Assembly (NCBI RefSeq): GCF_014529625.1
Contig: NZ_CP076039.1
Coordinates: 2,046,001-2,110,000, forward strand
DNA: 64,000 nucleotides
Direction: 5' to 3'
DNA from: Candidatus Pelagisphaera phototrophica
GTDB taxonomy: Bacteria; Verrucomicrobiota; Verrucomicrobiia; Opitutales; Opitutaceae
Shown here: positions 1-64,000 of the stretch, piece after piece
Position numbering within the stretch: the stretch's first letter is position 1
Layout of the letters: each line of letters begins with the position of its first letter
Program-made: the position numbers and the translations under genes
Notes under the pieces: generated by a model
What the model was told of the DNA's origin: nothing
The model's input: the letters and a program-made list of their open reading frames with translations, nothing else
Databases searched by the model: none

Positions 1-1914
1 TGACAATTCCATGTAGGTCTTTTTCTGCATGCTGTTCTCGTACATCTCCATGAACTTGACCCCTTGTCTCGGTTTTACGAGATTACTTTTTGTAGCCTTT
101 TCGATATGCTTCTTCATCAGTCGACAAAGCATGTCTGATTTGAACTGGACGCCTTCGAGTACATCTTTAACGCGGTCACCCTTGATTGTGTCCTCGATGA
201 AAAAGCCGTCGTCTTCATCTTCTTCCAGAAATACGTGTGCCTCGTTAACGCGACCAAATAGATTGTGATTGTCACCCATGATGTCCTGGTATGCTCCGAT
301 CAGAAAAAAGCCGAGAAAGTAGGGCTCGTTTTTTTTGACGGGATGTAGCGGTAGATATTCTTTCTCGTCCTCAAGGTCTATGAATTTGGAGACCTTCCCG
401 TCGCTGTCGCAAGTGATGTCTACGAGGATGGCATTCACGGATGGACGCTCTTTCAGGCGGGTCAACGGAGCCACTGGAAACAACTGATCCAAGGCCCAGT
501 GGTCTAGGAGTGATTGGAAAACGGAAAAATTGCAAATGTACTGGTCGGCCAAAAGCTGCTTCAATTCGACCAGTTCTTCAGGAATGTATCCCTTTCCCAC
601 GCTTTTCTCAAGTTTCTGGCAGATTTGCCAGAAAAGTGACTCGGCCTGGGCACGACCCTGCAAGTCGAGATATCCGTGGTTAAATAGCGAATACGCTTCC
701 TCCTTCTTTTGAATCGCGTCATGAAACTTTTCCAAGCGGCCATAACGTACTCGGCCATTTGCCATTTCGTACAAATCCTGCACTACTGGGTCTTTGATGT
801 CCTCTCTTGTTACGCTGAGAATACTTTCCTTCTTGGAGATGGTGTCCACAACTTGGGTTACAAGGATGCTATGTGGGGCGGTAATCGCTCGACCGCTTTC
901 CGAAACGATATCAGGGCAGGGGACATTGCTAGCGTCACAAATCTGCTTTATGCTGAAGACGACATCACGAGTGTACTCATCTATATTGTAATTGGTTGAG
1001 CTTTCGTAGTTGGTGCACGAGCCGTCGTAGTCGATGCCCAATCCGCCACCGACGTCCAAGTATCCCATCGGAAAGCCAAGCTTCTTCAGCTGGCAATAAA
1101 AGCGAGCCCCTTCAATGACCGCATTTTTCAGAGTTATGATATTCGGAACCTGAGAACCAATGTGGAAGTGGAGTAGCCTGAGCACCTCCGTCATACCGGC
1201 AGCCTTCAGCAGTTCGGCCCCTTTCATCATCTCCATCGTACTGAGACCGAATTTGGCATTGTCGCCCGTTGACAGGGCCCACTTCCCTTCGCCGCGAGCG
1301 TAGAGTTTGGCCCGAAATCCAATTGTTGGGAAAATATCGAGTTCCTGGCTGATGTTGATGATCGCCTTGAGCTCGGACAATTGTTCCGCAACAATCATTA
1401 CCTTCTTGCCAATTTTTTTCCCATAAAGGGCGAGGCGGATATACTCGTAGTCCTTGTAGCCATTGCAGATCAGAAGGGCATCGTTGTTTTCGTGCATTGC
1501 CAGTCCGATGAGCAACTCTGGCTTGCTTCCACATTCGAGTCCGTAGTCGAAGGGTTTTCCTGCGGCTTGAATCTCCTCGATTACCTCCCTAAGCTGATTG
1601 ACCTTGATCGGGAAAACGCCCTGGTACTTCCCATCGTACCCTTCCTCCTCGATAGACCTCTGAAAGGCTTGGTTGAGTTGCTCGACCCGCTGCCTTAACA
1701 GATCCTGGAATCTAATGACGATTGGGGTCCGCAGTCCTTTGGAAGCGGCTTCCTTGACGACGTCGATGATCCGGACCGACCGTTCGTCGCCGGCTGGGTT
1801 GACACATAGGCACCCGTCCGAGTCGATGCGATAGTAAGGTTTGCCCCAACGGTTTAAACCATAGAGCTCTCTTGAATCGGCGACAGTCCAGCGTTTTGAA
1901 TGGGAAGGGTTCAC
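1..1914 (-). CDS. speA: Biosynthetic arginine decarboxylase, 3' end cut by window edge
   Basis: PLP-dependent enzyme converting arginine to agmatine, the first step of the arginine route to putrescine. The minus-strand reading frame stays open for 638 codons from a GTG at 1914 to base 1. It shows the SpeA N-terminus (YGLNRWGKPYYRID), the PLP-lysine segment VFPIKVNQ, then LECGSKPELL, the LHFHIGSQ block and the glycine-rich LDVGGGLGIDYDG. Known SpeA proteins are about 630-660 aa, so only the last few residues should be missing. The frame is open further upstream without an ATG; TTG at 1923 is an alternative start and no clear Shine-Dalgarno sequence decides between them. It is divergent from yajC, sharing a 150-base intergenic region. 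Identification is firm; the start is not. Confidence 0.93.
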   Translation of the reverse strand, partial: MNPSHSKRWTVADSRELYGLNRWGKPYYRIDSDGCLCVNPAGDERSVRIIDVVKEAASKGLRTPIVIRFQDLLRQRVEQLNQAFQRSIEEEGYDGKYQGVFPIKVNQLREVIEEIQAAGKPFDYGLECGSKPELLIGLAMHENNDALLICNGYKDYEYIRLALYGKKIGKKVMIVAEQLSELKAIINISQELDIFPTIGFRAKLYARGEGKWALSTGDNAKFGLSTMEMMKGAELLKAAGMTEVLRLLHFHIGSQVPNIITLKNAVIEGARFYCQLKKLGFPMGYLDVGGGLGIDYDGSCTNYESSTNYNIDEYTRDVVFSIKQICDASNVPCPDIVSESGRAITAPHSILVTQVVDTISKKESILSVTREDIKDPVVQDLYEMANGRVRYGRLEKFHDAIQKKEEAYSLFNHGYLDLQGRAQAESLFWQICQKLEKSVGKGYIPEELVELKQLLADQYICNFSVFQSLLDHWALDQLFPVAPLTRLKERPSVNAILVDITCDSDGKVSKFIDLEDEKEYLPLHPVKKNEPYFLGFFLIGAYQDIMGDNHNLFGRVNEAHVFLEEDEDDGFFIEDTIKGDRVKDVLEGVQFKSDMLCRLMKKHIEKATKSNLVKPRQGVKFMEMYENSMQKKTYMELS

Positions 1915-2066
1915 AACGGTCAAAATTAGAGAGCTTGGGCGCTTTGAGGGTGGAAAATCTAGGCTTGGTTTTGTTTCAGCCCCTTTCTTCTGCGCTTGCT
2001 TTTTGAAATGCGGCTGGATTGAGTAGCCAACTTCATTTTTCAAGAAACCGTTCAAAGCAAACTTTT

Positions 2067-2402
2067 ATGTCTCAACAGATGGATCTTATAACACAAATTA
2101 TCGCTCAGGCAGCCCCAAGCGGGGGCGCGAACCCGCTTGCTGGAATGTGGCCCATTCTTCTCATGTTCGCAGCTATGTACTTCCTTATCATCGCTCCCCA
2201 GCGAAAAAAGCAGAAGCAGCATCAGAAAATGATCACTGAGCTCACTTCAGGGGCTGATGTCGTTACTTCAGGTGGAGTGTATGGGACCATCACCAACGTG
2301 AAGGACGATCGTTTCGTCCTTCGCGTAGCGGAAGGCACGAAAATCGAGATCACAAAATCTTCCGTTGCCACGGTTCTCTCTAGCGAATCAGAGTCTTCCT
2401 AG
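2067..2402 (+). CDS. yajC: Sec translocon accessory protein YajC
   Basis: Small inner-membrane subunit that joins SecDF and SecYEG in the Sec export complex. The 111-aa protein has a single N-terminal membrane helix (LMFAAMYFLIIAPQ) followed by the family-defining RKKQKQHQKM stretch and a compact C-terminal domain with SGADVVTSGGVYGTI. I chose ATG 2067; the frame extends to a TTG at 2019, but that would place a non-conserved basic stretch before the helix. ATG 2079 is also possible. A GC hairpin with a T run lies 22 bases after the stop, before secDF, so full co-transcription with secDF depends on read-through. Confidence 0.95.
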   Translation: MSQQMDLITQIIAQAAPSGGANPLAGMWPILLMFAAMYFLIIAPQRKKQKQHQKMITELTSGADVVTSGGVYGTITNVKDDRFVLRVAEGTKIEITKSSVATVLSSESESS

Positions 2403-2423
2403 CCCTACACACATTCAGTAGTG

Positions 2424-2446
2424 GCCGCCCCTTTTGGCGGCTTTTT
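2424..2446 (+). terminator. Intrinsic terminator between yajC and secDF
   Basis: Perfect 6-bp GCCGCC/GGCGGC stem with a 6-base loop followed directly by five T residues. It sits 22 bases after the yajC stop and about 30 bases before the secDF ATG, so it either ends a yajC transcript or attenuates read-through into secDF. Confidence 0.75.
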
Positions 2447-2475
2447 CGTTTATTAGGAAATCAAACTTTCGAATC

Positions 2476-5007
2476 ATGTCTGGAAAGCACCTTTGGAAAC
2501 TTATCGCGACCATCGTCATCGTCGCCATCTCCCTCTCTTATCTGGTCCCTTGGGAGGACCAGGACTTTGGTGAGTACTTGCGCACGGCTTCTGAAAGCGA
2601 AGAGTTTCATCAGATTCTCGACCGTTCTCAGGCATTGACCCGAACGGATGATCAGATGGTCAGCGTCTACATGGCTCTGAAAAAGATCAGTAACGATGAG
2701 CGTATTGATCTGTCGCAGTACTTTCCTCAGATCTCGCTCGAGCCTTCCCTCCGGAACATCGAAAAGCGAAACGGAATTTTGCTGAGCGCCTTGTTAAAGG
2801 TTTCTAAGGCAAACCTTCGAAAAGGACTCGACCTTGCCGGTGGTGTGGCGATGACGCTTCAAGTCGACCCGGCCGCTTTGGAGGGCATCGAAAAGATTGA
2901 GAGAGACGAGAAACTTTCCAAGGCCATCGAGATCATGCAAAGCCGTGTGAACTTGTACGGCGTATCCGAACCGATTGTCCGCCTCGTCGGCGACGACCGG
3001 ATTGAGGTCCAGTTGGCCGGAATCAGCATCAAGGACAATCCTGAAATCCTGGAAGAGATCAAACGGCCAGCTTTACTGGACTTCCGCGAAGTGCACCTGA
3101 CCGACAGGCCTGGTATTCAGCCCGAACCCTATGGCTACCAAGTGATGACCTTGTCGCGGGAATCCGGCGACCAGTTCGTTGAGGAGGATCTTTACGTAAG
3201 CCGATATCCCGTCCTCACAGGTAAATATGTCGATAGCGCCAATCCAGTTCAGAATTCAGTCGGCGGATACGAGATCTCGCTGAATTTCAGTAGCGAAGGG
3301 GCAAAGCGATTTGGGGAAATAACCACAAAGCTAGCGGGCCAAGGCCGCTTGGCGATCGTTCTAGATGGAAAGCTGTACTCAGCGCCAAATGTCAATGAGC
3401 CCATTCTCGGGGGGCGGGCATCGATTTCAGGAAGTTTCACGCAACGACAGGCCATCGATCTGGCCAATGTGCTCAACAATCCGCTTGAGTTTAAACTCGA
3501 AGTGGCCGAACTCTACGAAGTGGGACCGACCCTCGCAAAGGAGTCGATCTCATCTGGAAAGCGAGCCGCGACCTGGGGTGTATCTCTGGTCGCTGCATTC
3601 ATGATCGTCTACTACATGGTGGGTGGGGTGGTGGCTCTAATTACCGTCGTTCTCAACTTAGGGATCGTTTTGGGAGCGCTTGCCAGTGTTGGAGCGACCC
3701 TAACATTGCCGGGAATTGCAGGGGTGATCCTGACCATTGGTATGGCGGTCGATGCCAACATTCTCATATTTGAACGAATTCGAGAGGAACTGAGAACGGG
3801 TAAGACACTAAAGTCATCGCTCTTGGGCGGATTTGAAAAGGTGTTTTCGACGATCTTTGATGCCAACGTAACGACGTTTCTCGTATCCATCGTCATGTTC
3901 GTCTACGGAACCGGACCGGTTAAGGGATTTGGTCTGACTTTGGCGATCGGTGTCGTTACGACCATGTTCTGTGCCTTGGTCGTGAACCGCCTATTACTGG
4001 AGCTTCTCATTGAGACAAATTTGATGAAGAAGTTTAAGATGCTTTCCATCGTTAGAAATCCGAAGGTCCCCTTCCTGGATTTTCGCAAACCAGCGTTTGC
4101 GATTTCGTGGTGCGTCGTCCTGATTGGCGTTGCCGGAATTTATACAAAATGGGACACCATTTTCGGTATCGACTTTACCGGGGGTGACGAAGTTTCGCTC
4201 GCATACGAATCCAAGATAGACGAATCGGAGATAAACCGGATCGTTGTTGAGCAGGAGCTTGGTGAAGTTACTCCTCAGTACGTAACACCGTTTGGCGGAG
4301 GTGTGGAAGTGCTGAAACTGCAGACGCCTTTCGAGGAAAGCCCCAAGGTCTTGGCCGCACTGGAGGCCGCCTTTCCGCAAGCCAATTTCGAAGCAGTCGG
4401 CACGAATGAAATCGGGCCGTCCATCGGCAAGGAAATTCAGAAGAATGCCATAATCGCGATCGGGATTTCCCTAGGTCTCATTCTACTGTATATCGCGGTT
4501 AGGTTTGAAATCGGTTATGGGGTAGGGGCGATTGTGGCGACGATACACGACATCCTTTTGACGGTTGGCGTATTTGTCATGGTTCCAGGTCACCAGTTTA
4601 CCGCTCCCATGATTGCGGCCATTCTTCTGATTGTGGGTTACTCACTCAATGATACCATAGTCGTTTTCGACCGGATACGTGAAGAGCTACAGCTAAAGCC
4701 AACCGCTAAGTTGCGCGACATTGTGAACTCCGCTTTGAACGCGGTTCTCTCACGCTCTTTGCTAACCAGTTTCACGACATTGCTAGCAGCGGTTTCCTTG
4801 TACGTTTTTGGGACTGGAGTGGTGAGCGATATCGCCTTCACATTCACGATCGGCATTATGACGGGAACCTTCTCGTCGATATTCATCGCTAGCCCCGTGT
4901 TTTACTGGTGGCACAAAGGTGATCGCCGCAGCGTCGAGAAGAGCCACGATATTGCACCCGAATACGAGTGGCAGGCTGGGGTCAAAGAAGTCAAGGAGGG
5001 CAGCTGA
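2476..5007 (+). CDS. secDF: Protein translocase subunit SecDF (natural SecD-SecF fusion)
   Basis: Proton-driven RND-type motor that pulls exported proteins through SecYEG on the outer side of the membrane. The 843-aa protein fuses SecD (about residues 1-520) to SecF (about 535-843). SecD starts with a membrane helix, has the GLDLAGG motif near residue 117 and the TM-linked IGMAVDANILIFERIREE; SecF repeats the pattern with GIDFTGG near residue 563 and SLNDTIVVFDRIREE. A P1-type periplasmic region lies between helix 1 and the first five-helix bundle. I chose ATG 2476 over the upstream TTG at 2434, which lies inside the terminator hairpin. The 3' end contains the Shine-Dalgarno sequence of recJ. 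Confidence 0.96.
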   Translation: MSGKHLWKLIATIVIVAISLSYLVPWEDQDFGEYLRTASESEEFHQILDRSQALTRTDDQMVSVYMALKKISNDERIDLSQYFPQISLEPSLRNIEKRNGILLSALLKVSKANLRKGLDLAGGVAMTLQVDPAALEGIEKIERDEKLSKAIEIMQSRVNLYGVSEPIVRLVGDDRIEVQLAGISIKDNPEILEEIKRPALLDFREVHLTDRPGIQPEPYGYQVMTLSRESGDQFVEEDLYVSRYPVLTGKYVDSANPVQNSVGGYEISLNFSSEGAKRFGEITTKLAGQGRLAIVLDGKLYSAPNVNEPILGGRASISGSFTQRQAIDLANVLNNPLEFKLEVAELYEVGPTLAKESISSGKRAATWGVSLVAAFMIVYYMVGGVVALITVVLNLGIVLGALASVGATLTLPGIAGVILTIGMAVDANILIFERIREELRTGKTLKSSLLGGFEKVFSTIFDANVTTFLVSIVMFVYGTGPVKGFGLTLAIGVVTTMFCALVVNRLLLELLIETNLMKKFKMLSIVRNPKVPFLDFRKPAFAISWCVVLIGVAGIYTKWDTIFGIDFTGGDEVSLAYESKIDESEINRIVVEQELGEVTPQYVTPFGGGVEVLKLQTPFEESPKVLAALEAAFPQANFEAVGTNEIGPSIGKEIQKNAIIAIGISLGLILLYIAVRFEIGYGVGAIVATIHDILLTVGVFVMVPGHQFTAPMIAAILLIVGYSLNDTIVVFDRIREELQLKPTAKLRDIVNSALNAVLSRSLLTSFTTLLAAVSLYVFGTGVVSDIAFTFTIGIMTGTFSSIFIASPVFYWWHKGDRRSVEKSHDIAPEYEWQAGVKEVKEGS

Positions 5008-5015
5008 TAACTGTC

Positions 5016-6734
5016 TTGGCTCGTTGGGAATACAATCCATCTTCTGCATCTATAGTTGGGACGTTACGCAGAGAGCTCAACATCAGTCCTTCAGCCGCAG
5101 AGCTTGTGGCGAAGGCTGGATTTGAGGACAGCGACGAAGCCAGGCGATTCCTTTACCCGCGCCTGAGTGAAATATCCAACCCGTTCGAAATACCCAACCT
5201 TGAAAAGGCGGCTCATCGCGTTTGCCAAGCGATCGACCAAGTTCAACGAATCGTAATTTGTGGAGACTACGATGTCGACGGAGTCACAAGTACCGCATTG
5301 CTTGTGGATATACTCCAAAAGTTCAATACGTACCCGAAATTCATTGTCCCACTTCGTAGTGAAGAAGGGTATGGGCTAAGTCGCAAGGCAGCAGAACGGG
5401 CCCTGGACTGCGGGGACAAGGCGGATCTGTTTATTGCTCTGGACTGCGGCACAAACTCTTTTGAAGAGGCCCAGTACATTTTGTCTTGCGGATGCGATTT
5501 GCTTATCGTGGATCACCACCAGACAAAGACCCCTTTGCCGGAAGGGGTGTTGCTTGTCAATCCGCACGTATTTGGAGAGGAGGAATGTCAAACTTTGAAC
5601 TTCTGTACGGTCGGTTTGGTCTTTAAGCTTGCCCATGGAATTCTGAAATTAAAGCGGGAACGTCAAGAGGCGCGCGCGTTTGAGATTACATTGAAAGACT
5701 ACCTCGACTTTGTATCCATGGGGACGATCGCCGATCTCGTACCGCTGACTAACGAGAACCGGATATTTACACGCATCGGTCTGAAAGCACTTTCTCAGAC
5801 CAAACGAAAGGGTCTAAGCAGTCTGATGAATGTATCTGGAATGACGGCCCGTCACGGAGTGAGACCGGTTGACATATCGTTTAAGCTCGGACCCCGCATC
5901 AATGCTAGTGGGCGACTGGCGGACGCGGCGTTGGCAGTGGAGCTTTTGTTAAGCGATGACGCCTCCTATTGCATGGAGACATCTTTGAAGCTGGACTCGT
6001 TCAACCGTGAGCGTCAAAAGATAGAAAAGAATATAGTAGAAGAGGCCATGAGGCAAGTTGAGTCGCATCAGTCCGAGAGTCATGGAATTGTGGTTTATGG
6101 GGATGACTGGCATCCAGGGGTAGTGGGTATCGTTGCCAGCCGCCTTTCACGGGCCTATGACCGGCCTTGTATCGTCCTCGGAAAGGATGGGGAATTAGCA
6201 AAGGGGTCCGGACGTAGTGTGGAGGGAGTCAATTTGGTGGAGGTGCTCGAGGACTTTTCCGACAAACTGGAAAGCTGGGGAGGGCACCCCATGGCAATCG
6301 GCGTGAGCGCGCTGATTGAACGCGTGGAGGATTTGCGGTCGTTTTTCGATCAGTCCGTCAAGAAGTTTATCGAAACCCATACGTACGAAAAGACGGTTAA
6401 GCTTTCCACCTATCTTGAACTCGAGGAGGCATCGGCAGAGTTTATGGACGAGATTTCTCTTTTGCAGCCTTTTGGTCAGGAGAATCCGGAACCCATTTTC
6501 GCTACAAAGCGGGTCGTTTTTAAACAGAAACCCAAAGTTTTCAAAGAGAAGCACTTTAGATTTTACTTATCCGATAAACGAGGCAGAGCCATACAGGGGG
6601 TCGCTTGGAAGATGGCCCACCGAGTTCCCGTTGTGAATAAGCCGGTTGATATTGCCTATCGCCTAGCCTGGAATTCCTTTGGCAATCAAAAGGTCTTACA
6701 GATTGAATTGATCGACTGGCGAGAGACTCATTAG
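5016..6734 (+). CDS. recJ: Single-stranded-DNA-specific exonuclease RecJ
   Basis: DHH-family 5'-3' single-strand exonuclease acting in RecFOR recombination and mismatch or base-excision repair. About 572 aa, the normal core length. Visible motifs: DYDVDG near residue 84 (motif I, metal binding), LDCGT, LLIVDHH near 165 (DHH motif), GPRINASGRL, and GGHPMAIG near 421 from the DHHA1 domain, followed by an OB-fold tail containing QPFGQENPEP. The frame is open back into secDF. TTG 5016, giving MARWEYNP, best matches the family N-terminus, but AAGGAGG at 4993-4999 is spaced better for a start overlapping the secDF stop. It is probably translationally coupled to secDF. Confidence 0.95.
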   Translation: MARWEYNPSSASIVGTLRRELNISPSAAELVAKAGFEDSDEARRFLYPRLSEISNPFEIPNLEKAAHRVCQAIDQVQRIVICGDYDVDGVTSTALLVDILQKFNTYPKFIVPLRSEEGYGLSRKAAERALDCGDKADLFIALDCGTNSFEEAQYILSCGCDLLIVDHHQTKTPLPEGVLLVNPHVFGEEECQTLNFCTVGLVFKLAHGILKLKRERQEARAFEITLKDYLDFVSMGTIADLVPLTNENRIFTRIGLKALSQTKRKGLSSLMNVSGMTARHGVRPVDISFKLGPRINASGRLADAALAVELLLSDDASYCMETSLKLDSFNRERQKIEKNIVEEAMRQVESHQSESHGIVVYGDDWHPGVVGIVASRLSRAYDRPCIVLGKDGELAKGSGRSVEGVNLVEVLEDFSDKLESWGGHPMAIGVSALIERVEDLRSFFDQSVKKFIETHTYEKTVKLSTYLELEEASAEFMDEISLLQPFGQENPEPIFATKRVVFKQKPKVFKEKHFRFYLSDKRGRAIQGVAWKMAHRVPVVNKPVDIAYRLAWNSFGNQKVLQIELIDWRETH

Positions 6735-6762
6735 GAAGTAGATTACATTACAGAAATTTGCG

Positions 6763-7455
6763 ATGGACCTTGAGCGTATTTATTCGATTTCAAGACCGGT
6801 TTCCGCACTGATCATTGGAGGCCTTATGCTCCTGTCGTTTGGATGTTCCCGTATAGAAGAGTCTCCTCAAAACGTTTTCGCCGCGTTTGAATCCGTCCTT
6901 GAAAAAGGGGAACTAAACCAACTTGACAGCTTCGCCAGTCGAAACTCGGTTCAGTATTTTCAGGGCCTTCAACCCTGGATCGTCCGTGGAGACGAAAAAT
7001 CGTTGAAAAAACTGACTCCCTTTGATCGGTACTTGATTCTGGTCTTGCGAATGCACCTTGACTCTTGGTCACTCACGGATTGGCAAGACTGGAACGAGGC
7101 TCTTGATTCGGGAAAACAGAACCATGCCGTCAGTGGATATCTGAGAGAGGCCCTAGACGAATTATTCTTCAAAACGGCCTTAGGGAAAGTGGATTTTATT
7201 AATGGCATAACGGCTGGCCAACTGCTTCGTCTAGGATCACCGACCGGTTTGAGTTTACGCTTCATCAATGAGGAAGGGTGGAAAATTGAGCTCTCTCGGC
7301 TATTTTGTGATTCCTTTGAACAAAAACTAAAACCGTATCTATCGGACCAATACAGAAATCGAGATCGAGTTTGGGAAATGCTGAAGAAGGAATACGGCGA
7401 TCGCATAGATCGAAGCCTCTATCATTCTAGGATTGCCAATGCGTCGGGGAACTAG
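6763..7455 (+). CDS. Predicted lipoprotein, function unknown
   Basis: 230-aa protein with a hydrophobic N-terminal segment ending in the lipobox LSFGC (Cys28, followed by Ser, which usually means outer-membrane sorting). The mature part is mostly acidic and helical, with many Trp and Leu residues and no motif I recognise. It begins 29 bases after recJ and its 3' end lies just before the oxidoreductase start, so it is probably in the same transcript. No function is proposed. Confidence 0.8.
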   Translation: MDLERIYSISRPVSALIIGGLMLLSFGCSRIEESPQNVFAAFESVLEKGELNQLDSFASRNSVQYFQGLQPWIVRGDEKSLKKLTPFDRYLILVLRMHLDSWSLTDWQDWNEALDSGKQNHAVSGYLREALDELFFKTALGKVDFINGITAGQLLRLGSPTGLSLRFINEEGWKIELSRLFCDSFEQKLKPYLSDQYRNRDRVWEMLKKEYGDRIDRSLYHSRIANASGN

Positions 7456-7471
7456 AAGCTCACTAAGCAAT

Positions 7472-8518
7472 ATGGCGATATCAGAAGACATCCGAATCGG
7501 CGTCATTGGTGCTGGTACCAATACAAAGCTGAAACACATTCCTGGCCTACAAGAGATTGAAGGCGTTAGCATCGATGTGGTATGCAATCGCTCCGAAGCA
7601 TCGTCGAGCAAAGCGGCGGGCGAGTTTGGAATCGGTCGAATTGCAAGTAGCTGGCAGGAAGTCGTCGCAGACGATTCGATTGACGCGATTTGTATTGGCA
7701 CATGGCCCTACCTGCATGCACCAATAACGATTGCTGCCTTAGAAGCTGGCAAACATGTGCTAACCGAGGCTCGAATGGCAATGAATGAAAAAGAGGCAGA
7801 AGAAATGCTGAACGCCTCGTTGTCTCGCCCTGATCTCGTTGCTCAGATCGTGCCTTCTCCCTTTACGCTTAAGTGGGATCAGACCATTAAGAAAATCCTC
7901 GAATCTGGCGAACTGGGTGATCTTCGGGAAATCAGTGTAATCAAGACTTTGCCCATGAACGCCAATGAGCGGGATCCTATGAATTGGCGCCAGAATATTG
8001 AATACAGTGGTAACAACACAATGATGTTAGGGATTTACTATGAGGTCGTGCAGCGCTGGATCCAAAGAAACCCAAGTCGAGTGTGGTCGCACGGACGTAT
8101 TTTCTCAAAGAACCGTGACAATGCCGAAGCAGGTGGACCTAGAGCGGTAGAAATTCCGGAAAGCCTAACATTCGTCGCGGATTACGGCGATGGGCTTCAA
8201 TTAACCGGTATTATGAGTGGGGTCGAATTGGGAAGTGGAAGAGACGAGTACGCCATCAGTGGAGCCAAGGGTACGATTAGGTTGGATTTGAAAACCGGTA
8301 CGCTCTACCGCTCGCTAATAGATGAAGAAGAGCAGATCGTCGAACCGCAAGAAGAGGACGTTGCCGATTGGAACGTAGAGGCCGATTTCATTGCAAGCAT
8401 ACGGGAAGGGAAACCGATATCGCTCACAAACTTCACGGATGGATTGAACTATATGAAATTCGCCGAGGCCGCCCGGAATTCGTTTAACGCCGGCGGTGAG
8501 TGGATGACGCTTAGCTAG
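7472..8518 (+). CDS. Gfo/Idh/MocA-family NAD(P)-dependent oxidoreductase
   Basis: 348-aa sugar- or cyclitol-dehydrogenase-type protein. The N-terminal Rossmann fold shows IGVIGAGTNTKLKHIPG and the segment WPYLHAPITIAALEAGKHVL; the C-terminal half is the alpha/beta substrate domain. The family normally has a Glu-Lys-Pro after that segment with a catalytic lysine; here the residues read TEARMA, so the lysine is replaced and this may be a divergent subgroup with altered chemistry. ATG 7472 is preferred over 7433 because it begins just before the Rossmann strand and avoids overlap with the lipoprotein gene. Convergent with pyrE with only 11 bases between the stops. Confidence 0.88.
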   Translation: MAISEDIRIGVIGAGTNTKLKHIPGLQEIEGVSIDVVCNRSEASSSKAAGEFGIGRIASSWQEVVADDSIDAICIGTWPYLHAPITIAALEAGKHVLTEARMAMNEKEAEEMLNASLSRPDLVAQIVPSPFTLKWDQTIKKILESGELGDLREISVIKTLPMNANERDPMNWRQNIEYSGNNTMMLGIYYEVVQRWIQRNPSRVWSHGRIFSKNRDNAEAGGPRAVEIPESLTFVADYGDGLQLTGIMSGVELGSGRDEYAISGAKGTIRLDLKTGTLYRSLIDEEEQIVEPQEEDVADWNVEADFIASIREGKPISLTNFTDGLNYMKFAEAARNSFNAGGEWMTLS

Positions 8519-8529
8519 ATGTTCGCCCC

Positions 8530-9102
8530 TTAGCTTCCTGGCTTGAAAGCAGGGACCGATTGCAGATGTTCAGGGAGCTCATTGGGATCGTAGGTCGGAA
8601 AGCTCATCTCGAGAAGGGAGACGAGCGGGCAGTCAAAATTGGCTTTCCCTTCGCTGCGATCGACCAGAACCGCGATTCCAGCAACCTTTCCACCATTCGA
8701 TTTGACGATATCCACTGCCTCCTGAGCCCTCCCACCACGAGTAATGACGTCTTCAACGATGAGGATGGGCTCGTCTGGCTCGATTTTGAAACCTCGCCTG
8801 AGTACAAGGCGGTCGTTCTCCTTCTCCACGAAAATGTAACGGGCGTTAAACTGCCGCGCGACTTCCTGCCCCACCACTAGTCCACCCATAGCGGGCGCGA
8901 GAACGGTCTTAAAGGCCAGCTTTTCCAGTCTAGGTTTAAGTAGTTCGATTAGCCGTGTGACTTCCGCCATGTGCTGGCAAACTTGGGCGCATTGAAAAAA
9001 GTGTTCGCTTCTGAGTCCTGATCGCAGAATGAAGTGCCCTTGAAGAAGGGCGCCTGTTGACCGGAAAATATCTAGAACCTCATCGTTTGTAGACTGCATC
9101 AC
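8530..9102 (-). CDS. pyrE: Orotate phosphoribosyltransferase
   Basis: Transfers ribose-5-phosphate from PRPP to orotate, giving OMP in de novo pyrimidine synthesis. 190 aa, normal size for a PyrE. Visible: HFILRSGLRSEHFFQC near the N-terminus (orotate site), VLAPAMGGLVVGQEVA, the basic flexible loop VEKENDRLVLRRG and the PRPP-binding motif ILIVEDVITRGG. Two starts are possible (MMQSTN); I used the first. It stands alone among pyrimidine genes here. Confidence 0.94.
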   Translation of the reverse strand: MMQSTNDEVLDIFRSTGALLQGHFILRSGLRSEHFFQCAQVCQHMAEVTRLIELLKPRLEKLAFKTVLAPAMGGLVVGQEVARQFNARYIFVEKENDRLVLRRGFKIEPDEPILIVEDVITRGGRAQEAVDIVKSNGGKVAGIAVLVDRSEGKANFDCPLVSLLEMSFPTYDPNELPEHLQSVPAFKPGS

Positions 9103-9233
9103 CCGCCAAAATTGCGAACCCGATGGAAAGAATCCAGTAAATTATGCCTCGAGGGGCATCGCAAAGTCGGAACCATACTGATTTCTCAGGTACTAATCCA
9201 AGTAGCCGATTTACAGGCTAGGCGACGATACAG

Positions 9234-9596
9234 GTGGATCAAGAAGCGACAGGACTGGCAGGTGGATGGCTTTGGGGAGCACTTTGGGTTGCCTATGCCT
9301 ACTTCTACGGGCGATACTTTGGTCACGTAGCCCGCCGCCTCAAACCTGATTTGGGTAATGCGGGCCTTCCCGGTTCACGGGAACGACTGGCGGCAAAGCA
9401 ATCCTGGTGTTACCGGCTTTCCGCGTTCATGCTCATTCCAACTTTCCTTGAATTGATTCGAAGCAGTCTTTTCACGAGTGGAGTAATCTCAATTCTTCCT
9501 TGTCTGTTCGGAGTATGGGTTATGCACGCTGTTTGGCGCGAAGTACTGCGCTCAAAGGTTCCAAATTCGGAATACGCGAACAGGCAGAGACGTTAG
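9234..9596 (+). CDS. Small predicted membrane protein, unknown
   Basis: 120-aa frame starting at GTG 9234, with an in-frame TAG 15 bases before it and no clear Shine-Dalgarno sequence. It has two or three hydrophobic segments (WLWGALWVAYAYFYG; LSAFMLIPTFLELI; ISILPCLFGVWVMHAV) separated by basic loops, as expected for a small membrane protein. I do not recognise the family. It is divergent from pyrE. It could also be a chance frame, but the hydrophobic periodicity argues for a real gene. Confidence 0.5.
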   Translation: MDQEATGLAGGWLWGALWVAYAYFYGRYFGHVARRLKPDLGNAGLPGSRERLAAKQSWCYRLSAFMLIPTFLELIRSSLFTSGVISILPCLFGVWVMHAVWREVLRSKVPNSEYANRQRR

Positions 9597-9873
9597 GATA
9601 GATAACTTAGTCTACAGGACTCATTCCCAATCGTAGTTGTTTCTTAAAAGCGGCGGAGATTTTCCTGAAGGCCAGGAAATGGCTGGCGCTGTGCGTTCTT
9701 AGCCAAGGCGCTCAACCAGAAAATCTGTTCCCTTCACCGGCTTCTTGGCAGGTCCTCTTGATACAAAGTAATGGAAGGCACGCTTTTCCGTTGAATTCCT
9801 TTTCCGGTTTCGAAACAATACCGAGGTTGGATCTTGAGTTCAAGGTTCTCCTGCAAAAACAAAACCCCTCACT
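9597..9873. other. Intergenic region before the ammonium channel gene
   Basis: 277 bases with no gene. The only structure seen is a perfect 7-bp dyad TTTCCTG/CAGGAAA with a 5-base loop at 9661-9679. I looked for a sigma-54 promoter (GG-N10-GC) in view of the nitrogen gene downstream and found only off-spacing matches. Confidence 0.5.
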
Positions 9874-11199
9874 ATGTTCTTAACACGTCGAAATCTCCTT
9901 GGTGGCGCGCTTTTGCTACCGATCCTTTTTCCTGCTCTGGCTCAGGGCCAAGGTCTCAGTTCCATCAATACAGGCGACACCGCTTGGATCTTAACTTCCA
10001 GTGCGCTTGTGCTTTTCATGACCATACCGGGACTGGCTCTTTTTTATGCGGGTCTAGTTCGAGGCAGAAATGTGCTCTCGGTCCTAATGCACTGTTTTGT
10101 CCTCACGGCGTTTATGAGCGTTATTTGGCTGTTTGTTGGATATAGCATGGCATTTTCAACTGCGGGTATGGAAGAGGGGAAGGTAGGTTGGAACGCCTTC
10201 GTCGGCGGATTCGACAAGTCTTTCCTGAACGGAGTAGCGGCTGACTCGGAATGGGGAACGATACCCGAGCCGTTGTTCGCCATGTTTCAAATGACGTTCT
10301 TTGTCATCACGCCAGCCCTGATGGTAGGGGCTTTTGCAGAGCGCATGAAGTTCTCCGCCATGCTCTGGTTCTGTGGGCTGTGGGGGGTTTTGGTTTACCT
10401 TCCAGTGTGCCACATGATTTGGGGAGGTGCCGGTGGCTATCTGGCGGACATGGGTGTCATCGATTTTGCAGGTGGACTGGTTGTTCACATCACGGCAGGC
10501 GTCGGAGCGCTACTTGCCTGTATCATGGTTGGCAAGCGTTGCGATTACCCGAAAGGGCAGATACTGCCTCACAATCTAGCCATGACAGTTACCGGAGCCG
10601 GCATGCTGTGGGTTGGCTGGTTCGGATTTAACGGGGGCAGCGCGCTTGGAGCAAATGGAGATGCCGCTATGGCGATTCTAGTGACTCACCTATCTGCATC
10701 TAGTGCAACTCTGGGATGGATGGCCATCGAATGGATGAGGAATGGCAAGCCCAGTTTACTTGGCGCGGCAACCGGTTCTATCGCTGGATTGGCAGCGATT
10801 ACGCCCGCTAGCGGTTCGGTCGGCCCATTGGGAGCTGTCGTAATCGGCATTTGCTCTGCGATCTTGTGCTATTGGATGTGTACCAAAATTAAAAGCAAGT
10901 TTCAGTACGATGACTCGCTCGATGTTTTTGGCGTACACGGTGTGGGTGGATTTGTCGGGACACTACTGGTTGCCGTATTTGGAGCTCCTGCTCTTGGTGG
11001 AAAGGTCGAAGGTTTGGAAATAGGGAAGCAGCTCGGTGTACAGGCTTTCGCAGTCTTGATCGTCGCCTTATTCACGCTTGTTATTAGCTACATTATTCTC
11101 AAGGGAATCCAGTCAACGATTGGATTGAGAGTCGAGGAACAGGATGAGGTTACTGGCCTCGACTTAAGCTCGCATGGAGAAACTGGATACAACGACTAG
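9874..11199 (+). CDS. amt: Ammonium transporter (Amt/MEP/Rh family)
   Basis: Inner-membrane trimeric channel that takes up ammonium. 441 aa: an N-terminal hydrophobic signal (TRRNLLGGALLLP, cut probably after ALAQ), then eleven membrane helices. Family signatures: GLALFYAGLVRGRNVLS, the conserved CHMIWGGAGGYLA segment, DFAGGLVVHITAGVGAL with the pore His, and DVFGVHGVGGFVGT with the second pore His. No glnK is adjacent, though many amt genes are paired with one. The nearby glutamine synthetase on the other strand suggests a nitrogen-assimilation block. Confidence 0.95.
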   Translation: MFLTRRNLLGGALLLPILFPALAQGQGLSSINTGDTAWILTSSALVLFMTIPGLALFYAGLVRGRNVLSVLMHCFVLTAFMSVIWLFVGYSMAFSTAGMEEGKVGWNAFVGGFDKSFLNGVAADSEWGTIPEPLFAMFQMTFFVITPALMVGAFAERMKFSAMLWFCGLWGVLVYLPVCHMIWGGAGGYLADMGVIDFAGGLVVHITAGVGALLACIMVGKRCDYPKGQILPHNLAMTVTGAGMLWVGWFGFNGGSALGANGDAAMAILVTHLSASSATLGWMAIEWMRNGKPSLLGAATGSIAGLAAITPASGSVGPLGAVVIGICSAILCYWMCTKIKSKFQYDDSLDVFGVHGVGGFVGTLLVAVFGAPALGGKVEGLEIGKQLGVQAFAVLIVALFTLVISYIILKGIQSTIGLRVEEQDEVTGLDLSSHGETGYND

Positions 11200-11224
11200 C
11201 TTTAGTCCAGGGAAGCAGCGAGAA

Positions 11225-11506
11225 GTCGAATTGTTTGGAAGCCTGTTTTGCCCCTAGACAAAGCAGGCCACCCGTTTTTTTGAGGAGAAAGGCATTTCCT
11301 TTGATTACAAAGAAGTACCCATGATTCTTGGATTGAAATTACCTTTGTAAAACTACTTGGAAATGAAACGCCGTTCGAATGGATTGAAAACGGTACCTCA
11401 AATCTTCATATCCGGTGACTACTATGGCGACGAAGAGCGGTTTTTTGCGGACGATCGCGATGGCCTACTCGACGCGGCTCTGCGAGGTGAGCCCTTTGCA
11501 GGATAG
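11225..11506 (+). pseudogene. Decayed glutaredoxin gene with two nonsense codons
   Basis: A single uninterrupted frame reads VELFGSLFCP, then TAG (11255-11257), then TKQATRFFEEKGISFDYKEV, a TAA at 11348-11350, and later TVPQIFISGDYYG and a natural TAG at 11504. This is the glutaredoxin layout: strand, CPYT active site, helix, second strand, then the TVPQIFI cis-proline block. The active-site Tyr codon has become TAG. There is no ATG at the expected place. No frameshift is seen, so decay is by point mutation. It lies between amt and the terminator of glutamine synthetase. Confidence 0.8.
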
Positions 11507-11521
11507 CAGTCGATTGGTGCA

Positions 11522-11553
11522 TAAAAAAACGGCGTCGCGAGTTACGACACCGT
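11522..11553 (-). terminator. Intrinsic terminator of the glutamine synthetase gene
   Basis: On the minus strand a 9-bp stem ACGGTGTCG/CGACGCCGT (one G-T pair) with a 7-base loop is followed by seven T residues, 27 bases after the glnII stop. Confidence 0.85.
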
Positions 11554-11579
11554 TTATGAATTTGATTTTTTAAATACGA

Positions 11580-12593
11580 CTAGGAAGTAGAAACTTCTGA
11601 AATCGTCTTTAGAACCCGAGAACAAATCTGATAGGGGTCGCCTTGTGAGTTGGGACGACGGTCTTCTAAATAGCCCTGATACTTGTCGTCCGCGACAAAG
11701 GCGTGCGGTACGCGAATCGAAGCACCACGGTCAGCAATGCCCCAAGAGAACTTGTCGATAGACTGTGTCTCATGAAGACCGGTCAAGCGCATGTGATTGT
11801 CGGGACCATAGGCCGCAATGTGCTCTTCCTTGTTCTTCTCAAACGCATCCATGAGAGCGAGGAAGTAGTCCTTGCCGCCCACTTCACGCAGGTGTTTGGT
11901 CGAGAAGTTACAATGCATACCAGAGCCATTCCAGTCGCCTTGGAAGGGTTTACAGTGATACTCAACGGTTACTTCGTATTTCTCAGTCAAACACTGAAGA
12001 AGATAGCGAGCCACCCAGATGTCATCAGCACAGTTTTTAGAACCCTTGGCGAAAACTTGGAATTCCCACTGGCCTTTCGCAACTTCAGCGTTGATCCCTT
12101 CGTGGTTGATCCCAGCGGCCAGACATAGCTCTAGATGCTCATCAACAATTTCACGAGCAATCCCACCAACGTTTTGATATCCAACTCCAGTATAGTATTC
12201 GCCTTGTGGATCCGGGTAGCCAGACTCAGGCCAGCCTAGGGGACGTCCATCTTCAAAAAGAAAGTACTCTTGCTCTAGTCCGAACCAAGCGTCTTCGTCA
12301 TCAATAATCGATGCGCGATGGTTGCTTGGATGAGGATCGCCGTTGGGAAGCATCACTTCGCACATGACGATGAAGGCATTATTACGTCCGGCATCCGGAT
12401 AGAGCTTAACGGGTTTCAGCATGCAGTCGGAATCGCTACCGTCAGCCTGCTGCGTCGAGCTACCGTCGAATCCCCACATAGGGCAATCGTCGAGAGAATT
12501 TGGCGCTTCAGAAGCGATACGCGTTTTTCCGCGTAAATTAGGAACGGGCGTGTAGCCATCTAGCCATATGTATTCGAGCTTGTATTTAGCCAT
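11580..12593 (-). CDS. glnII: Type II (eukaryote-like) glutamine synthetase
   Basis: ATP-dependent ligation of ammonia to glutamate. 337 aa, much shorter than the roughly 470-aa GlnA type I enzymes and typical of GSII. Signatures: the beta-grasp start KLEYIWLDGYTPVPNLRGKTR, PMWGFDGSSTQQADGSDSD, the metal-binding EQEYFLFE, the GPYY-equivalent region GEYYTGVGYQNV, NGSGMHCNFSTK and the late ADRGASIRVPH and YLEDRRPNSQGDPY. GSII enzymes are not regulated by adenylylation at the GlnA-type Tyr loop. It converges on amt, with a strong terminator after it. Confidence 0.95.
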   Translation of the reverse strand: MAKYKLEYIWLDGYTPVPNLRGKTRIASEAPNSLDDCPMWGFDGSSTQQADGSDSDCMLKPVKLYPDAGRNNAFIVMCEVMLPNGDPHPSNHRASIIDDEDAWFGLEQEYFLFEDGRPLGWPESGYPDPQGEYYTGVGYQNVGGIAREIVDEHLELCLAAGINHEGINAEVAKGQWEFQVFAKGSKNCADDIWVARYLLQCLTEKYEVTVEYHCKPFQGDWNGSGMHCNFSTKHLREVGGKDYFLALMDAFEKNKEEHIAAYGPDNHMRLTGLHETQSIDKFSWGIADRGASIRVPHAFVADDKYQGYLEDRRPNSQGDPYQICSRVLKTISEVSTS

Positions 12594-12783
12594 AATTATT
12601 GTCGTTACTTATTAAGGGTTTGATTGTCCTGACGGTGTTAAACGAACTTCAGGAGCAGGCTGCCAAAAATGGAACAGGGTACGAAATGAGCAAAAGATGT
12701 GCCGACATTCAACAAATTTTCGAACTAATTGATAATTTATGGAAATCGCTCATTTTCGCTCTCCCGAACGCTCAAAATAGATC

Positions 12784-13218
12784 ATGCGAGAGATTAAAGA
12801 TACACAGCGTGCTACGGTTCGGATAGGATATGACGGTCGCGTTCACAAAACCTTCCGTGGACAGGATGCCACAGATCGGTACACTAATGAAGTGAGAGTC
12901 CTGCAGTACCTCGAAGAAAAGGGGTGTACCTTCGTCCCAAGACTTCTTAAATGGGATGAAGAGGACCTGAGTCTCGTTACCACAAATTGCGGTTCACGTG
13001 TTGAGGATTCGATCAGCGATACAAGAACGACCGAACTTTACAAAGAGCTTGAACGCGACTTTGGCGTGCGGCACGAGGATCCCTTTGCCCGTAACATCAC
13101 GTATGATCCCAGGCTCGGCCGATTTTGTATAATCGATTTTGAATACGCTGTGATCCTTGAAAAGGGGGAGGGGCTTTTGCAGCCCGAATCCAGAACTGAC
13201 CATGAGCGAAAACGATAG
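12784..13218 (+). CDS. Minimal protein-kinase-like protein
   Basis: 144-aa protein carrying a stripped kinase core: a strand with RIGYDGRVHKTF (candidate ATP-lysine), NEVRVLQYL (candidate alpha-C Glu), a hinge-like LSLVTT, the catalytic pattern HEDPFARNI (His-x-Asp-x4-Asn, about residue 95) and FCIIDFEYA in place of DFG. It stops shortly after the DFG position, so most of the usual C-lobe is missing. The 3' end overlaps the PP2C start by 17 bases, which suggests a coupled kinase/phosphatase pair. The kinase call is by motif only; substrate unknown. Confidence 0.65.
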   Translation: MREIKDTQRATVRIGYDGRVHKTFRGQDATDRYTNEVRVLQYLEEKGCTFVPRLLKWDEEDLSLVTTNCGSRVEDSISDTRTTELYKELERDFGVRHEDPFARNITYDPRLGRFCIIDFEYAVILEKGEGLLQPESRTDHERKR

Positions 13219-14041
13219 CCAATCGAATGAAATCTCAGTCGGCTGGAATGGAATTACCGACGTCGGTCGATTTAGGACCAACAACGAAGACGCCTTTCTC
13301 GCCCTAAATATTGATGCTCAGGAAGTTCGATACTTAGGCAAGGATGGTTCCGCATCCATGGATGGAGATGACTTCATCTTCGCAGTTAGTGACGGCATGG
13401 GCGGGGCGAACGCCGGAGAGTTCGCCAGCAAGATCGCGGTCGACAAAATTACGGAGTTGCTGCCCAAGACGTTTCATCTGGGAGCCATGGGGCTTGATCG
13501 GAGATGCGGTCAGATCTTGTCGGAGCTCTTCAGTCGTATCCACGAGGAGATGGTGCAAATGGGTACCTACTACGAAGAATGCCGAGGTATGGGCGCGACC
13601 TTGAGTCTTTGCTGGCTGACGCCTTCGGTCATGCATTTTGGCCACGTAGGAGACAGCCGAATCTACTATTTGCCGAAAGAAGGTGAATTCACGCAAATCA
13701 CCGAGGACCATACACATGTAGGCTATCTTTTTCGGCAGGGAAAAATTACAGAATACGAAGCGAGAACGAGAAGGGATCGAAATATTCTAGACCAGGCTCT
13801 GGGTGGAAACATTCAGCGACTAGATCCACAGATCGGCTCAGTGGTTTACTCTCCGGGTGATAGGTTTGTCCTTTGCACTGACGGGGTTACGGACGGCATA
13901 TCGAATCGTCGCATCCATTCACTCGTAGCGTTTCCTCCTTCTAATATGGAATCCTTGAATCCTGCGGAACGCTTGGTGTACGATGCCAAAGAGGAAAGCG
14001 GGTGCGATAATCTGACCTGCTTAGTCCTTACCCTCGAGTAG
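13202..14041 (+). CDS. PP2C-family serine/threonine phosphatase
   Basis: Metal-dependent phosphoprotein phosphatase, 279 aa. Motifs in order: GRFRTNNEDAF (Arg and Asp of the phosphate and metal site), AVSDGMGGANAGEFAS (metal-binding Asp-Gly), GATLSLCW, GHVGDSRIYYL, ITEDHT, FVLCTDGVTDGIS (metal Asp) and the terminal CDNLTCLVL with the last metal Asp. There is no membrane or sensor segment, so it is a stand-alone cytoplasmic enzyme. ATG 13202 is preferred; it overlaps the upstream kinase-like gene. Confidence 0.92.
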   Translation: MSENDSQSNEISVGWNGITDVGRFRTNNEDAFLALNIDAQEVRYLGKDGSASMDGDDFIFAVSDGMGGANAGEFASKIAVDKITELLPKTFHLGAMGLDRRCGQILSELFSRIHEEMVQMGTYYEECRGMGATLSLCWLTPSVMHFGHVGDSRIYYLPKEGEFTQITEDHTHVGYLFRQGKITEYEARTRRDRNILDQALGGNIQRLDPQIGSVVYSPGDRFVLCTDGVTDGISNRRIHSLVAFPPSNMESLNPAERLVYDAKEESGCDNLTCLVLTLE

Positions 14042-14119
14042 GATACTGAGTGTGACGAGCAATTCGTAGGATTGAGAAATGCTCGGCTGGTTCTAGAATT
14101 GAGCATGTGCGCCCAATAA

Positions 14120-15886
14120 CTACTTTACAATCATCTGGTCTACGGACTTGCCCGCAGGAATCATTGGGAGGACATGTTCCGTGTACGGAGTGATCACATC
14201 AAGCAGGAAGGCTTCGTCGCTATCCAGCATTTCCTGGACGGCATCCCTCAACTCCTCTTTTTTGTGAACACGTCGAGCAGGGAGGCCGAAGCCGTTGGCG
14301 ATTTGCACGTAATTCGGATATAGGCCACCTAGGTTCTCGGGTGAACCGATGTTAGTCTCGTCGCCGAGGATAGTGTTACCCCGAACACTTTCATAAAACC
14401 GGTCTTCCCACTGCATGACCATGCCGAGATGCTGATTGTTTAGAATCATAGCCTTGGCAGCGATTTTTTCGATCTTAGCAGTAGCCAGTTCCTGAACGTT
14501 CATGACGAAGGAGCCATCCCCGTCGATATCGATCACTTGCTTGTCGGGGCAAGCGACCTTCGCTCCAAGAGCAGCAGGGTACCCGTATCCCATCGATCCA
14601 AGGCCTAGCGACGATATATGGTGGCGGGGATATTTGAAATCATAGTACTGAGCGGCCCACATTTGGTGCTGGCCGACGCCTGTTGAAATAATCGCTTCGC
14701 CATTGGTAAGTTCGTACAATACCCGAATCGCTTCCTGACCCAAAATATGAGGGCTCTCTTCGTAGGAGAAAGGAAACTCTTTCTTCCAGTCTTGGATTTG
14801 CTCTACCCATTGGCCAAAATCAGGCTTTTTGAAATCGGCCTGGTCCATGAGCTCGACCATCCGACCCATGGCATGGGCGATATCTCCCGTAATGGGGTGA
14901 TGCACAATTTTGTTCTTGTTGTGCTCAGACGCATCTATGTCAATATGGACAATTTCAGCTTGTGGTGCAAACTTGGATACGTCGCCAGTGATGCGATCGT
15001 CAAATCGGACACCGAAGGCGAGTAGCAAGTCGCAGTTATGGACCGCCAGATTTCCGTAGGCGGAACCATGCATCCCAAACCACTTGGTTGAAAGCAGATG
15101 GGTTTCAGGAAAGGCGCCGACCCCCATCAGGGTGGACGAGCAAGGTACTCCTGTTTTCTCAATAAAGGCTCCCAATTCATCGTACGCCTCGGCCGCGACA
15201 ATTCCACCTCCATAGTAAACCATCGGGCGTTTGGCCTCTTCAATGAGATGGAGAATATTCTTCAACTGCCGATCCGTGGCGTAAGTCGGCAGCTTGGAAT
15301 CGAGAAGGGTGATCTCTCCCGGCCATTCCGGTACGATCATATTCTGCTGAACATCCTTGGGAATGTCGACAACGACAGGACCGGGTCGGCCCGTAGTGGC
15401 CACTTTGAAAGCCTCTTTAACCGTGTAAGCGAGGTCCTTGATATCCATGACCAAGTAGCTGTGCTTGACCACAGGAAGCGTCATTCCAAAGAAATCAGTT
15501 TCCTGGAATGCGGCTTTGCCGATGAACTTCGTATAAACTTGGCCGGTAATGCAGACGAGGGGCGTGCTGTCCATAAAGGCGTCCGCGATCGCCGTCATCA
15601 GATTAGTGGCCCCAGGACCGCTAGTCGCCATGCATACTCCCGGTTTGCCCGTTGCTCGTGCATATCCCTCAGCGGCGAACGATCCGCCTTGCTCGTGGCG
15701 GGGGAGAATCGTGCGGATCCGGTCCTTCGCTTTTGCGAGCGACTGATGCATCTCCATGGATGCGCCTCCCGGATAGGCGAAAATGTCGGTGACCCCTTCT
15801 CTGATCAGAGATTCGACTAGGATGTCGGCTCCATTCACTTCTTGGGTGGCTTGAGAAGGCTTCTTAACGTCTGTGGTTGCACTCAT
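14120..15886 (-). CDS. ilvB: Acetolactate synthase large subunit
   Basis: TPP- and FAD-dependent enzyme that joins two pyruvates (or pyruvate and 2-ketobutyrate) at the first common step of branched-chain amino-acid synthesis. 588 aa. Visible: the N-terminal TPP domain with [25 protein letters not shown] (catalytic Glu) and [17 protein letters not shown]; the FAD domain in the middle; and the C-terminal [19 protein letters not shown] with the GDG-x26-N TPP/Mg motif ending at LNNQHLGMV. No ilvN or ilvC is adjacent, so the regulatory subunit must be elsewhere. Confidence 0.95.
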
Positions 15887-15917
15887 CGTAAGTTGATTTT
15901 TGGCGAAATAAAGGAGT

Positions 15918-15933
15918 CCAGGCTTAGCCCTGG
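15918..15933 (-). other. Small hairpin between accA and ilvB
   Basis: 5-bp stem CCAGG/CCTGG with a 6-base loop, followed on the minus strand by a loosely T-rich stretch. It could be a weak terminator after accA or a leader hairpin of ilvB. No leader peptide rich in branched-chain codons was seen. Confidence 0.3.
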
Positions 15934-15985
15934 CAAGTAGGTTTCGCAGTTTCTCTAAAAGTTTGCTGGGATTTTATATTTCCTC

Positions 15986-16981
15986 TCAGGAAGCGGCCTC
16001 GTTAATGTCGATTACTTTCCCATCATTTAACTCTCCAAGAGTGCGATAACGGGCGTATCGCTTTTCCAGGAGCTGATCCTTCGTGAGTTTCACGAGCTCG
16101 GCCAAGTGGCTCCGAACGGCTTTACCCACGGAATTCGCTGCTTCCTCTGGAGAGTTTTGGGCCCCGCCCATGGGTTCTTCGATGACGTCGTCGACGACTC
16201 CTAGACGCTTGAGAAGCGCCTGATCGCCTAACCTCAATGCGGAGGCGGCTTTGGATGCCTGAGAACGATCCTTCCATAGAATGGCAGAACAGCTTTCCGG
16301 TGAAATTACGGAGTAATACGCGTTTTCGAGGATCAGAACCCGATCTCCGACTGCGATACCAAGAGCACCACCCGATCCGCCTTCGCCAACCACTACTGTG
16401 ACTATGGGCACCTCCATCTGGCTCATCTCACGGATATTGACGGCAATGGCCTCCGCTACATGGCGTTCCTCCGAACCCACGCCAGGGTAGGCCCCGGGTG
16501 TATCGACCCATGTGATGATGGGAAGGCCGAATTTCTCTGCCAGCTTCATGAGACGCAGTGCTTTACGATACCCTTCGGGATTCGGCATTCCGAAATTTCG
16601 GAGGATGTTCTCCTTCGTATTGCGGCCTTTTTGCTGGGCAATGATCATGACAGCCTTGCCGTCAAGGAATGCCGTACCGCCTAGAATCGATTTGTCGTCC
16701 CTGAATTGACGATCCCCATGCATTTCCCGGAAGCCCTCGAAAATGGAGTTCACATAATCCAGAGAATACGGCCGCAAGGGATGGCGGGCGAGCTGGACCC
16801 TTTGCCAAGACGAGAGGTTCGAATAGATCGAACGCTTGGTTTGCTCGATTTTCGCCTCGATCGCGCTAATTTCGTTCGATACGTCGATGTGGTTCTCTTC
16901 TGACAACTGATGCAGGGCATCAAGCTGCTTGATCAGACCGCGAAGCGGCTTTTCAAAGTCGAGAGCATATTTCATGTCCAT
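15986..16981 (-). CDS. accA: Acetyl-CoA carboxylase carboxyltransferase subunit alpha
   Basis: Subunit of the heterotetrameric carboxyltransferase that makes malonyl-CoA for fatty acid synthesis. 331 aa. Shows the helical N-terminus LDFEKPLRGLIKQLD, the conserved WQRVQLARHPLRPYSLDYV, HGDRQFRDDKSILGG, IIAQQKGRNTKENI, WVDTPGAYPGVGSEER and VVGEGGSGGALGIAVGD (oxyanion and CoA region). Two starts two codons apart are possible; I used the outer one. It is 99 bases upstream of ilvB on the same strand. Confidence 0.95.
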   Translation of the reverse strand: MDMKYALDFEKPLRGLIKQLDALHQLSEENHIDVSNEISAIEAKIEQTKRSIYSNLSSWQRVQLARHPLRPYSLDYVNSIFEGFREMHGDRQFRDDKSILGGTAFLDGKAVMIIAQQKGRNTKENILRNFGMPNPEGYRKALRLMKLAEKFGLPIITWVDTPGAYPGVGSEERHVAEAIAVNIREMSQMEVPIVTVVVGEGGSGGALGIAVGDRVLILENAYYSVISPESCSAILWKDRSQASKAASALRLGDQALLKRLGVVDDVIEEPMGGAQNSPEEAANSVGKAVRSHLAELVKLTKDQLLEKRYARYRTLGELNDGKVIDINEAAS

Positions 16982-17062
16982 AGGCCTGAATCGTGAAAAG
17001 TGGCGGAATATGTGAGTGAGAAGTTGAAAGTCGAGGTTAAAGGGCGCGTCTGAAATTGGGCT

Positions 17063-17437
17063 TTATCCGGTGACATCCAAGCCGGTTTTTGCCTGATCCG
17101 GATTCTTGAGCTGTTCTTTCCAATCGGCTATTTTCGCCTGAGCTCCAAAATGCTCAGCCTTTTCCTTTGAGCCTAGCTCGAGCCAAATACGTGAAAGGCT
17201 AGTGTTGATAAAGAGGTCGTCTGGATCAAGGGCGTGGGCCTTTTCGGCAGCCTGAAGCGCTTCTGCGTATTGTTTTTCGGAATAGCGTATCTCGCACAGG
17301 GCATGCCAGGCAGCGAAACACTCAGGATGCGATTCCAGCAGGTTCTCCAGCTTTGAAATGGCGATGGGGGCGTCGCCCATCGTGAAATCGAAGGTGGCGT
17401 CTTCTATTGCGCTTTGGGTTTCTTCTGAATCTGGCAT
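17063..17437 (-). CDS. TPR-repeat protein, unknown role
   Basis: 124-aa protein from ATG 17437 (an upstream ATG at 17464 adds nine unlikely residues). It contains about three tetratricopeptide units, seen in ISKLENLLESHPECFAAWHAL, YAEALQAAEKAHALDPDDLF and INTSLSRIWLELGSKEKAEHF, with the expected Trp/Leu/Gly/Tyr/Ala/Ala/Pro spacing. There is no signal peptide, so it is probably a cytoplasmic scaffold. It lies between queA and accA on the same strand. Partner unknown. Confidence 0.8.
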   Translation of the reverse strand: MPDSEETQSAIEDATFDFTMGDAPIAISKLENLLESHPECFAAWHALCEIRYSEKQYAEALQAAEKAHALDPDDLFINTSLSRIWLELGSKEKAEHFGAQAKIADWKEQLKNPDQAKTGLDVTG

Positions 17438-17521
17438 TGGTCTGGAAATCGGATTCCCCCGCATTTCTGACGGTTAAGATAGGCGAACGTTCAAGAATTG
17501 TCTAGTCAAGGTGTGCGAAAA

Positions 17522-18625
17522 TCAGAGAATTAGCATCGCGTCCCCGTAGCTTAAAAACCGATAGTCGTGGGCCAGGGCCTCTTTGTAAATATCTTTTAAC
17601 CAAGCAATTCCTTCAGTGGAACCCGGTTTAAGAAAGGCGGAGGCCAGGCAAAGTAGAGTCGATTTCGGCAGGTGGAAATTTGTGATAAGCGCATCGACTC
17701 CTAGGAATGCGCATGGGGGATAGAGAAATAGGGCCGCTTCCCCTGTGAAAACAGGGCTTTGGACCGTGCCGCATTTTCGCAGGTAATCCTCGACGCTACG
17801 CACGCTCGTGGTCCCGATGCAAATGCGGCGCTCGCCCCCTTCTGGAGCCTCCCGCAAGGCTTTTTGAGCGGATTCCGGGATCTCATAGATCTCCCGATGG
17901 ATCTGGTGGGACTCAACGGAGCCTTCGTCCAGTGGTTTGAACGTTCCCATTCCGACGTGCAGTGTAAGGTCGTGGAATTGACCTCCCAGGCCCTCTATCG
18001 ATTTGACGAGTGCCGGCGTAAAGTGCAGGCCGGCGGTAGGGGCCGCTGCGGCGACCGTCTTTTCGGACTTTGCATAGACTGTCTGATATCGGTCTCTGTC
18101 GGATCGGTCCCTTGGATCATTCTTTTCCCGATCGATGTAGGGGGGGAGCGGCATTTTGCCAAGATTCTCGGCCATGCTTGCGACGGATCCCTCATTTTTC
18201 ATGCTGAAACTCACGCGATACTCAGCCTGTGCATTTTTCTCAAGCACGGTGGCATCCAATTCGTTTTCAACGGAAAAAACGGCACCCTCAGGAAGTTTTT
18301 TTCCCGGCTTTAGGAGACACCACCATTGCTCATTTGAAGTCTTGTTCGAATCTGATGAGGCCTTTCCTGCAGGACGAAGAAGCAGGCATTCGACTCGGCC
18401 TCCCGTTGGTCGACGGGCGAAGATTCGGGCGGGAAGCACTTTGGCGGTATTTCGAAAAAACAAGTCCGTGGGTTTAGTATAGTCCAGTAGGTCCCGGAAC
18501 TTTCGATGTTCAATCGTCTGGCTAGACCGATGTACTACAAGAAGGCGGGACTCGTCACGAGCCGGAAGCGGTTCTTGGGCGATCCGGTCAGGTGGTAGTT
18601 CGTAGTCAAATAGGGCAGCGTCCAT
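17522..18625 (-). CDS. queA: S-adenosylmethionine:tRNA ribosyltransferase-isomerase
   Basis: Transfers and isomerises the ribosyl part of AdoMet onto preQ1-modified tRNA, giving epoxyqueuosine. 367 aa from ATG 18625, which begins MDAALFDYELP as the family does (the frame opens at 18655). Visible: PPDRIAQEPLPARDESRLLV, FRNTAKVLPARIFARR, the long insert, YQTVYAKSEKTVAAAAPTAGLHFT (the most conserved block), LHVGMGTFKPL and FHLPKSTLLCLASAFL. A structured region precedes it at 18684-18736. Confidence 0.95.
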   Translation of the reverse strand: MDAALFDYELPPDRIAQEPLPARDESRLLVVHRSSQTIEHRKFRDLLDYTKPTDLFFRNTAKVLPARIFARRPTGGRVECLLLRPAGKASSDSNKTSNEQWWCLLKPGKKLPEGAVFSVENELDATVLEKNAQAEYRVSFSMKNEGSVASMAENLGKMPLPPYIDREKNDPRDRSDRDRYQTVYAKSEKTVAAAAPTAGLHFTPALVKSIEGLGGQFHDLTLHVGMGTFKPLDEGSVESHQIHREIYEIPESAQKALREAPEGGERRICIGTTSVRSVEDYLRKCGTVQSPVFTGEAALFLYPPCAFLGVDALITNFHLPKSTLLCLASAFLKPGSTEGIAWLKDIYKEALAHDYRFLSYGDAMLIL

Positions 18626-18683
18626 ACGAAAGCCCGCGAGTGTTTCATACCCCAATTCGGTGTCGAGCGATTATTGAATTCGG

Positions 18684-18736
18684 CCCTCTTAAACTCCGAG
18701 ACAATCCGAGTTGGCGGAGTTAGATCGGGAAGAGGG
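18684..18736. other. Nested hairpin in the queA / tRNA-Tyr intergenic region
   Basis: Two nested perfect 7-bp arms, CCCTCTT/AAGAGGG (18684-18690 with 18730-18736) and AACTCCG/CGGAGTT (18692-18698 with 18715-18721). There is no T run on either side, so it is not a simple terminator. On the minus strand it would lie in the leader of queA. Confidence 0.5.
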
Positions 18737-18877
18737 TCGAGCCCATCTCACAAAGACGGGAAGTGGCTCGCACTGATAGAGGGTGTCGAGCACTTGTGGA
18801 ATAGGTCTTTCATTTTCGAAAAAAGCCCTTGATCTTTGTTTTAAATGCATAACTCTAGTCGCCCTTTTAAGGGCTAC

Positions 18878-18963
18878 GGTAGGATACTCAAGTGGCCAAC
18901 GAGGGGAGACTGTAAATCTCCTGGGGCAACCCTACACAGGTTCGAATCCTGTTCCTACCACCA
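18878..18963 (+). tRNA. tRNA-Tyr (anticodon GTA)
   Basis: 86-base type II tRNA with acceptor stem GGTAGGA/TCCTACC, D arm with AAGTGGCCAAC, anticodon loop CTGTAAA giving GTA, a long variable arm as expected for tRNA-Tyr, T arm with GGTTCGAATCC and an encoded CCA at 18961-18963. Confidence 0.95.
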
Positions 18964-19259
18964 TCATTCGCGGAGGCTACGGATAGCACGCCTTCTAGAA
19001 CAAAGCTGTCCGATTCTGGGTAGACTCCGCAGGAACAGGATGAGATCCGAAAAGGCTCGCCGAAGCGGAGCGGAGATGGGGCTCGCGAAGCGAGAGTTCG
19101 AAGGACTTTGAGAGGATCGAAAACCAATCCTGTTTCGATTGAGCACAGTCAATCATTGTCATCAGCAGGTAGGGCTGACTATCCCTAGTCAACCGGGCCC
19201 GCCGTCCTTTCTGGAATACTGCAGCCGACGAGAGATAGTAATCACTACCGATTTTCTAT
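18964..19259. other. Intergenic region after tRNA-Tyr
   Basis: 296 bases in which I see no supportable gene. It contains purine-rich inverted repeats such as CTCGC-GAA-GCGAG near 19081-19094. Short frames on both strands lack start signals and known motifs. Confidence 0.4.
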
Positions 19260-19967
19260 CTACAACATCCTGCTCTCTTGAAAGCTGTACCAACCTAATC
19301 CAGATGGATCGGTTTTGGGGCTTCCGGCAATAACGTGATCCAATATGGGAATTCCCAAAACGTTAGAGGCGTCTCTCAATTGGCGTGTTACCTTGATATC
19401 CGCTGCGCTGGGAGAGGGGTCCCCGCTTGGGTGGTTGTGGACGCAGATGACCGCACTGGCGCCAAACCGAATCGCTTCCCGGAAAACCTCTCGTGGGTGA
19501 ACGAGGCTATTGCTGGCCGTTCCAGAAGTAGCTTCGCAAACGCGCAGCAAACGGTTCTTCCGATTGAGGCAAAGCGTCCAAAACTTTTCAACCCCGAGTC
19601 CAATCGTTCGCGATCGCATGTATTTGAATACACGTTTCGGATCATCGAGAATAGGAATATCCTCTTCCTCGCTGGCAAGAATGCGTCGACAGATTTCAAT
19701 GACAACCACGAGTTGAAGAGCTTTCACTTTTCCGATACCTTTGAATTTCACGAACTCGCCATCGCTCCAGTGGATCAATTGGGACAGCGAGCCCGCGTCA
19801 TTCAACAAAGATCCTGCCACGTTGAGCACGTTGTGCCCTTTGCTTCCGCTGCGCAGAATCATGGCAATCAGTTCTACGTCGCTCAGGGCGGACGCCCCCA
19901 GGCGTTCGAGACGCTCTTGAGGTCGCTCGGCTTCGGCGATCTCCATCAGTTTAGAGTGCGCAGGCAT
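19260..19967 (-). CDS. radC: RadC/JAB-domain protein
   Basis: 235 aa with the RadC layout: an N-terminal UPF0758 helical part (RPQERLERLGASALSDVELIAMILRSG) containing a helix-hairpin-helix-like FKGIGKVKALQL, then a JAMM metalloprotease-fold domain with the zinc motif HNHPSGDPSPSAADIKVT and a following LDHVIAG. Although named a DNA repair gene, the biochemical role of the family is not settled. It is followed on the minus strand by nothing obvious before tRNA-Tyr. Confidence 0.93.
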   Translation of the reverse strand: MPAHSKLMEIAEAERPQERLERLGASALSDVELIAMILRSGSKGHNVLNVAGSLLNDAGSLSQLIHWSDGEFVKFKGIGKVKALQLVVVIEICRRILASEEEDIPILDDPKRVFKYMRSRTIGLGVEKFWTLCLNRKNRLLRVCEATSGTASNSLVHPREVFREAIRFGASAVICVHNHPSGDPSPSAADIKVTRQLRDASNVLGIPILDHVIAGSPKTDPSGLGWYSFQESRML

Positions 19968-20133
19968 AGACGAGGAGAATGGGGTATTCGAAACACGCTC
20001 TGGTCACTGTCGCAAGAGTGACGGAGCGGCTCTGTGAGTTGGTATTATGTTGAAAAGCGACTGAACATTAGCGTGAGAATACATTCGCATCACGGCAAGC
20101 CAATTGGACCCGTGGTCGCCGGTTCTTAGGGAG
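19968..20133. other. Intergenic region between radC and the SurA-like gene terminator
   Basis: Upstream region of radC. No gene or clear promoter motif could be supported. Confidence 0.4.
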
Positions 20134-20209
20134 TAAAAAAGTAGCGCAGCACTTCAGCCTGAGCGAATAGCGGAAACTTAGCGCTCAGGCCGAAGCACTG
20201 GGCTACTTT
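20134..20209 (-). terminator. Very long intrinsic terminator after the parA-rnc-mfd-SurA-like set
   Basis: On the minus strand a stem of about 27 bp with few mismatches (arms 20182-20209 and 20137-20165, built around AAAGTAGC, AGTGCTTC and CCTGAGCG) closes a 16-base loop and runs into six T residues. It lies 25 bases after the stop of the SurA-like gene. The length is unusual for a terminator and it could also derive from a palindromic repeat. Confidence 0.8.
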
Positions 20210-20233
20210 CCATAGAAACCGCCCAATAGCACC

Positions 20234-21229
20234 TTAGTTGAACCGGCGCACGTATCCGTCGCGCCGCAACCGTGCCAGCTGACGATCCTGCTCTTCTTGT
20301 GCCATCTGAGAAACGAGCATACTCGCAATGTTGTCGCGAACCTCTGTCAAAGGCGTGTATCCATTGTCTCTGCGGTCTTGGGCGTAAAGGAGGAAAATCT
20401 TGTTTTTCAGCTTGATAGGCTGGGAGTATTCACTGGGCTTCAGACTGAAAGCGACCTCCGCGAGTTCGGGAATCAGCGCCTTGCGTTCAACCCATCCCCA
20501 GTCGCCGCCTTTGTCTTTTTTGGAGTCCTGACTGTATTTTTTTGCGAGTTCGGCAAAATCAACCCCGTCATCGAGCTGCTTTATGATTTCCTCGCCAGTT
20601 TGTTCCAAAAGCCCGGGATCCTCATCAGCGAGGGCTGCCAGGATGATCAGCCGCAAATGCACGGACTCCGGCTCGAAGAAAGCTTCCTTGTTTTCATTGT
20701 AGAACTCTTCTACTCTCACGGGACTAACGAAACTCTCGGACTTGGTCATCTTCTGACGCATAAAACCCACGATCATTTCGTCACGAATCTCTATATCATA
20801 TTCGTCAGGGGTTTTGCCTATCGATTGGAGGTAAGCTAAAAAATTGGATCGATCCCCATCGAATTGCTCGATAATACGCTCGTCGACCTCATTCCGGACG
20901 TAACTGCTGGGTATCTGTCCCTTGTCCTCGTAAAACTGCTTCACGATCAACACGTTATCCGTGAGCGTTTGGATGACTTGGTCTTCCGCTTCGTCTAAAA
21001 GCTGGTTGAACTCAACGGGGTCGCCTTTTGAATCCGCTTGGATTTGCGGAATGTAAGGCATGATTTGCCGCCGCACGTCATCCGCAGTTATAATCTCCTC
21101 TTCAACGATGGCTGCTATTCCATTAGCATAGCGGGCATTGACCATGTTAGCCGCGTCTTCCTCGCTGATTTGGGAGAAGACTGGGGTGGCCGAAAGGCAA
21201 ATTAAGGCGATGGATACGTGGCGAATCAT
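20234..21229 (-). CDS. SurA-like periplasmic peptidyl-prolyl isomerase
   Basis: Outer-membrane-protein chaperone/foldase type, 331 aa. A Sec signal peptide (IALICLSATPVFSQ) is followed by an N-terminal SurA-like chaperone region (IAAIVEEEIITADDVRRQI) and one parvulin domain at about residues 185-285, with VHLRLIILAA, LDDGVDFAELAKKYSQDSKKDKGGDWGW and FSLKPSEYSQPIKLKNKIFLL. E. coli SurA has two parvulin domains; this has one. It starts 27 bases after mfd, in the same orientation. Confidence 0.88.
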   Translation of the reverse strand: MIRHVSIALICLSATPVFSQISEEDAANMVNARYANGIAAIVEEEIITADDVRRQIMPYIPQIQADSKGDPVEFNQLLDEAEDQVIQTLTDNVLIVKQFYEDKGQIPSSYVRNEVDERIIEQFDGDRSNFLAYLQSIGKTPDEYDIEIRDEMIVGFMRQKMTKSESFVSPVRVEEFYNENKEAFFEPESVHLRLIILAALADEDPGLLEQTGEEIIKQLDDGVDFAELAKKYSQDSKKDKGGDWGWVERKALIPELAEVAFSLKPSEYSQPIKLKNKIFLLYAQDRRDNGYTPLTEVRDNIASMLVSQMAQEEQDRQLARLRRDGYVRRFN

Positions 21230-21256
21230 TGTAGGAAAAAGACAATAAATGAATAA

Positions 21257-24200
21257 CTATGCATTTCTTCGATGATTTCTCAAGAACACAATAATCTCAT
21301 GCAAGCGTTTAAGTGCGTTTTTTGAACTTAGGCGCGGAAATCGGCTTCCCAGCTTGATGAATACGTCGGAACCGGGTCGGTTCAGACGGCATTTTAGCCG
21401 GTTGCCCTGAGCTTCGACTGAAAGAATGCCTTTTTGTTCCGCTAGAACCCGGATCTCCGCCAGGCGAAGCAAGGCCTCAACTTCAGGAGGGTGAGGGCCG
21501 AACCGATCCAGCATATCTTCCGTTAGTTCGCGAATCCGATCGGGGGTTTCCGCCATAGCAAGCCTCCGGTACTGGTCGATTCGTAGTCTGGTTTCTTCGA
21601 GATAGCTGGATGGTAGGTGTGCTTGCATGGGCTCGCATTCGTCTTCCTTTAGGTCGAGTCGCTTTAGGACCGTGTAGCCGTCTTCGTAACGGTTAGTGGA
21701 CTCGGCTTTTCCTTCACCTTGGTAAATGAAGTCTAGCTTCACGTTCGCACGAATCGTGTGGGCGGTCTCATCGCCCTTTAGCCTCGCGATGCTTTGTTTT
21801 AAGAGCTGGCAGTAGAGTTCAAACCCGATCCCTACGATGTGGCCGCTTTGTTCGGACCCGAGCAAGTTTCCTGCCCCTCGGAGCTCGAGATCCCGCATCG
21901 CGATCCTAAAGCCCGCTCCCAACTGATTGTGCTGGCGAATGGCCTTCAACCGTTTTCGGGCGATATCCATGATGCGTGAATGCTTGTGGAGGAGGAGGTA
22001 GGCGTAAGCCTGGCGCTTGAACCGCCCAACTCGACCTCGGATTTGATACAGCTGGCCGAGACCAAATCGATCCGCACCTTCGATGATGATGGTGTTGCAA
22101 TTGGGAATATCGAGACCGGACTCGATGATGGTAGTGCAGACTAGGACTTGATAGCGCTGGTCAACAAAATCGATCATCACTTTCTCAAGAGCCTTTTCAT
22201 CCATTTGCCCATGTCCGATGCCAAACGAAATTTCTGGCATCATTTGCTGCAACCCGAGTGTTACTGTATCTATAGTTTGGACCCGATTATGTAGATAGAA
22301 CACCTGTCCTCCACGGGCGATCTCTTTGCGGATGACGTCTACCACCAGCTTTTCGTCATAGCTCTTGACGATCGTCTGGATGGGTTTTCTCTCCAGAGGG
22401 GCCGTCTCAATGACGCTCAATTCCCTGGCACCCGTAAGGGCCATGTACAATGTCCTCGGAATCGGGGTAGCGGACAAGGTCAGAATGTCGATCGTTTCCC
22501 TCCATTGCTTGAAGCGCTCCTTGTGCTTCACCCCAAATCGCTGCTCCTCGTCTACCACCACCAGTCCGAGATTTTTGAAGAAAACGTCTTTCTGAATGAG
22601 CCGGTGGGTACCGATTAGAATGTCTACGCTGCCTTGTTTCGTCGCCTGCAGGATTTGCTTGATTTCCTTGGGTCGGCGAAACCGGCTCACAAGTTCTACC
22701 ACAATCGGGTAGCCTGCCATGCGATCTCTAAAATTCAGGAAGTGCTGCTGGGCGAGGATCGTGGTCGGGACAAGGATCGCCACCTGTTTTCCATCCATAA
22801 CCGCCTTGAAAGCGGCTCTTATGGCTACTTCTGTTTTACCGTATCCGACATCTCCACACACCAGACGATCCATTGGCTTGGATTTCTCCATGTCTTCTTT
22901 CGAAGCAAGAATCGCCTTCATCTGATCTGGAGTTTCATTGAAGGGGAAAGCTCTCTCAAATTCCCGTTGCCACTCATTATCTGGCGAGAATGCCATTCCT
23001 TCACTTAAGTCCCGCTTGGCTTGAATTTGCAGCAGTTGAGCCGCCAAGTCCAAGGTCGCTCGTTCCGCAGCTTCACGCGTTTTCGACCAGCGATTGGATC
23101 CCAGTTTGCCTAATCTTGGGCGTGTTTTTGTAATCCCAACGTAGCGACTGACCAGGTGTGATTGCTGCAGTGGAACGTGGAGAAGAATCTCGTCCTCAAA
23201 TTCAAGCGTCAGTGCCTCCCGGAGCTGTCCTCCAATATCCACCTTCGAAATACCGCGATAGACGGCGATCCCGTGCTGCAGGTGGACCACGAACTCCCCA
23301 TCTACCAGCTCAGCGAAGTCGAGAAGCTGATCGACTTGAGACTGAGCGACTAGGGCTTTATTTCGCCCCAATACCTTTCGGTTCCGACGTCTTCCGAACA
23401 ACTCTGTCTCCGTTACAAATACGGCTCCTTTGCTACCTTTCAATATCGGCCAGCTTAAAAAATCGAGATTCTCACGGAAGTGGATACGAAAGCCCTCATT
23501 GACATCTCCCTTCCAAAACAGGGGATTCAGTCCCTTGAGCAACTCCGATCCGGCCGATATATCTTTGATCCGCCTCTCGTCGCTCGCATTGGGAAGGATA
23601 AAGATGATCCGCTCGCCTTTCTTTTCCCAATCCCGGATTTGCTCGAGAAAGCGAAGACGCGCGGATTGCTCGTCGGCTAGACGCTCGTCGGCAAGCAATG
23701 ACTCATCTGGGTAGGATCGATAGAATTCGAGTGACTCTGCCTCATAGACTCTTGTGGTTCCAGTCCTTTCTTCTGTGCTCAAGTCCAAGTCTGAGAAGGT
23801 CGTCCAGTGGTCCCCGCTGGATGTACGGGCAATCTGGAGATTCCTCCAAAATAGTCCCTCGCTTCTCGATCCGTCCGATTCAAGGTTTGAATCGAGATTT
23901 TCGAGGAGTTCCTCTGGTTCCACCAACCCCCAACTGACCGCCTTTGGCAAGTATTCGAGAATCCCCGCTTTAGACTCTTCTAGTTCCAGTCGGGGGGAGG
24001 CGGCGATAGAAATGGAGCTGACCGATTCCCCGGATCGTTGGGTTACGGGATCGAGGGTTTTAATCGACTCTATCTCGTCCCCGAAAAAATCGATGCGAAA
24101 GGGCTTATCTTCAGTAACCGGATACACGTCAATGAGCCCACCACGACGCGCGAATTGCCCCGGGGCTTCGCATAGCCCTTCGTGATCATAGTCGAGCTTT

Positions 24201-24670
24201 TCCAGATCCGCGACCAGTTTCGCGAATTCATACTCAATCCCTTCAGGTAGCTCTATTTGTCGGTCAGCCATTGCCACCGGATCCGGGACGGGTTGAGAGA
24301 GGGCGGTTAACGTGGATACAACGATGCGTTTCTTTTCCCCGGCCTCTTTGCGGATTGAATTTAGCACGGCTATGCGATCGCTGCCCGATTCGAATAGGGC
24401 GGATCCCTCGTCAGAAGATTCATTGAACTCTGGGAAATGATGGATTTCATTGGTTGCGGAGGAACCCCGCGCGTGGAGATGAAACAGTGCTAAGTCCGAT
24501 GCCCATTGTTCAGCCATTCTCTCAGTTTTGGCGACGATCACACATAGTGGCGCTGCCTGCCTCTGTACCCAGTCCTCCAGAATGGGGCATAGCGCCTCCG
24601 AACTAGTGCCGATGCAACGCTCGAAGCTCTGAGCGGAGGAGGGAAGCAAGGCCATTTCAGGTCCCCTCAT
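21257..24670 (-). CDS. mfd: Transcription-repair coupling factor Mfd
   Basis: ATP-dependent translocase that removes RNA polymerase stalled at lesions and recruits UvrA. 1137 aa. Order: UvrB-like N-terminal part (HFPEFNESSDEGSALFES), RNA-polymerase interaction domain around GEFVVHLQHGIAVYRGI, helicase motifs with CGDVGYGKTEVAIRAAF (Walker A), VVDEEQRFGVKHKERF (DEEQ box), LSATPIPRTLYMALTGARELS, then motif VI and a C-terminal autoinhibitory region. Its ATG overlaps the rnc TGA (ATGA). An internal ATG at 24655 with GAGGGG before it is a good alternative start. Confidence 0.96.
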   Translation of the reverse strand: MRGPEMALLPSSAQSFERCIGTSSEALCPILEDWVQRQAAPLCVIVAKTERMAEQWASDLALFHLHARGSSATNEIHHFPEFNESSDEGSALFESGSDRIAVLNSIRKEAGEKKRIVVSTLTALSQPVPDPVAMADRQIELPEGIEYEFAKLVADLEKLDYDHEGLCEAPGQFARRGGLIDVYPVTEDKPFRIDFFGDEIESIKTLDPVTQRSGESVSSISIAASPRLELEESKAGILEYLPKAVSWGLVEPEELLENLDSNLESDGSRSEGLFWRNLQIARTSSGDHWTTFSDLDLSTEERTGTTRVYEAESLEFYRSYPDESLLADERLADEQSARLRFLEQIRDWEKKGERIIFILPNASDERRIKDISAGSELLKGLNPLFWKGDVNEGFRIHFRENLDFLSWPILKGSKGAVFVTETELFGRRRNRKVLGRNKALVAQSQVDQLLDFAELVDGEFVVHLQHGIAVYRGISKVDIGGQLREALTLEFEDEILLHVPLQQSHLVSRYVGITKTRPRLGKLGSNRWSKTREAAERATLDLAAQLLQIQAKRDLSEGMAFSPDNEWQREFERAFPFNETPDQMKAILASKEDMEKSKPMDRLVCGDVGYGKTEVAIRAAFKAVMDGKQVAILVPTTILAQQHFLNFRDRMAGYPIVVELVSRFRRPKEIKQILQATKQGSVDILIGTHRLIQKDVFFKNLGLVVVDEEQRFGVKHKERFKQWRETIDILTLSATPIPRTLYMALTGARELSVIETAPLERKPIQTIVKSYDEKLVVDVIRKEIARGGQVFYLHNRVQTIDTVTLGLQQMMPEISFGIGHGQMDEKALEKVMIDFVDQRYQVLVCTTIIESGLDIPNCNTIIIEGADRFGLGQLYQIRGRVGRFKRQAYAYLLLHKHSRIMDIARKRLKAIRQHNQLGAGFRIAMRDLELRGAGNLLGSEQSGHIVGIGFELYCQLLKQSIARLKGDETAHTIRANVKLDFIYQGEGKAESTNRYEDGYTVLKRLDLKEDECEPMQAHLPSSYLEETRLRIDQYRRLAMAETPDRIRELTEDMLDRFGPHPPEVEALLRLAEIRVLAEQKGILSVEAQGNRLKCRLNRPGSDVFIKLGSRFPRLSSKNALKRLHEIIVFLRNHRRNA

Positions 24671-25455
24671 TTCTCTTTCTTGTATTTCGCGATGGCCTTG
24701 GTCGCCGCCGCTTCCGCCGCTTCCTTTTTGTTGCGGCCTTTCCCCATACCCAATTTCTTGTCATTGCAAAAAACGGTGACCTCAAAGACCCGCTCGTGCG
24801 GATCGCCTTCCTGAGCAGTAGTTTCGTAGCGAAGAGCATTGTTCCCCAATTTGGGCTGTATCATTTCTTGTAATACGCCTTTAGGATTCGAAATCACGCC
24901 TTTCTCGACGGGGCTTTCTGACAAGTTTTCATAGAGTTTGAGAATCAAAGTGCGAGCGGTTCCCCAGTCGCTATCTAGGTAGACAGCTCCGATTACCGAT
25001 TCGAAGGCATCGCCCAAAGCTGAATCCTTCTTTCCGATACCCGCATTGCGATCCCGTTCCTTGAGAAGCAAGTATTTGTCCAGTTCCAGTCGACGGGCGA
25101 CTTGGGCCATGTAGTCTCCACGGGCATAGCCCGATCTGGCCTTGGTCAACTCACCTTCGCGGGCGTCGGGATACTTCCCGTACAGGGCTTCCGTCAAGGC
25201 GAGTTGAATCACAGCGTCGCCGAGAAACTCGAGCCGCTGGTTATTGTTAATCTGGTCACTCGAGCGAAGGAGAAACGATGGATGCGTGAGGCTCTTGACC
25301 AGCAAGTTCTTGTTCTTAAAGGTGTATCCGAGGACTTTTTCAATTTTCTTAATCGACGCTTTTGGCATTTCCGCACCGAGATCGCCATCGTCGGTTTTGA
25401 GGCGAGGCGGCTTAGAACGAGTCTTGAAAAAACCTTTCAGTTTGGAGCCTACCAT
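24667..25455 (-). CDS. rnc: Ribonuclease III
   Basis: Double-strand-specific endoribonuclease for rRNA and mRNA processing. 262 aa. The catalytic domain shows LTHPSFLLRSSDQINNNQRL, EFLGDAVIQLALTEALY (signature with the Glu and Asp metal ligands), and GDAFESVIGAVYLD (second metal site); the C-terminal dsRNA-binding domain begins at NPKGVLQEMIQ and ends AAEAAATKAIAKYKK. About 30 extra basic residues precede the domain, compared with E. coli Rnc; the internal Met in AEMPKASIKK is an alternative start. Overlaps mfd by 4 bases. Confidence 0.95.
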   Translation of the reverse strand: MVGSKLKGFFKTRSKPPRLKTDDGDLGAEMPKASIKKIEKVLGYTFKNKNLLVKSLTHPSFLLRSSDQINNNQRLEFLGDAVIQLALTEALYGKYPDAREGELTKARSGYARGDYMAQVARRLELDKYLLLKERDRNAGIGKKDSALGDAFESVIGAVYLDSDWGTARTLILKLYENLSESPVEKGVISNPKGVLQEMIQPKLGNNALRYETTAQEGDPHERVFEVTVFCNDKKLGMGKGRNKKEAAEAAATKAIAKYKKEK

Positions 25456-25508
25456 TTAATTTGCCTACAGGTGAACCTAGAAAAGGGTCTGATAATCTAA
25501 AATGCTTC

Positions 25509-26288
25509 CTATTTCAAATCGAACCGTTTGATTAGTTCCTTGGCCAGATTCCGGTATGCCATCGAGCCCGGATTCAGCTTGTCGTATTCAAAGATGGTTT
25601 GCCCAAAGGAAGGGGCTTCACTGATGCGGACAGTGCGAGGAATTACCGTATCAAAAACCTGGTCCGGCAAGTTTGTGCGAACCTCCTCTACGACCTCCCG
25701 CGAAAGTTTGGTTCGAATGTCGAACATGGTCATGATGATTCCGCCAATTTGAAGGCGATCATTGACCCCCGCTTCATGTAGCCGGTCGACCACGCTCAAA
25801 ATCTGGCCCAAGCCTTCGAGGGCGAGGTACTCGCACTGCAAGGCCACCAGTAGGTAGTCCGCGGAAGCGAGACTGTTCATCGAGAGCATCCCGAGGGCAG
25901 GGGGGCAGTCGATGATGATCGCTTGGTATTTTCCGGAATCGATGATCGGCTGGATAGCGAGCGTTAGCTGGCCGAGATAGTTCTCTTTCTGGGAAAGCTC
26001 GATTTCCGCCGCCGCTAGATCGACTTCGGAGGGCAACAAGCTCAGCCGCTTGCGGCCCGTCTTAATGATCATTTCCGCCGCGTCACCGTCCTCCATGATA
26101 GCGGCATAAACACTGCGACCTTCCTCCTTCTCGAAGCCCAGACCGCTGGTGGCGTTCGCTTGCGGATCCAGGTCAATTAGAAGCGTCTCAACGCCTTGAT
26201 CCCCCAGGGCAGCGGACAAATTAACGGCCGTAGTGGTCTTGCCGACACCCCCTTTTTGATTCGCAATCGTAAATACTTTGCACGCCAT
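25509..26288 (-). CDS. parA: ParA/Soj-family chromosome-partitioning ATPase
   Basis: 259 aa. Deviant Walker A ANQKGGVGKTTTAVNLSAAL at the N-terminus, Walker A' LLIDLDPQANATSGLG and Walker B IIIDCPPALGMLSMNSL; the short N-terminus marks the chromosomal Soj type. ATG 26288 (MACKVFTI) is chosen over the longer frame at 26327. ParB is usually next door but is not present here; instead rnc follows 53 bases later on the same strand. Confidence 0.92.
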   Translation of the reverse strand: MACKVFTIANQKGGVGKTTTAVNLSAALGDQGVETLLIDLDPQANATSGLGFEKEEGRSVYAAIMEDGDAAEMIIKTGRKRLSLLPSEVDLAAAEIELSQKENYLGQLTLAIQPIIDSGKYQAIIIDCPPALGMLSMNSLASADYLLVALQCEYLALEGLGQILSVVDRLHEAGVNDRLQIGGIIMTMFDIRTKLSREVVEEVRTNLPDQVFDTVIPRTVRISEAPSFGQTIFEYDKLNPGSMAYRNLAKELIKRFDLK

Positions 26289-26572
26289 CTTGGGCGGGTT
26301 ATATGGATCAAAACCTTCGCAAGGCAATGGTTAAAAAGAGCGGTCTGCAGCGAAGCGTTTAAGAGCTACAATTGCAGATGTTTTTAACATCGCTCGTGTT
26401 GTTCGCTCTTTCCAGACGTTACCAGGATCTGGGTCCTAGCCGTAGCCGTTAAACAAAACTGCGTTTAGGCATAGAAAGGGCTAATAACTGAAGGTGTCTC
26501 GGCGGTAATGAAGAAACCTAGACTAGCTGCCCCCAGAAAAAATTGTCCCTTAAAGGGCTTTTGAAGCTATTC
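26289..26572. other. Intergenic region between parA and the VPDTG-CTERM gene
   Basis: 284 bases without a supportable gene. Just after the neighbouring stop, the minus strand has a short CCCTT/AAGGG dyad followed by a T run near 26535-26560, too tight a loop to call a terminator with confidence. Confidence 0.35.
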
Positions 26573-27070
26573 TTATCCCAGCCTGCGCCTAGCAAAGGCT
26601 AGGGCCGCAACACCCACTCCAAAAAGCGCTGCTGTGGACCCTGTGTCGGGGACGGCTGATGAGCCTGTGTCTGGGACGGAGGTTGCACGGACGAGAAATG
26701 CTCCAGTATCGTCGAAGCCATCTTCCTTACGTTCTTGATAAATTGGATGTGCGGGTAAGGATGAATATCCCATCATAACATCGCTATCACTCCCTACGCA
26801 ATCAGTTACAATATCACATATATCAAAGCCGAAAGCCACCCACTGCGCTTGCTCCTCACTGTCACTGTCTATGAAGCCTTTTGTGTGGCCATCAAAAGTG
26901 GCATTTGGGCCTTCGAATATAATGCCATCATCAGTCAAACCCAAAAGGTAAACCAATGAAACCATATCATCATAGATCGCTACGTCAGTACCAGATCCTG
27001 ACAAATCATTAATCTCTGAGTGTATGAAAACGCTCGTATCCAGATACCCGATTTCTTGGGGTGCTCCCAT
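26573..27070 (-). pseudogene. VPDTG-CTERM protein lacking its N-terminus
   Basis: 165 codons ending in a CTERM sorting tail: the motif VPDTGS occurs twice (VPDTGSSAVPDTGST), followed by a membrane helix ALFGVGVAALAFA and the basic end RRRLG. This is the Verrucomicrobial VPDSG-CTERM type, recognised by an exosortase-like system. Such proteins need a signal peptide, but the frame starts MGAPQEIGY with an in-frame TAG directly upstream, and no signal peptide is found in other frames nearby. It is therefore probably the 3' part of a damaged gene. The rest resembles a secreted acidic domain I cannot name. Confidence 0.6.
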
Positions 27071-27220
27071 CTAAAAAGTACTTTGTCACCTGCTGCAGCC
27101 ATGTGCAGGATAAAGGCTACTTCCTGCTAAGCTTCAAGCATTTTTGGCAGGAAAGGGGCAGGAAATGATTTATAACAACAGATATAATTCTATAAGTTAT
27201 TGAACTGCAGCAACTTAAAT

Positions 27221-27294
27221 TGGAGGCGTGGGCGGGAATCGAACCCGCGATAGAGCTTTTGCAGAGCTCGGCCTTACCACTTGGCTACCACGCC
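27221..27294 (-). tRNA. tRNA-Cys (anticodon GCA)
   Basis: Minus-strand cloverleaf of 74 bases with acceptor GGCGTGG/CCACGCC, D arm with AGCCAAGTGGTAAGGC, anticodon loop CTGCAAA giving GCA, T arm CGGGTTCGATTCCCG, discriminator T and encoded CCA (27221-27223). Confidence 0.95.
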
Positions 27295-28350
27295 TTTTGC
27301 GTTTGCCGCCAATGCGGAAACGAAAGGAGGGAGAGATTTGCGATGCACGATGCAGTTTCAAGCAGAATCTCTGTTAATCGAATAAACACTGAGTGGTTTT
27401 TTGATATCGATCCATCCGTCCACTGGTTCATAGGCCTGAACAAGCCTCTCAATGGCTTGACGTTAAGTGAATACCTAAAGGTACCCTTCGACAGGTTTTT
27501 CGAGATACGCCAAGGCGCTGCTGGTCAAAATGACGATTTCGGAGCTTTAAATCGACTCTAGATCGGAATCGAACACGGCTAGGGAGGTGTAAGCCCGCAG
27601 GCCCTCTATTGGAGCCTGTACCTCTAGGGGGTTGATGCTGTGTTATTAGGGTTTTTTTAGCCTTATTCCCCAAGCACTAGCCCCCTTGGATAAATAGCCT
27701 AGCCCAGCCCCCTGAACTTGATGCGAGCCGTCGGATTCTAGTACCTCACCGTAGGTGGTATTCTCCGCGTTTTGGGCTGATCTTAAGTGCAAGCATTTCG
27801 TGGGCGTTGCGATGGTTTACCTGGTGTTTGACTGGTCATTCTGGTTGCTAACGCGACTTTCGAGGAGTTTGGTATAGAGTTGTGGGACTGTAGATTTGTG
27901 GTTCTTATGTCCGCTATGGGCTTCTCTATCTTGGTAGTGGTGGCAGCCTGGCCGTTCGAGCTGACCCGCAAGGCATCGAGACCCCTAAGCTGGCGAAGGA
28001 ACGGAAGTCTACCGCCTTCGAAAGAAATCGGCAGTGGTTCACAATCCTTTTCTTGGCCGGCATGCCTGCTCTCATTTTTGGAATGCTGGCAACAGTGTTC
28101 TGCTAGAAGGCGAAATCTTTCGAGGCTGAGATAGCCGGCTCCAAGTAAGCACGGTTCAATAAATCCATACCCGTTCTACGGATAGAAAATATGTCGCCCG
28201 ACGGAGAAAACGCTTTCTTCGCCAATCGAGTATACGGAGAATATTCTGGCGATTCTTTCAAAATTAAAGTCGGGCTAGCTAGGCCTCCGTAAACTAGCCT
28301 ACATTAGATGAGATGATTTTCGACGACCAAAGAAAGGAAGATCATCGACG
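27295..28350. other. Eroded region between tRNA-Cys and the IS3 relic
   Basis: About 1 kb with no intact gene. A plus-strand frame ending at a TAG near 28107 encodes a hydrophobic tail (FTILFLAGMPALIFGMLATVF) preceded by a charged stretch, which looks like the end of a lost membrane protein. Everything else is short frames without start signals. Confidence 0.4.
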
Positions 28351-28750
28351 ACGAAGAAGCGACGCACTACCGAGCAGATAATCAGCATTCTGCGGGAGAT
28401 CGTCAGGGTCTTCAACGTGCTGGCCCTGCTGCAAAAGGCGATACGAGAGTGTGGGGCACCCGAATGCATCCGCTCTGACAACGGGCCCGAGATCATGGCC
28501 AAGGCTATGCAGCGATGGCTGAAGGGCAACGAAATCAAAATTCTCTAGGTAGATCCCGGATGCCTCTAGCATGGCGAATACGCCGAGAGGTTCAACAGCC
28601 GCCTGATGGAGGAGTGCCTGAGCCGCGAGCTGATATACGAGCTAAGCGAATCGTGGGTCGTCTTCTCGGATTGCCGCGACTATTACAACAAGCAGCGGCT
28701 CCGCAGATCCGTAGGCTTGCTAACACGGAGCGAGTTCGCCACAAAACAAT
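28351..28750 (+). mobile_element. Internally deleted IS3-family transposase relic
   Basis: One frame joins an OrfA-like start (KKRRTTEQIISILREI, 28354-28401) directly to the C-terminal half of an OrfB DDE transposase: VLALLQKAIRECGAPECIRS, SDNGPE (second catalytic Asp), then YAERFNSRLMEECLSREL (catalytic Glu) and YYNKQRLRRSVGLLTRSEF. Two in-frame TAG codons lie at 28546 and 28567, and the OrfA start codon appears to be ACG. The missing middle includes the first catalytic Asp, so the element is dead. Terminal inverted repeats were not identified. Confidence 0.8.
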
Positions 28751-29103
28751 TAGGAGGTCCGTCCCGCTTACGAGTTTCTAATCTGCTACGCGACACTTGT
28801 TACTTAAATCAAATTACAAGTGGTTATTTTCTTTGGAAATGGTCGTACACCACCACGCCCAGGCCTTCGGTGGAATTGAACAATTCTTCCGAGGGGCGAC
28901 CATAGACTTCGGCTCTAGGCACCAAAGGGAATGCTCCAACGGAAGCCATCACCGTATTCAAAGCTTCAATATCAGAAGCGCTTACTTGCCAATCGTCCAC
29001 TGCCACTATAACGACTGGAGGCTGTCTTTCGAAACGGCAAGTGCGTAAGGGCGTCAATTACTAACGTTGTAATTTGAATTGTTAATTTACGTGACAGGCG
29101 TCT
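28751..29103. other. Region between the IS3 relic and the DUF2256 gene
   Basis: 353 bases. A minus-strand frame at 28824-29057 (77 codons, with PPVVIVAVDDWQVSASDIEA) has protein-like composition but no recognised family and no Shine-Dalgarno sequence; I leave it uncalled. The stretch probably includes the right flank of the IS element. Confidence 0.35.
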
Positions 29104-29253
29104 TTATCTTTCCTTCCGATTTCGGCTACATCTCTTTGAGCAATAGACGACCTCTTCCCAGCATCGTTCCCATTTCTTCCGCCAGTTGAAAGGCCTTTGG
29201 CAAACGGGACAAACCTTACTTGGGAAATTGAACTTGCTTCGGGTTTTACTCAT
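29104..29253 (-). CDS. DUF2256 zinc-ribbon-like small protein
   Basis: 49-aa protein reading [20 protein letters not shown], then [20 protein letters not shown] and a basic tail RCSRNRKER. The pattern K-x-C-P-x-C-x-R-P-F-x-W-R-K-K-W ... W-x-x-V-x-Y-C-S-x-R-C is the DUF2256 signature; four Cys could bind zinc. The family is often found beside photolyase/cryptochrome genes and beside DUF2805, as here, where the DUF2805 gene starts 227 bases away on the other strand. The molecular role is unknown to me. Confidence 0.88.
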
Positions 29254-29479
29254 CAGCTCCCAGATTTTTCAGAGTTTGAGTATCCGACCAATAGAAAAAG
29301 AATGTCGGCGACAGGCCAGAGAGATTGCATCTAGAAGGTAAAAAGTAAAATAGGTTCTTTAGTAGCAAAATTTTTCTGGTGTGCAGTTTATAATTTGTAT
29401 CAGAAGTACCCAAAGATGCGAGGTATGTAATGTAGCTCGTACTTGAAAATTAAATTACTATCAGTATCACTTTTATTTA

Positions 29480-29779
29480 GTGAAAAAACGAGGCGACAGA
29501 CCTTTAACGAAGGTAAAAAATCCAGAACCGAATGTAAATGATCCAAGTTGGATCATTTGGGCAGCTTGGGCCGATCGGATCACGTTTGAGGAAATAGAAA
29601 AAAGAACTGGAAAAACAGAATCTGAAGTTATTAAAATTATGCGAGGAGCTCTTAAGCTTAACTCATTCAAATTATGGAGAAAAAGAGTTAGTGAAAAAGC
29701 TCTAAAGCATGGTAAAAAATTTAAGTATTCTAGAAAAGAAATAACGAATAAGAGCCTAAAAGATGAATTCAGTGATTAG
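29480..29779 (+). CDS. TIGR03643/DUF2805 family protein
   Basis: 99-aa basic protein. The core DPSWIIWAAWADRITFEEIE and GKTESEVIKIMRGALKLNSF with KLWRKRVSEKALKH is the DUF2805 pattern, which includes a helix-turn-helix-like segment, but its function is not known. It starts at GTG with no good Shine-Dalgarno sequence. The gene and its surroundings are clearly richer in A+T than the housekeeping region, suggesting acquisition from elsewhere. The DUF2256 gene lies upstream in divergent orientation. Confidence 0.85.
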   Translation: MKKRGDRPLTKVKNPEPNVNDPSWIIWAAWADRITFEEIEKRTGKTESEVIKIMRGALKLNSFKLWRKRVSEKALKHGKKFKYSRKEITNKSLKDEFSD

Positions 29780-29817
29780 CATGAGTTGGTTCCTCATTTG
29801 AAAAAAGAACGAGCGAT

Positions 29818-29985
29818 TTGAATTCCGAGGAATTCCTCAATCAATTCCGTATTCGGAACCTACTACCCTGGATACGTAATATATCGAAAAACTGGGGGGT
29901 GAAAAAAGACGCCACCTGGTTTGATATCATGGGGCTTTGCTCCATTGTCGCTGGATTAGCCGATTGGGCCTTCCTCAAAGATTAG
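29818..29985 (+). CDS. Possible small membrane-associated protein
   Basis: 55-codon frame from TTG 29818: NSEEFLNQFRIRNLLPWIRN, a lysine/tryptophan-rich middle, then a hydrophobic end DIMGLCSIVAGLADWAFLKD. The amphipathic start and single hydrophobic segment are protein-like, but the start is weak and I know no homologue. It may be the tail of a decayed gene. Confidence 0.3.
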   Translation: MNSEEFLNQFRIRNLLPWIRNISKNWGVKKDATWFDIMGLCSIVAGLADWAFLKD

Positions 29986-30080
29986 GGAGCTCTTAATTAA
30001 GTTCGCGAAATTTAAGTCAATTATCGCTATTCTTCAGAGAAGCATTGCGTAGATCTCTCTGGGTCAAAGAAGTATTCGGG

Positions 30081-30386
30081 ATGGTAAATGTCATTGCATC
30101 GATCCGAGTGAAAAAGGACCAGAGGGCCGACTTCATAACAATATTCAAATCGAATATTCCAGCCGTTTTGGAAGAAGAAGGCTGTATCCGATACGCGCCA
30201 GCCGTAGATATTGATGCTGATCTTCCGGGGCAGAGTCTGGACGAAAACGTAGTCACCGTTATTGAAAAGTGGAGCACGCTAGAGGATCTGAAAGCGCATT
30301 TGGTAGCGCCGCATATGCTGGCTTTTCGGGAGCGGGTCGAAGGCATGGTCGAAGACGTCAATTTGAAAGTGCTCGAGAGCGCTTAA
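30081..30386 (+). CDS. Antibiotic biosynthesis monooxygenase (ABM) domain protein, YgiN-like
   Basis: 101-aa dimeric ferredoxin-like-fold protein. Shows VNVIASIRVKKDQRADFITI, then VLEEEGCIRYAPAVDID, VVTVIEKWSTLEDLKAHLVA and PHMLAFRERVEGM, the ABM order (strand, helix, EEGCxxY, EKW, the HxxSxH-equivalent LVAPHM). Relatives act as quinol or small-molecule monooxygenases, or on reactive by-products; no substrate can be inferred. ATG 30081 is chosen because the longer frame from 30045 adds residues outside the fold. Confidence 0.88.
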   Translation: MVNVIASIRVKKDQRADFITIFKSNIPAVLEEEGCIRYAPAVDIDADLPGQSLDENVVTVIEKWSTLEDLKAHLVAPHMLAFRERVEGMVEDVNLKVLESA

Positions 30387-30509
30387 TCCAAGCGGCGGAA
30401 ATCTGAATTTCGCCAAATTGACTGTTGATCGATGGTTTCCGCTTCCTTCGGTCCTTTGCAAATTCTGGCGAGGATTTGAGAGAGCCGCATGCCTATTCCC
30501 ATTAGTGGT

Positions 30510-30750
30510 TTATCTGCCAAAGCGGTGTATCTTTAACCTCGATTCTCCTTCTTCTTCGATCTCGTAGTCCTCGACGAGGACCTCACCAAACGATCCGTCG
30601 ACTGATTTGACAACCACTGTGCAGATGCCTACCCCAGTTCCAGAATCGTCGCTGGGCTCTTGTTGTCATCAGTGGGGCGAGGAGCATCCTGAAAATCCTC
30701 TACAGGTTCGATTACTGTTACCGGTTGGTCGATCAAGCCTACTTGGTAAA
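30510..30750 (-). pseudogene. Frameshifted remnant of an unidentified gene
   Basis: Two overlapping minus-strand frames each look coding but neither is complete: one reads YQVGLIDQPVTVIEPVEDFQ and ends shortly after ATILELG; the other continues with VGICTVVVKSVDGSFGEVLV and EDYEIEEEGESRLKIHRFGR before TAA at 30510. A single frameshift near 30645 would join them. I do not recognise the family. The rest of the 540-base gap (30387-30927) shows nothing else. Confidence 0.4.
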
Positions 30751-30927
30751 GTATGAGTGAGCCGTTAGATAGGTTTTGAACTCAAGCGAATCATTTTTGC
30801 AAAAAGTCTCGAACATGTTAGTGGCTCCTTTAAAATCTGATTCGCTTTGAGGGATTGCTCTTACTCGATGAAATAGGCCGCCCTCGTTGCATTGACTCGA
30901 TCCTGTGAGACGGCAAGGGTGTATTCT

Positions 30928-32220
30928 ATGATACTTCGTTTTCTAATCCTTTCGATTCTATTATTCCTCCCCCTGGTTGCCCAGACGCCGTCTGGTCAAA
31001 GATCGCCGCAGCTAGCTAAGGCCTCCTCGCGATCCGTTGGGATGTCATCGGAACGGCTCGCCCACATCGACAAGATGGCCGAAGAAGCGATTGTTAACGA
31101 GGAGATACCAGGACTGGTGGCGCTGGTCTCGCGTAGGGGAAAGGTCGTATATCATAAAGCATTTGGAACGGCGAATATTGAATCGGACCGAAAGATGGAA
31201 AGTAACGACATCTTCCGAATCGCGTCCCAAACCAAAGCGATTACCTCAACCGCGCTCATGATGCTGTGGGAAGAGGGGAGTTTCAAACTGGACGACCCAG
31301 TTTCGAAGTACATACCAGAGTTTAGTAATCCCGAATTATTAGATACTTACAACGAGTCAGATGGAAGTTACACCACCACCCCGGCCAAGAACGAAATTCG
31401 GATACGCCATTTGCTCACGCACAGCTCTGGATTGGGGTACGGTCTGATCGACCGCAACGAGGGGATCAAAGCGATCTACAGGGAAGCGGGCATCGTGGAT
31501 GCCTGGACGACATATCCGATTCTCTTGGCCCACAATATCAAAACGCTGGCGACACTACCTTTGGTGTTCGAACCGGGTGAAAGGTACCGGTATTCACTCG
31601 GATTGGATGTAGCGGGCTACTTGATCGAGGTGCTTTCCGGAATGCCCTTCGACCTGTTTCTGAAAGAACGCCTTTTCGAGCCGCTAGGAATGGACGATAC
31701 ATACTTCTATCTTACCGATGACAAGGCTCATCGTCTAGTGGCGGCCCACGAGGGCAAAAACGAACAGTGGATTAAGTTCAATGGTGTAGAAGGCTATTAC
31801 GATGCCGACTTCCCAGTGAAAGGTGCAAAGACCTACTTTAGCGGAGGAGCCGGCTTGTCTAGTACGGCCCTCGATTACGCCACCTTTTTGCAGATGTATT
31901 TGAATGGTGGGGAAATCAATGGAATCCGTTTTCTCAGCCGGACTACCATCGATACCATTATGGCTAACCAAATCGACATGGGGAGTGACACCAGCTACCA
32001 TGGTCTGGCATTCAGTGTGCTTGATGGACGCGGTGTTGCAAAGGGCGGACTCGGTAGCGAGGGCACTTTCAATTGGGGCGGCTATTTCAATTCCCAGTAC
32101 TTTGCAGATCCTGAAGAACAAGTAATCGGGATCATTCTCAAACAGACGAGAAATACGATTAACCCCGATACGACGGGTTGGAAATTCCGTCGACTGGTGT
32201 TCCAGGCGATTGATGATTAG
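30928..32220 (+). CDS. Secreted serine hydrolase of the beta-lactamase / penicillin-binding fold (class C-like)
   Basis: 430 aa with a signal peptide (ILRFLILSILLFLPLVAQ). The active-site motif Ser-x-x-Lys is in RIASQTKAITSTALM near residue 100; the region of the usual Tyr-x-Asn reads GERYRYSLGLDVAGYLIEVL, so Asn is replaced by Leu. The rest follows the family: IRIRHLLTHSSGLGYG, EPLGMDDTYFYL, GGAGLSSTALDYATFLQM, GLGSEGTFNWGGYFN. More likely an esterase or peptidase than an antibiotic resistance enzyme. ATG 30928 has AAGGG 8 bases before it. It converges on the WYL regulator. Confidence 0.9.
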   Translation: MILRFLILSILLFLPLVAQTPSGQRSPQLAKASSRSVGMSSERLAHIDKMAEEAIVNEEIPGLVALVSRRGKVVYHKAFGTANIESDRKMESNDIFRIASQTKAITSTALMMLWEEGSFKLDDPVSKYIPEFSNPELLDTYNESDGSYTTTPAKNEIRIRHLLTHSSGLGYGLIDRNEGIKAIYREAGIVDAWTTYPILLAHNIKTLATLPLVFEPGERYRYSLGLDVAGYLIEVLSGMPFDLFLKERLFEPLGMDDTYFYLTDDKAHRLVAAHEGKNEQWIKFNGVEGYYDADFPVKGAKTYFSGGAGLSSTALDYATFLQMYLNGGEINGIRFLSRTTIDTIMANQIDMGSDTSYHGLAFSVLDGRGVAKGGLGSEGTFNWGGYFNSQYFADPEEQVIGIILKQTRNTINPDTTGWKFRRLVFQAIDD

Positions 32221-32454
32221 AGAGTCTTAAGTAGATTAGTGCTTAAGCCTGAGTAGAACTGCCTTCTAGGGCTCGCCAGTCGCGGCGTAACAGAATGATT
32301 CAAGTAATTGGACCGACGCGGCGGGAAAGGGATTCCCTCACCCCACCTGAAGCAGAAAGGGAAAATGAATGGTCGGGACGACTTAATTATTCCATCTCCG
32401 GCGAATAGCTGTCGGACTCCCTGCGGTCGGAGTTCGTCGCTATCGGTTCGCAAA

Positions 32455-33444
32455 CTACGAGTACAGATCGACAATAGACTTGGCTTGGTGCTTGAGTAGG
32501 GAGCGTAGAGTTTTGGGTGCTAGTGCTTCGGCTTGATTGCCCCAGCTTAGGATCCATCGAGCGACTTCCTCAAGGCCGCCTAATTTGAAATGGACGATTA
32601 CGCTGCCGTTGTCGTTGGATTCAATCTTCTGCGAAGGGTGCCAGATGTTCTCCGATACATATTCCGCGAGGCCCGGCTGAATACGGATCGCCACTTTGTG
32701 ATTTCCGGTTGGCGACCAAATTCCAAAACTAGTCCAGAGATAGTCGTCGACGGAGAATTCGAGCGGAACCTCGAAGGTCTCTTTGCCGAACTCTAATTGG
32801 AAGGCCCGGGCCAACAGGAAGGTACGCATCGCTTTGCGAGCATGGTCCCACGCAAGGAGATACCATTTCCCTAGGTAGTTGGTAATATGGTAGGGATTTA
32901 CGACTCTCTTTTCGAGGGATCCTTCCCCGGGCTTTTTGTAATGAAATCTCAATACGCGTTTCTCCAAAGCACTTTTTATTGCAATTTTCAAAGTATCTTC
33001 ATCCAGTTTGGAAAGTTGACCGTGCTTGAACGAAATCGTATCGCTGAGTTCGGTTAAATTGGCGGTTATGGTATCGGGCAGGCTGGCGGAGAGTTTGTTG
33101 AAAGCGTTGGCCAACGGCTTCTCAAAGGGGGTTCCCTTATAGTGGTCCAACGCTTTTTGGGCGACGCTCAAGGCCAGCAGTTCCCCTTCGGAGATATCGA
33201 TTGTCGGGAGGCTTTCAACTTCGTGCGTGTAGCAATACCCGTGTTCCGAGGCTTCATACTCGATAGGCATCAGCATCCGGTCCCGCATGAAATCGATATC
33301 GCGGCTGATCGTCTTGGTACTCACTTCCAGCTCGGCTGCCAACTGGCTGCAATTGGGGAACCCGCCTCGCTGCAGTGCTTTGTGGATGAGCAGCATTCTC
33401 TCAATGGCAGGACGCTTAAGACTGTGAATGCGAGGCAATGACAC
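32455..33444 (-). CDS. WYL-domain transcriptional regulator
   Basis: 329 aa. N-terminal helix-turn-helix of the DeoR/HTH_11 type (IERMLLIHKALQRGGFPNCS, QLAAELEVSTKTISRDIDFM), followed by a WYL sensor domain with KRVVNPYHITNYLGKWYLLA (the WYL motif) and a WCX C-terminal region ending ARWILSWGNQAEALAPKTLR. Such regulators often control defence or DNA-damage genes by sensing nucleotides. The damaged tag gene is divergent from it, 132 bases away, and could be its former target; this is inference. Confidence 0.9.
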   Translation of the reverse strand: MSLPRIHSLKRPAIERMLLIHKALQRGGFPNCSQLAAELEVSTKTISRDIDFMRDRMLMPIEYEASEHGYCYTHEVESLPTIDISEGELLALSVAQKALDHYKGTPFEKPLANAFNKLSASLPDTITANLTELSDTISFKHGQLSKLDEDTLKIAIKSALEKRVLRFHYKKPGEGSLEKRVVNPYHITNYLGKWYLLAWDHARKAMRTFLLARAFQLEFGKETFEVPLEFSVDDYLWTSFGIWSPTGNHKVAIRIQPGLAEYVSENIWHPSQKIESNDNGSVIVHFKLGGLEEVARWILSWGNQAEALAPKTLRSLLKHQAKSIVDLYS

Positions 33445-33576
33445 GATCCCGAAATAGATGGAGACTCAAGTGATGGCAATCAATATTGAAACGTAAAATC
33501 TGCTGGCCTTGGCATGTGAGTTGCGGAGGGCTCACTCGTTAGTGCGCCGCTGAAAAGGTGGTATGGCCCGCTCAAA

Positions 33577-34130
33577 ATGAAGACGATACGATGTTCCTGC
33601 TGCGGTGACGACCCATTGTATGTGAAGTATCACGACACGGAATGGGGAATCCCCGAATACAACTCCAAGGCCTTAATTGGAAAGTTGATCCTTGACTGGG
33701 CTCAGGCCGGGCTGTCCTGGATAACTATATTGCGGAAACGCGACCATTACCTTCAGGCTTTTGATGGATTTGATCCGTTGAAAATGGCCCGCTATTCTGA
33801 CAAAAAGCTCGAAGCGCTCCTGCAGGAACCCGGCATCGTTCGGAATCGGCTTAAGGTTAAAAGTGCCCCCAGAATGCACAGGCCTACCTACGCATGAAGC
33901 ATCGAGGGGTTGATTTCTCCGAGTATCTATAGAGCTTTGTAGAAGGTAAGCCGATTCAGAACGCTTTTGATAAAATGTATCAGATGCCGACGACTTCACC
34001 GGAAGCCCAGGCAATGAGCAAAGCACTGAAGAATGAAGGGTTCAACTTTGTCGGTCCCACCATCGTCTATGCCTTTATGCGGGAGGTCGGTACGGTAAAT
34101 GAACACTTAACGAACTGTTTTCAATACTAA
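33577..34130 (+). pseudogene. tag: Broken DNA-3-methyladenine glycosylase I gene
   Basis: The first 90 codons are a good Tag N-terminus (RCSCCGDDPLYVKYHDTEWG, ILDWAQAGLSWITILRKRDH, GIVRNRLKVKS). Near 33869, at a run of five C, the frame shifts; the other frame continues with NAQAYLRMKHRGVDFSEYL, a TAG at 33930 where Tag proteins have Trp, and then PTTSPEAQAMSKALKNEGFN and FVGPTIVYAFMREVGTVNEH to TAA at 34128. One indel plus one nonsense codon inactivate an otherwise complete gene of about 185 codons. Confidence 0.85.
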
Positions 34131-34194
34131 GAGATCGCAAGCTAGTCCGAGTCCTTAGTAGGAATCTGCTTTACGTTTTCATCGGGTGGTCTCC

Positions 34195-35121
34195 ATGCTG
34201 CGGAGCTTGGGCACGGCAAATTCGCAGAATGAGATAGCGGAGGAGGGTGATTTTGTTGTCATCGGAACCTACAAATCCGTCCGTCTGGCCCATGAAGCGG
34301 GCCTGGCGGTTCTCGCTGCGGGGCACCACTATTGGGTCTATCCGGTCGAGGACCTATATGCCTTAGCGGTATTGCCGAAGCACGCTGAGACATTACGGCG
34401 CGAGGTCGACATTGCTCAGTTGAAGAATCGATTTTGGCCACCCGTTTCGATTGATCTTCCCAATCATTCCACCCGAAAAACGCCTACGGTCATTTTCGCC
34501 ATGTCCTTACTGGGCATGTTTACCGCCCAAAAAGCGATTCCGGGATTAAAAGATGTAGGGATGAATAGCAGTGAAGGCGTTTTCCAGAACGGCGAGTGGT
34601 GGCGAATCGTTACCGCAATTACGGTCCACGCCGATCTTGCCCACCTCGCAGGGAATCTATTAGGCATCGCGCTTTTCACGTACCTATGTTGCCGATACAT
34701 GGGAAACGGGCTCGCCTGGTTTCTGATCGTGCTGGTGGCCAGTTTTGCCAATTTGACAAACGGCTATATCCGCTTGGGCGAACCCTTTTTCTCACTGGGA
34801 GCCTCAACCGCGGTTTTCGCTGCTTTAGGTCTTTTGGCCGGTTTCCCAGTGGGCACGTTTTTGAAAACGCGAGACCCCATGCAAAACAGGGACTGGCTGA
34901 TACCCTTTTTCGGTGGCTGTATCCTGTTCGCCTGGATGGGAGGAGGGGAGTTTCCCACCGATGTGATGGGGCACGTGCTCTCTTTTGCATTCGGCACTGT
35001 GTTAGCCATTGGAATCGCTGGGACTTCAATCCCCTCTAAACTTAACGCACTCCATCAAAAAGCGCTGCTATTAACTTCTTGGGGACTGATAGTCTTCAGT
35101 TGGTGGTTAGCTCTGCTTTAA
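34195..35121 (+). CDS. Rhomboid-family intramembrane serine protease
   Basis: 308 aa. About 110 cytoplasmic residues (containing a small DUF2007-like segment FVVIGTYKSVRLAHEAGLAV) precede six or seven membrane helices. Catalytic features: GEWWRIVTAITVHADLAHLA then GNLLG (oxyanion Asn), FFSLGASTAVFAALG (nucleophile Ser in GAS) and PTDVMGHVLSFAFG (catalytic His). The start is uncertain between GTG 34186 and ATG 34195. It stands alone, downstream of the broken tag gene. Confidence 0.9.
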   Translation: MLRSLGTANSQNEIAEEGDFVVIGTYKSVRLAHEAGLAVLAAGHHYWVYPVEDLYALAVLPKHAETLRREVDIAQLKNRFWPPVSIDLPNHSTRKTPTVIFAMSLLGMFTAQKAIPGLKDVGMNSSEGVFQNGEWWRIVTAITVHADLAHLAGNLLGIALFTYLCCRYMGNGLAWFLIVLVASFANLTNGYIRLGEPFFSLGASTAVFAALGLLAGFPVGTFLKTRDPMQNRDWLIPFFGGCILFAWMGGGEFPTDVMGHVLSFAFGTVLAIGIAGTSIPSKLNALHQKALLLTSWGLIVFSWWLALL

Positions 35122-35520
35122 TTCGAAGCGGATACAGAAATTCTTCTCCAGCTGTCTGCTGTAAGATAGATAAAACTTACGCGATAATGTCGTGTACCAC
35201 TTTTCCGTGCACGTCGGTGAGTCTGAAATCCCGGCCCTGGAAACGGTAGGTGAGACGCTCTAGACCGAGGCACCTAGCCGGTTCGCTTCCTGCGACTGGT
35301 TGATCTCCCATTGGGCGGAAAGAGGGAAGGCGAGACCCATAGATAGGAACCACGAAAAAGCGATGAAGGGTTGGGATTGAATACGTTGATTCCGAGTTGG
35401 GATTTACGTTGATTGGCAAAATCCGATCCTGCGAACACCTTTTGACTAACGACTGACCGCTACTACCCTGAAGCTTTCGCCTCGAGTATTCTAATGGGCC
35501 TGGTTATCCCCTCGCTATAT
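35122..35520. other. Gap holding a DUF1501 relic
   Basis: 400 bases between the rhomboid gene and the stop of the transporter gene. Only the C-terminal fragment of a DUF1501 gene at 35177-35276 can be recognised. Confidence 0.5.
35177..35276 (-). pseudogene. C-terminal fragment of a DUF1501 gene
   Basis: The last 30 codons before a TAA read [20 protein letters not shown] then [10 protein letters not shown], which is the conserved end of DUF1501 proteins, secreted sulfatase-fold proteins common in Planctomycetes and Verrucomicrobia. The rest of the gene is missing; upstream sequence in this frame is unrelated. Confidence 0.75.
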
Positions 35521-36849
35521 TTACCCGAGTTTCTCGATTTCTTTCATCAGCTGGAAGACGCCCACCGTTGTCATCAATACCGCTGAGGTCCAAAGAAACA
35601 CGACCCATGTAATCGGGGGCCGTAAGGCTTCGTGGGTTTTGTAATAGAGGAAAAAAAGGGCGGCGAAACTCAGGAAGGGAAGCATAAGGGCTTGGGCCAC
35701 CGCTCCGATCGTCACGAGAGTAACGGGTTTCCCGACAGAAAGATAAAAGATGCAGTAGAGGGCGGGAAGGGCGACACAAGCGACTTTGGTCCAGCGGATC
35801 CGGTCTGCTTCCGAGTCTATCTTTACCAGTTTAAGGAGATGGAAAAAATCGGTAGCGAGGCGGCTGTTGGAGGCTGTAGCAATGAAAATGGTGGAGTATA
35901 GCACCGTAAAGGCACCGATGACAAATATCCATAATCCTACTACTCCGAAGGATGTACTGTACAACTCGGACAGATTGATCATGAGATTGTCATTAGTCAC
36001 GCCAATGTTCTTTCCATTAAGAACGGCCGCTCCAAGCAGGTAGAAGGCGACCGTGGCGCCCGTGTAGATGACCATCGAGACAAACGCATCCCACTTGAGC
36101 ACCCGCATCCAGCCCCGAGCGCGTTCGATCCAGGCTTCGCTCCCATCGTCAGGACCCACATGCCGAGCGTATCCTTTTTCCAGACACCAGTAGGGGTAGT
36201 AGATTAATTCTGCGGCACCGATTCCAATGACTCCAAAGGCGGCGAAGGCTATGACAAACTGGTCGGGCAAACGAAAGGACAGTCCTTCCTGGATATTCTG
36301 AGCGGTGATTCCATAGTCCGTCCAGTAGAGCGAGAGGACGGCGAAAATCGTGAAGATCGTGAAAAATGCGATCATCGAGGTCGCGAATTTCTCTATAAAT
36401 AAATACCGCCCGACAAAAAGCAGGATGGCACAGGAGCCCGTGATGAGTATTGCGAGACTGGTATTGGAAAACGATGATCCCGCTAAGCCCGCCACTTGAG
36501 CGATTCCACCCACCATTCCGGAGAGCTGGAAGAACGTGGCTACGAACATCAGAAACCAAAGCCAGACCAGCCAGGAAACGCCTGCCTTAGGTCCTGGGAC
36601 AGAATTCAGGGCCTCGAGGGCGGTCTTCCCCTTGGAGAGGGTATAGCGACCGAGCTCGACTTGCAGGAAGACCTTGATGAGACAGCCCAAAATGATGAAC
36701 CAGAGTAGAATAAAGCCGACGTCTGCCCCAAGCTTAGTGGTGACGATTAATTCGCCGGAACCGACGATATTAGCAGAAACGATTAGGCCAGGGCCGAGTT
36801 GTTTCAGGATTCCTTTGGCGTCTTTAGGGGCTTCTTGAATATCTGACAT
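35521..36849 (-). CDS. Nramp-family transporter-like membrane protein
   Basis: 442 aa with about 11-12 membrane helices in the LeuT-like Nramp arrangement. The first helix region reads GPGLIVSANIVGSGELIVTT, where manganese/iron Nramp transporters carry Asp-Pro-Gly-Asn; here the metal-binding Asp-Pro-Gly-Asn is absent (NIVGSGE). Later segments FGVIGIGAAELIYYPYWCLE and LYSTIFIATASNSRLATDFF are typical of a divergent Nramp-like branch. The transported ion or solute may therefore not be a divalent metal. It is divergent from the sulfatase locus. Confidence 0.8.
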   Translation of the reverse strand: MSDIQEAPKDAKGILKQLGPGLIVSANIVGSGELIVTTKLGADVGFILLWFIILGCLIKVFLQVELGRYTLSKGKTALEALNSVPGPKAGVSWLVWLWFLMFVATFFQLSGMVGGIAQVAGLAGSSFSNTSLAILITGSCAILLFVGRYLFIEKFATSMIAFFTIFTIFAVLSLYWTDYGITAQNIQEGLSFRLPDQFVIAFAAFGVIGIGAAELIYYPYWCLEKGYARHVGPDDGSEAWIERARGWMRVLKWDAFVSMVIYTGATVAFYLLGAAVLNGKNIGVTNDNLMINLSELYSTSFGVVGLWIFVIGAFTVLYSTIFIATASNSRLATDFFHLLKLVKIDSEADRIRWTKVACVALPALYCIFYLSVGKPVTLVTIGAVAQALMLPFLSFAALFFLYYKTHEALRPPITWVVFLWTSAVLMTTVGVFQLMKEIEKLG

Positions 36850-37448
36850 AGGGGAGTTTTTAAGATACAGGATGAGTAACGGAGTGGAGTTTGGCTTCGT
36901 TTGAAGTTAAACGGGACCGAGATGTAATATGAAACATCCATTGGGGATCTACTATTCGAGGGAGTTGACGTTTAAGCGGTTGGGCAAAGATGGCAAATTG
37001 TATTTACGTTAAAAATAAGCCGCTCAATGGACACCAAGCCCTAAGCAGAGGACTTGCTTTGTGCCAAAACTGCAAGCCTTCCTTGTCCTTGTCGTTCCTG
37101 AACGGCTCCAATGGGCCGACGTGCCGAATTCTGCTTGGCAGGTCCTGTGAATAGGCCTGTTTTGGGATTCAATAGCATGAGCGTGTTTGCTTCTTTGGCG
37201 ACTAGACTTCCTGAACCTAAATCTCCTAAAGCAACTTTTGAGCGGTCCAAACGACCAAGTAGAGACAGTCTTTTGAGTATTGGAGCGACTACGAAATACT
37301 CGAGTGAATATGGCGAAACTGCTTCCATACGATGAGGCGAGGCGCCAGTTTAAGGCCCACGGACGTTTTTTTGACTGGACCAAGAGCTCTGTTGTGCTGT
37401 TTTTGGCGGCATAAGTCCTTTAAACGCAAAATAAATACCTTCTCAAAA
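36850..37448. other. Long intergenic region before the sulfatase locus
   Basis: 600 bases. A 95-codon minus-strand frame (37041-37328) has fair composition (LLGRLDRSKVALGDLGSGSL) but no family I know and no start signal. No promoter could be assigned with confidence. Confidence 0.35.
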
Positions 37449-38984
37449 ATGAGTCCGTCCTGCACATCAGCCTTCTCTATCCTAATCTTTCTCGCCGGAA
37501 TTCCCGTTCTTTCTGCTGAGAAGCCAAATGTCATTGTCATCATGGCGGATGATATGGGTTACGGAGATGTGTCAGCCTATGGAGCGGATACATTTCGCAC
37601 TCCACACATAGACCAGCTGGCGGCTGAGGGACAGATGTTCACGAGTGGGTACTGTTCTGCGTCGACCTGCACGCCAACCCGTTATTCCTTCCTGACTGGA
37701 ACCTACGCATTCCGGCACCCCAACACCGGTATTGCGCCGCCGAACAGCCCTGCAGTTGTCAAACCGGGAACTGAGACGATCGCTTCCATTTTAAGCACTG
37801 TGGGCTATAAGACTGCCGTTATCGGTAAATGGCATTTAGGCCTCGGGGGTCCGGATGGTCCGGATTGGAATGGTGAACTCAAGCCTGGGCCCAGGGAAAT
37901 TGGATTCGACTACAATTTTCTTCTACCCACAACAAACGACCGTGTTCCTCAGGTTTATGTGGAGAACAGCCGCGTTCTAAATCTAGACCAGAATGATCCT
38001 CTGTGGGTAGGAGACGAGAAACCTAGTCCCGATCACCCGACGGGCATCACGCATCGAGACACGCTCAAAATGGATTGGTCGCACGGGCACAACTCGACGA
38101 TTCACAACGGCATTAGTCGTATTGGTTTCTACACGGGGGGACATGCGGCCCGTTTTCGCGATGAGGATTTGGCCGATGAATGGGTGAAGCAGTCCAACAA
38201 TTGGATCGAGGACAACAAAGACGGACCCTTCTTCCTCTTTTTTGCTTCTCACGACTTACACGTTCCTCGCATCCCCCACGAGAGATTCCAAGGTGTGACA
38301 TCGCTTGGCTACCGGGCTGACTCAATCGTACAATTTGACTGGTGCGTTGGGGAGTTAATGAAAACACTCGATCGCATTGGCATTGCGGAAGATACACTCG
38401 TCGTTTTCTGCTCTGACAATGGACCTGTAATGGATGATGGATACGAAGACTTGGCTCTGGAGAATCTCGGGTCGCATCGAGCAGCTGGCCCGTACACAGG
38501 CGGTAAGTACAGCATCTATGAGGGGGGCACCCGAACGCCCTTCATCACTCGCTGGAAAGGAAAGATCAAGCCGGGTGTCTCCGATGAAATGGTCTCGACG
38601 ATTGATCTCGTGGCCAGTCTCGCCGCTTTGACGGGAGCGAAAATCCCGGATGACGCTGCTCTCGACAGCTATAACGTGATCGATGCGCTTCTTGGGAAGT
38701 CCGGTGCGGAAGGGCGCGACCACCTTGTTCAGCAAGACAACGGCAGGGGTAACAACTATGGCCTGAGAGTCGGCGACTGGAAACTGCAGCGTCACGATTC
38801 GAAAACCGCTCGCAACGTGGTCGTCGAGACGAAGTTGGCGAGTACGAAGGTCAACCAATACCGACTCTACGACCTTTCCAAAGACCCAGAGGAAAAGAAC
38901 GATCTATACCAAAAACGCCCAAGGATTGCCAAGCGATTGACCGAGCAACTCGCAGAAATTATAGATTCGGGACGCAGTCGATAG
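37449..38984 (+). CDS. Secreted sulfatase, arylsulfatase A-like
   Basis: 511 aa. Signal peptide (SILIFLAGIPVLSA) from ATG 37449; the frame opens earlier at 37332 with residues that do not fit. Type I sulfatase motifs: KPNVIVIMADDMGYGD (calcium-binding Asp pair), CTPTRYSFLTG (Cys to formylglycine, CxPxR satisfied), IGKWHLGL, ASHDLHVPRIPH and VVFCSDNGP (metal ligands), GGKYSIYEGGTRTPFITRW. Hydrolyses sulfate esters in the periplasm or outside; substrate unknown. First gene of a five-sulfatase locus. Confidence 0.94.
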   Translation: MSPSCTSAFSILIFLAGIPVLSAEKPNVIVIMADDMGYGDVSAYGADTFRTPHIDQLAAEGQMFTSGYCSASTCTPTRYSFLTGTYAFRHPNTGIAPPNSPAVVKPGTETIASILSTVGYKTAVIGKWHLGLGGPDGPDWNGELKPGPREIGFDYNFLLPTTNDRVPQVYVENSRVLNLDQNDPLWVGDEKPSPDHPTGITHRDTLKMDWSHGHNSTIHNGISRIGFYTGGHAARFRDEDLADEWVKQSNNWIEDNKDGPFFLFFASHDLHVPRIPHERFQGVTSLGYRADSIVQFDWCVGELMKTLDRIGIAEDTLVVFCSDNGPVMDDGYEDLALENLGSHRAAGPYTGGKYSIYEGGTRTPFITRWKGKIKPGVSDEMVSTIDLVASLAALTGAKIPDDAALDSYNVIDALLGKSGAEGRDHLVQQDNGRGNNYGLRVGDWKLQRHDSKTARNVVVETKLASTKVNQYRLYDLSKDPEEKNDLYQKRPRIAKRLTEQLAEIIDSGRSR

Positions 38985-39127
38985 GGGTGGTTAGATACTA
39001 AGAGTAGTGGGCTATCTCCGAGAGCTCATTTATTTTTTCATCCTCAGGGTGGGTGATCGGAGTTCACCCGCATACCGTTTGCACCTTCGCGCTTGCGTCG
39101 GAGGCCAAGTTTTAGCTGAATTATTAA

Positions 39128-40474
39128 ATGCTCAGACCCAAGAGTGACCCACGCCTTTCGAGCTGCTTTCTTATTGGCTTGTTCCTTAGCCTATCGGCGA
39201 GTCTTTACTCTGCGGAGAAGCTTAACGTCATTCTGATCATGGCGGATGATTCGGCCGTCGACAATTACAGCTGCTACGGGAGCGACTTTTTCAGTTCGCC
39301 TCGCATCGACTCACTTGCAGATACTGGGGCTCGCTTCAATTATTGCTATTCCGAGCCGGTTTGCACCTCCAGTCGGGTCAAGATAATGACCGGAAGAGAC
39401 GGAGTGCGCAACTACGTCAACTTTGGTATTCTGGATAAAGGGGAGACGACCTTCGCTGATATGTTGAAGTCAGCCGGCTACGCCACGGCTGTGGCGGGCA
39501 AGTGGCAGTTGCATGCGGAACCGAATGGATCGCTGCCGGAAGACTGCGGATTCGATAGCTACTGTCTCTGGAATTTTCCAGGCACGACGCTCGACCGCTA
39601 TTGGAATCCGAGCCTCAATCAGAACGGTAAGATTCTCGAGACAACCGAAGAGGATTACGGGCCTGATATCGTATCCGATTTCATAGTGGACTTTATTGAA
39701 ACCAATCAGGATCGACCGTTTTTCGCTTACTATCCCATGATTCTGGTCCATAATCCTTTTCCGGAAACGCCCGATAGCCAACCCACTACGGCAGAAGAAG
39801 CGAAGTTTTCAAAAGGTCTCAAGAACTACCGGGATATGATCGCCTATGCGGACAAAATGGTAGGCAAGCTGGTTGACACGGTTGATCGACTGGGATTGCG
39901 TGAGAAAACGGTATTCATCTTCACCGCAGACAACGGGACGAACCGTACACTCAGCTATCCTTTTAGGGGTTCTGAGCGGACAGGGGAGAAGGCCTTCGCC
40001 ACCGAAGGCGGGTATCATGTGCCGCTCGTTGTCAATTGCCCCACCGTTGTTCCGGCGGGAATTGTCTCGAACGACTTAGTCGATTTTTCCGATGTTCTTC
40101 CTACCTTGGCAGAGCTAAGTGGTGCTGAATTACCAGACGTCGCATTGGATGGTCAAAGCTTCTGGCCGCAATCCCTTGGAAAGGCAGGCAATCCGCGGCA
40201 GTGGATCACTCAGTACTACTATCCCAAATACAAGCCGGCCGCAGAAAAGCATGGTCAAGGAGTCCGTAATCGCGAAATCATCTGGTCGCAAAATCAGTAC
40301 TATAAACTCTACCAAGACGGTTCTTTCTATGCGGTTGCGGATCGACACGAGGTAGACTCGATTAAGCTAGGAGAAGCGACCGCGTTTGCCGAGAAAACAA
40401 GGAAGATGCTGCAAAAAGCCATTAAATCCGTACCTCAAACGGGGCAAATGCTCAACGCGGAGGCGGGTCCCTGA
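39128..40474 (+). CDS. Secreted sulfatase with non-standard signature CTSSR
   Basis: 448 aa, signal peptide ending SLYSA. Type I sulfatase layout: LNVILIMADDSAVDNYSCYG, AVAGKWQLHA, YPMILVHNPFP and FIFTADNGTNRT. The modification motif reads Cys-Thr-Ser-Ser-Arg (39362-39376) where formylglycine-generating enzymes want Cys-x-Pro/Ala-x-Arg. The sulfatase at 42281 is a close paralogue (shared WNPSLxQNGxIL, AVAGKWQL, YPMIL-HNPFP) and has CTPSR, so this gene has lost the Pro, by a single C to T change. It may be poorly matured or inactive, or serve another function. Confidence 0.92.
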   Translation: MLRPKSDPRLSSCFLIGLFLSLSASLYSAEKLNVILIMADDSAVDNYSCYGSDFFSSPRIDSLADTGARFNYCYSEPVCTSSRVKIMTGRDGVRNYVNFGILDKGETTFADMLKSAGYATAVAGKWQLHAEPNGSLPEDCGFDSYCLWNFPGTTLDRYWNPSLNQNGKILETTEEDYGPDIVSDFIVDFIETNQDRPFFAYYPMILVHNPFPETPDSQPTTAEEAKFSKGLKNYRDMIAYADKMVGKLVDTVDRLGLREKTVFIFTADNGTNRTLSYPFRGSERTGEKAFATEGGYHVPLVVNCPTVVPAGIVSNDLVDFSDVLPTLAELSGAELPDVALDGQSFWPQSLGKAGNPRQWITQYYYPKYKPAAEKHGQGVRNREIIWSQNQYYKLYQDGSFYAVADRHEVDSIKLGEATAFAEKTRKMLQKAIKSVPQTGQMLNAEAGP

Positions 40475-40506
40475 CATAATGATTCTGACCTATAGATTCA
40501 ACTACA

Positions 40507-40567
40507 GCAGAATAGGCATTTTGCTTGTTACTCTCATTTAATAATAGGCAGGATGCCTGTTCTGCTT
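40507..40567 (+). other. Long-arm hairpin between two sulfatase genes
   Basis: 14-bp arms (40507-40520 and 40554-40567, AGCAGAATAGGCAT against ATGCCTGTTCTGCT, one G-T pair) around a 33-base loop, ending 15 bases before the next start codon. Possible leader structure or mRNA-processing site; the T stretch after it is too short for a terminator. Confidence 0.5.
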
Positions 40568-40582
40568 TAACATACCATTCAA

Positions 40583-42013
40583 GTGATTAGATCCTTAAGT
40601 TTTTTAAACCGTCGAACGCGAACAATTACCCCGTTCTTTTTCCTTATCGGTATAATGTATCCATTATTTGGTGTAGAAAAAATCGAGAACGTTGTATTTA
40701 TAATATCAGACGACTTGAAGGCCAGCGTTTTGGGTAGCTATGGAGATGAGATTTGCCACACGCCGAATATTGACCGCTTGGCAGAGGAGGGCGTGGTATT
40801 CGATCGGGTTTATTGTCAGGGGACATCTTGCGGGCCGTCGCGTCAGTCCTTTATGCACAGTCGCTATCAGGGCGCCGCGAAGGTGAATTTGGGAAAGCAC
40901 TTTATCGACAATGGGGTTTTCAGTGCCCGCATTGGAAAGATTTACCACATGAAAGTTCCAGGCGACATCATCGCGGGCACCGATGGACTGGATGTCGAAA
41001 GTACTTGGAACGAACGTTACAATTCCCCCGGTCTGGAAGCGCACACACCGGGAGATTATGCGTGTCTCAATCTTGACATATTCACTACCGATCTCGCCGG
41101 TCGCTACTCTACGGCAATGCCGCATCGCTGGTTTGTGACTGTCAGCTATGACGGGGATGGCTCGGACCAACCCGACTACAAGACCGCAAGCAAGACCATT
41201 GAGGTAATACGTCAGCGCAAGGACGAGCCATTCTTCATCGCCACTGGTTTTGTTCGTCCCCACTATCCCATGGTGGCTCCTAAGCGATACTTCGACATGT
41301 ACCCAATCGAAGACATTACGTTACCCTATGTTCCCGATGACGACCACGACGACATCCCGCCGCTCGGTTTTCCTAAAGTCGTTTCCACCAAAGATCCGAT
41401 CGGCAAATATCCGGACAATCAGAAGCGCATGTGGGCGGGTTACTACGCGACCGTCACCTACATGGACGAACAAGTCGGAAGAATTCTAGATGAGCTCGAT
41501 CGGCAGGGCTTGCGAGACAAGACCGCCGTCGTATTCACCAGCGATCATGGGTACCATTTGGGAGAACATCATTTCTGGCAGAAAAGCAACCTTCACGAAG
41601 ATGCGCTTCGAGTGCCGTTGATCATATCGAGTCCTGGAGTAAAGTCGGGGCGATCGACCGCAATCACAGAACTGATGGATATCTATCCAACCCTTTCGGA
41701 GCTAGCCGGATTTGAGGATCCCGAAAGCGTGCAGGGTAAGAGCCTCGTTCCCGTACTGCAGGATAACTCAGCCCGTGTAAGGGAGGCCGCGCTTACCATC
41801 GATCGATCTGGTTATGCCCTGCGGTCTGAGCGTTGGTCCTATATTCGCTACAACGACGATACTGAGGAATTGTATGACATGCAGTCGGACCCGGGCCAAC
41901 TCACAAATCTCGCGATCAATCCTGAGCGTGAAGACGAATTGAAAACATGGCGCTCAAAACTGGATTCTAGGCTGAAGGGTGCCGGTATCACACGAAAGTT
42001 AAAGAAAGGCTAG
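40583..42013 (+). CDS. Secreted sulfatase, iduronate-2-sulfatase-like
   Basis: 476 aa from GTG 40583, with a signal-like hydrophobic stretch TITPFFFLIGIMYPLFG. Motifs: VVFIISDDLKASVLGSYGDE, CGPSRQSFMHSR (CxPxR type, with the Gly typical of iduronate-2-sulfatase relatives), GFVRPHYPMVAPKRYFDMYP, VVFTSDHGYHLGEHHFWQKS and RVPLIISSPG. The SDHG-YHLGEH-W pattern marks the same branch (S1_7-like). It differs clearly from the neighbouring sulfatases, so the locus probably attacks more than one sulfate position. Confidence 0.92.
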   Translation: MIRSLSFLNRRTRTITPFFFLIGIMYPLFGVEKIENVVFIISDDLKASVLGSYGDEICHTPNIDRLAEEGVVFDRVYCQGTSCGPSRQSFMHSRYQGAAKVNLGKHFIDNGVFSARIGKIYHMKVPGDIIAGTDGLDVESTWNERYNSPGLEAHTPGDYACLNLDIFTTDLAGRYSTAMPHRWFVTVSYDGDGSDQPDYKTASKTIEVIRQRKDEPFFIATGFVRPHYPMVAPKRYFDMYPIEDITLPYVPDDDHDDIPPLGFPKVVSTKDPIGKYPDNQKRMWAGYYATVTYMDEQVGRILDELDRQGLRDKTAVVFTSDHGYHLGEHHFWQKSNLHEDALRVPLIISSPGVKSGRSTAITELMDIYPTLSELAGFEDPESVQGKSLVPVLQDNSARVREAALTIDRSGYALRSERWSYIRYNDDTEELYDMQSDPGQLTNLAINPEREDELKTWRSKLDSRLKGAGITRKLKKG

Positions 42014-42033
42014 TGTCCTCCGTGGTTAAAGCT

Positions 42034-42086
42034 GTAGGAGCGGTTTTACACCGCGATAAAAAGGAATCGCGGAATAAACCCGCTCC
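42034..42086. repeat. REP-like double palindrome
   Basis: GTAGGAGCGG at the left with nested arms GGAGCGG/CCGCTCC (42037-42043, 42080-42086) and CCGCGAT/ATCGCGG (42051-42057, 42066-42072). The GTAGGAGCGG...CCGCGA form is that of REP elements moved by RAYT (TnpA-REP) transposases. It lies just after a sulfatase stop, as REPs often do. Only one copy is in this window. Confidence 0.65.
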
Positions 42087-42280
42087 AAAGAGTTGCGGCC
42101 TTATTCGCAGATTACCCGTAGGTAAAGTACTTGTATGCAAGACAATGAGCTTTTCGAATGGAGCTATGCCGTAATGAAAAGGAATAGGGACAAATCGGAA
42201 AAATAATAATGTGAATTTGACGGTGGTAACGGGGGGCATATTATGAAAAAGCTTGGTCATTAAGTCAAAATTTAGGATAA

Positions 42281-43609
42281 ATGAAATTATACATCGTGAT
42301 CAGTTCCGCATTTCTGGCGTTTCTAAACCTAGCCATCGCAAGCGACTCTCCGCCCAATATTCTTCTGATTATGGCAGACGATGTTGGATACGAGTGTTTC
42401 AGTAGCTACGGAAGCAAAGAGTATTCAACTCCTCGGCTGGATGCCTTAGCAGCAGAAGGAATACGGTTTGAGAACTGTCATTCCACTCCCTTGTGCACTC
42501 CCAGTCGGGTCAATTTGATGTCTGGCAAATCAAACGTATTCAATTACTTCGATTTTGGAGTCTATCCAAAGGGTGAGCCGACCTTTGCTAATCATTTCAA
42601 AAATCAGGGTTACGCAACCGCCGTAGCCGGCAAGTGGCAGCTCCTCCTAGATGACAAGGGCATTTCTCCCCAGGAAGCGGGTTTCGACTCTTATCTTTTA
42701 TGGAACACCCCCAACACAGAACGAGCCCGATATTGGAATCCCTCCTTGGAGCAAAATGGAGAGATTCTCGATTTGCCGGAAGGAGCTTACGGTCCTGACA
42801 TTTGTGCGAGCTTCCTCGAAGATTTTATCGAAGAGCAAGCCGGTTCGAATACGCCGTTTCTCGCTTATTACCCTATGATCCTGCCGCATAATCCCTTTCC
42901 ACCGGCTCCCAATAGTAGCGACCTAAACAGCAAGGACGATAAGGCCAACTTCATCGACATGGTTAACTACCTGGATTCCCTGGTGGGTCGTTTGGTTGAT
43001 GCGCTTGAGGAATCTGGAGTAATGGAGAACACGCTAGTGATATTTACGAGCGACAATGGAACGAATGCGGATCTAACGTCGATCTTCGATGGAGCTCCAC
43101 TCCAAGGCGGTAAAGGGTACACTAAAGATCATGGCACCCACGTTCCGCTCATTGTAAATTGGCCCGGAAGGATTCCTGGAAATCAAGTAAGCGATAACTT
43201 GATCGCATTTTCCGATTTTTTCCCTACCATAGTTGATGCGGCCGGAATGGCGCCAAAGAAAATTTCCGATGGAGATGGAATCAGTTTCTGGCCCCATTGT
43301 CTTGGCCAAGAGGGGACTGAGAGAAAGTGGGTTTATGGATACTATTTCCCACGACCCTACGCGGAAAGCTTCGACAATAAATATCATCATTGGGAAGTGC
43401 GCTACGCACGGGACAAACGATACAAACTGTACGGCAACGGGGACCTTTACGATACGCAGGAAGACGTTCTTGAAAAGAGAGTGCTTGATCCGGAAAGATC
43501 CAGTCGTGCCGCCAAACGAGCCCGTAAGTCACTTCAAGCCATCTTGGATTCATATCCGGATCAGGGGAGGGGAGTCGACTACTCACGAGTGGTCGGTGAA
43601 CGTCGGTAG
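42281..43609 (+). CDS. Secreted sulfatase (paralogue of the 39128 gene)
   Basis: 442 aa with signal peptide (VISSAFLAFLNLAIA). Motifs: PNILLIMADDVGYECFSSYG, CTPSRVNLMSG (intact CxPxR), AVAGKWQLLL, YYPMILPHNPFPPA, VIFTSDNGTNAD and GTHVPLIVNWPG. The start has AGGAT close before it. It is the intact relative of the CTSSR sulfatase two genes upstream and provides the reference for what that gene has lost. Confidence 0.94.
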   Translation: MKLYIVISSAFLAFLNLAIASDSPPNILLIMADDVGYECFSSYGSKEYSTPRLDALAAEGIRFENCHSTPLCTPSRVNLMSGKSNVFNYFDFGVYPKGEPTFANHFKNQGYATAVAGKWQLLLDDKGISPQEAGFDSYLLWNTPNTERARYWNPSLEQNGEILDLPEGAYGPDICASFLEDFIEEQAGSNTPFLAYYPMILPHNPFPPAPNSSDLNSKDDKANFIDMVNYLDSLVGRLVDALEESGVMENTLVIFTSDNGTNADLTSIFDGAPLQGGKGYTKDHGTHVPLIVNWPGRIPGNQVSDNLIAFSDFFPTIVDAAGMAPKKISDGDGISFWPHCLGQEGTERKWVYGYYFPRPYAESFDNKYHHWEVRYARDKRYKLYGNGDLYDTQEDVLEKRVLDPERSSRAAKRARKSLQAILDSYPDQGRGVDYSRVVGERR

Positions 43610-43722
43610 GGCGAGAGCGTCCCACCTTCCTTTTGCACATCCGACAGGCAATTTTGATTGCATTATCGCGACATTGTCGTAAATGTACAATTCGATTATC
43701 GTATTCCTACTATCCCAAATTA

Positions 43723-43744
43723 CGGGAACCGACTATGGTTCCCG
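43723..43744. promoter_or_regulatory. Perfect 8-bp dyad upstream of the PAS-AraC gene
   Basis: CGGGAACC-6-GGTTCCCG, 77 bases before the AraC-type start codon and 113 bases after the sulfatase stop. A T-rich stretch begins only 12 bases later, so an operator or a weak terminator are both possible. Confidence 0.45.
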
Positions 43745-43820
43745 CAAGCTAAACGTTTTGTTTTTTGGATTTATTAAATTGGCGTCCCTTTAAGCGAATC
43801 GTGCTCACCTTGATCCCTTC

Positions 43821-44573
43821 ATGATAACTTCTGCCCCCCAAAAATCGTTCAAGGATTTCCTTAAGGACGTCGACCCCGTACGGCGCGGGCTGGGGCTCTA
43901 CGACCATCTTTCGGATATCTGCTACTTTGTGAAGGACCAGACAGGGCGTTTTGTTCTAGCCAATGAGGCATTGGTTCTCCTTCTTGGGTGTTCCCGCGTG
44001 TCGGAAGTTCTGGGCAAGACCGATTTCGATTTGGTGCCCCGATATCTCGCGGACAACTACTTCAAAGATGATCAACAAGTGCTCTTTTATGGGCAGGAAG
44101 TAGTCAACAAGGTCGAGTTGGTGACGCATAACGACTTGTCGGTCTACTGGTACACCACGACCAAGGTACCGATTTACTCGAAAGACGGTTCCATCATCGG
44201 CCTGGAAGGAGTTACACGGGAATTTAAGGCGGCAAGCAGTGCCTTGGGTCCGTACCCAGAACTTTTTAAGGTCATAGATTTTGTCGAGAAAAACTATTCC
44301 AAGAAGGTCAGTGTTGCCGACTTGGCGAAGCGAGCGAATTTATCGGTGAGAACGTTTGAAAGGCAATTCAAACGTCGTTTTAACCTGAGCCCGATCGCCT
44401 ACCTGAAAAAAGTCCGAATCAATGCCGCCTGCTGTGAGTTGATCCATGGCAACCACACCATTGCCCAGATAGCCCAGGACTGTGGATTTTGCGACCAGAG
44501 CTATCTGACCAAGGAATTCGCCCGCTTAATGCGAATCACTCCGCAAGCTTATCGAGACGCCCATGCCCTCTAG
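43821..44573 (+). CDS. PAS-AraC transcriptional regulator
   Basis: 250 aa. A single PAS sensor domain at about residues 20-140 (FVKDQTGRFVLANEALVLLL, VLGKTDFDLVP, GSIIGLEGVTREF) is followed by a two-motif AraC DNA-binding domain at about 150-250 (VSVADLAKRANLSVRTFERQ, FKRRFNLSPIAYLKKVRINA, HTIAQIAQDCGFCDQSYLTK). There is no signal peptide or membrane segment. It sits in the centre of the sulfatase locus and probably controls it in response to a small ligand or redox signal. Confidence 0.92.
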   Translation: MITSAPQKSFKDFLKDVDPVRRGLGLYDHLSDICYFVKDQTGRFVLANEALVLLLGCSRVSEVLGKTDFDLVPRYLADNYFKDDQQVLFYGQEVVNKVELVTHNDLSVYWYTTTKVPIYSKDGSIIGLEGVTREFKAASSALGPYPELFKVIDFVEKNYSKKVSVADLAKRANLSVRTFERQFKRRFNLSPIAYLKKVRINAACCELIHGNHTIAQIAQDCGFCDQSYLTKEFARLMRITPQAYRDAHAL

Positions 44574-44771
44574 CATATGCCCTCCAACTCGGCCCATTAT
44601 CATGGCTAAAACTTCTTTATGCTTCTAGTTTGCTACGCACCCTTACCGAAACATAAATCGTTATCTCCAAAAAACCGATTCTTTCTCAAACCAATCAAAA
44701 AGAAGTAAGAACCTTTGCTCGGTTTTCAAATTTTCCATTCAATCAATCATTTATTGAAATCAATACAAACT

Positions 44772-47700
44772 ATGCTGCCTAGAATCATCTTATCAGTTTT
44801 TGTTGGCCTTCTCAGTTGGAATGCATCGGCAACCTCATTGCCTCTCGATGTCGAAGAGGGCGAACGCATCGTCATCATTGGAAACGGGCTAGGTGAGCGC
44901 ATGCTCTACTTTCCTCATTTCGAAACGGACCTGCATCGCCAGTTCCCCAACAAGGCGCTTATCGTTCGCAATCTCAGCAAACCGGGTGATACGCCTGGCT
45001 TCCGACCTCATCCTTCGCGGGAAACACAGTGGGCGTTTCCAGGCGCGGAGAAGTTTCACCCCGGGCGCCAGACTCACTTGGGGATTGGTCATCATCCTTC
45101 TCCCGACGAGTGGCTGAAAGAATTGAAAGCCGATACCATAATCGCATTTTTTGGCTACAACGAATCCTTCGATGGACTCGACAAGGTTGAGAACTTTCAC
45201 GACGAGCTAGATGCGTTTGTACTGCACTCCTTGAAGCAGAAATACAATGGGCAGTCAGCACCGCAACTTGTGCTCGTATCTCCCATTGCATTCGAGGATC
45301 TCTCAGCCAAACAGGATCTACCAGACGGCAAAGCAGAAAATATCCACCTCGCTGCCTATGCGGATGCGGTTAAGCGTGTGGCTGAAGCGCGAAATGTTGG
45401 TTTTATCGATTTGTTCAATCCAACGTTGAAACTTTATACAAAAGAGAGGAACCCACAAACGATAAACGGTTTTGCGCTCAATGACGAAGGCTACCGCAAT
45501 CTCTCAAAGACTCTCATCGGCTCGCTCTATGGGGAGTTCAAACCTCAGGAAATGGTCTCCCGCGATGCGATGTATGCAGCGGTGGAGGACAAGAATTGGT
45601 ACTGGAACAACGATTACCAAATTCTGAATGGTGTTCACGTCTACGGACGCCGCTACAAGCCCTACGGCAATGTAAACTATCCAGAAGAGATCGAGAAGAT
45701 CCGACAAATGACTGAATTGCGTGACGGAAAGATTCACGATATCGCCTTGGGCACTCCGGCCAGCAAGTCTGTTGACGATAACGCAACCCGTCCGCTTACC
45801 GAAGTTAAGACGAACTACAATCGGCCGATCGAGTTTCTCGATGTAGACAAAGCAATCGATCAGTTCACCCTTCCAGAAGGCTACAAAATCGACTTGTTCG
45901 CCTCGGAAGCAGAATTTCCTGATCTTCGCAATCCCGTCCAGATGACCTTCGATAATCAAGGTCGCCTCTGGGTCGCAGTCATTCCGTCATACCCTCACTA
46001 CCGACCAGGGGGCGAACTGCCCAACGACAAGCTTCTTATATTTGAGGATACCAACAATGACGGTCGAGCAGACGTACAGAAGGTCTTTGCAGACGGGCTA
46101 CATATGCCAATCGGTTTCGAACTCGCTCCCGAAGGCGTTTACGTGGCGACCCAGCCCAACCTTTCTCTTCTGGTGGATGACAATGGAGACGACCGTGCCG
46201 ATCGTATGGAGATTCTCGTGCATGGATTCGATTCCCACGACACCCACCATTCGATATCCGCCTTTCTAGCTGATGCCTCCGGTGGAATCTACATGAACGA
46301 AGGGCGATTCCTTCACTCGGCAGTCGAAACGCCTTACGGCCCAGAGTACATGACGGATGGCGGTTTGTGGCGTTTCGATCCGAAGAACTGGAAACTCGAG
46401 CGTTTCATGCAGGTAGACGTATCCAATCCTTGGGGTGTTGCTATCGACGATTTCGGCCAAACCTTTCTCTCTGACGCTTCAGGAGGAGCCAATTGGTGGT
46501 CTTTGCCATTGTCCGCGAAAATCCCACACGGACAGGAAATCGAAAAACTGGCTCAATTTACGACTCACCGTGTGCGCCCCACTTCGGGAACCGAATTCGT
46601 TTCTTCGCGACACTTTCCGGAAGACACTCAGGGAGACTTTCTTATCAACAACACGATCGGCTTCTTGGGCACGAAGCACCACAGTATCGTAGAAGATGGC
46701 GCGGGATTCACGGGTGAGCTGAAGCAGGATTTAATTATGTCGACCGATTCGAATTTCCGACCGGTAGATATGGAGTTCGCCCCCGATGGATCTCTCTATA
46801 TTGTTGACTGGCACAACCCGCTAATTGGGCATATGCAACACAGTGCTCGCGATCCTAATCGCGACTCCGATCACGGTAGAATCTACAGGGTTACCTATCC
46901 ATCACGACCCCTTGTAACACCCGTGAAGGTGGCCGGTGCTTCGATTAACCAACTGCTCGAAAATCTGAAAGAACACGAATATCGCACTCGTTATCGGACT
47001 CGTCGTGAGCTTAGAGGACATCCTGCGAATAAGGTGATTCCATCTGTTAAGAAATGGGTGCGAGGACTGGATAAGCGCGATTCGATATATGGCCGCAATC
47101 TTCTGGAGGCACTTTGGGCAACCTGGGGTCAAAACCAAGTAGATCAGGGGATTCTTGAGCTCTGTCTCAATCATGAGGATCACAAGGTTAGGTCTGGAGC
47201 GGTTCGTGTTTTGCGCTACATTTACCATCAGATTCCCGACAGTCATGATCTTTTTATGAAAGCCGCTTTAGATGAGCATCCTCGTGTTCGTTTGGAAGCG
47301 ATTGTTGCGGCTTCTTGGCAGGACAACGAGGAAGGGGCGGAAATCGCTTTGGAAGGTCTCAAGAAACCCGTAACCAAATGGATGGGACGGGCCTACGAAG
47401 CCGTCTTTACCACTCTCGAAGATGATGCCAAGGTCCTCAATGAGTCGGGAAAACTAAATCTCGCGGGCAACCATTCTGCCAAGGAATTTCTAGCAGGGAA
47501 TTTTGAATTCTACGACCGGAAGCAAGGCGAAGTGAGGGTTGAGCAGATCAATCTTTCAAAGGATGACCTTGAGCTCTACCGACTGGGCGAAGAGGTCTAT
47601 CGTCGAGACGCCCACTGCAAGACTTGTCATGCTGCCGATGGTAAAGGGACGATCCCTAACATATACCCGCCGTTGAACGCGAACGAGTGGGTCATGGGCG

Positions 47701-49025
47701 AGGACGAGCGACTGATCAAGATAGTCTTGAAGGGACTTTGGGGAGCGATCGAAGTGGCCGGAAAGACTTACGACCCTACCACGGGAGTCCCGCCGATGAC
47801 CGGTTTCGGCGGAATGCTAAATGACGAGGAAGTCGCGGGAGTACTCACTTATGTGAGAGCCAAATTTGGTGACAAGAAAGTACTCGCCAAAGCCATTAAA
47901 CCCGAAAAAGTAGCCGCGGTTCGGGAAGCGACCAAAGATCGGCAAAATTTCTACATGGTCGATGAAATACTAAAGGAGCATCCCTTCCCCGAAGGAAAGG
48001 TATCAGGTTCTGCTGCGAAGCAATGGCAATCCTATCCTGGCAAGTCTGGATCAGGGAAGGGCAAAAGCATTGTCCTTATCTCAGGAGACGAAGAGTACCG
48101 TTCCGAAGAGGCGATGTCGCAACTCGGTAAGATTCTTTCACAGCGCCATGGTTTCGACTGCACCGTCCTCTATGCACAGCATCCGGGTGAGCCAGGAGTG
48201 ATCGATCCCAATTTTGGAAATAACCTTCCTGGTCTCGAAGCGTTGCAAGCCGCTGATCTGATGATCATCGCTACCCGTTTCCGAGATTTGCCAAACAATC
48301 AGATGAGAGAGATCGACGACTATTTGAAGTTGGGAAAACCCGTGATTGGATTGCGAACCGCAACCCACGCCTTCAATATCGAAGACAAGAATGCTAGATA
48401 CGCACATTATAGTTTCAACTACAACGGTGAAAAGAAAGCCTGGAAAAACGGATTCGGCGAACTCGTTCTAGGTTCGACTTGGGTGAGCCATCACGGATGG
48501 CACAAGTACGAAAGTACTCGTGGTATTATAGTGGGTAGCCACGAAATCGGCAATGGTATTGGCAAAGGCGACGTATGGGGTCCCTCCGACGTTTACGGGG
48601 TTCCTTTGCCACTTCCTGGTGACAGCAAACCAATCGTATTGGGAGAGGTTGTGGCAGGAATGGGCAAGCTCCATCCCGCGATTGGTCCAGGACCTTATGA
48701 CAGAGTTCCAAGTTACGGGAAAGAAGAGGGCTTCCATAAGAACGACCCAATGATGCCGGTCGCATGGACAAAGAGCTACCAAATCCCCGGGGGCGAAAAA
48801 GGCAAAGTCTTTACGACGACTATGGGCTCGTCCAACGATCTGGAAGCAGAGGGCACTCGACGCATTATCGTGAATGGAGTCCTTTGGGCCGTGGACATTC
48901 CTGTTCCTGCAGATGGAGCGAATGTCGACCTTGTGGGCGACTTTAAACCCACAATGTACGGATTCCAGAGAGAGGAAGGTTACTGGCAGAAGAAGGATCT
49001 TAGAGTGACCGATTTCGATCTTTAA
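44772..49025 (+). CDS. Giant SGNH - dehydrogenase propeller - HEAT - cytochrome c - ThuA fusion
   Basis: 1417 aa with signal peptide (ILSVFVGLLSWNASA). Domains: SGNH-hydrolase-like, about 25-280 (VIIGNGLGERM, FFGYNESF); six-blade dehydrogenase propeller of the Pirellula/Verrucomicrobium type, about 364-710 (FASEAEFPDLRNPVQMTFDN, GRLWVAVIPSYPHY, DNDGR-like calcium loops); HEAT repeats, about 730-880; cytochrome c with CKTCH at residue 949 and PPMTGFGG Met ligand; ThuA-like domain, about 1097-1400 (VLISGDEEYRSEEAMSQLGK). In the SGNH domain the nucleophile Ser is absent (GNGL) and the terminal His is Ala (NGFALNDEGY), so it may be inactive. ATG 44772 is chosen over TTG 44715. The propeller presumably oxidises a sugar-like substrate and passes electrons to the haem. 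Confidence 0.9.
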   Translation: MLPRIILSVFVGLLSWNASATSLPLDVEEGERIVIIGNGLGERMLYFPHFETDLHRQFPNKALIVRNLSKPGDTPGFRPHPSRETQWAFPGAEKFHPGRQTHLGIGHHPSPDEWLKELKADTIIAFFGYNESFDGLDKVENFHDELDAFVLHSLKQKYNGQSAPQLVLVSPIAFEDLSAKQDLPDGKAENIHLAAYADAVKRVAEARNVGFIDLFNPTLKLYTKERNPQTINGFALNDEGYRNLSKTLIGSLYGEFKPQEMVSRDAMYAAVEDKNWYWNNDYQILNGVHVYGRRYKPYGNVNYPEEIEKIRQMTELRDGKIHDIALGTPASKSVDDNATRPLTEVKTNYNRPIEFLDVDKAIDQFTLPEGYKIDLFASEAEFPDLRNPVQMTFDNQGRLWVAVIPSYPHYRPGGELPNDKLLIFEDTNNDGRADVQKVFADGLHMPIGFELAPEGVYVATQPNLSLLVDDNGDDRADRMEILVHGFDSHDTHHSISAFLADASGGIYMNEGRFLHSAVETPYGPEYMTDGGLWRFDPKNWKLERFMQVDVSNPWGVAIDDFGQTFLSDASGGANWWSLPLSAKIPHGQEIEKLAQFTTHRVRPTSGTEFVSSRHFPEDTQGDFLINNTIGFLGTKHHSIVEDGAGFTGELKQDLIMSTDSNFRPVDMEFAPDGSLYIVDWHNPLIGHMQHSARDPNRDSDHGRIYRVTYPSRPLVTPVKVAGASINQLLENLKEHEYRTRYRTRRELRGHPANKVIPSVKKWVRGLDKRDSIYGRNLLEALWATWGQNQVDQGILELCLNHEDHKVRSGAVRVLRYIYHQIPDSHDLFMKAALDEHPRVRLEAIVAASWQDNEEGAEIALEGLKKPVTKWMGRAYEAVFTTLEDDAKVLNESGKLNLAGNHSAKEFLAGNFEFYDRKQGEVRVEQINLSKDDLELYRLGEEVYRRDAHCKTCHAADGKGTIPNIYPPLNANEWVMGEDERLIKIVLKGLWGAIEVAGKTYDPTTGVPPMTGFGGMLNDEEVAGVLTYVRAKFGDKKVLAKAIKPEKVAAVREATKDRQNFYMVDEILKEHPFPEGKVSGSAAKQWQSYPGKSGSGKGKSIVLISGDEEYRSEEAMSQLGKILSQRHGFDCTVLYAQHPGEPGVIDPNFGNNLPGLEALQAADLMIIATRFRDLPNNQMREIDDYLKLGKPVIGLRTATHAFNIEDKNARYAHYSFNYNGEKKAWKNGFGELVLGSTWVSHHGWHKYESTRGIIVGSHEIGNGIGKGDVWGPSDVYGVPLPLPGDSKPIVLGEVVAGMGKLHPAIGPGPYDRVPSYGKEEGFHKNDPMMPVAWTKSYQIPGGEKGKVFTTTMGSSNDLEAEGTRRIIVNGVLWAVDIPVPADGANVDLVGDFKPTMYGFQREEGYWQKKDLRVTDFDL

Positions 49026-49081
49026 ACGCGGTACATTCAGCCAGTGCCATTTCTCGAAAACCGTCAAGTTCGCTTAGCAAA

Positions 49082-50734
49082 ATGAGATTTTACCAACTAG
49101 CTTTCGTGTTCGTAGCCTTATTCCCTGCGGTATTTAGCTCAAGTGCCAAAGATCGACCGAACATTCTTTTCATAATGTCTGATGATCACACGGCTCAGGC
49201 GATTGGGGCCTATGCGACCTTGCTCAAGGAACTGGATCCCACGCCAACCATCGATAAACTGGCGGAAGAGGGGATCCTCTTTGAAAATGCGTTCTGCACC
49301 AATTCAATCTGCACGCCGTCCCGAGCGAATATCATTACCGGTCTCTATAATCATAAAAACGGCGTATTTGACTTGGGCGGCAGCATTACGCCTGACAAGC
49401 AAACACTGCCTATCTTAATGCGTGAAGCGGGCTACCAAACGGCAGTCATCGGGAAATGGCACCTTAAAGAGGAACCGAATTTCGACTACTACAAAGTGCT
49501 GCCCGGTCAAGGAAAGTATTTTGACACAGAATTTCGGATACAAGGCGATCAGTCATGGCCCAAAAATGTCGTAACCCATAAGGGCGAGCATTCATCCGAT
49601 GCCATTACGGACTCCGCTTTAGACTGGTTTAAAAATCAGCGTGATCCCAGCAAGCCCTTCTTCGTTTGCCATCAGTACAAAGCCCCCCACGACTATTTTG
49701 AGAATGCCCCACGATATCAATCCTACCTAGCCGACGACACGATTCCAGAACCGGAAACTCTTTACGATGTACCGAACACTTTTGGCTCGCTGGCCACCCG
49801 CGGATGGCAAGACGAGCTTATGCCTCACATTGGCACCTCAATTGGAAAACGAAATCCTCGGCGATCGTATGCCACTCACCTATTCGCCAAATTTCCGGAA
49901 GAATTTCCAGGCGACTACGATTCCGCATCGCTTAGCGAGGAAGAGACCACTCGCATCGCTTACCAAGGGTATCTGAAAAAATACCTTCGTTGCGTCAAAG
50001 GAGTCGACGACAACCTGAAGCGACTATTCGAATACCTTAAGGCGGAAGGCCTCTATGATAATACGGTTATCATTTATACAGGTGACCAGGGTTTCTGGCT
50101 GGGTGAAAAAGACTACCAAGATAAGCGATGGGCCTATGACGAATCGGCGCGCATGCCATTTATTGTGCGCTACCCCATAGAAATACCAGCTGGAATTCGA
50201 AGCGATGCTCTCATCGAAAACGTCGATTATCCCGCTCTCATGCTGGACTACGCAGGTGTGAAAATTCCCAAGGAGTACCAAGGAAAGTCCTTTCGCTCGA
50301 TCTGTGAAACCGGGAAAGAGCCAGCCAATTGGAAACCGGCGACCTATTACCGATACTGGATGCACATGGCCCATCACGATAATCCTGGAGAAATGGCGAT
50401 TCGCACTAAGACTCACAAGCTTATCTATTTCTACGGAGCGAACTACAAAGGGGAATATCAAACACCACCCGCATGGGAATTATATGATCTCATTGAAGAC
50501 CCACAGGAACTTCGAAATGTGTACTACGTTCCCAAGTACAAGAAGATCCGCGACGATCTGAAAGCTCAATTTGCTCAGCTTCGGAAAGATATCGGAGACG
50601 ATGGCTCTCACTATCCAGAATGTGAAGCAGTCGTGCAGGAGTTTTGGGATTACAGCGAAGCGGACCGACGCAAAGCGATAGAGATTTCCGCGAATTTCAA
50701 GAAGATCCGAGAGGCCGAACTGGCGAATGATTAG
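49082..50734 (+). CDS. Secreted sulfatase
   Basis: 550 aa with signal peptide (AFVFVALFPAVFSSSA). Motifs: RPNILFIMSDDHTAQAIGAY, CTPSRANIITG, VIGKWHLKEEPNFDYYKVLP, VIIYTGDQGFWLGEKDYQDK (the GDQG-FWLGEK form) and RMPFIVRYP. The C-terminal part, with PATYYRYWMHMAHHDNPGEM, is typical of the N-sulfoglucosamine/heparan-type branch. It begins 56 bases after the giant fusion gene and is probably co-transcribed with it. Confidence 0.94.
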   Translation: MRFYQLAFVFVALFPAVFSSSAKDRPNILFIMSDDHTAQAIGAYATLLKELDPTPTIDKLAEEGILFENAFCTNSICTPSRANIITGLYNHKNGVFDLGGSITPDKQTLPILMREAGYQTAVIGKWHLKEEPNFDYYKVLPGQGKYFDTEFRIQGDQSWPKNVVTHKGEHSSDAITDSALDWFKNQRDPSKPFFVCHQYKAPHDYFENAPRYQSYLADDTIPEPETLYDVPNTFGSLATRGWQDELMPHIGTSIGKRNPRRSYATHLFAKFPEEFPGDYDSASLSEEETTRIAYQGYLKKYLRCVKGVDDNLKRLFEYLKAEGLYDNTVIIYTGDQGFWLGEKDYQDKRWAYDESARMPFIVRYPIEIPAGIRSDALIENVDYPALMLDYAGVKIPKEYQGKSFRSICETGKEPANWKPATYYRYWMHMAHHDNPGEMAIRTKTHKLIYFYGANYKGEYQTPPAWELYDLIEDPQELRNVYYVPKYKKIRDDLKAQFAQLRKDIGDDGSHYPECEAVVQEFWDYSEADRRKAIEISANFKKIREAELAND

Positions 50735-50888
50735 GTTTTTCAATAGTCTCTACTACGGCGGGACACCATGGCGAATAGGCACTTCGAGGAGTGTACCCGA
50801 TTTCGGTTCAAGGGTAAGGCCAACGAACGGGCTATCCATATTACCTAATTAAGTCTCCCTTTGATGGGGACCATCAGGCTCGCCGACA

Positions 50889-51395
50889 CTATCTTTCAAG
50901 AACCGCATTGAACAATTCTATTGTCCGTTGAATATCCACTTGGACTGGCACATGTAGAAACGCGTATTTCGCTTCCATCTTCTCGGCTTCCCGACACATC
51001 AAGTACATAGAATAGTTGCACACATAGCCACCTGCATCGTAAGTGACAGTCGTTTCCTCCGTTGTAGGAATCTTCAAGGAAGCATACCGGAATTCAGGCC
51101 CATAACTTTCAATTGGCTTACCCTCAGAGGAGGCCGATTGACGCCAATTCCGGGCACGTCGCTCAATTCGGATCTTTCTCGCCCGAGGATGTTGCCCGAT
51201 TCCGATGATGACCTTGGGTTGATGCCTCTCCAACGCCTCTATGAACTGGTTAGGATCGAAACTAACGTCAAAAACGATCCCGTTTGCCAGTCTTAACCGA
51301 TTGACCTCCCGAATGATATCTGTGGTGACATTGTGGGTATACCTCTCGTAGGGACCAAAACCGTAGACGAGGGGATTCACCTGCACGATTGCCAT
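50889..51395 (-). CDS. Pyroglutamyl-peptidase I-like protein (peptidase C15)
   Basis: Cys peptidase that removes N-terminal pyroglutamate. 168 aa from ATG 51395, shorter than the usual 200-215. The catalytic set can be seen: Glu in ARKIRIERRARN, Cys in AGGYVCNYSMYLMC and His in YAFLHVPVQ. The normal N-terminal GFEPFGG-x-NPS segment is replaced by VNPLVYGFGPYERY, so the N-terminus is diverged. It is convergent with the sulfatase upstream and not clearly part of that set. Another possibility is a related amidohydrolase with the same fold. Confidence 0.8.
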   Translation of the reverse strand: MAIVQVNPLVYGFGPYERYTHNVTTDIIREVNRLRLANGIVFDVSFDPNQFIEALERHQPKVIIGIGQHPRARKIRIERRARNWRQSASSEGKPIESYGPEFRYASLKIPTTEETTVTYDAGGYVCNYSMYLMCREAEKMEAKYAFLHVPVQVDIQRTIELFNAVLER

Positions 51396-51784
51396 AGTAG
51401 GAGTCCGGTTTGCCCGGGCGATCAAAAAACTGAATTAATATCGTCGGGACGGATCAAGTCTCCTGCGAATTACATCACACCTCCTGACCTTCGAATCATG
51501 AAAACCGATAGAGAAACCGGAATAGCTTTTTAATGTTTGGTTTAAGTCGCTTTTCTTGTTTGGTTAATATTGCCAGCTGGTTGACTCGTGAAGTAGCAGG
51601 GCAGTCTTGGAATTGTCGATGAGCACGCCATGAAACCTGCCTACGCCTTATGGGCTGCAATTCCTATTCCGGCGGAGCCTGTGCCAATGTTGATAAGCTC
51701 GTAACTTCGATTCGTGTATGCAATAGAACGAACCAAGGCTGCAGAAGATTGGCGAAAAGTCGTCGGACTATCGACTGGGTGACT
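51396..51784. other. Intergenic region upstream of the pcp-like gene
   Basis: About 390 bases with no gene I can support. A plus-strand frame of 64 codons at 51650-51844 has no coding signs. Confidence 0.4.
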
Positions 51785-52004
51785 CTATTTCCCGCTTTTC
51801 TGAATGGGGCACTCAGCAAACGCCAGAAGCAGAATCAGGACTAGGTTCACGAAAGGGAAGATAATCAAGAGTCCAAGAGCGTCAAAATATCCCGTCCTTT
51901 TGAAAATTCTCCGGAGGGGGCCAAACGACGAATAATGCGACGGCGAGGATAGCAAAGACCTCTTGAACTCTGAGATAAGATATGAATGCGATCGATGTAT
52001 TCAT
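51785..52004 (-). pseudogene. Frameshifted small membrane protein
   Basis: An ATG at 52004 opens MNTSIAFISYLRVQEVFAIL and AVALFVVWPPPENF, then stops early. The other frame supplies LRRIFKRTGYFDALGLLIIF then PFVNLVLILLLAFAECPI and ends at TAG 51785. Joined near a C-rich run around 51914 they form a two-helix protein of about 72 aa with a basic R-R-x-x-x-R-x-G loop, a layout seen in small proteins of this phylum. No function known. Confidence 0.55.
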
Positions 52005-52048
52005 AAATATATTTTTGAAATAGCGACTCGATGACTTCGCTGGACGCT

Positions 52049-52675
52049 TTATTTCATCCGTGCTTGGATCATGGCCGCTAATTCGGGGAAACCTCTGGAT
52101 TGGGCGAACATTGCCGCGGTCTCACCATCGACATCTGCAGCGTTGGGATCGGCGTTGTTGTCCAGCAAATATTGCACGACGTCGCTATGACCTTCAGCAG
52201 CGGCAAACATTAAGGGTGTCCAGCTTTCGTGTGAATCGATATCGTTCACGCTGGCGCCGCGTCGGTGAAGGATTGTTATCAGTTTTAGATTGGGTCCTGT
52301 GCAGGCGAACATAAACGCGGTACGGTTGGTGCTGTCTCGCAAATCTAAGCGAGCTCCCGCTTCCAACAGCCTTTCAGCGATCTCAGTATGACCATTGAAA
52401 GCCGCAAGCATCAGAGGTGTTCGCCCATTTTCGTCGATTATATTGGGGTCGATTCCGGCCTCGAGAGCCAAGCTAATGGCTTCCACGTTTCCATTTAACG
52501 CAGAGTCCATGATGAACTCAATAGGGATAGGAGGTAGGGCGTCTTGGGGAGCTGAGGCCTTCTTAGAGGCTTGGGAAGCGGTCGTGCTTACAGAATTGGA
52601 GTCCGTTTTGGAATCACTGCAGCCAAAGAGCGCAAGTGCCAATAAGAAAGGGAAAAGCCAATGGGAGAACTTCAT
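52049..52675 (-). CDS. Ankyrin-repeat lipoprotein
   Basis: 208 aa from ATG 52675: lipoprotein signal with lipobox ALFGC (MKFSHWLFPFLLALALFGCS), a Ser/Thr/Ala-rich linker, then about four ankyrin repeats (NGNVEAISLALEAGIDPNII; NGRTPLMLAAFNGHTEIAER; DSTNRTAFMFACTGPNLKLI; SWTPLMFAAAEGHSDVVQYL). The frame extends upstream to 52795 but those residues do not look like a leader. A surface or periplasmic binding protein. It is divergent from the giant azurin-tailed protein, 127 bases apart, so the two may share a control region. Confidence 0.88.
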   Translation of the reverse strand: MKFSHWLFPFLLALALFGCSDSKTDSNSVSTTASQASKKASAPQDALPPIPIEFIMDSALNGNVEAISLALEAGIDPNIIDENGRTPLMLAAFNGHTEIAERLLEAGARLDLRDSTNRTAFMFACTGPNLKLITILHRRGASVNDIDSHESWTPLMFAAAEGHSDVVQYLLDNNADPNAADVDGETAAMFAQSRGFPELAAMIQARMK

Positions 52676-52802
52676 CTGGAACAAGAACTCGGGAATTTGA
52701 TTTAAAAGGCAAATGGAATATAAGCTACGCATCAGTGGGCCGTCTTGTCCTACCTTGAGTCGACGCTTGCAGTGGTGTGCCATTTTTTCTTCCAATAGAG
52801 CT

Positions 52803-55800
52803 ATGATACGAATAACAAAACGGATAACAGTAGCACTGTTGTCGCTACCTGTTGTTTCACTGCTTGAAGCAGATGTTAATGATCAAAGCATTGCGGCAGA
52901 GCACACGCATGCTCATGCAATGCGCAACACGATCGTGGCCCAGGCCCAGCCCGCTCCCAATAACTTCGACCCGGCGAAGAGGCGATCCGTCAAAGATGCC
53001 AAAAACGAAAAAACGGGCAAGCCTCCGCCAGAGCTGGACGCCAGTTTGGAGTCTTACGCGATCTATGGCGAAACCGCGCCTCGTCCACAGGCGACTGACC
53101 GCGTATCGACTTCACTCCCGCTCCGGCTAGAGGACAACAGCCGGATCGCTCTGGTCGGAAACACCCTGTTTGATCGCGATCGCCTGTTCGGATATTTTGA
53201 GTCGCTGATTCATCAAACCCACGCCTACAAGAAACTTAGAATCAGAACCCTGGCCTGGGCTGCGGATGAGGTGGATCTACAGCCGAGACCCGACAACTTT
53301 GGCGATCTCGACCAGCATCTGACGGCTCAAAAGGCCGACGTGATTTTCGCGGCCTTTGGGTACAACGAGTCTTTCGCCGGTATCGAAGCGATCCCTAGTT
53401 TCAAGTCCCGACTAAGAGCATTTGTTCGGCATACTACTAGTCACGCCTACAACGGTCGGTCCGCTCCTGAGCTGGTATTGGTTTCTCCCATCGCAAATGA
53501 GAATGTCGAGGGTGTCGCAGCGGCGGACCTGAACAACGATCGAATCGCCGCCTATACCCGGGCGATGGCGGAAGTCGCCCTGGAAGAAAGTGTTGGATTC
53601 ATCGATGTGTTCGAAAGTACGCACATTGCGATGGCTGATCCTCGTTCGGACCTAACCTTCAATGGGGCCCATCTCGTCGACGAGGGCTACCAAGTCTTCG
53701 GAAAGATTGCCTACGAGAAAACCTTTGGCGAAGAGCTGGCGCCTGAGGTGAACGAGCGGATACGAGAAGTCGTAGTGGAAAAGAACGAGCAGTTCTTCAA
53801 TCGCTACAGGCCTTTGAATACCTTTTACTACACCGGTGGTCGCAATAAGACCTATGGCTATCTCGATTTTCTGCCAGCCATGCGCAACTTTGACATAATG
53901 GTCGATAATCGCGACCAAAGGATCTGGGATTTGGCTGCGGGCAAGCAAGTGAACGAATCTATTGACGATTCCAATGTTCCGGAGATGCCCGAGACGCATC
54001 AGTCGCGTGGAGCAAACGAGTATCTCAGCCCCGAGGATGAGCTCGCTGCCTTCGACGTCGATCCACGCTTTGACGTAAATCTGTTTGCATCCGAAGAGAA
54101 GTTCCCCGATATCGCGTGCCCAATTCAAATGCGCTGGGATTCGAGGGGTCGCCTTTGGGTTAGTTGTTCCACGACTTATCCTCACGTTTATCCCGGCCAA
54201 AAGCCCAACGACAAGCTAGTCATTCTCGAAGACTTGGATGGCGATGGGAAAGCGGACAAGAGCACTGTATTTGCGGACGATTTGCATATACCGCTTAGCT
54301 TTGTATTGGGAAATGGGGGTGTCTACATATCAGAGGAGCCCGACCTTGTATTTTTGAAGGATACCGATGGAGACGGAAAAGCGGATTTCCGAAGGCGCAT
54401 TTTTACCGGATTTGGGACTGAGGACTCGCATCATGCGCTTCACGATTTTGTATGGACGCCCGATGGGGATCTGCTGTTTCGCGAGGCTATCTTCCACAAT
54501 TCCCAAGTGGAAACGGTTTACGGTCCGATACGGGCCAAAAACAGCTCCTGGTTTCGCTACCGGCCTTCAACGCATCGCCTAACTGCATTCGGAGCGTATC
54601 CAAATACCAACCCATGGGGAGTCACTTTCGATGACTGGGGGAACCATGTGGCGAGCCATCCCATTTTCGCTTCTGCCTTTCACGCCACCAATCCACCCTA
54701 TCCGGAACAGCATCCAAAGGCATCTGGCATCCCGGCTTATTCGGGAACCTGTGGACAGGAATTCATCGATTTCAGCTTTTGGCCGAAGGAGTTGCAGGGT
54801 GGGTATGTTAAGGCCCGATACAAGCCAAATAATCGAATCGAAATCCACCATTGGATTGAGAAAGAGGATTCATTTGTGGAAGAGTATCAAGGAGATCTCA
54901 TTTTTTCACGCAACCTCAGCTTTATTCCAGTGGATATTCGCTTTGGCCCACGAGGAGCACTGTATGTGTGCGACTGGTACAATCCTATCAAAGGTCATGC
55001 GCAGTATTCGTTGCGCGATGAGCGGAGGGACCGCAAATCAGGCCGGATTTGGAGAATTGTACCCAAAGGAGCGACCTTGCAGGATCCGCCGCGAATCCAC
55101 GCCGCCAGCATTGCTGAGCTATTGGAGCTTTTGAAGAGTCCCGAGTACCGCTACCGCTATTGGGCAAAACGCGAGTTGCGCGATCGGGAACATGGCGCGG
55201 TGAAAAGGGAACTAGATCGGTGGATCGCTCAATTAGATCCCGATGACACCCGACGGGATCATCACTTGCTGGAAGCCGTCTGGCTCTACCGCGGTATTGA
55301 TGAAAGCAATAGGGATATTCTTTCCGAACTGCTGGGTAGCGAGGATCACTTGGCCCGGGCCGCAGCGACTCGTCAGCTACGATACGGGTCATCTGAAACG
55401 GAAATTCAGTATTTACGAGAACGTGCCCAAGATGAAAGTGAGCTAGTTCGACTGGAGGCGGTTATTGCGGCCAGCTATATTGGAACTCCGGAAGCGGTAC
55501 AGGTAGCCATGCACGTAGCAAGGCAGCCCGCGGGTACCCATTTGAAGTATGCGGTGGCGACATCGCTCGGCTCGGAAAATTTGTCGCGCCATTGGAAAGG
55601 GGCAGAACAAGATTATCCCGTGGTGGGAGAGTTTCTAGATTCTTTCGAGAGGGATTCGAAGCTGCTCGAGGGTTCGACTACCCGAAATTCAACGGAATCA
55701 GCCTTCGACTCGCAAAAGGGGATCACCATTGTAGATATCTCCTGCCTGCCCGAGCGTATGATGTTTACGGTGACAGCGTTTACCGTGAAAGCCGGCAAGC

Positions 55801-56099
55801 CGGTTAAGTTGACTTTAGAGAACCCTACGGCGACCCCACACAATTTGGTAATTGTAGAACCGGGTGCCGCCGCAGAAGTAGGTATGGCGGGAAACCAAAT
55901 GGCGACGGATCCCAGTGGGGCTTCCAAGCATTTCGTCCCCGATTCGCCCAAAGTGCTTTTCGCGACAAAACTTTTAGATCCGGATACGAGCGAAACCCTG
56001 CGGTTCATCGCGCCGAAGGAATCTGGGGAGTATCCCTATATTTGCACATTTCCCGGTCACTGGGTCATCATGCGGGGTGTCATGACCGTGGAAAAATAG
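52803..56099 (+). CDS. Giant SGNH - dehydrogenase propeller - HEAT - azurin fusion
   Basis: 1098 aa from ATG 52803 with a hydrophobic leader (VALLSLPVVSLL). Domains: SGNH-like, about 110-330 (IALVGNTLFDRD, AAFGYNESFAG, NGAHLVDEGY with His kept but no Ser in block I); propeller of the same family as the 44772 gene, about 417-745 (FASEEKFPDIACPIQMRWDS, DTDGDGKADF); HEAT repeats, about 760-930; C-terminal type 1 copper domain, about 972-1098. Its ligands are His1013 (TPHNLV), Cys1081, His1086 and Met1090 in CTFPGHWVIM, matching azurin spacing exactly. Electron transfer to copper replaces the haem used by its paralogue. Confidence 0.9.
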   Translation: MIRITKRITVALLSLPVVSLLEADVNDQSIAAEHTHAHAMRNTIVAQAQPAPNNFDPAKRRSVKDAKNEKTGKPPPELDASLESYAIYGETAPRPQATDRVSTSLPLRLEDNSRIALVGNTLFDRDRLFGYFESLIHQTHAYKKLRIRTLAWAADEVDLQPRPDNFGDLDQHLTAQKADVIFAAFGYNESFAGIEAIPSFKSRLRAFVRHTTSHAYNGRSAPELVLVSPIANENVEGVAAADLNNDRIAAYTRAMAEVALEESVGFIDVFESTHIAMADPRSDLTFNGAHLVDEGYQVFGKIAYEKTFGEELAPEVNERIREVVVEKNEQFFNRYRPLNTFYYTGGRNKTYGYLDFLPAMRNFDIMVDNRDQRIWDLAAGKQVNESIDDSNVPEMPETHQSRGANEYLSPEDELAAFDVDPRFDVNLFASEEKFPDIACPIQMRWDSRGRLWVSCSTTYPHVYPGQKPNDKLVILEDLDGDGKADKSTVFADDLHIPLSFVLGNGGVYISEEPDLVFLKDTDGDGKADFRRRIFTGFGTEDSHHALHDFVWTPDGDLLFREAIFHNSQVETVYGPIRAKNSSWFRYRPSTHRLTAFGAYPNTNPWGVTFDDWGNHVASHPIFASAFHATNPPYPEQHPKASGIPAYSGTCGQEFIDFSFWPKELQGGYVKARYKPNNRIEIHHWIEKEDSFVEEYQGDLIFSRNLSFIPVDIRFGPRGALYVCDWYNPIKGHAQYSLRDERRDRKSGRIWRIVPKGATLQDPPRIHAASIAELLELLKSPEYRYRYWAKRELRDREHGAVKRELDRWIAQLDPDDTRRDHHLLEAVWLYRGIDESNRDILSELLGSEDHLARAAATRQLRYGSSETEIQYLRERAQDESELVRLEAVIAASYIGTPEAVQVAMHVARQPAGTHLKYAVATSLGSENLSRHWKGAEQDYPVVGEFLDSFERDSKLLEGSTTRNSTESAFDSQKGITIVDISCLPERMMFTVTAFTVKAGKPVKLTLENPTATPHNLVIVEPGAAAEVGMAGNQMATDPSGASKHFVPDSPKVLFATKLLDPDTSETLRFIAPKESGEYPYICTFPGHWVIMRGVMTVEK

Positions 56100-56326
56100 C
56101 ACCATGGTGGGGTGAGTTGATCAGTTTTATTCGTTTCGGGTAAATCCCTCGAAGCTAGTCTCAGACTCCTTGTTTTCGGTGGCTTGGCTTTTTTAGGTAG
56201 GATTGGTTCGGTCTTTCGTTATGGTTGGAAGGAAGACAGAGCCGGCCTTCCTCCATCAAGAGTCCCCTGCTTTGTTCGTTGGCTTCGTTGCTACCTTGAG
56301 GATGCGTCCCAATTGATATTGGACCT

Positions 56327-57187
56327 TTATTTCGCCCCACCATCCAAGCCCCACAAGACGGCGGCCTTTAGGAGGGACTGAATTTCTGGTGTAGCCATTT
56401 CTTCAACACCGCCTGGAGACATGTAGAACACGCGCTTTCCGTTTTGTTCGTTGGTCCATGCGATGGGGTGTGGCGGCGTTTCCTTGGTGTGCCTGGCACT
56501 CATGACGACGTTGATCTCCAGATCGATATCTTCGTACTTATAGAGTTTGTGGCCAACCAGGATAGGGCCCTTGAAGGAAAGGTTTTGTACGATAGGGTGA
56601 CCGGATGCGGAAGCTTCAATCCAGGCTTCAACTGCCAAGGGCGGAAGCCCTTTGATATCCCGATAATGTCCGGTGTAGTGAGCCCCTAGGACGTCGGTGT
56701 CAAAGGTGTTCCAGGAGTCGTGGCCAGCCGGTGGCTGGTATCCTGTTCCTTTTTCACGTGCCCCAAACGCATGGCTCGCCGTTCGAACGGCGATGACTGG
56801 TTTCCCTGACTCGATAAATTTCCGTATGGTCTCAAGTTCGTTCGACTTGGGAAATCGACGACGCGTACTGAGAACAAGAATATCGGCGGAATCCAGCAAT
56901 TCAAGCCCTTCGAAAGTATGGCAAAGTTGAGAATCGCGATTATCGGACTTGGCCTTAACAATAACGCTCGCGATGCCAAGTGGCTCGAGTTGGGACTTTG
57001 CGAATGCGGGCAGGGTTTCGGGGGTACCGTACTCGTGTTCGCCTAAAAGAAAAAGAGCCTTCTTGCCTGCGTAGATGGAATGAGTCTCGGTCGTTTGGGA
57101 GCAGGAAACGAGAGAGGGAGAAAGGAAAAGGATCGCCAGCGCTAGCAGGTGCTGTTTCTTCCGAAAGGGATGGTTTATGAAATCCAT
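56327..57187 (-). CDS. ThuA-domain lipoprotein
   Basis: 286 aa. Lipoprotein-like leader with lipobox LVSC (SLVSCSQ), then a single ThuA domain (KALFLLGEHEYGTPETLPAF, DILVLSTRRRFPKSNELETI, SGKPVIAVRTASHAFG, GHKLYKYEDIDLEINVVMSA, VFYMSPGGVEEM). ThuA proteins are class I glutamine-amidotransferase-like and linked to sugar (trehalose, glucoside) use. It is a stand-alone version of the ThuA domain that is fused to the C-terminus of the 44772 protein, and converges on the azurin-tailed gene. Confidence 0.9.
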   Translation of the reverse strand: MDFINHPFRKKQHLLALAILFLSPSLVSCSQTTETHSIYAGKKALFLLGEHEYGTPETLPAFAKSQLEPLGIASVIVKAKSDNRDSQLCHTFEGLELLDSADILVLSTRRRFPKSNELETIRKFIESGKPVIAVRTASHAFGAREKGTGYQPPAGHDSWNTFDTDVLGAHYTGHYRDIKGLPPLAVEAWIEASASGHPIVQNLSFKGPILVGHKLYKYEDIDLEINVVMSARHTKETPPHPIAWTNEQNGKRVFYMSPGGVEEMATPEIQSLLKAAVLWGLDGGAK

Positions 57188-57490
57188 GACGTGTTTTGTT
57201 GAAGGTGGCTACGCTTAGTTGTATTTCCGTTGATAGGTTAAGAAATCGTTATTGCGAGTAAAACCATCACTCCAAGCTCGCGACAAGCGACCAAGGCGTT
57301 GAAATTCACACAATGATTTTGGGAGGGATGCCTGATCGAAGTAAGCATATAGGGATTACCCAACTTCGAATACCTCGATTGAAAGCTCGCATTGGGGGTC
57401 GGTTTGTGGTAATGATGAAATCAGGTTAAGGGATCAGTCATTTATTGGTCCCCGAGTTGGCAATGCAATAACCCCGAACGTTCTTACGCT
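57188..57490. other. Intergenic region upstream of the ThuA gene
   Basis: About 300 bases. No gene, repeat or clear promoter seen. Confidence 0.4.
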
Positions 57491-57613
57491 ATGAAAAGTT
57501 TTCTTCGTTTCTTCGCTATCACTTTGTTTTTCGGGATGGGCTGCCTCGCACCTGTCTATGCACAAATTGTATCCATTCAATCACGCTACGTGCCGGTTGA
57601 GAATATCGAGTAA
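57491..57613 (+). CDS. Short secreted peptide or truncated exported protein
   Basis: 40 codons: MKSFLRFFAITLFFGMGCLA then PVYAQIVSIQSRYVPVENIE and TAA. The first 25 residues are a clear signal peptide (cut after VYAQ or, if a lipoprotein, before the Cys). The mature part is only about 16 residues, and the sequence right after the stop belongs to the hemN relic on the other strand, so this is probably the front of a gene cut off by a rearrangement. Confidence 0.45.
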   Translation: MKSFLRFFAITLFFGMGCLAPVYAQIVSIQSRYVPVENIE

Positions 57614-57661
57614 TTCGTTCACCGAGAGACGAATTAATGGAGTGAAGTCGCCAGAAGGGGA

Positions 57662-58240
57662 TTATCGAAAGACGCCTCGCATAGATGAGATATTGCTTAC
57701 AAGAAGTCTTCCTACAGCGGTTAATTGAAAGCCATCCTAAGAAAGCTTATCGAGCCCGTCGTTGCCGAGGGGAGCGAGCCGTTTGATTTCTCTCGCATAG
57801 GTCTTAGCGAAATTCAGCTTTAGTTCCTCTCCCATTTTCTATCAGTCGAGTTCCTCGTCGAACATAACCCTCATGATGATTCGGTGTCTGCGCACGTCCT
57901 CTTTTGAAAGTAATTAACCGCGATCGATGGGGTGCCAGATTTCATCGAAAAATTTGTAGTAGGTCTCAAGGTCTTTGAAGCTTTGGCGATAGGTTTTGCT
58001 AATGGCGGAAATACCGAATCCGCAGATTTGCCCATTTAAATAGAGGCTGTAGCCTTGAAAATTGCGCTGGAGGGTTTTCGCTCGTTGAGCGACCGCAAGC
58101 GAGTCGCCTTTCTTGGGGTAATGATTCCTGCCGATGTGGTAGTAATCGGTTTTTTGAAATGCCTCATTGATTGCGTGAGCATACCGATCTTTTCTTAAGC
58201 GGAGGGAAAATTGGATTTTTCTTGGATCTTTTGTGCTGGC
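57662..58240 (-). pseudogene. hemN: 3' half of an oxygen-independent coproporphyrinogen III oxidase gene
   Basis: A single minus-strand frame matches the HemN C-terminal half: DYYHIGRNHYPKKGDSLAVA, QRAKTLQRNFQGYS, ICGFGISAISKTYRQSFKDL, then past a TAA at 57914 it goes on with SKEDVRRHRIIMRVMFDEEL, two stops, MGEELKLNFAKTYAREIKRL, APLGNDGLDKLS, another TAG and DGFQLTAVGRLLVSNIS. At least four in-frame nonsense codons but no frameshift. The radical-SAM N-terminal half is absent. Confidence 0.85.
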
Positions 58241-58471
58241 CATGATCCCCACGGTCCAACCCCTTTTTAAGCTGGTCGACGTGGTCTTCGACCTACGTGC
58301 ATTAAAATTGTTAAGCCTATCTTGGTTTCGGCACTTGGGGCTTTCGCGAGTTTCTGGACGTTCGGTGGGGCACAGAAAGGGGTTCTAACCACATGCGAAT
58401 TTTGATCGGTAGGTAACGATCACCGTTGGTGCGAACAAAACAATTTTAGGTTGGTCGCAGTCCGGACCATC

Positions 58472-59698
58472 CTATTCGGTCCCCTCAACGGTTAAAGTCC
58501 CGATGTAAGAGCAGAAAACAAGCTGCTGCTGGACATCTGCAACAGCCGCATTCCATGCTGATGAGATAAGTGAGTCAATGTCAGTAAATCCGAAGGCCTC
58601 CAATGCGGATAAAGGTCTCGCCTCAGCTTTTTTTATAGTTTCGTCGAACCAACGACGATGCCTGTCTCTTCGTTCCTCATTGCTGGGAATTAGATGAAAC
58701 GGTGCTTGCCAATTAACAACGTTTTCAAGGACATTTTTGTCAAGCCGTCCGCCCCATAACCAGTAAACCCCGCTGAAAGCCCATTCTTTTAAATCCTTCC
58801 ACTCATCTACATTTAAAGGCCTTGTTGGATCAATTGTTCTGGCCCGTTTCAGAATTTCTTCGACGTCCTCGCTGTATTGTAACGCAGGCTTTAACCAACC
58901 TAGCGAATGGGAAGCAATCAAAGCTCTATAGCGGTTGCTATCCTTTTCGGTTTGCGAGGCCAAAGCACGTTGATCAAGGGGAATCGAATTTGGCGTTGCT
59001 AATTTATCTAACAAAGCCAATATTCTTGTTTGAGAGTCGATCACGTTGATGGCGAAAGCTTCGGCTAATTTTTTTTCCTCTTCCGCAACATTCTCTCGAC
59101 GAAAAGACTCTAAAAGCCTGACCCATTCTTTCTCGTTATTGCCGTAATAGTCTGGTGCTTCCCCGTATATTTTTAGAATTTCCACCAAAGAAGATCGGCG
59201 TTTTATAGAATCTGTTTGTTCGAAGCCGAGTTGCATGAGCGGCAGAACAAGATCCCTATCTTTTTTTTGAAAAGTTGTAAGTATAAAATAAGAGGGCGCG
59301 GCTGATTGCCCATCGGCGATAGCCTTAAGCTCTTCAACGCATTCGCCACAATTCAGGCTGTAGACTGACACCTCAATAGGAGCTGTTAATGTTTCTTTGT
59401 CCGGAGAAAGCCAATCGAGAGAATATTTAATTATTTCGGCAGGATCTATAACTATCGCTTTTTGACTCCACAATCCTGCAGGACAGAATACAACAAGCAG
59501 TAAGAAAGTTAACCAATGCGTAGGTTTTTGGGAGGACAATCTGAATTTGCTTTCGATATCTCTAAACACAAGAATTTCAGTAGCAGGAATTAGTCCAATC
59601 GCCACACCATTGCAGAAGAGTGCACGAATTCGTAAACAGTTTTTAAGCTGATAGGTGGTGCTGGATTTACTAAAACGGTGTATGTTAATCGCGGACAC
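58472..59698 (-). CDS. Exported protein with N-terminal CxxC segment, unknown
   Basis: 408 aa as the frame stands. A hydrophobic stretch HWLTFLLLVVFCPAGLWSQ lies about 62-80 residues in, so a start at GTG 59569 would make it a normal signal peptide. Soon after comes APIEVSVYSLNCGECVEELK, a strand-CxxC-helix arrangement like the start of a thioredoxin fold, but no cis-Pro motif is evident. The rest is charged and helical, with many Trp (SGVYWLWGGRLDKNVLENVV). Codon use is richer in A+T than the neighbours. Family not recognised. Confidence 0.7.
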   Translation of the reverse strand: MSAINIHRFSKSSTTYQLKNCLRIRALFCNGVAIGLIPATEILVFRDIESKFRLSSQKPTHWLTFLLLVVFCPAGLWSQKAIVIDPAEIIKYSLDWLSPDKETLTAPIEVSVYSLNCGECVEELKAIADGQSAAPSYFILTTFQKKDRDLVLPLMQLGFEQTDSIKRRSSLVEILKIYGEAPDYYGNNEKEWVRLLESFRRENVAEEEKKLAEAFAINVIDSQTRILALLDKLATPNSIPLDQRALASQTEKDSNRYRALIASHSLGWLKPALQYSEDVEEILKRARTIDPTRPLNVDEWKDLKEWAFSGVYWLWGGRLDKNVLENVVNWQAPFHLIPSNEERRDRHRRWFDETIKKAEARPLSALEAFGFTDIDSLISSAWNAAVADVQQQLVFCSYIGTLTVEGTE

Positions 59699-60303
59699 CC
59701 CAAGTCCAGTTCTGAATGATTGGATTCAGGCTTATAGGCTTAGTTAGTAATCCTTGAATTTGATGAAATGGGCTACGTTTTTTTGACGCTTTTGAGGGTG
59801 TTGAGGAAGAAATCGGCAGAAGGCTAGTTCTCTATTACTGGGCCTACGGAGTCTATCGCTCTAAGCATATGCATTGTCTTTCTAAGAACCAGTGGGCCAT
59901 AGATTTGGCATGAATATCGTATAAAAATACCCTAGGCCTCTTTTCCAATTTATCATAGGAATGCAAGTATTTCACGGACTATGGCAATGATTCCATGTCC
60001 TTTCCCTCGCCGCTAATGTAAAAAAGTATGGGTTAGACCACGACATCAGATTTCACCCCAAATAATGCCGTTTCAACGTCTTCAGACATCGCCAAAAGCT
60101 CCCCGAGGAAGAATAGTGAAAATCGATGAATCCAAAGCTAGGAGAGGTCGTTGATTAGACAAGGAGATTGAAAATTGTTGTTCGGGAGCTAAAAGACACG
60201 CTATGTAAGCGACGTTAATTTGAGCTCCTTCAGCATAAGCATATTACTTCGAAGCTGACCGGTGTTCATGTCGTTAAAACTTATTAACACAAAACGTATA
60301 TCA
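59699..60303. other. 600-base gap before the amidase genes
   Basis: A+T-rich, with scattered stops in all frames. I see no gene, RNA or repeat. It may hold sequence too decayed to recognise. Confidence 0.4.
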
Positions 60304-61881
60304 TTAGTATTCAAAAGCCTCACCTTTCAGGGATGGCGTAGTGATGGGTAGCTTTCGCTGGCTCATGGCTTTTTCGGCCCCGGCTGCAACCTTGAGCAGC
60401 TCAAGATCGGCGAAGGGCTCATTGATGAACTCGATCCCAATGGGAAGATTGTCACTGGTATAGCCACCCGGCAGGATAATGGACGGTAGTCCGTTATTTG
60501 AGGCGAGACTGTTGGTTCCGCCAGGAGCCCGTGGTTGGTCGGTATCAATGCGTTGAGGTTGCAAAGTGCTAAAAGGAAAGATCAAAGCGTCCAAATCGTA
60601 ATTTTCAACCGTATCCGAAATAACACCTCGCAGCATTCGACGGAGACGCAGACGGGCTTGGTATTCGGGGCTAGTATCTGGATGCTCTAGCTCAAGGGCT
60701 AAATGCATTGCATCCGAGAAGAGGTCGGCATCATTGGATGCTATCATCTCTTGAATGGTGGAGTAGGGGCGGTCTTTTCCGAAGCGGGCAAGGTATGCAT
60801 TCTGTGCGAAAATCTTTTCATACTCTGCTGTTCTTCCAACGGTGGAAGTTGAGAGCGTTTTCAGGTCGAGGCCGGTTACAATGGGATCGATAATTTGGGC
60901 ACCCGCAACCTCAAGATCTGTCAGCGTTTTCTCGAAAATTTCTAAGCCTTCCGTGTGGTCTGATCCTTCGTATACCATTTCTCGAAGTACTCCAATGCGC
61001 TTACCACGAATCTCTGCAGATTGGATTTCGTCCAGCCAATCGTAGCTAGCGTAGTGGCCTGAACCCTCAAAAGTCGCAATATCTTCCACATCCCAGCCAG
61101 AGATAGTTGCCAGAAGGGTTGCAATGTCTCCGATAGACCTTCCCATCGGACCCGCTCTATCCTGTGTTGCTCCTCGCGGCATGATACCCGCTCTGGAAAC
61201 CATACCTTGTGTGGCAACCATTCCAGCCAAGCCGGAATGAGCACTGGGAATGCGAACGCTTCCGCCGGTATCAGTGCCAATGGCAACGGTGGAGTACCAG
61301 GCTGCCATGGCGGCCCCTGGACCATTGCTCGAGCTTCCAGGTAAGTGTAGCGGATTGTACGCATTTTTAGTAGGTCCGTGGAAATGAGTTTTGTCGAATC
61401 CGTTGCCGAACCAGTTTGTGGTTGCAGCTTTGGCCAAAATGATTCCGCCAGCTTCCTTGATGCGACGAACGACCTCTGCGTCGTTTTCCGGAACCGGCGT
61501 TCCGAAGGGCTTGAAGGCCCCCGTTGTTGGAAGACCCTCCACGTCAACAAGATCCTTTACAATGACAGGAATGCCGTGAAGAGGAGAACGTTTTCCCTTT
61601 ATAATTCGTTCGCGGTCCAGTGCTTTAGCCGTATCCAAAGCCTCAGGATTGAGGTAGAAAATTGCTTTTAGCTCCGGGCCTTTCATATCGTAAGCCTCGA
61701 TGCGATTCATATAGAGTCGTACCAGCTTCTCAGAGCTGAGTGCTCCTGCATCTATGGCAGAGTGTACTTCCGCAATCGTAGTTGTAGATAAATCAAAGGT
61801 TTCCGCTTGGCAAGGTATTTTGGACGTTGCCGCCAGGACGCATGACAAAAAGCCTAGAGATTTTAAGAAATTAAATGACAT
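60304..61881 (-). CDS. Secreted amidase (amidase signature family), copy 1
   Basis: 525 aa with signal peptide (FLSCVLAATSKIPCQA). Ser-cisSer-Lys catalytic triad segments: Lys in GIPVIVKDLVDVEGLPTTG, cis-Ser in PGSSSNGPGAAMAAWYSTVA and nucleophile Ser in IGTDTGGSVRIPSAHSGLAG. The C-terminal part LASNNGLPSIILPGGYTSDN and PIGIEFINEPFADLELL is standard for the family. It probably hydrolyses an amide of small or peptide-like substrates in the periplasm. It follows its paralogue by only 4 bases, so the two are one transcription unit. Confidence 0.93.
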   Translation of the reverse strand: MSFNFLKSLGFLSCVLAATSKIPCQAETFDLSTTTIAEVHSAIDAGALSSEKLVRLYMNRIEAYDMKGPELKAIFYLNPEALDTAKALDRERIIKGKRSPLHGIPVIVKDLVDVEGLPTTGAFKPFGTPVPENDAEVVRRIKEAGGIILAKAATTNWFGNGFDKTHFHGPTKNAYNPLHLPGSSSNGPGAAMAAWYSTVAIGTDTGGSVRIPSAHSGLAGMVATQGMVSRAGIMPRGATQDRAGPMGRSIGDIATLLATISGWDVEDIATFEGSGHYASYDWLDEIQSAEIRGKRIGVLREMVYEGSDHTEGLEIFEKTLTDLEVAGAQIIDPIVTGLDLKTLSTSTVGRTAEYEKIFAQNAYLARFGKDRPYSTIQEMIASNDADLFSDAMHLALELEHPDTSPEYQARLRLRRMLRGVISDTVENYDLDALIFPFSTLQPQRIDTDQPRAPGGTNSLASNNGLPSIILPGGYTSDNLPIGIEFINEPFADLELLKVAAGAEKAMSQRKLPITTPSLKGEAFEY

Positions 61882-61884
61882 AGC

Positions 61885-63459
61885 CTAGTATTCGAAAACT
61901 TCTCCTGGTAAGGGCGGGACAGATTCAGCGGGTTTGCGATTTTGAGAAGCAACCTCGTATCCATGAGCGACTCGTAGAAGATTTAGGTCAGAGAAACGCT
62001 TGCCCACAAATTGTATACCAACTGGAAGATTTTTGCTAGTGTAGCCGCCGGGCATAATGATGCCGGGGAGTCCCGTAACGGAGGTAAGCGTATTGCGATC
62101 GCCATCATTGTGGGTTTGTCCCGTTGATATGGCTGGAGGAGGAAGAGTGCGATAGGGTAGTATCAGAGCGTCCAGATTCCACTTGTCGATTGTTTCTTCG
62201 ATCAATTCTCTAAGAGCTATCCGAAGTGTGTGGCGGGCTTGGTAGTCTTTGATAGTTTCGGGTGAGGGTAGGCTCATCGCGGTTATGTAGCGGGAATGGA
62301 CCATGTCCAAACCCGCCGTTTCCAACATCTCTTCTATCGTGTCAAACGGACGGTCTGGGCCGAGGCGCTTGAGGTAGGCGTTGGATGCGGGAACGAGTTC
62401 GTAAGGATGTGTGGTGCCAGTTACCGAACTGCCCGAGAATTCGCGAAGATTAGTGCCAGTAAGAATAGGATCAGCGATCAAGGCTCCGCCATCTTTTAGG
62501 TCCTCAAGTGCCTCCTCAAAGCAGGCGAGGACTTCCGAATCAGCTGGATCTTGTATCATTTCTCTAAGCACTCCAATTCGTTTACCCTCCAAAGTGGGTT
62601 CACCGAGCATCGATGCCCAATCGCTTTCGGGGAAATGTCCGATAGCGTCCGCGGTTGTTAGATCTTCCACATCCCACCCGGCCATCACTGAGAAGAGGGC
62701 TGCGGCATCGTATACGGATCGCGTCATGGGGCCTGCTCTGTCTTGGGTTGGTCCGCGAGGCACGATCCCGCTCCGCGAAACCAAACCCTGCGTCCCGACC
62801 ATGCCCACAAGACTGGAGTAAGCTGAAGGAATCTGAACGCTGCCACCTGTGTCGGTACCCAGACCGAGGGTAGCAAACCATGCAGCAATGGAAGCCCCAG
62901 TACCGTTGGAGGAGACGCCGGGCGAATATTCGATGTTGTAGGGATTCAAGGTCCAGCCAGTAGGGTGCTGCTCGGGATCGAATCCGCCGTTGCCATACCA
63001 GTTAACCGTTGCAACTTTCGCTAAAATAATCGCTCCCGAGTCTTTCAGTCTTCGAATCACTTCCGCGTCGCGAGCTGGAATGGGACTTCCAAAAGGGTTG
63101 AAACCTGCAGTGGTGGGAAAGCCCCTCACGTCGATCAAGTCTTTTACCATTATAGGGATTCCGTGCAAGGGTGACCGTCGGCCTTTATCCAGTCTCTCCT
63201 GATCGAACGCTTTTGCTTCTTCGACAGCATTCTCATTCAAAAAAAAGATCGAATTGATCTTCGGGCCGCTTTTGTCATAGGCCTCAATTCGTTTTAGATA
63301 AAGCTGAACGAGCTTCTCCGAGCTAAGTGCCCCCGCATCTGTCGCTTCGATGATGTCTACAAGGGTAGCCGTCGATAAATCGAAGGTCTTCGACGAGAGA
63401 ACGGAACCGCTCAAGAAGGCAAGCAAAGTGATCGAGCAGAATTTACGGAAAGAAGTCAT
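61885..63459 (-). CDS. Secreted amidase (amidase signature family), copy 2
   Basis: 524 aa with signal peptide (SITLLAFLSGSVLSS). Triad: Lys in GIPIMVKDLIDVRGFPTTA, cis-Ser in PGVSSNGTGASIAAWFATLG, Ser in LGTDTGGSVQIPSAYSSLVG. It is colinear with the next gene from FDLSTATLVDIIEATDAGAL to the shared C-terminus PLPGEVFEY (PSLKGEAFEY in the other), so the pair arose by tandem duplication. The two copies are clearly diverged along their length, so the duplication is not recent. Confidence 0.93.
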   Translation of the reverse strand: MTSFRKFCSITLLAFLSGSVLSSKTFDLSTATLVDIIEATDAGALSSEKLVQLYLKRIEAYDKSGPKINSIFFLNENAVEEAKAFDQERLDKGRRSPLHGIPIMVKDLIDVRGFPTTAGFNPFGSPIPARDAEVIRRLKDSGAIILAKVATVNWYGNGGFDPEQHPTGWTLNPYNIEYSPGVSSNGTGASIAAWFATLGLGTDTGGSVQIPSAYSSLVGMVGTQGLVSRSGIVPRGPTQDRAGPMTRSVYDAAALFSVMAGWDVEDLTTADAIGHFPESDWASMLGEPTLEGKRIGVLREMIQDPADSEVLACFEEALEDLKDGGALIADPILTGTNLREFSGSSVTGTTHPYELVPASNAYLKRLGPDRPFDTIEEMLETAGLDMVHSRYITAMSLPSPETIKDYQARHTLRIALRELIEETIDKWNLDALILPYRTLPPPAISTGQTHNDGDRNTLTSVTGLPGIIMPGGYTSKNLPVGIQFVGKRFSDLNLLRVAHGYEVASQNRKPAESVPPLPGEVFEY

Positions 63460-63464
63460 CTAAT

Positions 63465-64000
63465 TTAAATGTTTGGTTTAATGTACCCACCCAATTGTGA
63501 TTCGAGGTATAACATCGCGGCCATCACCACCCCGTCAGCCCAAGGTCGACCAACGATTTGAAAGCCAATAGGAACCCCATTACTGTCAGTTCCACCTCGG
63601 ATGACTCCAGCTGGATAGCCAGTGACATTGAAGATCGCGGTGAAGCTTCCTCCTGGACGAGATCGAGTTTTCAAAGGATCTCCGATCTCGCTAACGGGAA
63701 ATCCTCTCACGGGGCATAGCAGGATGTCGTAATCCTCCATGAAGGTGAGGATCTCGCTCTTGATCTCGTCTTGCATCTCAAGAAGTTTTGTCACACGAGG
63801 CATGGGCACGATAGGATAGTCGAACCTGCGGGAGGGTCCTGGAACGATAGTTCCGTAGTGCTTGGTGAGGCGCTCCTGCCACGCGTTACCATCCGCATTT
63901 CGTAGTTCACTTCGAATGTCTGTAGCTTCCAGAATGCGTGGCGGTGTATCTTCAGTTACGGGACAGCCCGCTTTCTCCATCGCTTTAGCAGCCTTGAGCA
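63465..64000 (-). CDS. Amidase family protein, 5' part beyond the window
   Basis: The frame is open from base 64000 to a stop at 63465 (about 177 residues of the C-terminal part). It shows EDYDILLCPVRGFPVSEIGD, FNVTGYPAGVIRGGTDSNGV and PIGFQIVGRPWADGVVMAAM, the usual end of amidase-signature enzymes. It is not a third copy of the other two (different C-terminus) and is nearer to fatty-acid-amide-hydrolase-type members. The catalytic triad is outside the window. It ends 5 bases before the start of copy 2. Confidence 0.85.
   Translation of the reverse strand, partial: LKAAKAMEKAGCPVTEDTPPRILEATDIRSELRNADGNAWQERLTKHYGTIVPGPSRRFDYPIVPMPRVTKLLEMQDEIKSEILTFMEDYDILLCPVRGFPVSEIGDPLKTRSRPGGSFTAIFNVTGYPAGVIRGGTDSNGVPIGFQIVGRPWADGVVMAAMLYLESQLGGYIKPNI

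Follow-up and report, generated by a model that had tools for sequence, protein, structure and literature searches.

In the genome of Candidatus Pelagisphaera phototrophica, a stretch of 64,000 nucleotides (the window, to which all coordinates refer) encodes two large proteins, here called A and B, of which one ends in a cytochrome c and a ThuA domain and the other in an azurin-type copper domain. A sequence-only reading had proposed that they are paralogues with swapped electron acceptors, in which the same oxidation is drained to haem or to copper, perhaps depending on metal supply. The question raised by this locus is whether copper has really taken the place of haem on one enzyme, and what the copper is likely to do. 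The relevant features are:

44772..49025, + strand: protein A, 1417 aa, SGNH-like / propeller / HEAT / cytochrome c / ThuA (open reading frame and domain scans)
44829..45761, + strand: A, SGNH-like domain lacking the catalytic Ser, its GDS block replaced by GNGLGER
45831..46931, + strand: A, TIGR02604/DUF7133 beta-propeller with the motifs HDTHH and FRPVD (domain scans, model)
46944..47516, + strand: A, HEAT repeats (limits estimated by eye on the model)
47547..47891, + strand: A, class-I-like cytochrome c domain, CKTCH at 47616-47630 (domain scan)
48102..48971, + strand: A, ThuA domain (domain scan)
52803..56099, + strand: protein B, 1098 aa, SGNH-like / propeller / HEAT / azurin (open reading frame, domain scans, model)
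53112..53942, + strand: B, SGNH-like domain lacking the catalytic Ser, its GDS block replaced by GNTLFDR
54018..55097, + strand: B, TIGR02604/DUF7133 beta-propeller with the motifs EDSHH and FIPVD (domain scans, model)
55098..55667, + strand: B, HEAT repeats (limits estimated by eye on the model)
55710..56096, + strand: B, azurin/auracyanin-type cupredoxin, first His at 55839-55841, CTFPGHWVIM at 56043-56072 (scans, model, azurin alignment)
56327..57187, − strand: stand-alone ThuA gene, convergent with B (domain scan)

Relationship of the two proteins and their tails

Both open reading frames and the shared order of SGNH-like domain, propeller and HEAT repeats, followed by cytochrome c and ThuA in A and by azurin in B, were found in the domain scans as previously described. 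Protein A starts with a hydrophobic, signal-like stretch (by eye) and matched a GDSL-like family (6e-6, below its own cut-off), DUF7133 (2e-67; 228.8 bits, cut-off 27), TIGR02604 (1.5e-64; 218.7 bits, cut-off 122.2), HEAT_2, Cytochrom_C (2e-7, with CKTCH as residues 949-953) and ThuA (2e-7, slightly below its own cut-off). In protein B the corresponding matches were GDSL-like (8e-10), DUF7133 (8e-65; 220.1 bits, cut-off 27), TIGR02604 (2e-61; 208.3 bits, cut-off 122.2), HEAT_2 and Copper-bind (1.5e-7), the latter covering HNLVI (residues 1013-1017) and the anticipated azurin-type motif CTFPGHWVIM (residues 1081-1090). Neither protein matched the haem domain TIGR02603 in the domain scan. The cores of A and B share 37% identity, and a search with B against its own genome returned A at an E-value of 6e-142; the paralogy of A and B is far above chance.

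For the azurin part of B the model gives a cupredoxin fold (Z 19.6 and an rmsd of 1.2 across 119 residues against 2aan, auracyanin A), and the predicted type-1 copper ligands His, Cys, His and Met are all in place, so that the ligands do lie within a cupredoxin fold. As B scored 33.5 bits against the azurin equivalog TIGR02695 (cut-off 105.1), its tail is, on this score, an azurin-like domain and not an azurin orthologue. It shares the fold, the four ligands and the CTFPGHxxxM loop with auracyanin and azurin, but is fused C-terminally to an enzyme-like chain of more than 1000 aa instead of being a free carrier. Models of A and B reached pLDDT values of 89-92, part of the cytochrome c stretch of A being of low pLDDT.

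The SGNH-like domain was borne out in its fold, as residues 44-322 of the B model match 7br2 with Z 20.9, but not in its catalytic nucleophile. With blocks placed by eye, only one of 60 sequences of the A and B types has the catalytic Ser of block I, which the other 59 lack, and block V holds Asp in 7 and His in 39 of the 60.

Among 30 fetched A-type loci, 29 contain a CxxCH motif and none the copper motif. In A and its two congeners the ThuA domain is C-terminal; 13 of the 30 loci have it at the N-terminus, and for 14 none was found in cis. B itself has no ThuA domain; a stand-alone ThuA gene adjoins it here and in another genome of the genus (G307). In both genomes the genes for A and B have the same orientation, with 5.6 kb separating the matched stretches, and five sulfatases are located around A in the present genome.

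Propeller fold and the cofactor

In comparison with solved structures, the propellers of A and B have their nearest folds in common, among them 3a9g (Z 27.3 for A, 21.6 for B). For both, the top VIA propeller matches are PQQ sugar dehydrogenases, among them aldose and soluble glucose dehydrogenases, and AA12 (3a9g, 2g8s, 6h7t, 6jt5, 1qbi), to which the identity is, however, only 13-17%. AA12 pyranose dehydrogenase is likewise fused to a cytochrome. An hhalign comparison with E. coli Asd gave an E-value of 3.7e-5 at 71% probability; a PDB sequence search with the propeller profile yielded mostly NHL-type propellers, with 2g8s only at E 0.18. A His/His and an Asn are invariant in all 60 A- and B-type sequences and align with E. 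coli Asd motifs, whose His, Asn and two Arg we take to be PQQ-binding residues. By motif alignment (not superposition), the first of the two arginine sites is Arg in 18/18 A-type but Ile in 42/42 B-type sequences, and the second is Val, Ala or Thr in all 60 rows. On this alignment A lacks one and B both of the PQQ arginines, which sets them apart from the PQQ sugar dehydrogenases. PqqE remained below its cut-off in this genome, as it did in all 14 control genomes, and a PqqC search gave no match in the genome or in any control; the host may scavenge PQQ. The label "quinoprotein" is doubtful for A and B.

Copper and haem in the B family and its relatives

In the present B (locus L143) the CxxCH haem motif is absent, and as the protein adds an azurin, the haem-protein name of the TIGR02604 family does not fit it; B belongs there by its domain. 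Its orthologues tell more about the copper. Of 80 fetched B loci, 30 carry an azurin followed by CxxCH, 40 an azurin without haem, and 10 have unreadable tails because their contigs end, which places a haem motif behind the copper in 30 of 70 readable tails and none in 40. The first copper His is kept in 70/71 sequences (66 by motif and four HNF/HNM rows by eye). TIGR02603 was over its cut-off of 68.15 in all three tested orthologues (L059 93.3, L056 87.2, L110 93.5), a haem family different from that of A. As copper and haem of B-type proteins often occur in one chain, they look serial.

A survey of Planctomycetota, which overlaps with the set of 80, found a match in 16 of 294 genomes; 11 matches were B-type proper (nine copper plus haem, two copper only). 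Within the fetched B loci of planctomycetes, the azurin motif is present in 27 of 31, and CxxCH stands behind it in 26 of these 27. In the 14 loci of the sister C-type, azurin and haem lie in one chain in four and in the next same-strand gene in two; six have a haem in the next gene with no azurin detected, and in two no tail was found. Both tested C-type proteins exceeded the TIGR02603 cut-off of 68.15 by HMM (L183 84.6, L187 100.1).

Copper-only B genes do not as a rule have a cytochrome gene at their side, since a CxxCH reading frame directly behind B occurred in only one (L055) of 37 copper-only loci with at least 1.5 kb of downstream sequence. Together with the 40 of 70 haem-free tails, this indicates that a nearby haem is not required. 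The other CxxCH neighbours of B (eight of nine) stand beside haem-carrying (seven) or cut (one) B genes. In L146 of the survey set the gene after B is MauG/MbnH- and MbnP-like, all below cut-off. A conserved operon partner of B was sought by clustering the neighbours of the 80 loci and did not emerge, as only sulfatases occurred in number; they are the commonest neighbour (24/80 loci).

Chains that join a cupredoxin to a c-type haem are known from caa3 oxidase subunit II and NirK-cytochrome c. The copper-plus-haem B orthologues share this feature, but differ in their catalytic part and in where the type-1 copper sits, with a sugar-dehydrogenase-like propeller before it and a TIGR02603 haem after it. 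With the "PVC-type heme-binding CxxCH protein" system (TIGR02604/DUF7133 with TIGR02603), A and B have the TIGR02604 score in common and the three tested copper-plus-haem orthologues the TIGR02603 score; they deviate from it by the N-terminal SGNH-like domain lacking the nucleophile, and B by its added azurin and the absence of haem here.

A real exchange of tails does exist in this genome, at a locus other than A/B. L023, a DUF6807-propeller protein encoded outside the window, ends in an azurin here and in one congener, and its orthologues in another congener and in outgroups carry a TIGR02603 haem tail at the same single junction (L200 131.7, L201 119.4, L202 134.7 bits; cut-off 68.15). This is a genuine haem-to-copper swap. 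In the azurin tree the L023 azurin lies outside both the B and the C azurins, on a long branch meeting the outgroup, and an origin as a copy of the B azurin was rejected. In all, 11 proteins of this genome are over the TIGR02604 cut-off; eight have CxxCH in cis, one an adjoining upstream CxxCH gene and two an azurin.

For the history of the haem in the B family, 13 of the 80 loci were dropped (cut, holding X, or with a late start). The first core tree contained 67 B, nine of the 30 A-type rows, A and B of the present genome and L021, the second 61 hand-chosen rows; the haem-domain tree held 11 B, 11 C and seven own-genome domains, and the azurin tree 39 azurins. According to the core trees, A and B are old, separate subfamilies. 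The 11 tested B haem domains fall on one side of a branch (support 94/96). Core and azurin trees disagree on gain versus loss of the haem. The azurins of the copper-plus-haem proteins, with L093, form one clade (100/99) within the copper-only azurins, which would fit a late gain, in which copper-only B proteins are ancestral and planctomycetes acquired a haem together with its azurin, from where both reached Verrucomicrobiota of the Pedosphaera type. Against this, the core trees group Pedosphaera with Verrucomicrobiota, some C-type proteins carry azurin and haem too, and a single clade of 20 copper-plus-haem B cores against 17 other rows was rejected (p-AU 7e-60; three C and 34 B rows, after removal of six B rows on long or deep branches), a group that was named after the trees had been seen. 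Such a late gain, which is compatible with the function proposed below, is judged somewhat less likely than not.

Proposed function and meaning for the family

At a probability of about one half, A and B are periplasmic oxidoreductases acting on a sugar or sugar derivative from the breakdown of sulfated polysaccharides, with the copper best read as a relay to haem. Both would be exported proteins of the TIGR02604 propeller family of PVC type, and their SGNH-like domain, having lost its nucleophile, may serve as a binding or scaffolding part. The propeller, of sugar-dehydrogenase-like fold, would oxidise the substrate and electrons would leave by the C-terminal tail, that is, by the class-I-like cytochrome c in A and by the azurin-type copper in B. 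As a TIGR02603 haem follows the copper in the same chain of many B orthologues, electrons probably pass there from copper to haem; the present B has no haem, so that its copper would hand them to an acceptor outside the chain. The ThuA domain of A and the ThuA protein encoded next to B may process the product. Counting against this reading are the lack of a conserved operon partner of B, the 40 haem-free B tails, the C-type loci with no azurin or no tail, and the missing A-type match above 850 bits in 10 of 16 named B genomes.

Two other explanations have to be weighed against this. Instead of a dehydrogenase, the propeller could be a binding domain or else a Ca-dependent, SMP-30/DFPase-type lactonase or hydrolase, with the redox tail serving another step. 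SMP-30/DFPase folds do come close (Z about 20 versus 21.8 for the best dehydrogenase in B, 23.7 versus 27.3 in A), the first propeller matches in Foldseek were a luciferin-regenerating enzyme for B, narrowly above 3a9g, and a designed propeller for A, narrowly above sGDH, and the incomplete PQQ ligands and the PqqE result (equally negative in the controls) point the same way. A haem or copper tail in cis in 10 of the 11 family members of this genome, the lead of 3.6 Z of the best dehydrogenase over the best SMP-30 match in A, and the invariant His and Asn aligned with the Asd motifs, if the motif roles apply here, speak against it and make this explanation unlikely. Far less probable still is that A and B perform the same oxidation and are interchangeable, the choice of haem or copper being set by iron and copper supply. 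Their common domain order, their core identity and the conserved arrangement on one strand would suit it; the age of the two subfamilies, the Arg/Ile difference at the first PQQ-arginine site, the joint occurrence of copper and haem in B relatives, and the tails of the 11 TIGR02604 proteins of this genome, which do not resemble a metal-sparing switch, argue against it. All eight genomes with B among 387 searched also have A, and control by metal supply therefore gains no support from co-occurrence. What stands of the original proposal is that A and B are paralogues which join a sugar-dehydrogenase-like propeller to redox tails, each with a different metal. A swap of haem for copper on one enzyme is rejected for A and B, as they are old subfamilies and copper and haem occur together in relatives of B.

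Literature searches by the family names and for the fusion found nothing; among the matches listed (subscription journals and preprints not included), none had a title or opening abstract lines describing, for PVC bacteria, a fusion of azurin with a propeller or with haem, and PMC4807772 has one mention only, in a supplementary table. PSCyt (planctomycete-specific cytochrome c) proteins are described in PMC5615132 as PVC haem proteins, often near sulfatases and thought to act on carbohydrates. They resemble the A/B family in these respects; azurin and copper have 0 occurrences in the main text of that paper, and B has an azurin. In PMC8779525 a single azurin match in Planctomycetes was judged to be contamination or wrong annotation, and the azurin motif in most planctomycete B loci bears on this view that Planctomycetes lack azurin.

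More generally, it is tentatively proposed that in a large family of PVC propeller dehydrogenases the electron outlet can be exchanged like a cassette, taking the form of a class-I cytochrome, a TIGR02603 haem, an azurin, or an azurin in series with a haem (in cis or in the next gene). In this genus an azurin would have cleanly taken the place of a haem cassette, with the junction unchanged, and B-type proteins may combine in one chain a sugar oxidoreductase and a copper-to-haem relay and use a cofactor other than classical PQQ. The TIGR02604 family is numerous in this genome, its B-type members are often found near sulfatases, and no function assigned to it came up. The exchange of haem and azurin within the genus and the natural copper-haem chains provide sets of proteins that differ mainly in their electron outlet, which makes the roles of copper and haem directly testable.

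Domain order and folds of two paralogous propeller proteins

The sequence-only reading had described two giant paralogues sharing an SGNH-like domain, a dehydrogenase propeller and HEAT repeats, one ending in a cytochrome c plus ThuA and the other in an azurin. Both open reading frames are real, and domain scans returned the order as described:

44772-49025: protein A, 1417 aa; GDSL-like, DUF7133/TIGR02604 (propeller), HEAT_2, Cytochrom_C, ThuA
52803-56099: protein B, 1098 aa; GDSL-like, DUF7133/TIGR02604, HEAT_2, Copper-bind/azurin

The GDSL and ThuA matches of A lie slightly below the Pfam cut-offs, and the cores shared by A and B are 37% identical. AlphaFold2 models reached a pLDDT of 91.6 and a pTM of 0.88 for B, and 89.2 and 0.87 for A, whose cytochrome part is weak. 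For A and B alike, the top propeller matches in VIA-align were PQQ sugar dehydrogenases (B: 7cgz, Z 21.8, and 3a9g, Z 21.6; A: 3a9g, Z 27.3, AA12 6h7t, 26.6, Coprinopsis pyranose dehydrogenase 6jt5, 25.4, and sGDH 1qbi, 23.9), followed by SMP-30/DFPase folds (Z about 20 for B and 23.7 for A). The order by Foldseek E-value is less clear for both: luciferin-regenerating enzyme (3.2e-6) narrowly precedes 3a9g (3.6e-6) as first propeller match of B, and the designed Pizza6 propeller (1.1e-6) narrowly precedes sGDH (1.3e-6) for A. The proposed structural relation of both propellers is borne out by the matches common to both, rather than by direct superposition. The azurin ligands of B are, as had been assumed, placed in a cupredoxin fold, with the modelled tail matching 2aan at Z 19.6 and an rmsd of 1.2.

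An alignment of 60 A- and B-type sequences shows the serine of block I in one; at block V, Asp occurs in seven and His in 39. Judging from this alignment, the SGNH-like part is predicted to be no active esterase of the usual kind. A binding role appears likely, since a Phe-Gly-(Phe/Tyr)-Asn-Glu-Ser-Phe block is almost invariant.

In the phylum of the window genome, taken as Verrucomicrobiota, A matched 30 of 387 genomes at E <= 1e-100 (28 of these above 850 bits) and B matched eight at E <= 1e-200. A and B are old separate subfamilies. They are neither alternatives to each other nor strict partners, because all eight B-matching genomes are among the 28 with A, but an A-type match above 850 bits is present in six of 16 named genomes picked for having B.

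Copper and haem tails of the B family

Named public genomes were scanned with a B/A profile, and the best 80 of at least 429 relatives were taken. All 80 loci are B-type and originate from Verrucomicrobiota and Planctomycetota; the closest B orthologue among the matches listed (95% identity) comes from an Opitutales MAG (L033). Within this set, 40 loci carry an azurin-only tail and 30 an azurin followed by CxxCH (26 Planctomycetota, three Verrucomicrobiota, one unassigned), while ten tails are unreadable at contig ends. A description of azurin-propeller or azurin-haem fusions in PVC bacteria was not found among the open-access literature matches listed. The azurin motif was present in 27 of the 31 planctomycete loci of this set, whereas the part of PMC8779525 considered here counts, and doubts, a single planctomycete azurin match.

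A Planctomycetota survey yielded matches in 16 of 294 genomes. Eleven are B-type proper, nine of them copper plus haem (one being the query's own genome, as the survey overlaps the set of 80) and two copper only (G599, and G621, where the frame stops after the azurin). The B-type haem tail exceeded the TIGR02603 cut-off in all three proteins tested and belongs to another haem family than the cytochrome of A: by BLAST, the haem tail of locus L059 resembles those of seven other proteins of the window genome, and the cytochrome of A resembles those of loci L021 and L032.

The C-type proteins, a sister group of B-type, are represented here by 14 loci hand-picked from matches in named B genomes and the Planctomycetota survey. 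Azurin and haem share one chain in four of them, and in two both are encoded by the adjoining gene of the same orientation (L184 without a strict copper motif). In six the next gene carries haem with azurin undetected, and in two no redox tail was found. TIGR02603 was recovered by HMM in both proteins tested (the second gene of L183, and L187). In the two-gene versions (L183-L186, L190-L193) the azurin-haem or haem part is encoded by a gene of its own, which follows the propeller gene on the same strand.

Azurin and haem would form one relay, with copper and haem in series, mainly because they can stay together yet move between cis and trans. The missing haem gene beside most copper-only B genes counts against this reading: among 37 such loci with at least 1.5 kb of downstream sequence, a CxxCH frame lies just behind in one.

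Core trees imply three to four changes between copper plus haem and copper only, and forcing 20 copper-plus-haem cores into one group was rejected (p-AU 7e-60). One branch (support 94/96) has all 11 tested B haem domains on the same side. Contrary to the core trees, the azurin-domain tree joins the azurins of copper-plus-haem proteins and that of L093, a B orthologue from Pedosphaera sp. ARS72, in a single clade (100/99). The history would be either an ancestral haem with several losses or a transfer of the azurin-haem tail between lineages. L093 keeps a linker stub without haem, and its first copper His is replaced by Arg; it is likely one case of haem loss, and its relay may be decaying.

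Behind the copper-only B gene of L146 lies a gene (L146:2-1471, minus strand) with MauG/MbnH-like and MbnP-like matches below cut-offs.

Replacement of haem by copper at another locus

A swap of haem for copper had been proposed for A and B. It does not hold for this pair, but exists in the same genome at another locus, outside the window:

G000:C1:303465-307184 (L023:3466-7185): DUF6807/propeller/HEAT/azurin protein

The congener G307 carries a full-length counterpart of the same architecture (97% identity). In orthologues from the congener G286 (76%), the same-family genome G160 (56%) and the same-class genome G265 (55%), the tail is instead a TIGR02603 haem domain (131.7, 119.4 and 134.7 bits; cut-off 68.15), located after the same junction as the azurin, GPSF.[DE]FWG. 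Identity between the L023 and G286 proteins is 76.7% over 1094 residues upstream of this junction versus 23.5% over 119 downstream. A ten-row tree, starred at all seven inner branches, nests the copper pair within eight haem-linked rows, six in cis and two with an adjoining CxxCH gene. These data indicate that a haem tail was replaced by azurin in the window genome and G307, and not in G286.

Azurin-like stretches within long frames (676-1130 aa) of related genomes are putative further azurin fusions:

G307:C16:57813-58241
G348:C95:8788-9117
G372:C4:12816-13163
G160:C14:42953-43321

The window genome also contains a propeller gene without redox tail (L024:2373-5830; G000:C1 about 1666372-1669829), which overlaps the CAACH gene (407 aa) upstream of it. 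A short TIGR02604 fragment at G000:C1:4033182-4033517 has a TAG in frame and appears to be a broken copy.

Cofactor, gene surroundings and proposed sugar oxidation

In an alignment to E. coli Asd, His and Asn are conserved in all 60 A- and B-type rows. The first Arg position is Arg throughout the 18 A-type rows and Ile throughout the 42 B-type ones, and the second holds Arg in none of the 60; we take these four residues to be PQQ-binding. PqqE stayed below cut-off in the window genome and likewise in all 14 control genomes, and a PqqC search gave no match anywhere, control genomes included. COX1 has two matches in the window genome.

ThuA is linked to 3-keto-sugars. It is C-terminal in three of 30 A-type loci (A and its two congeners) and N-terminal in 13, and was not found in cis in 14. 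N-terminal ThuA is possible in B-type proteins too (L146, L147, L168), and a ThuA gene adjoins B in the window and in G307. The 3-ketoglycoside hydrolases in the part of PMC9007349 considered here are of a different family, DUF1080.

A sulfatase cluster is present at 24 of the best 80 B loci and in the window:

37332-43609 and 49082-50734: sulfatase genes on either side of A, five in all
43821-44573: PAS-AraC regulator, immediately upstream of A

Upstream of the sulfatase run lies an Nramp-like metal transporter gene (35521-36849), and an ankyrin-repeat, lipoprotein-like gene (52049-52795, minus strand) diverges from B, its start near that of B. PSCyt haem genes close to sulfatases, with suspected carbohydrate roles, appear in the part of PMC5615132 considered here. 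The fold, the fused redox tails and the sulfatase surroundings point to periplasmic sugar oxidation by these propeller proteins.
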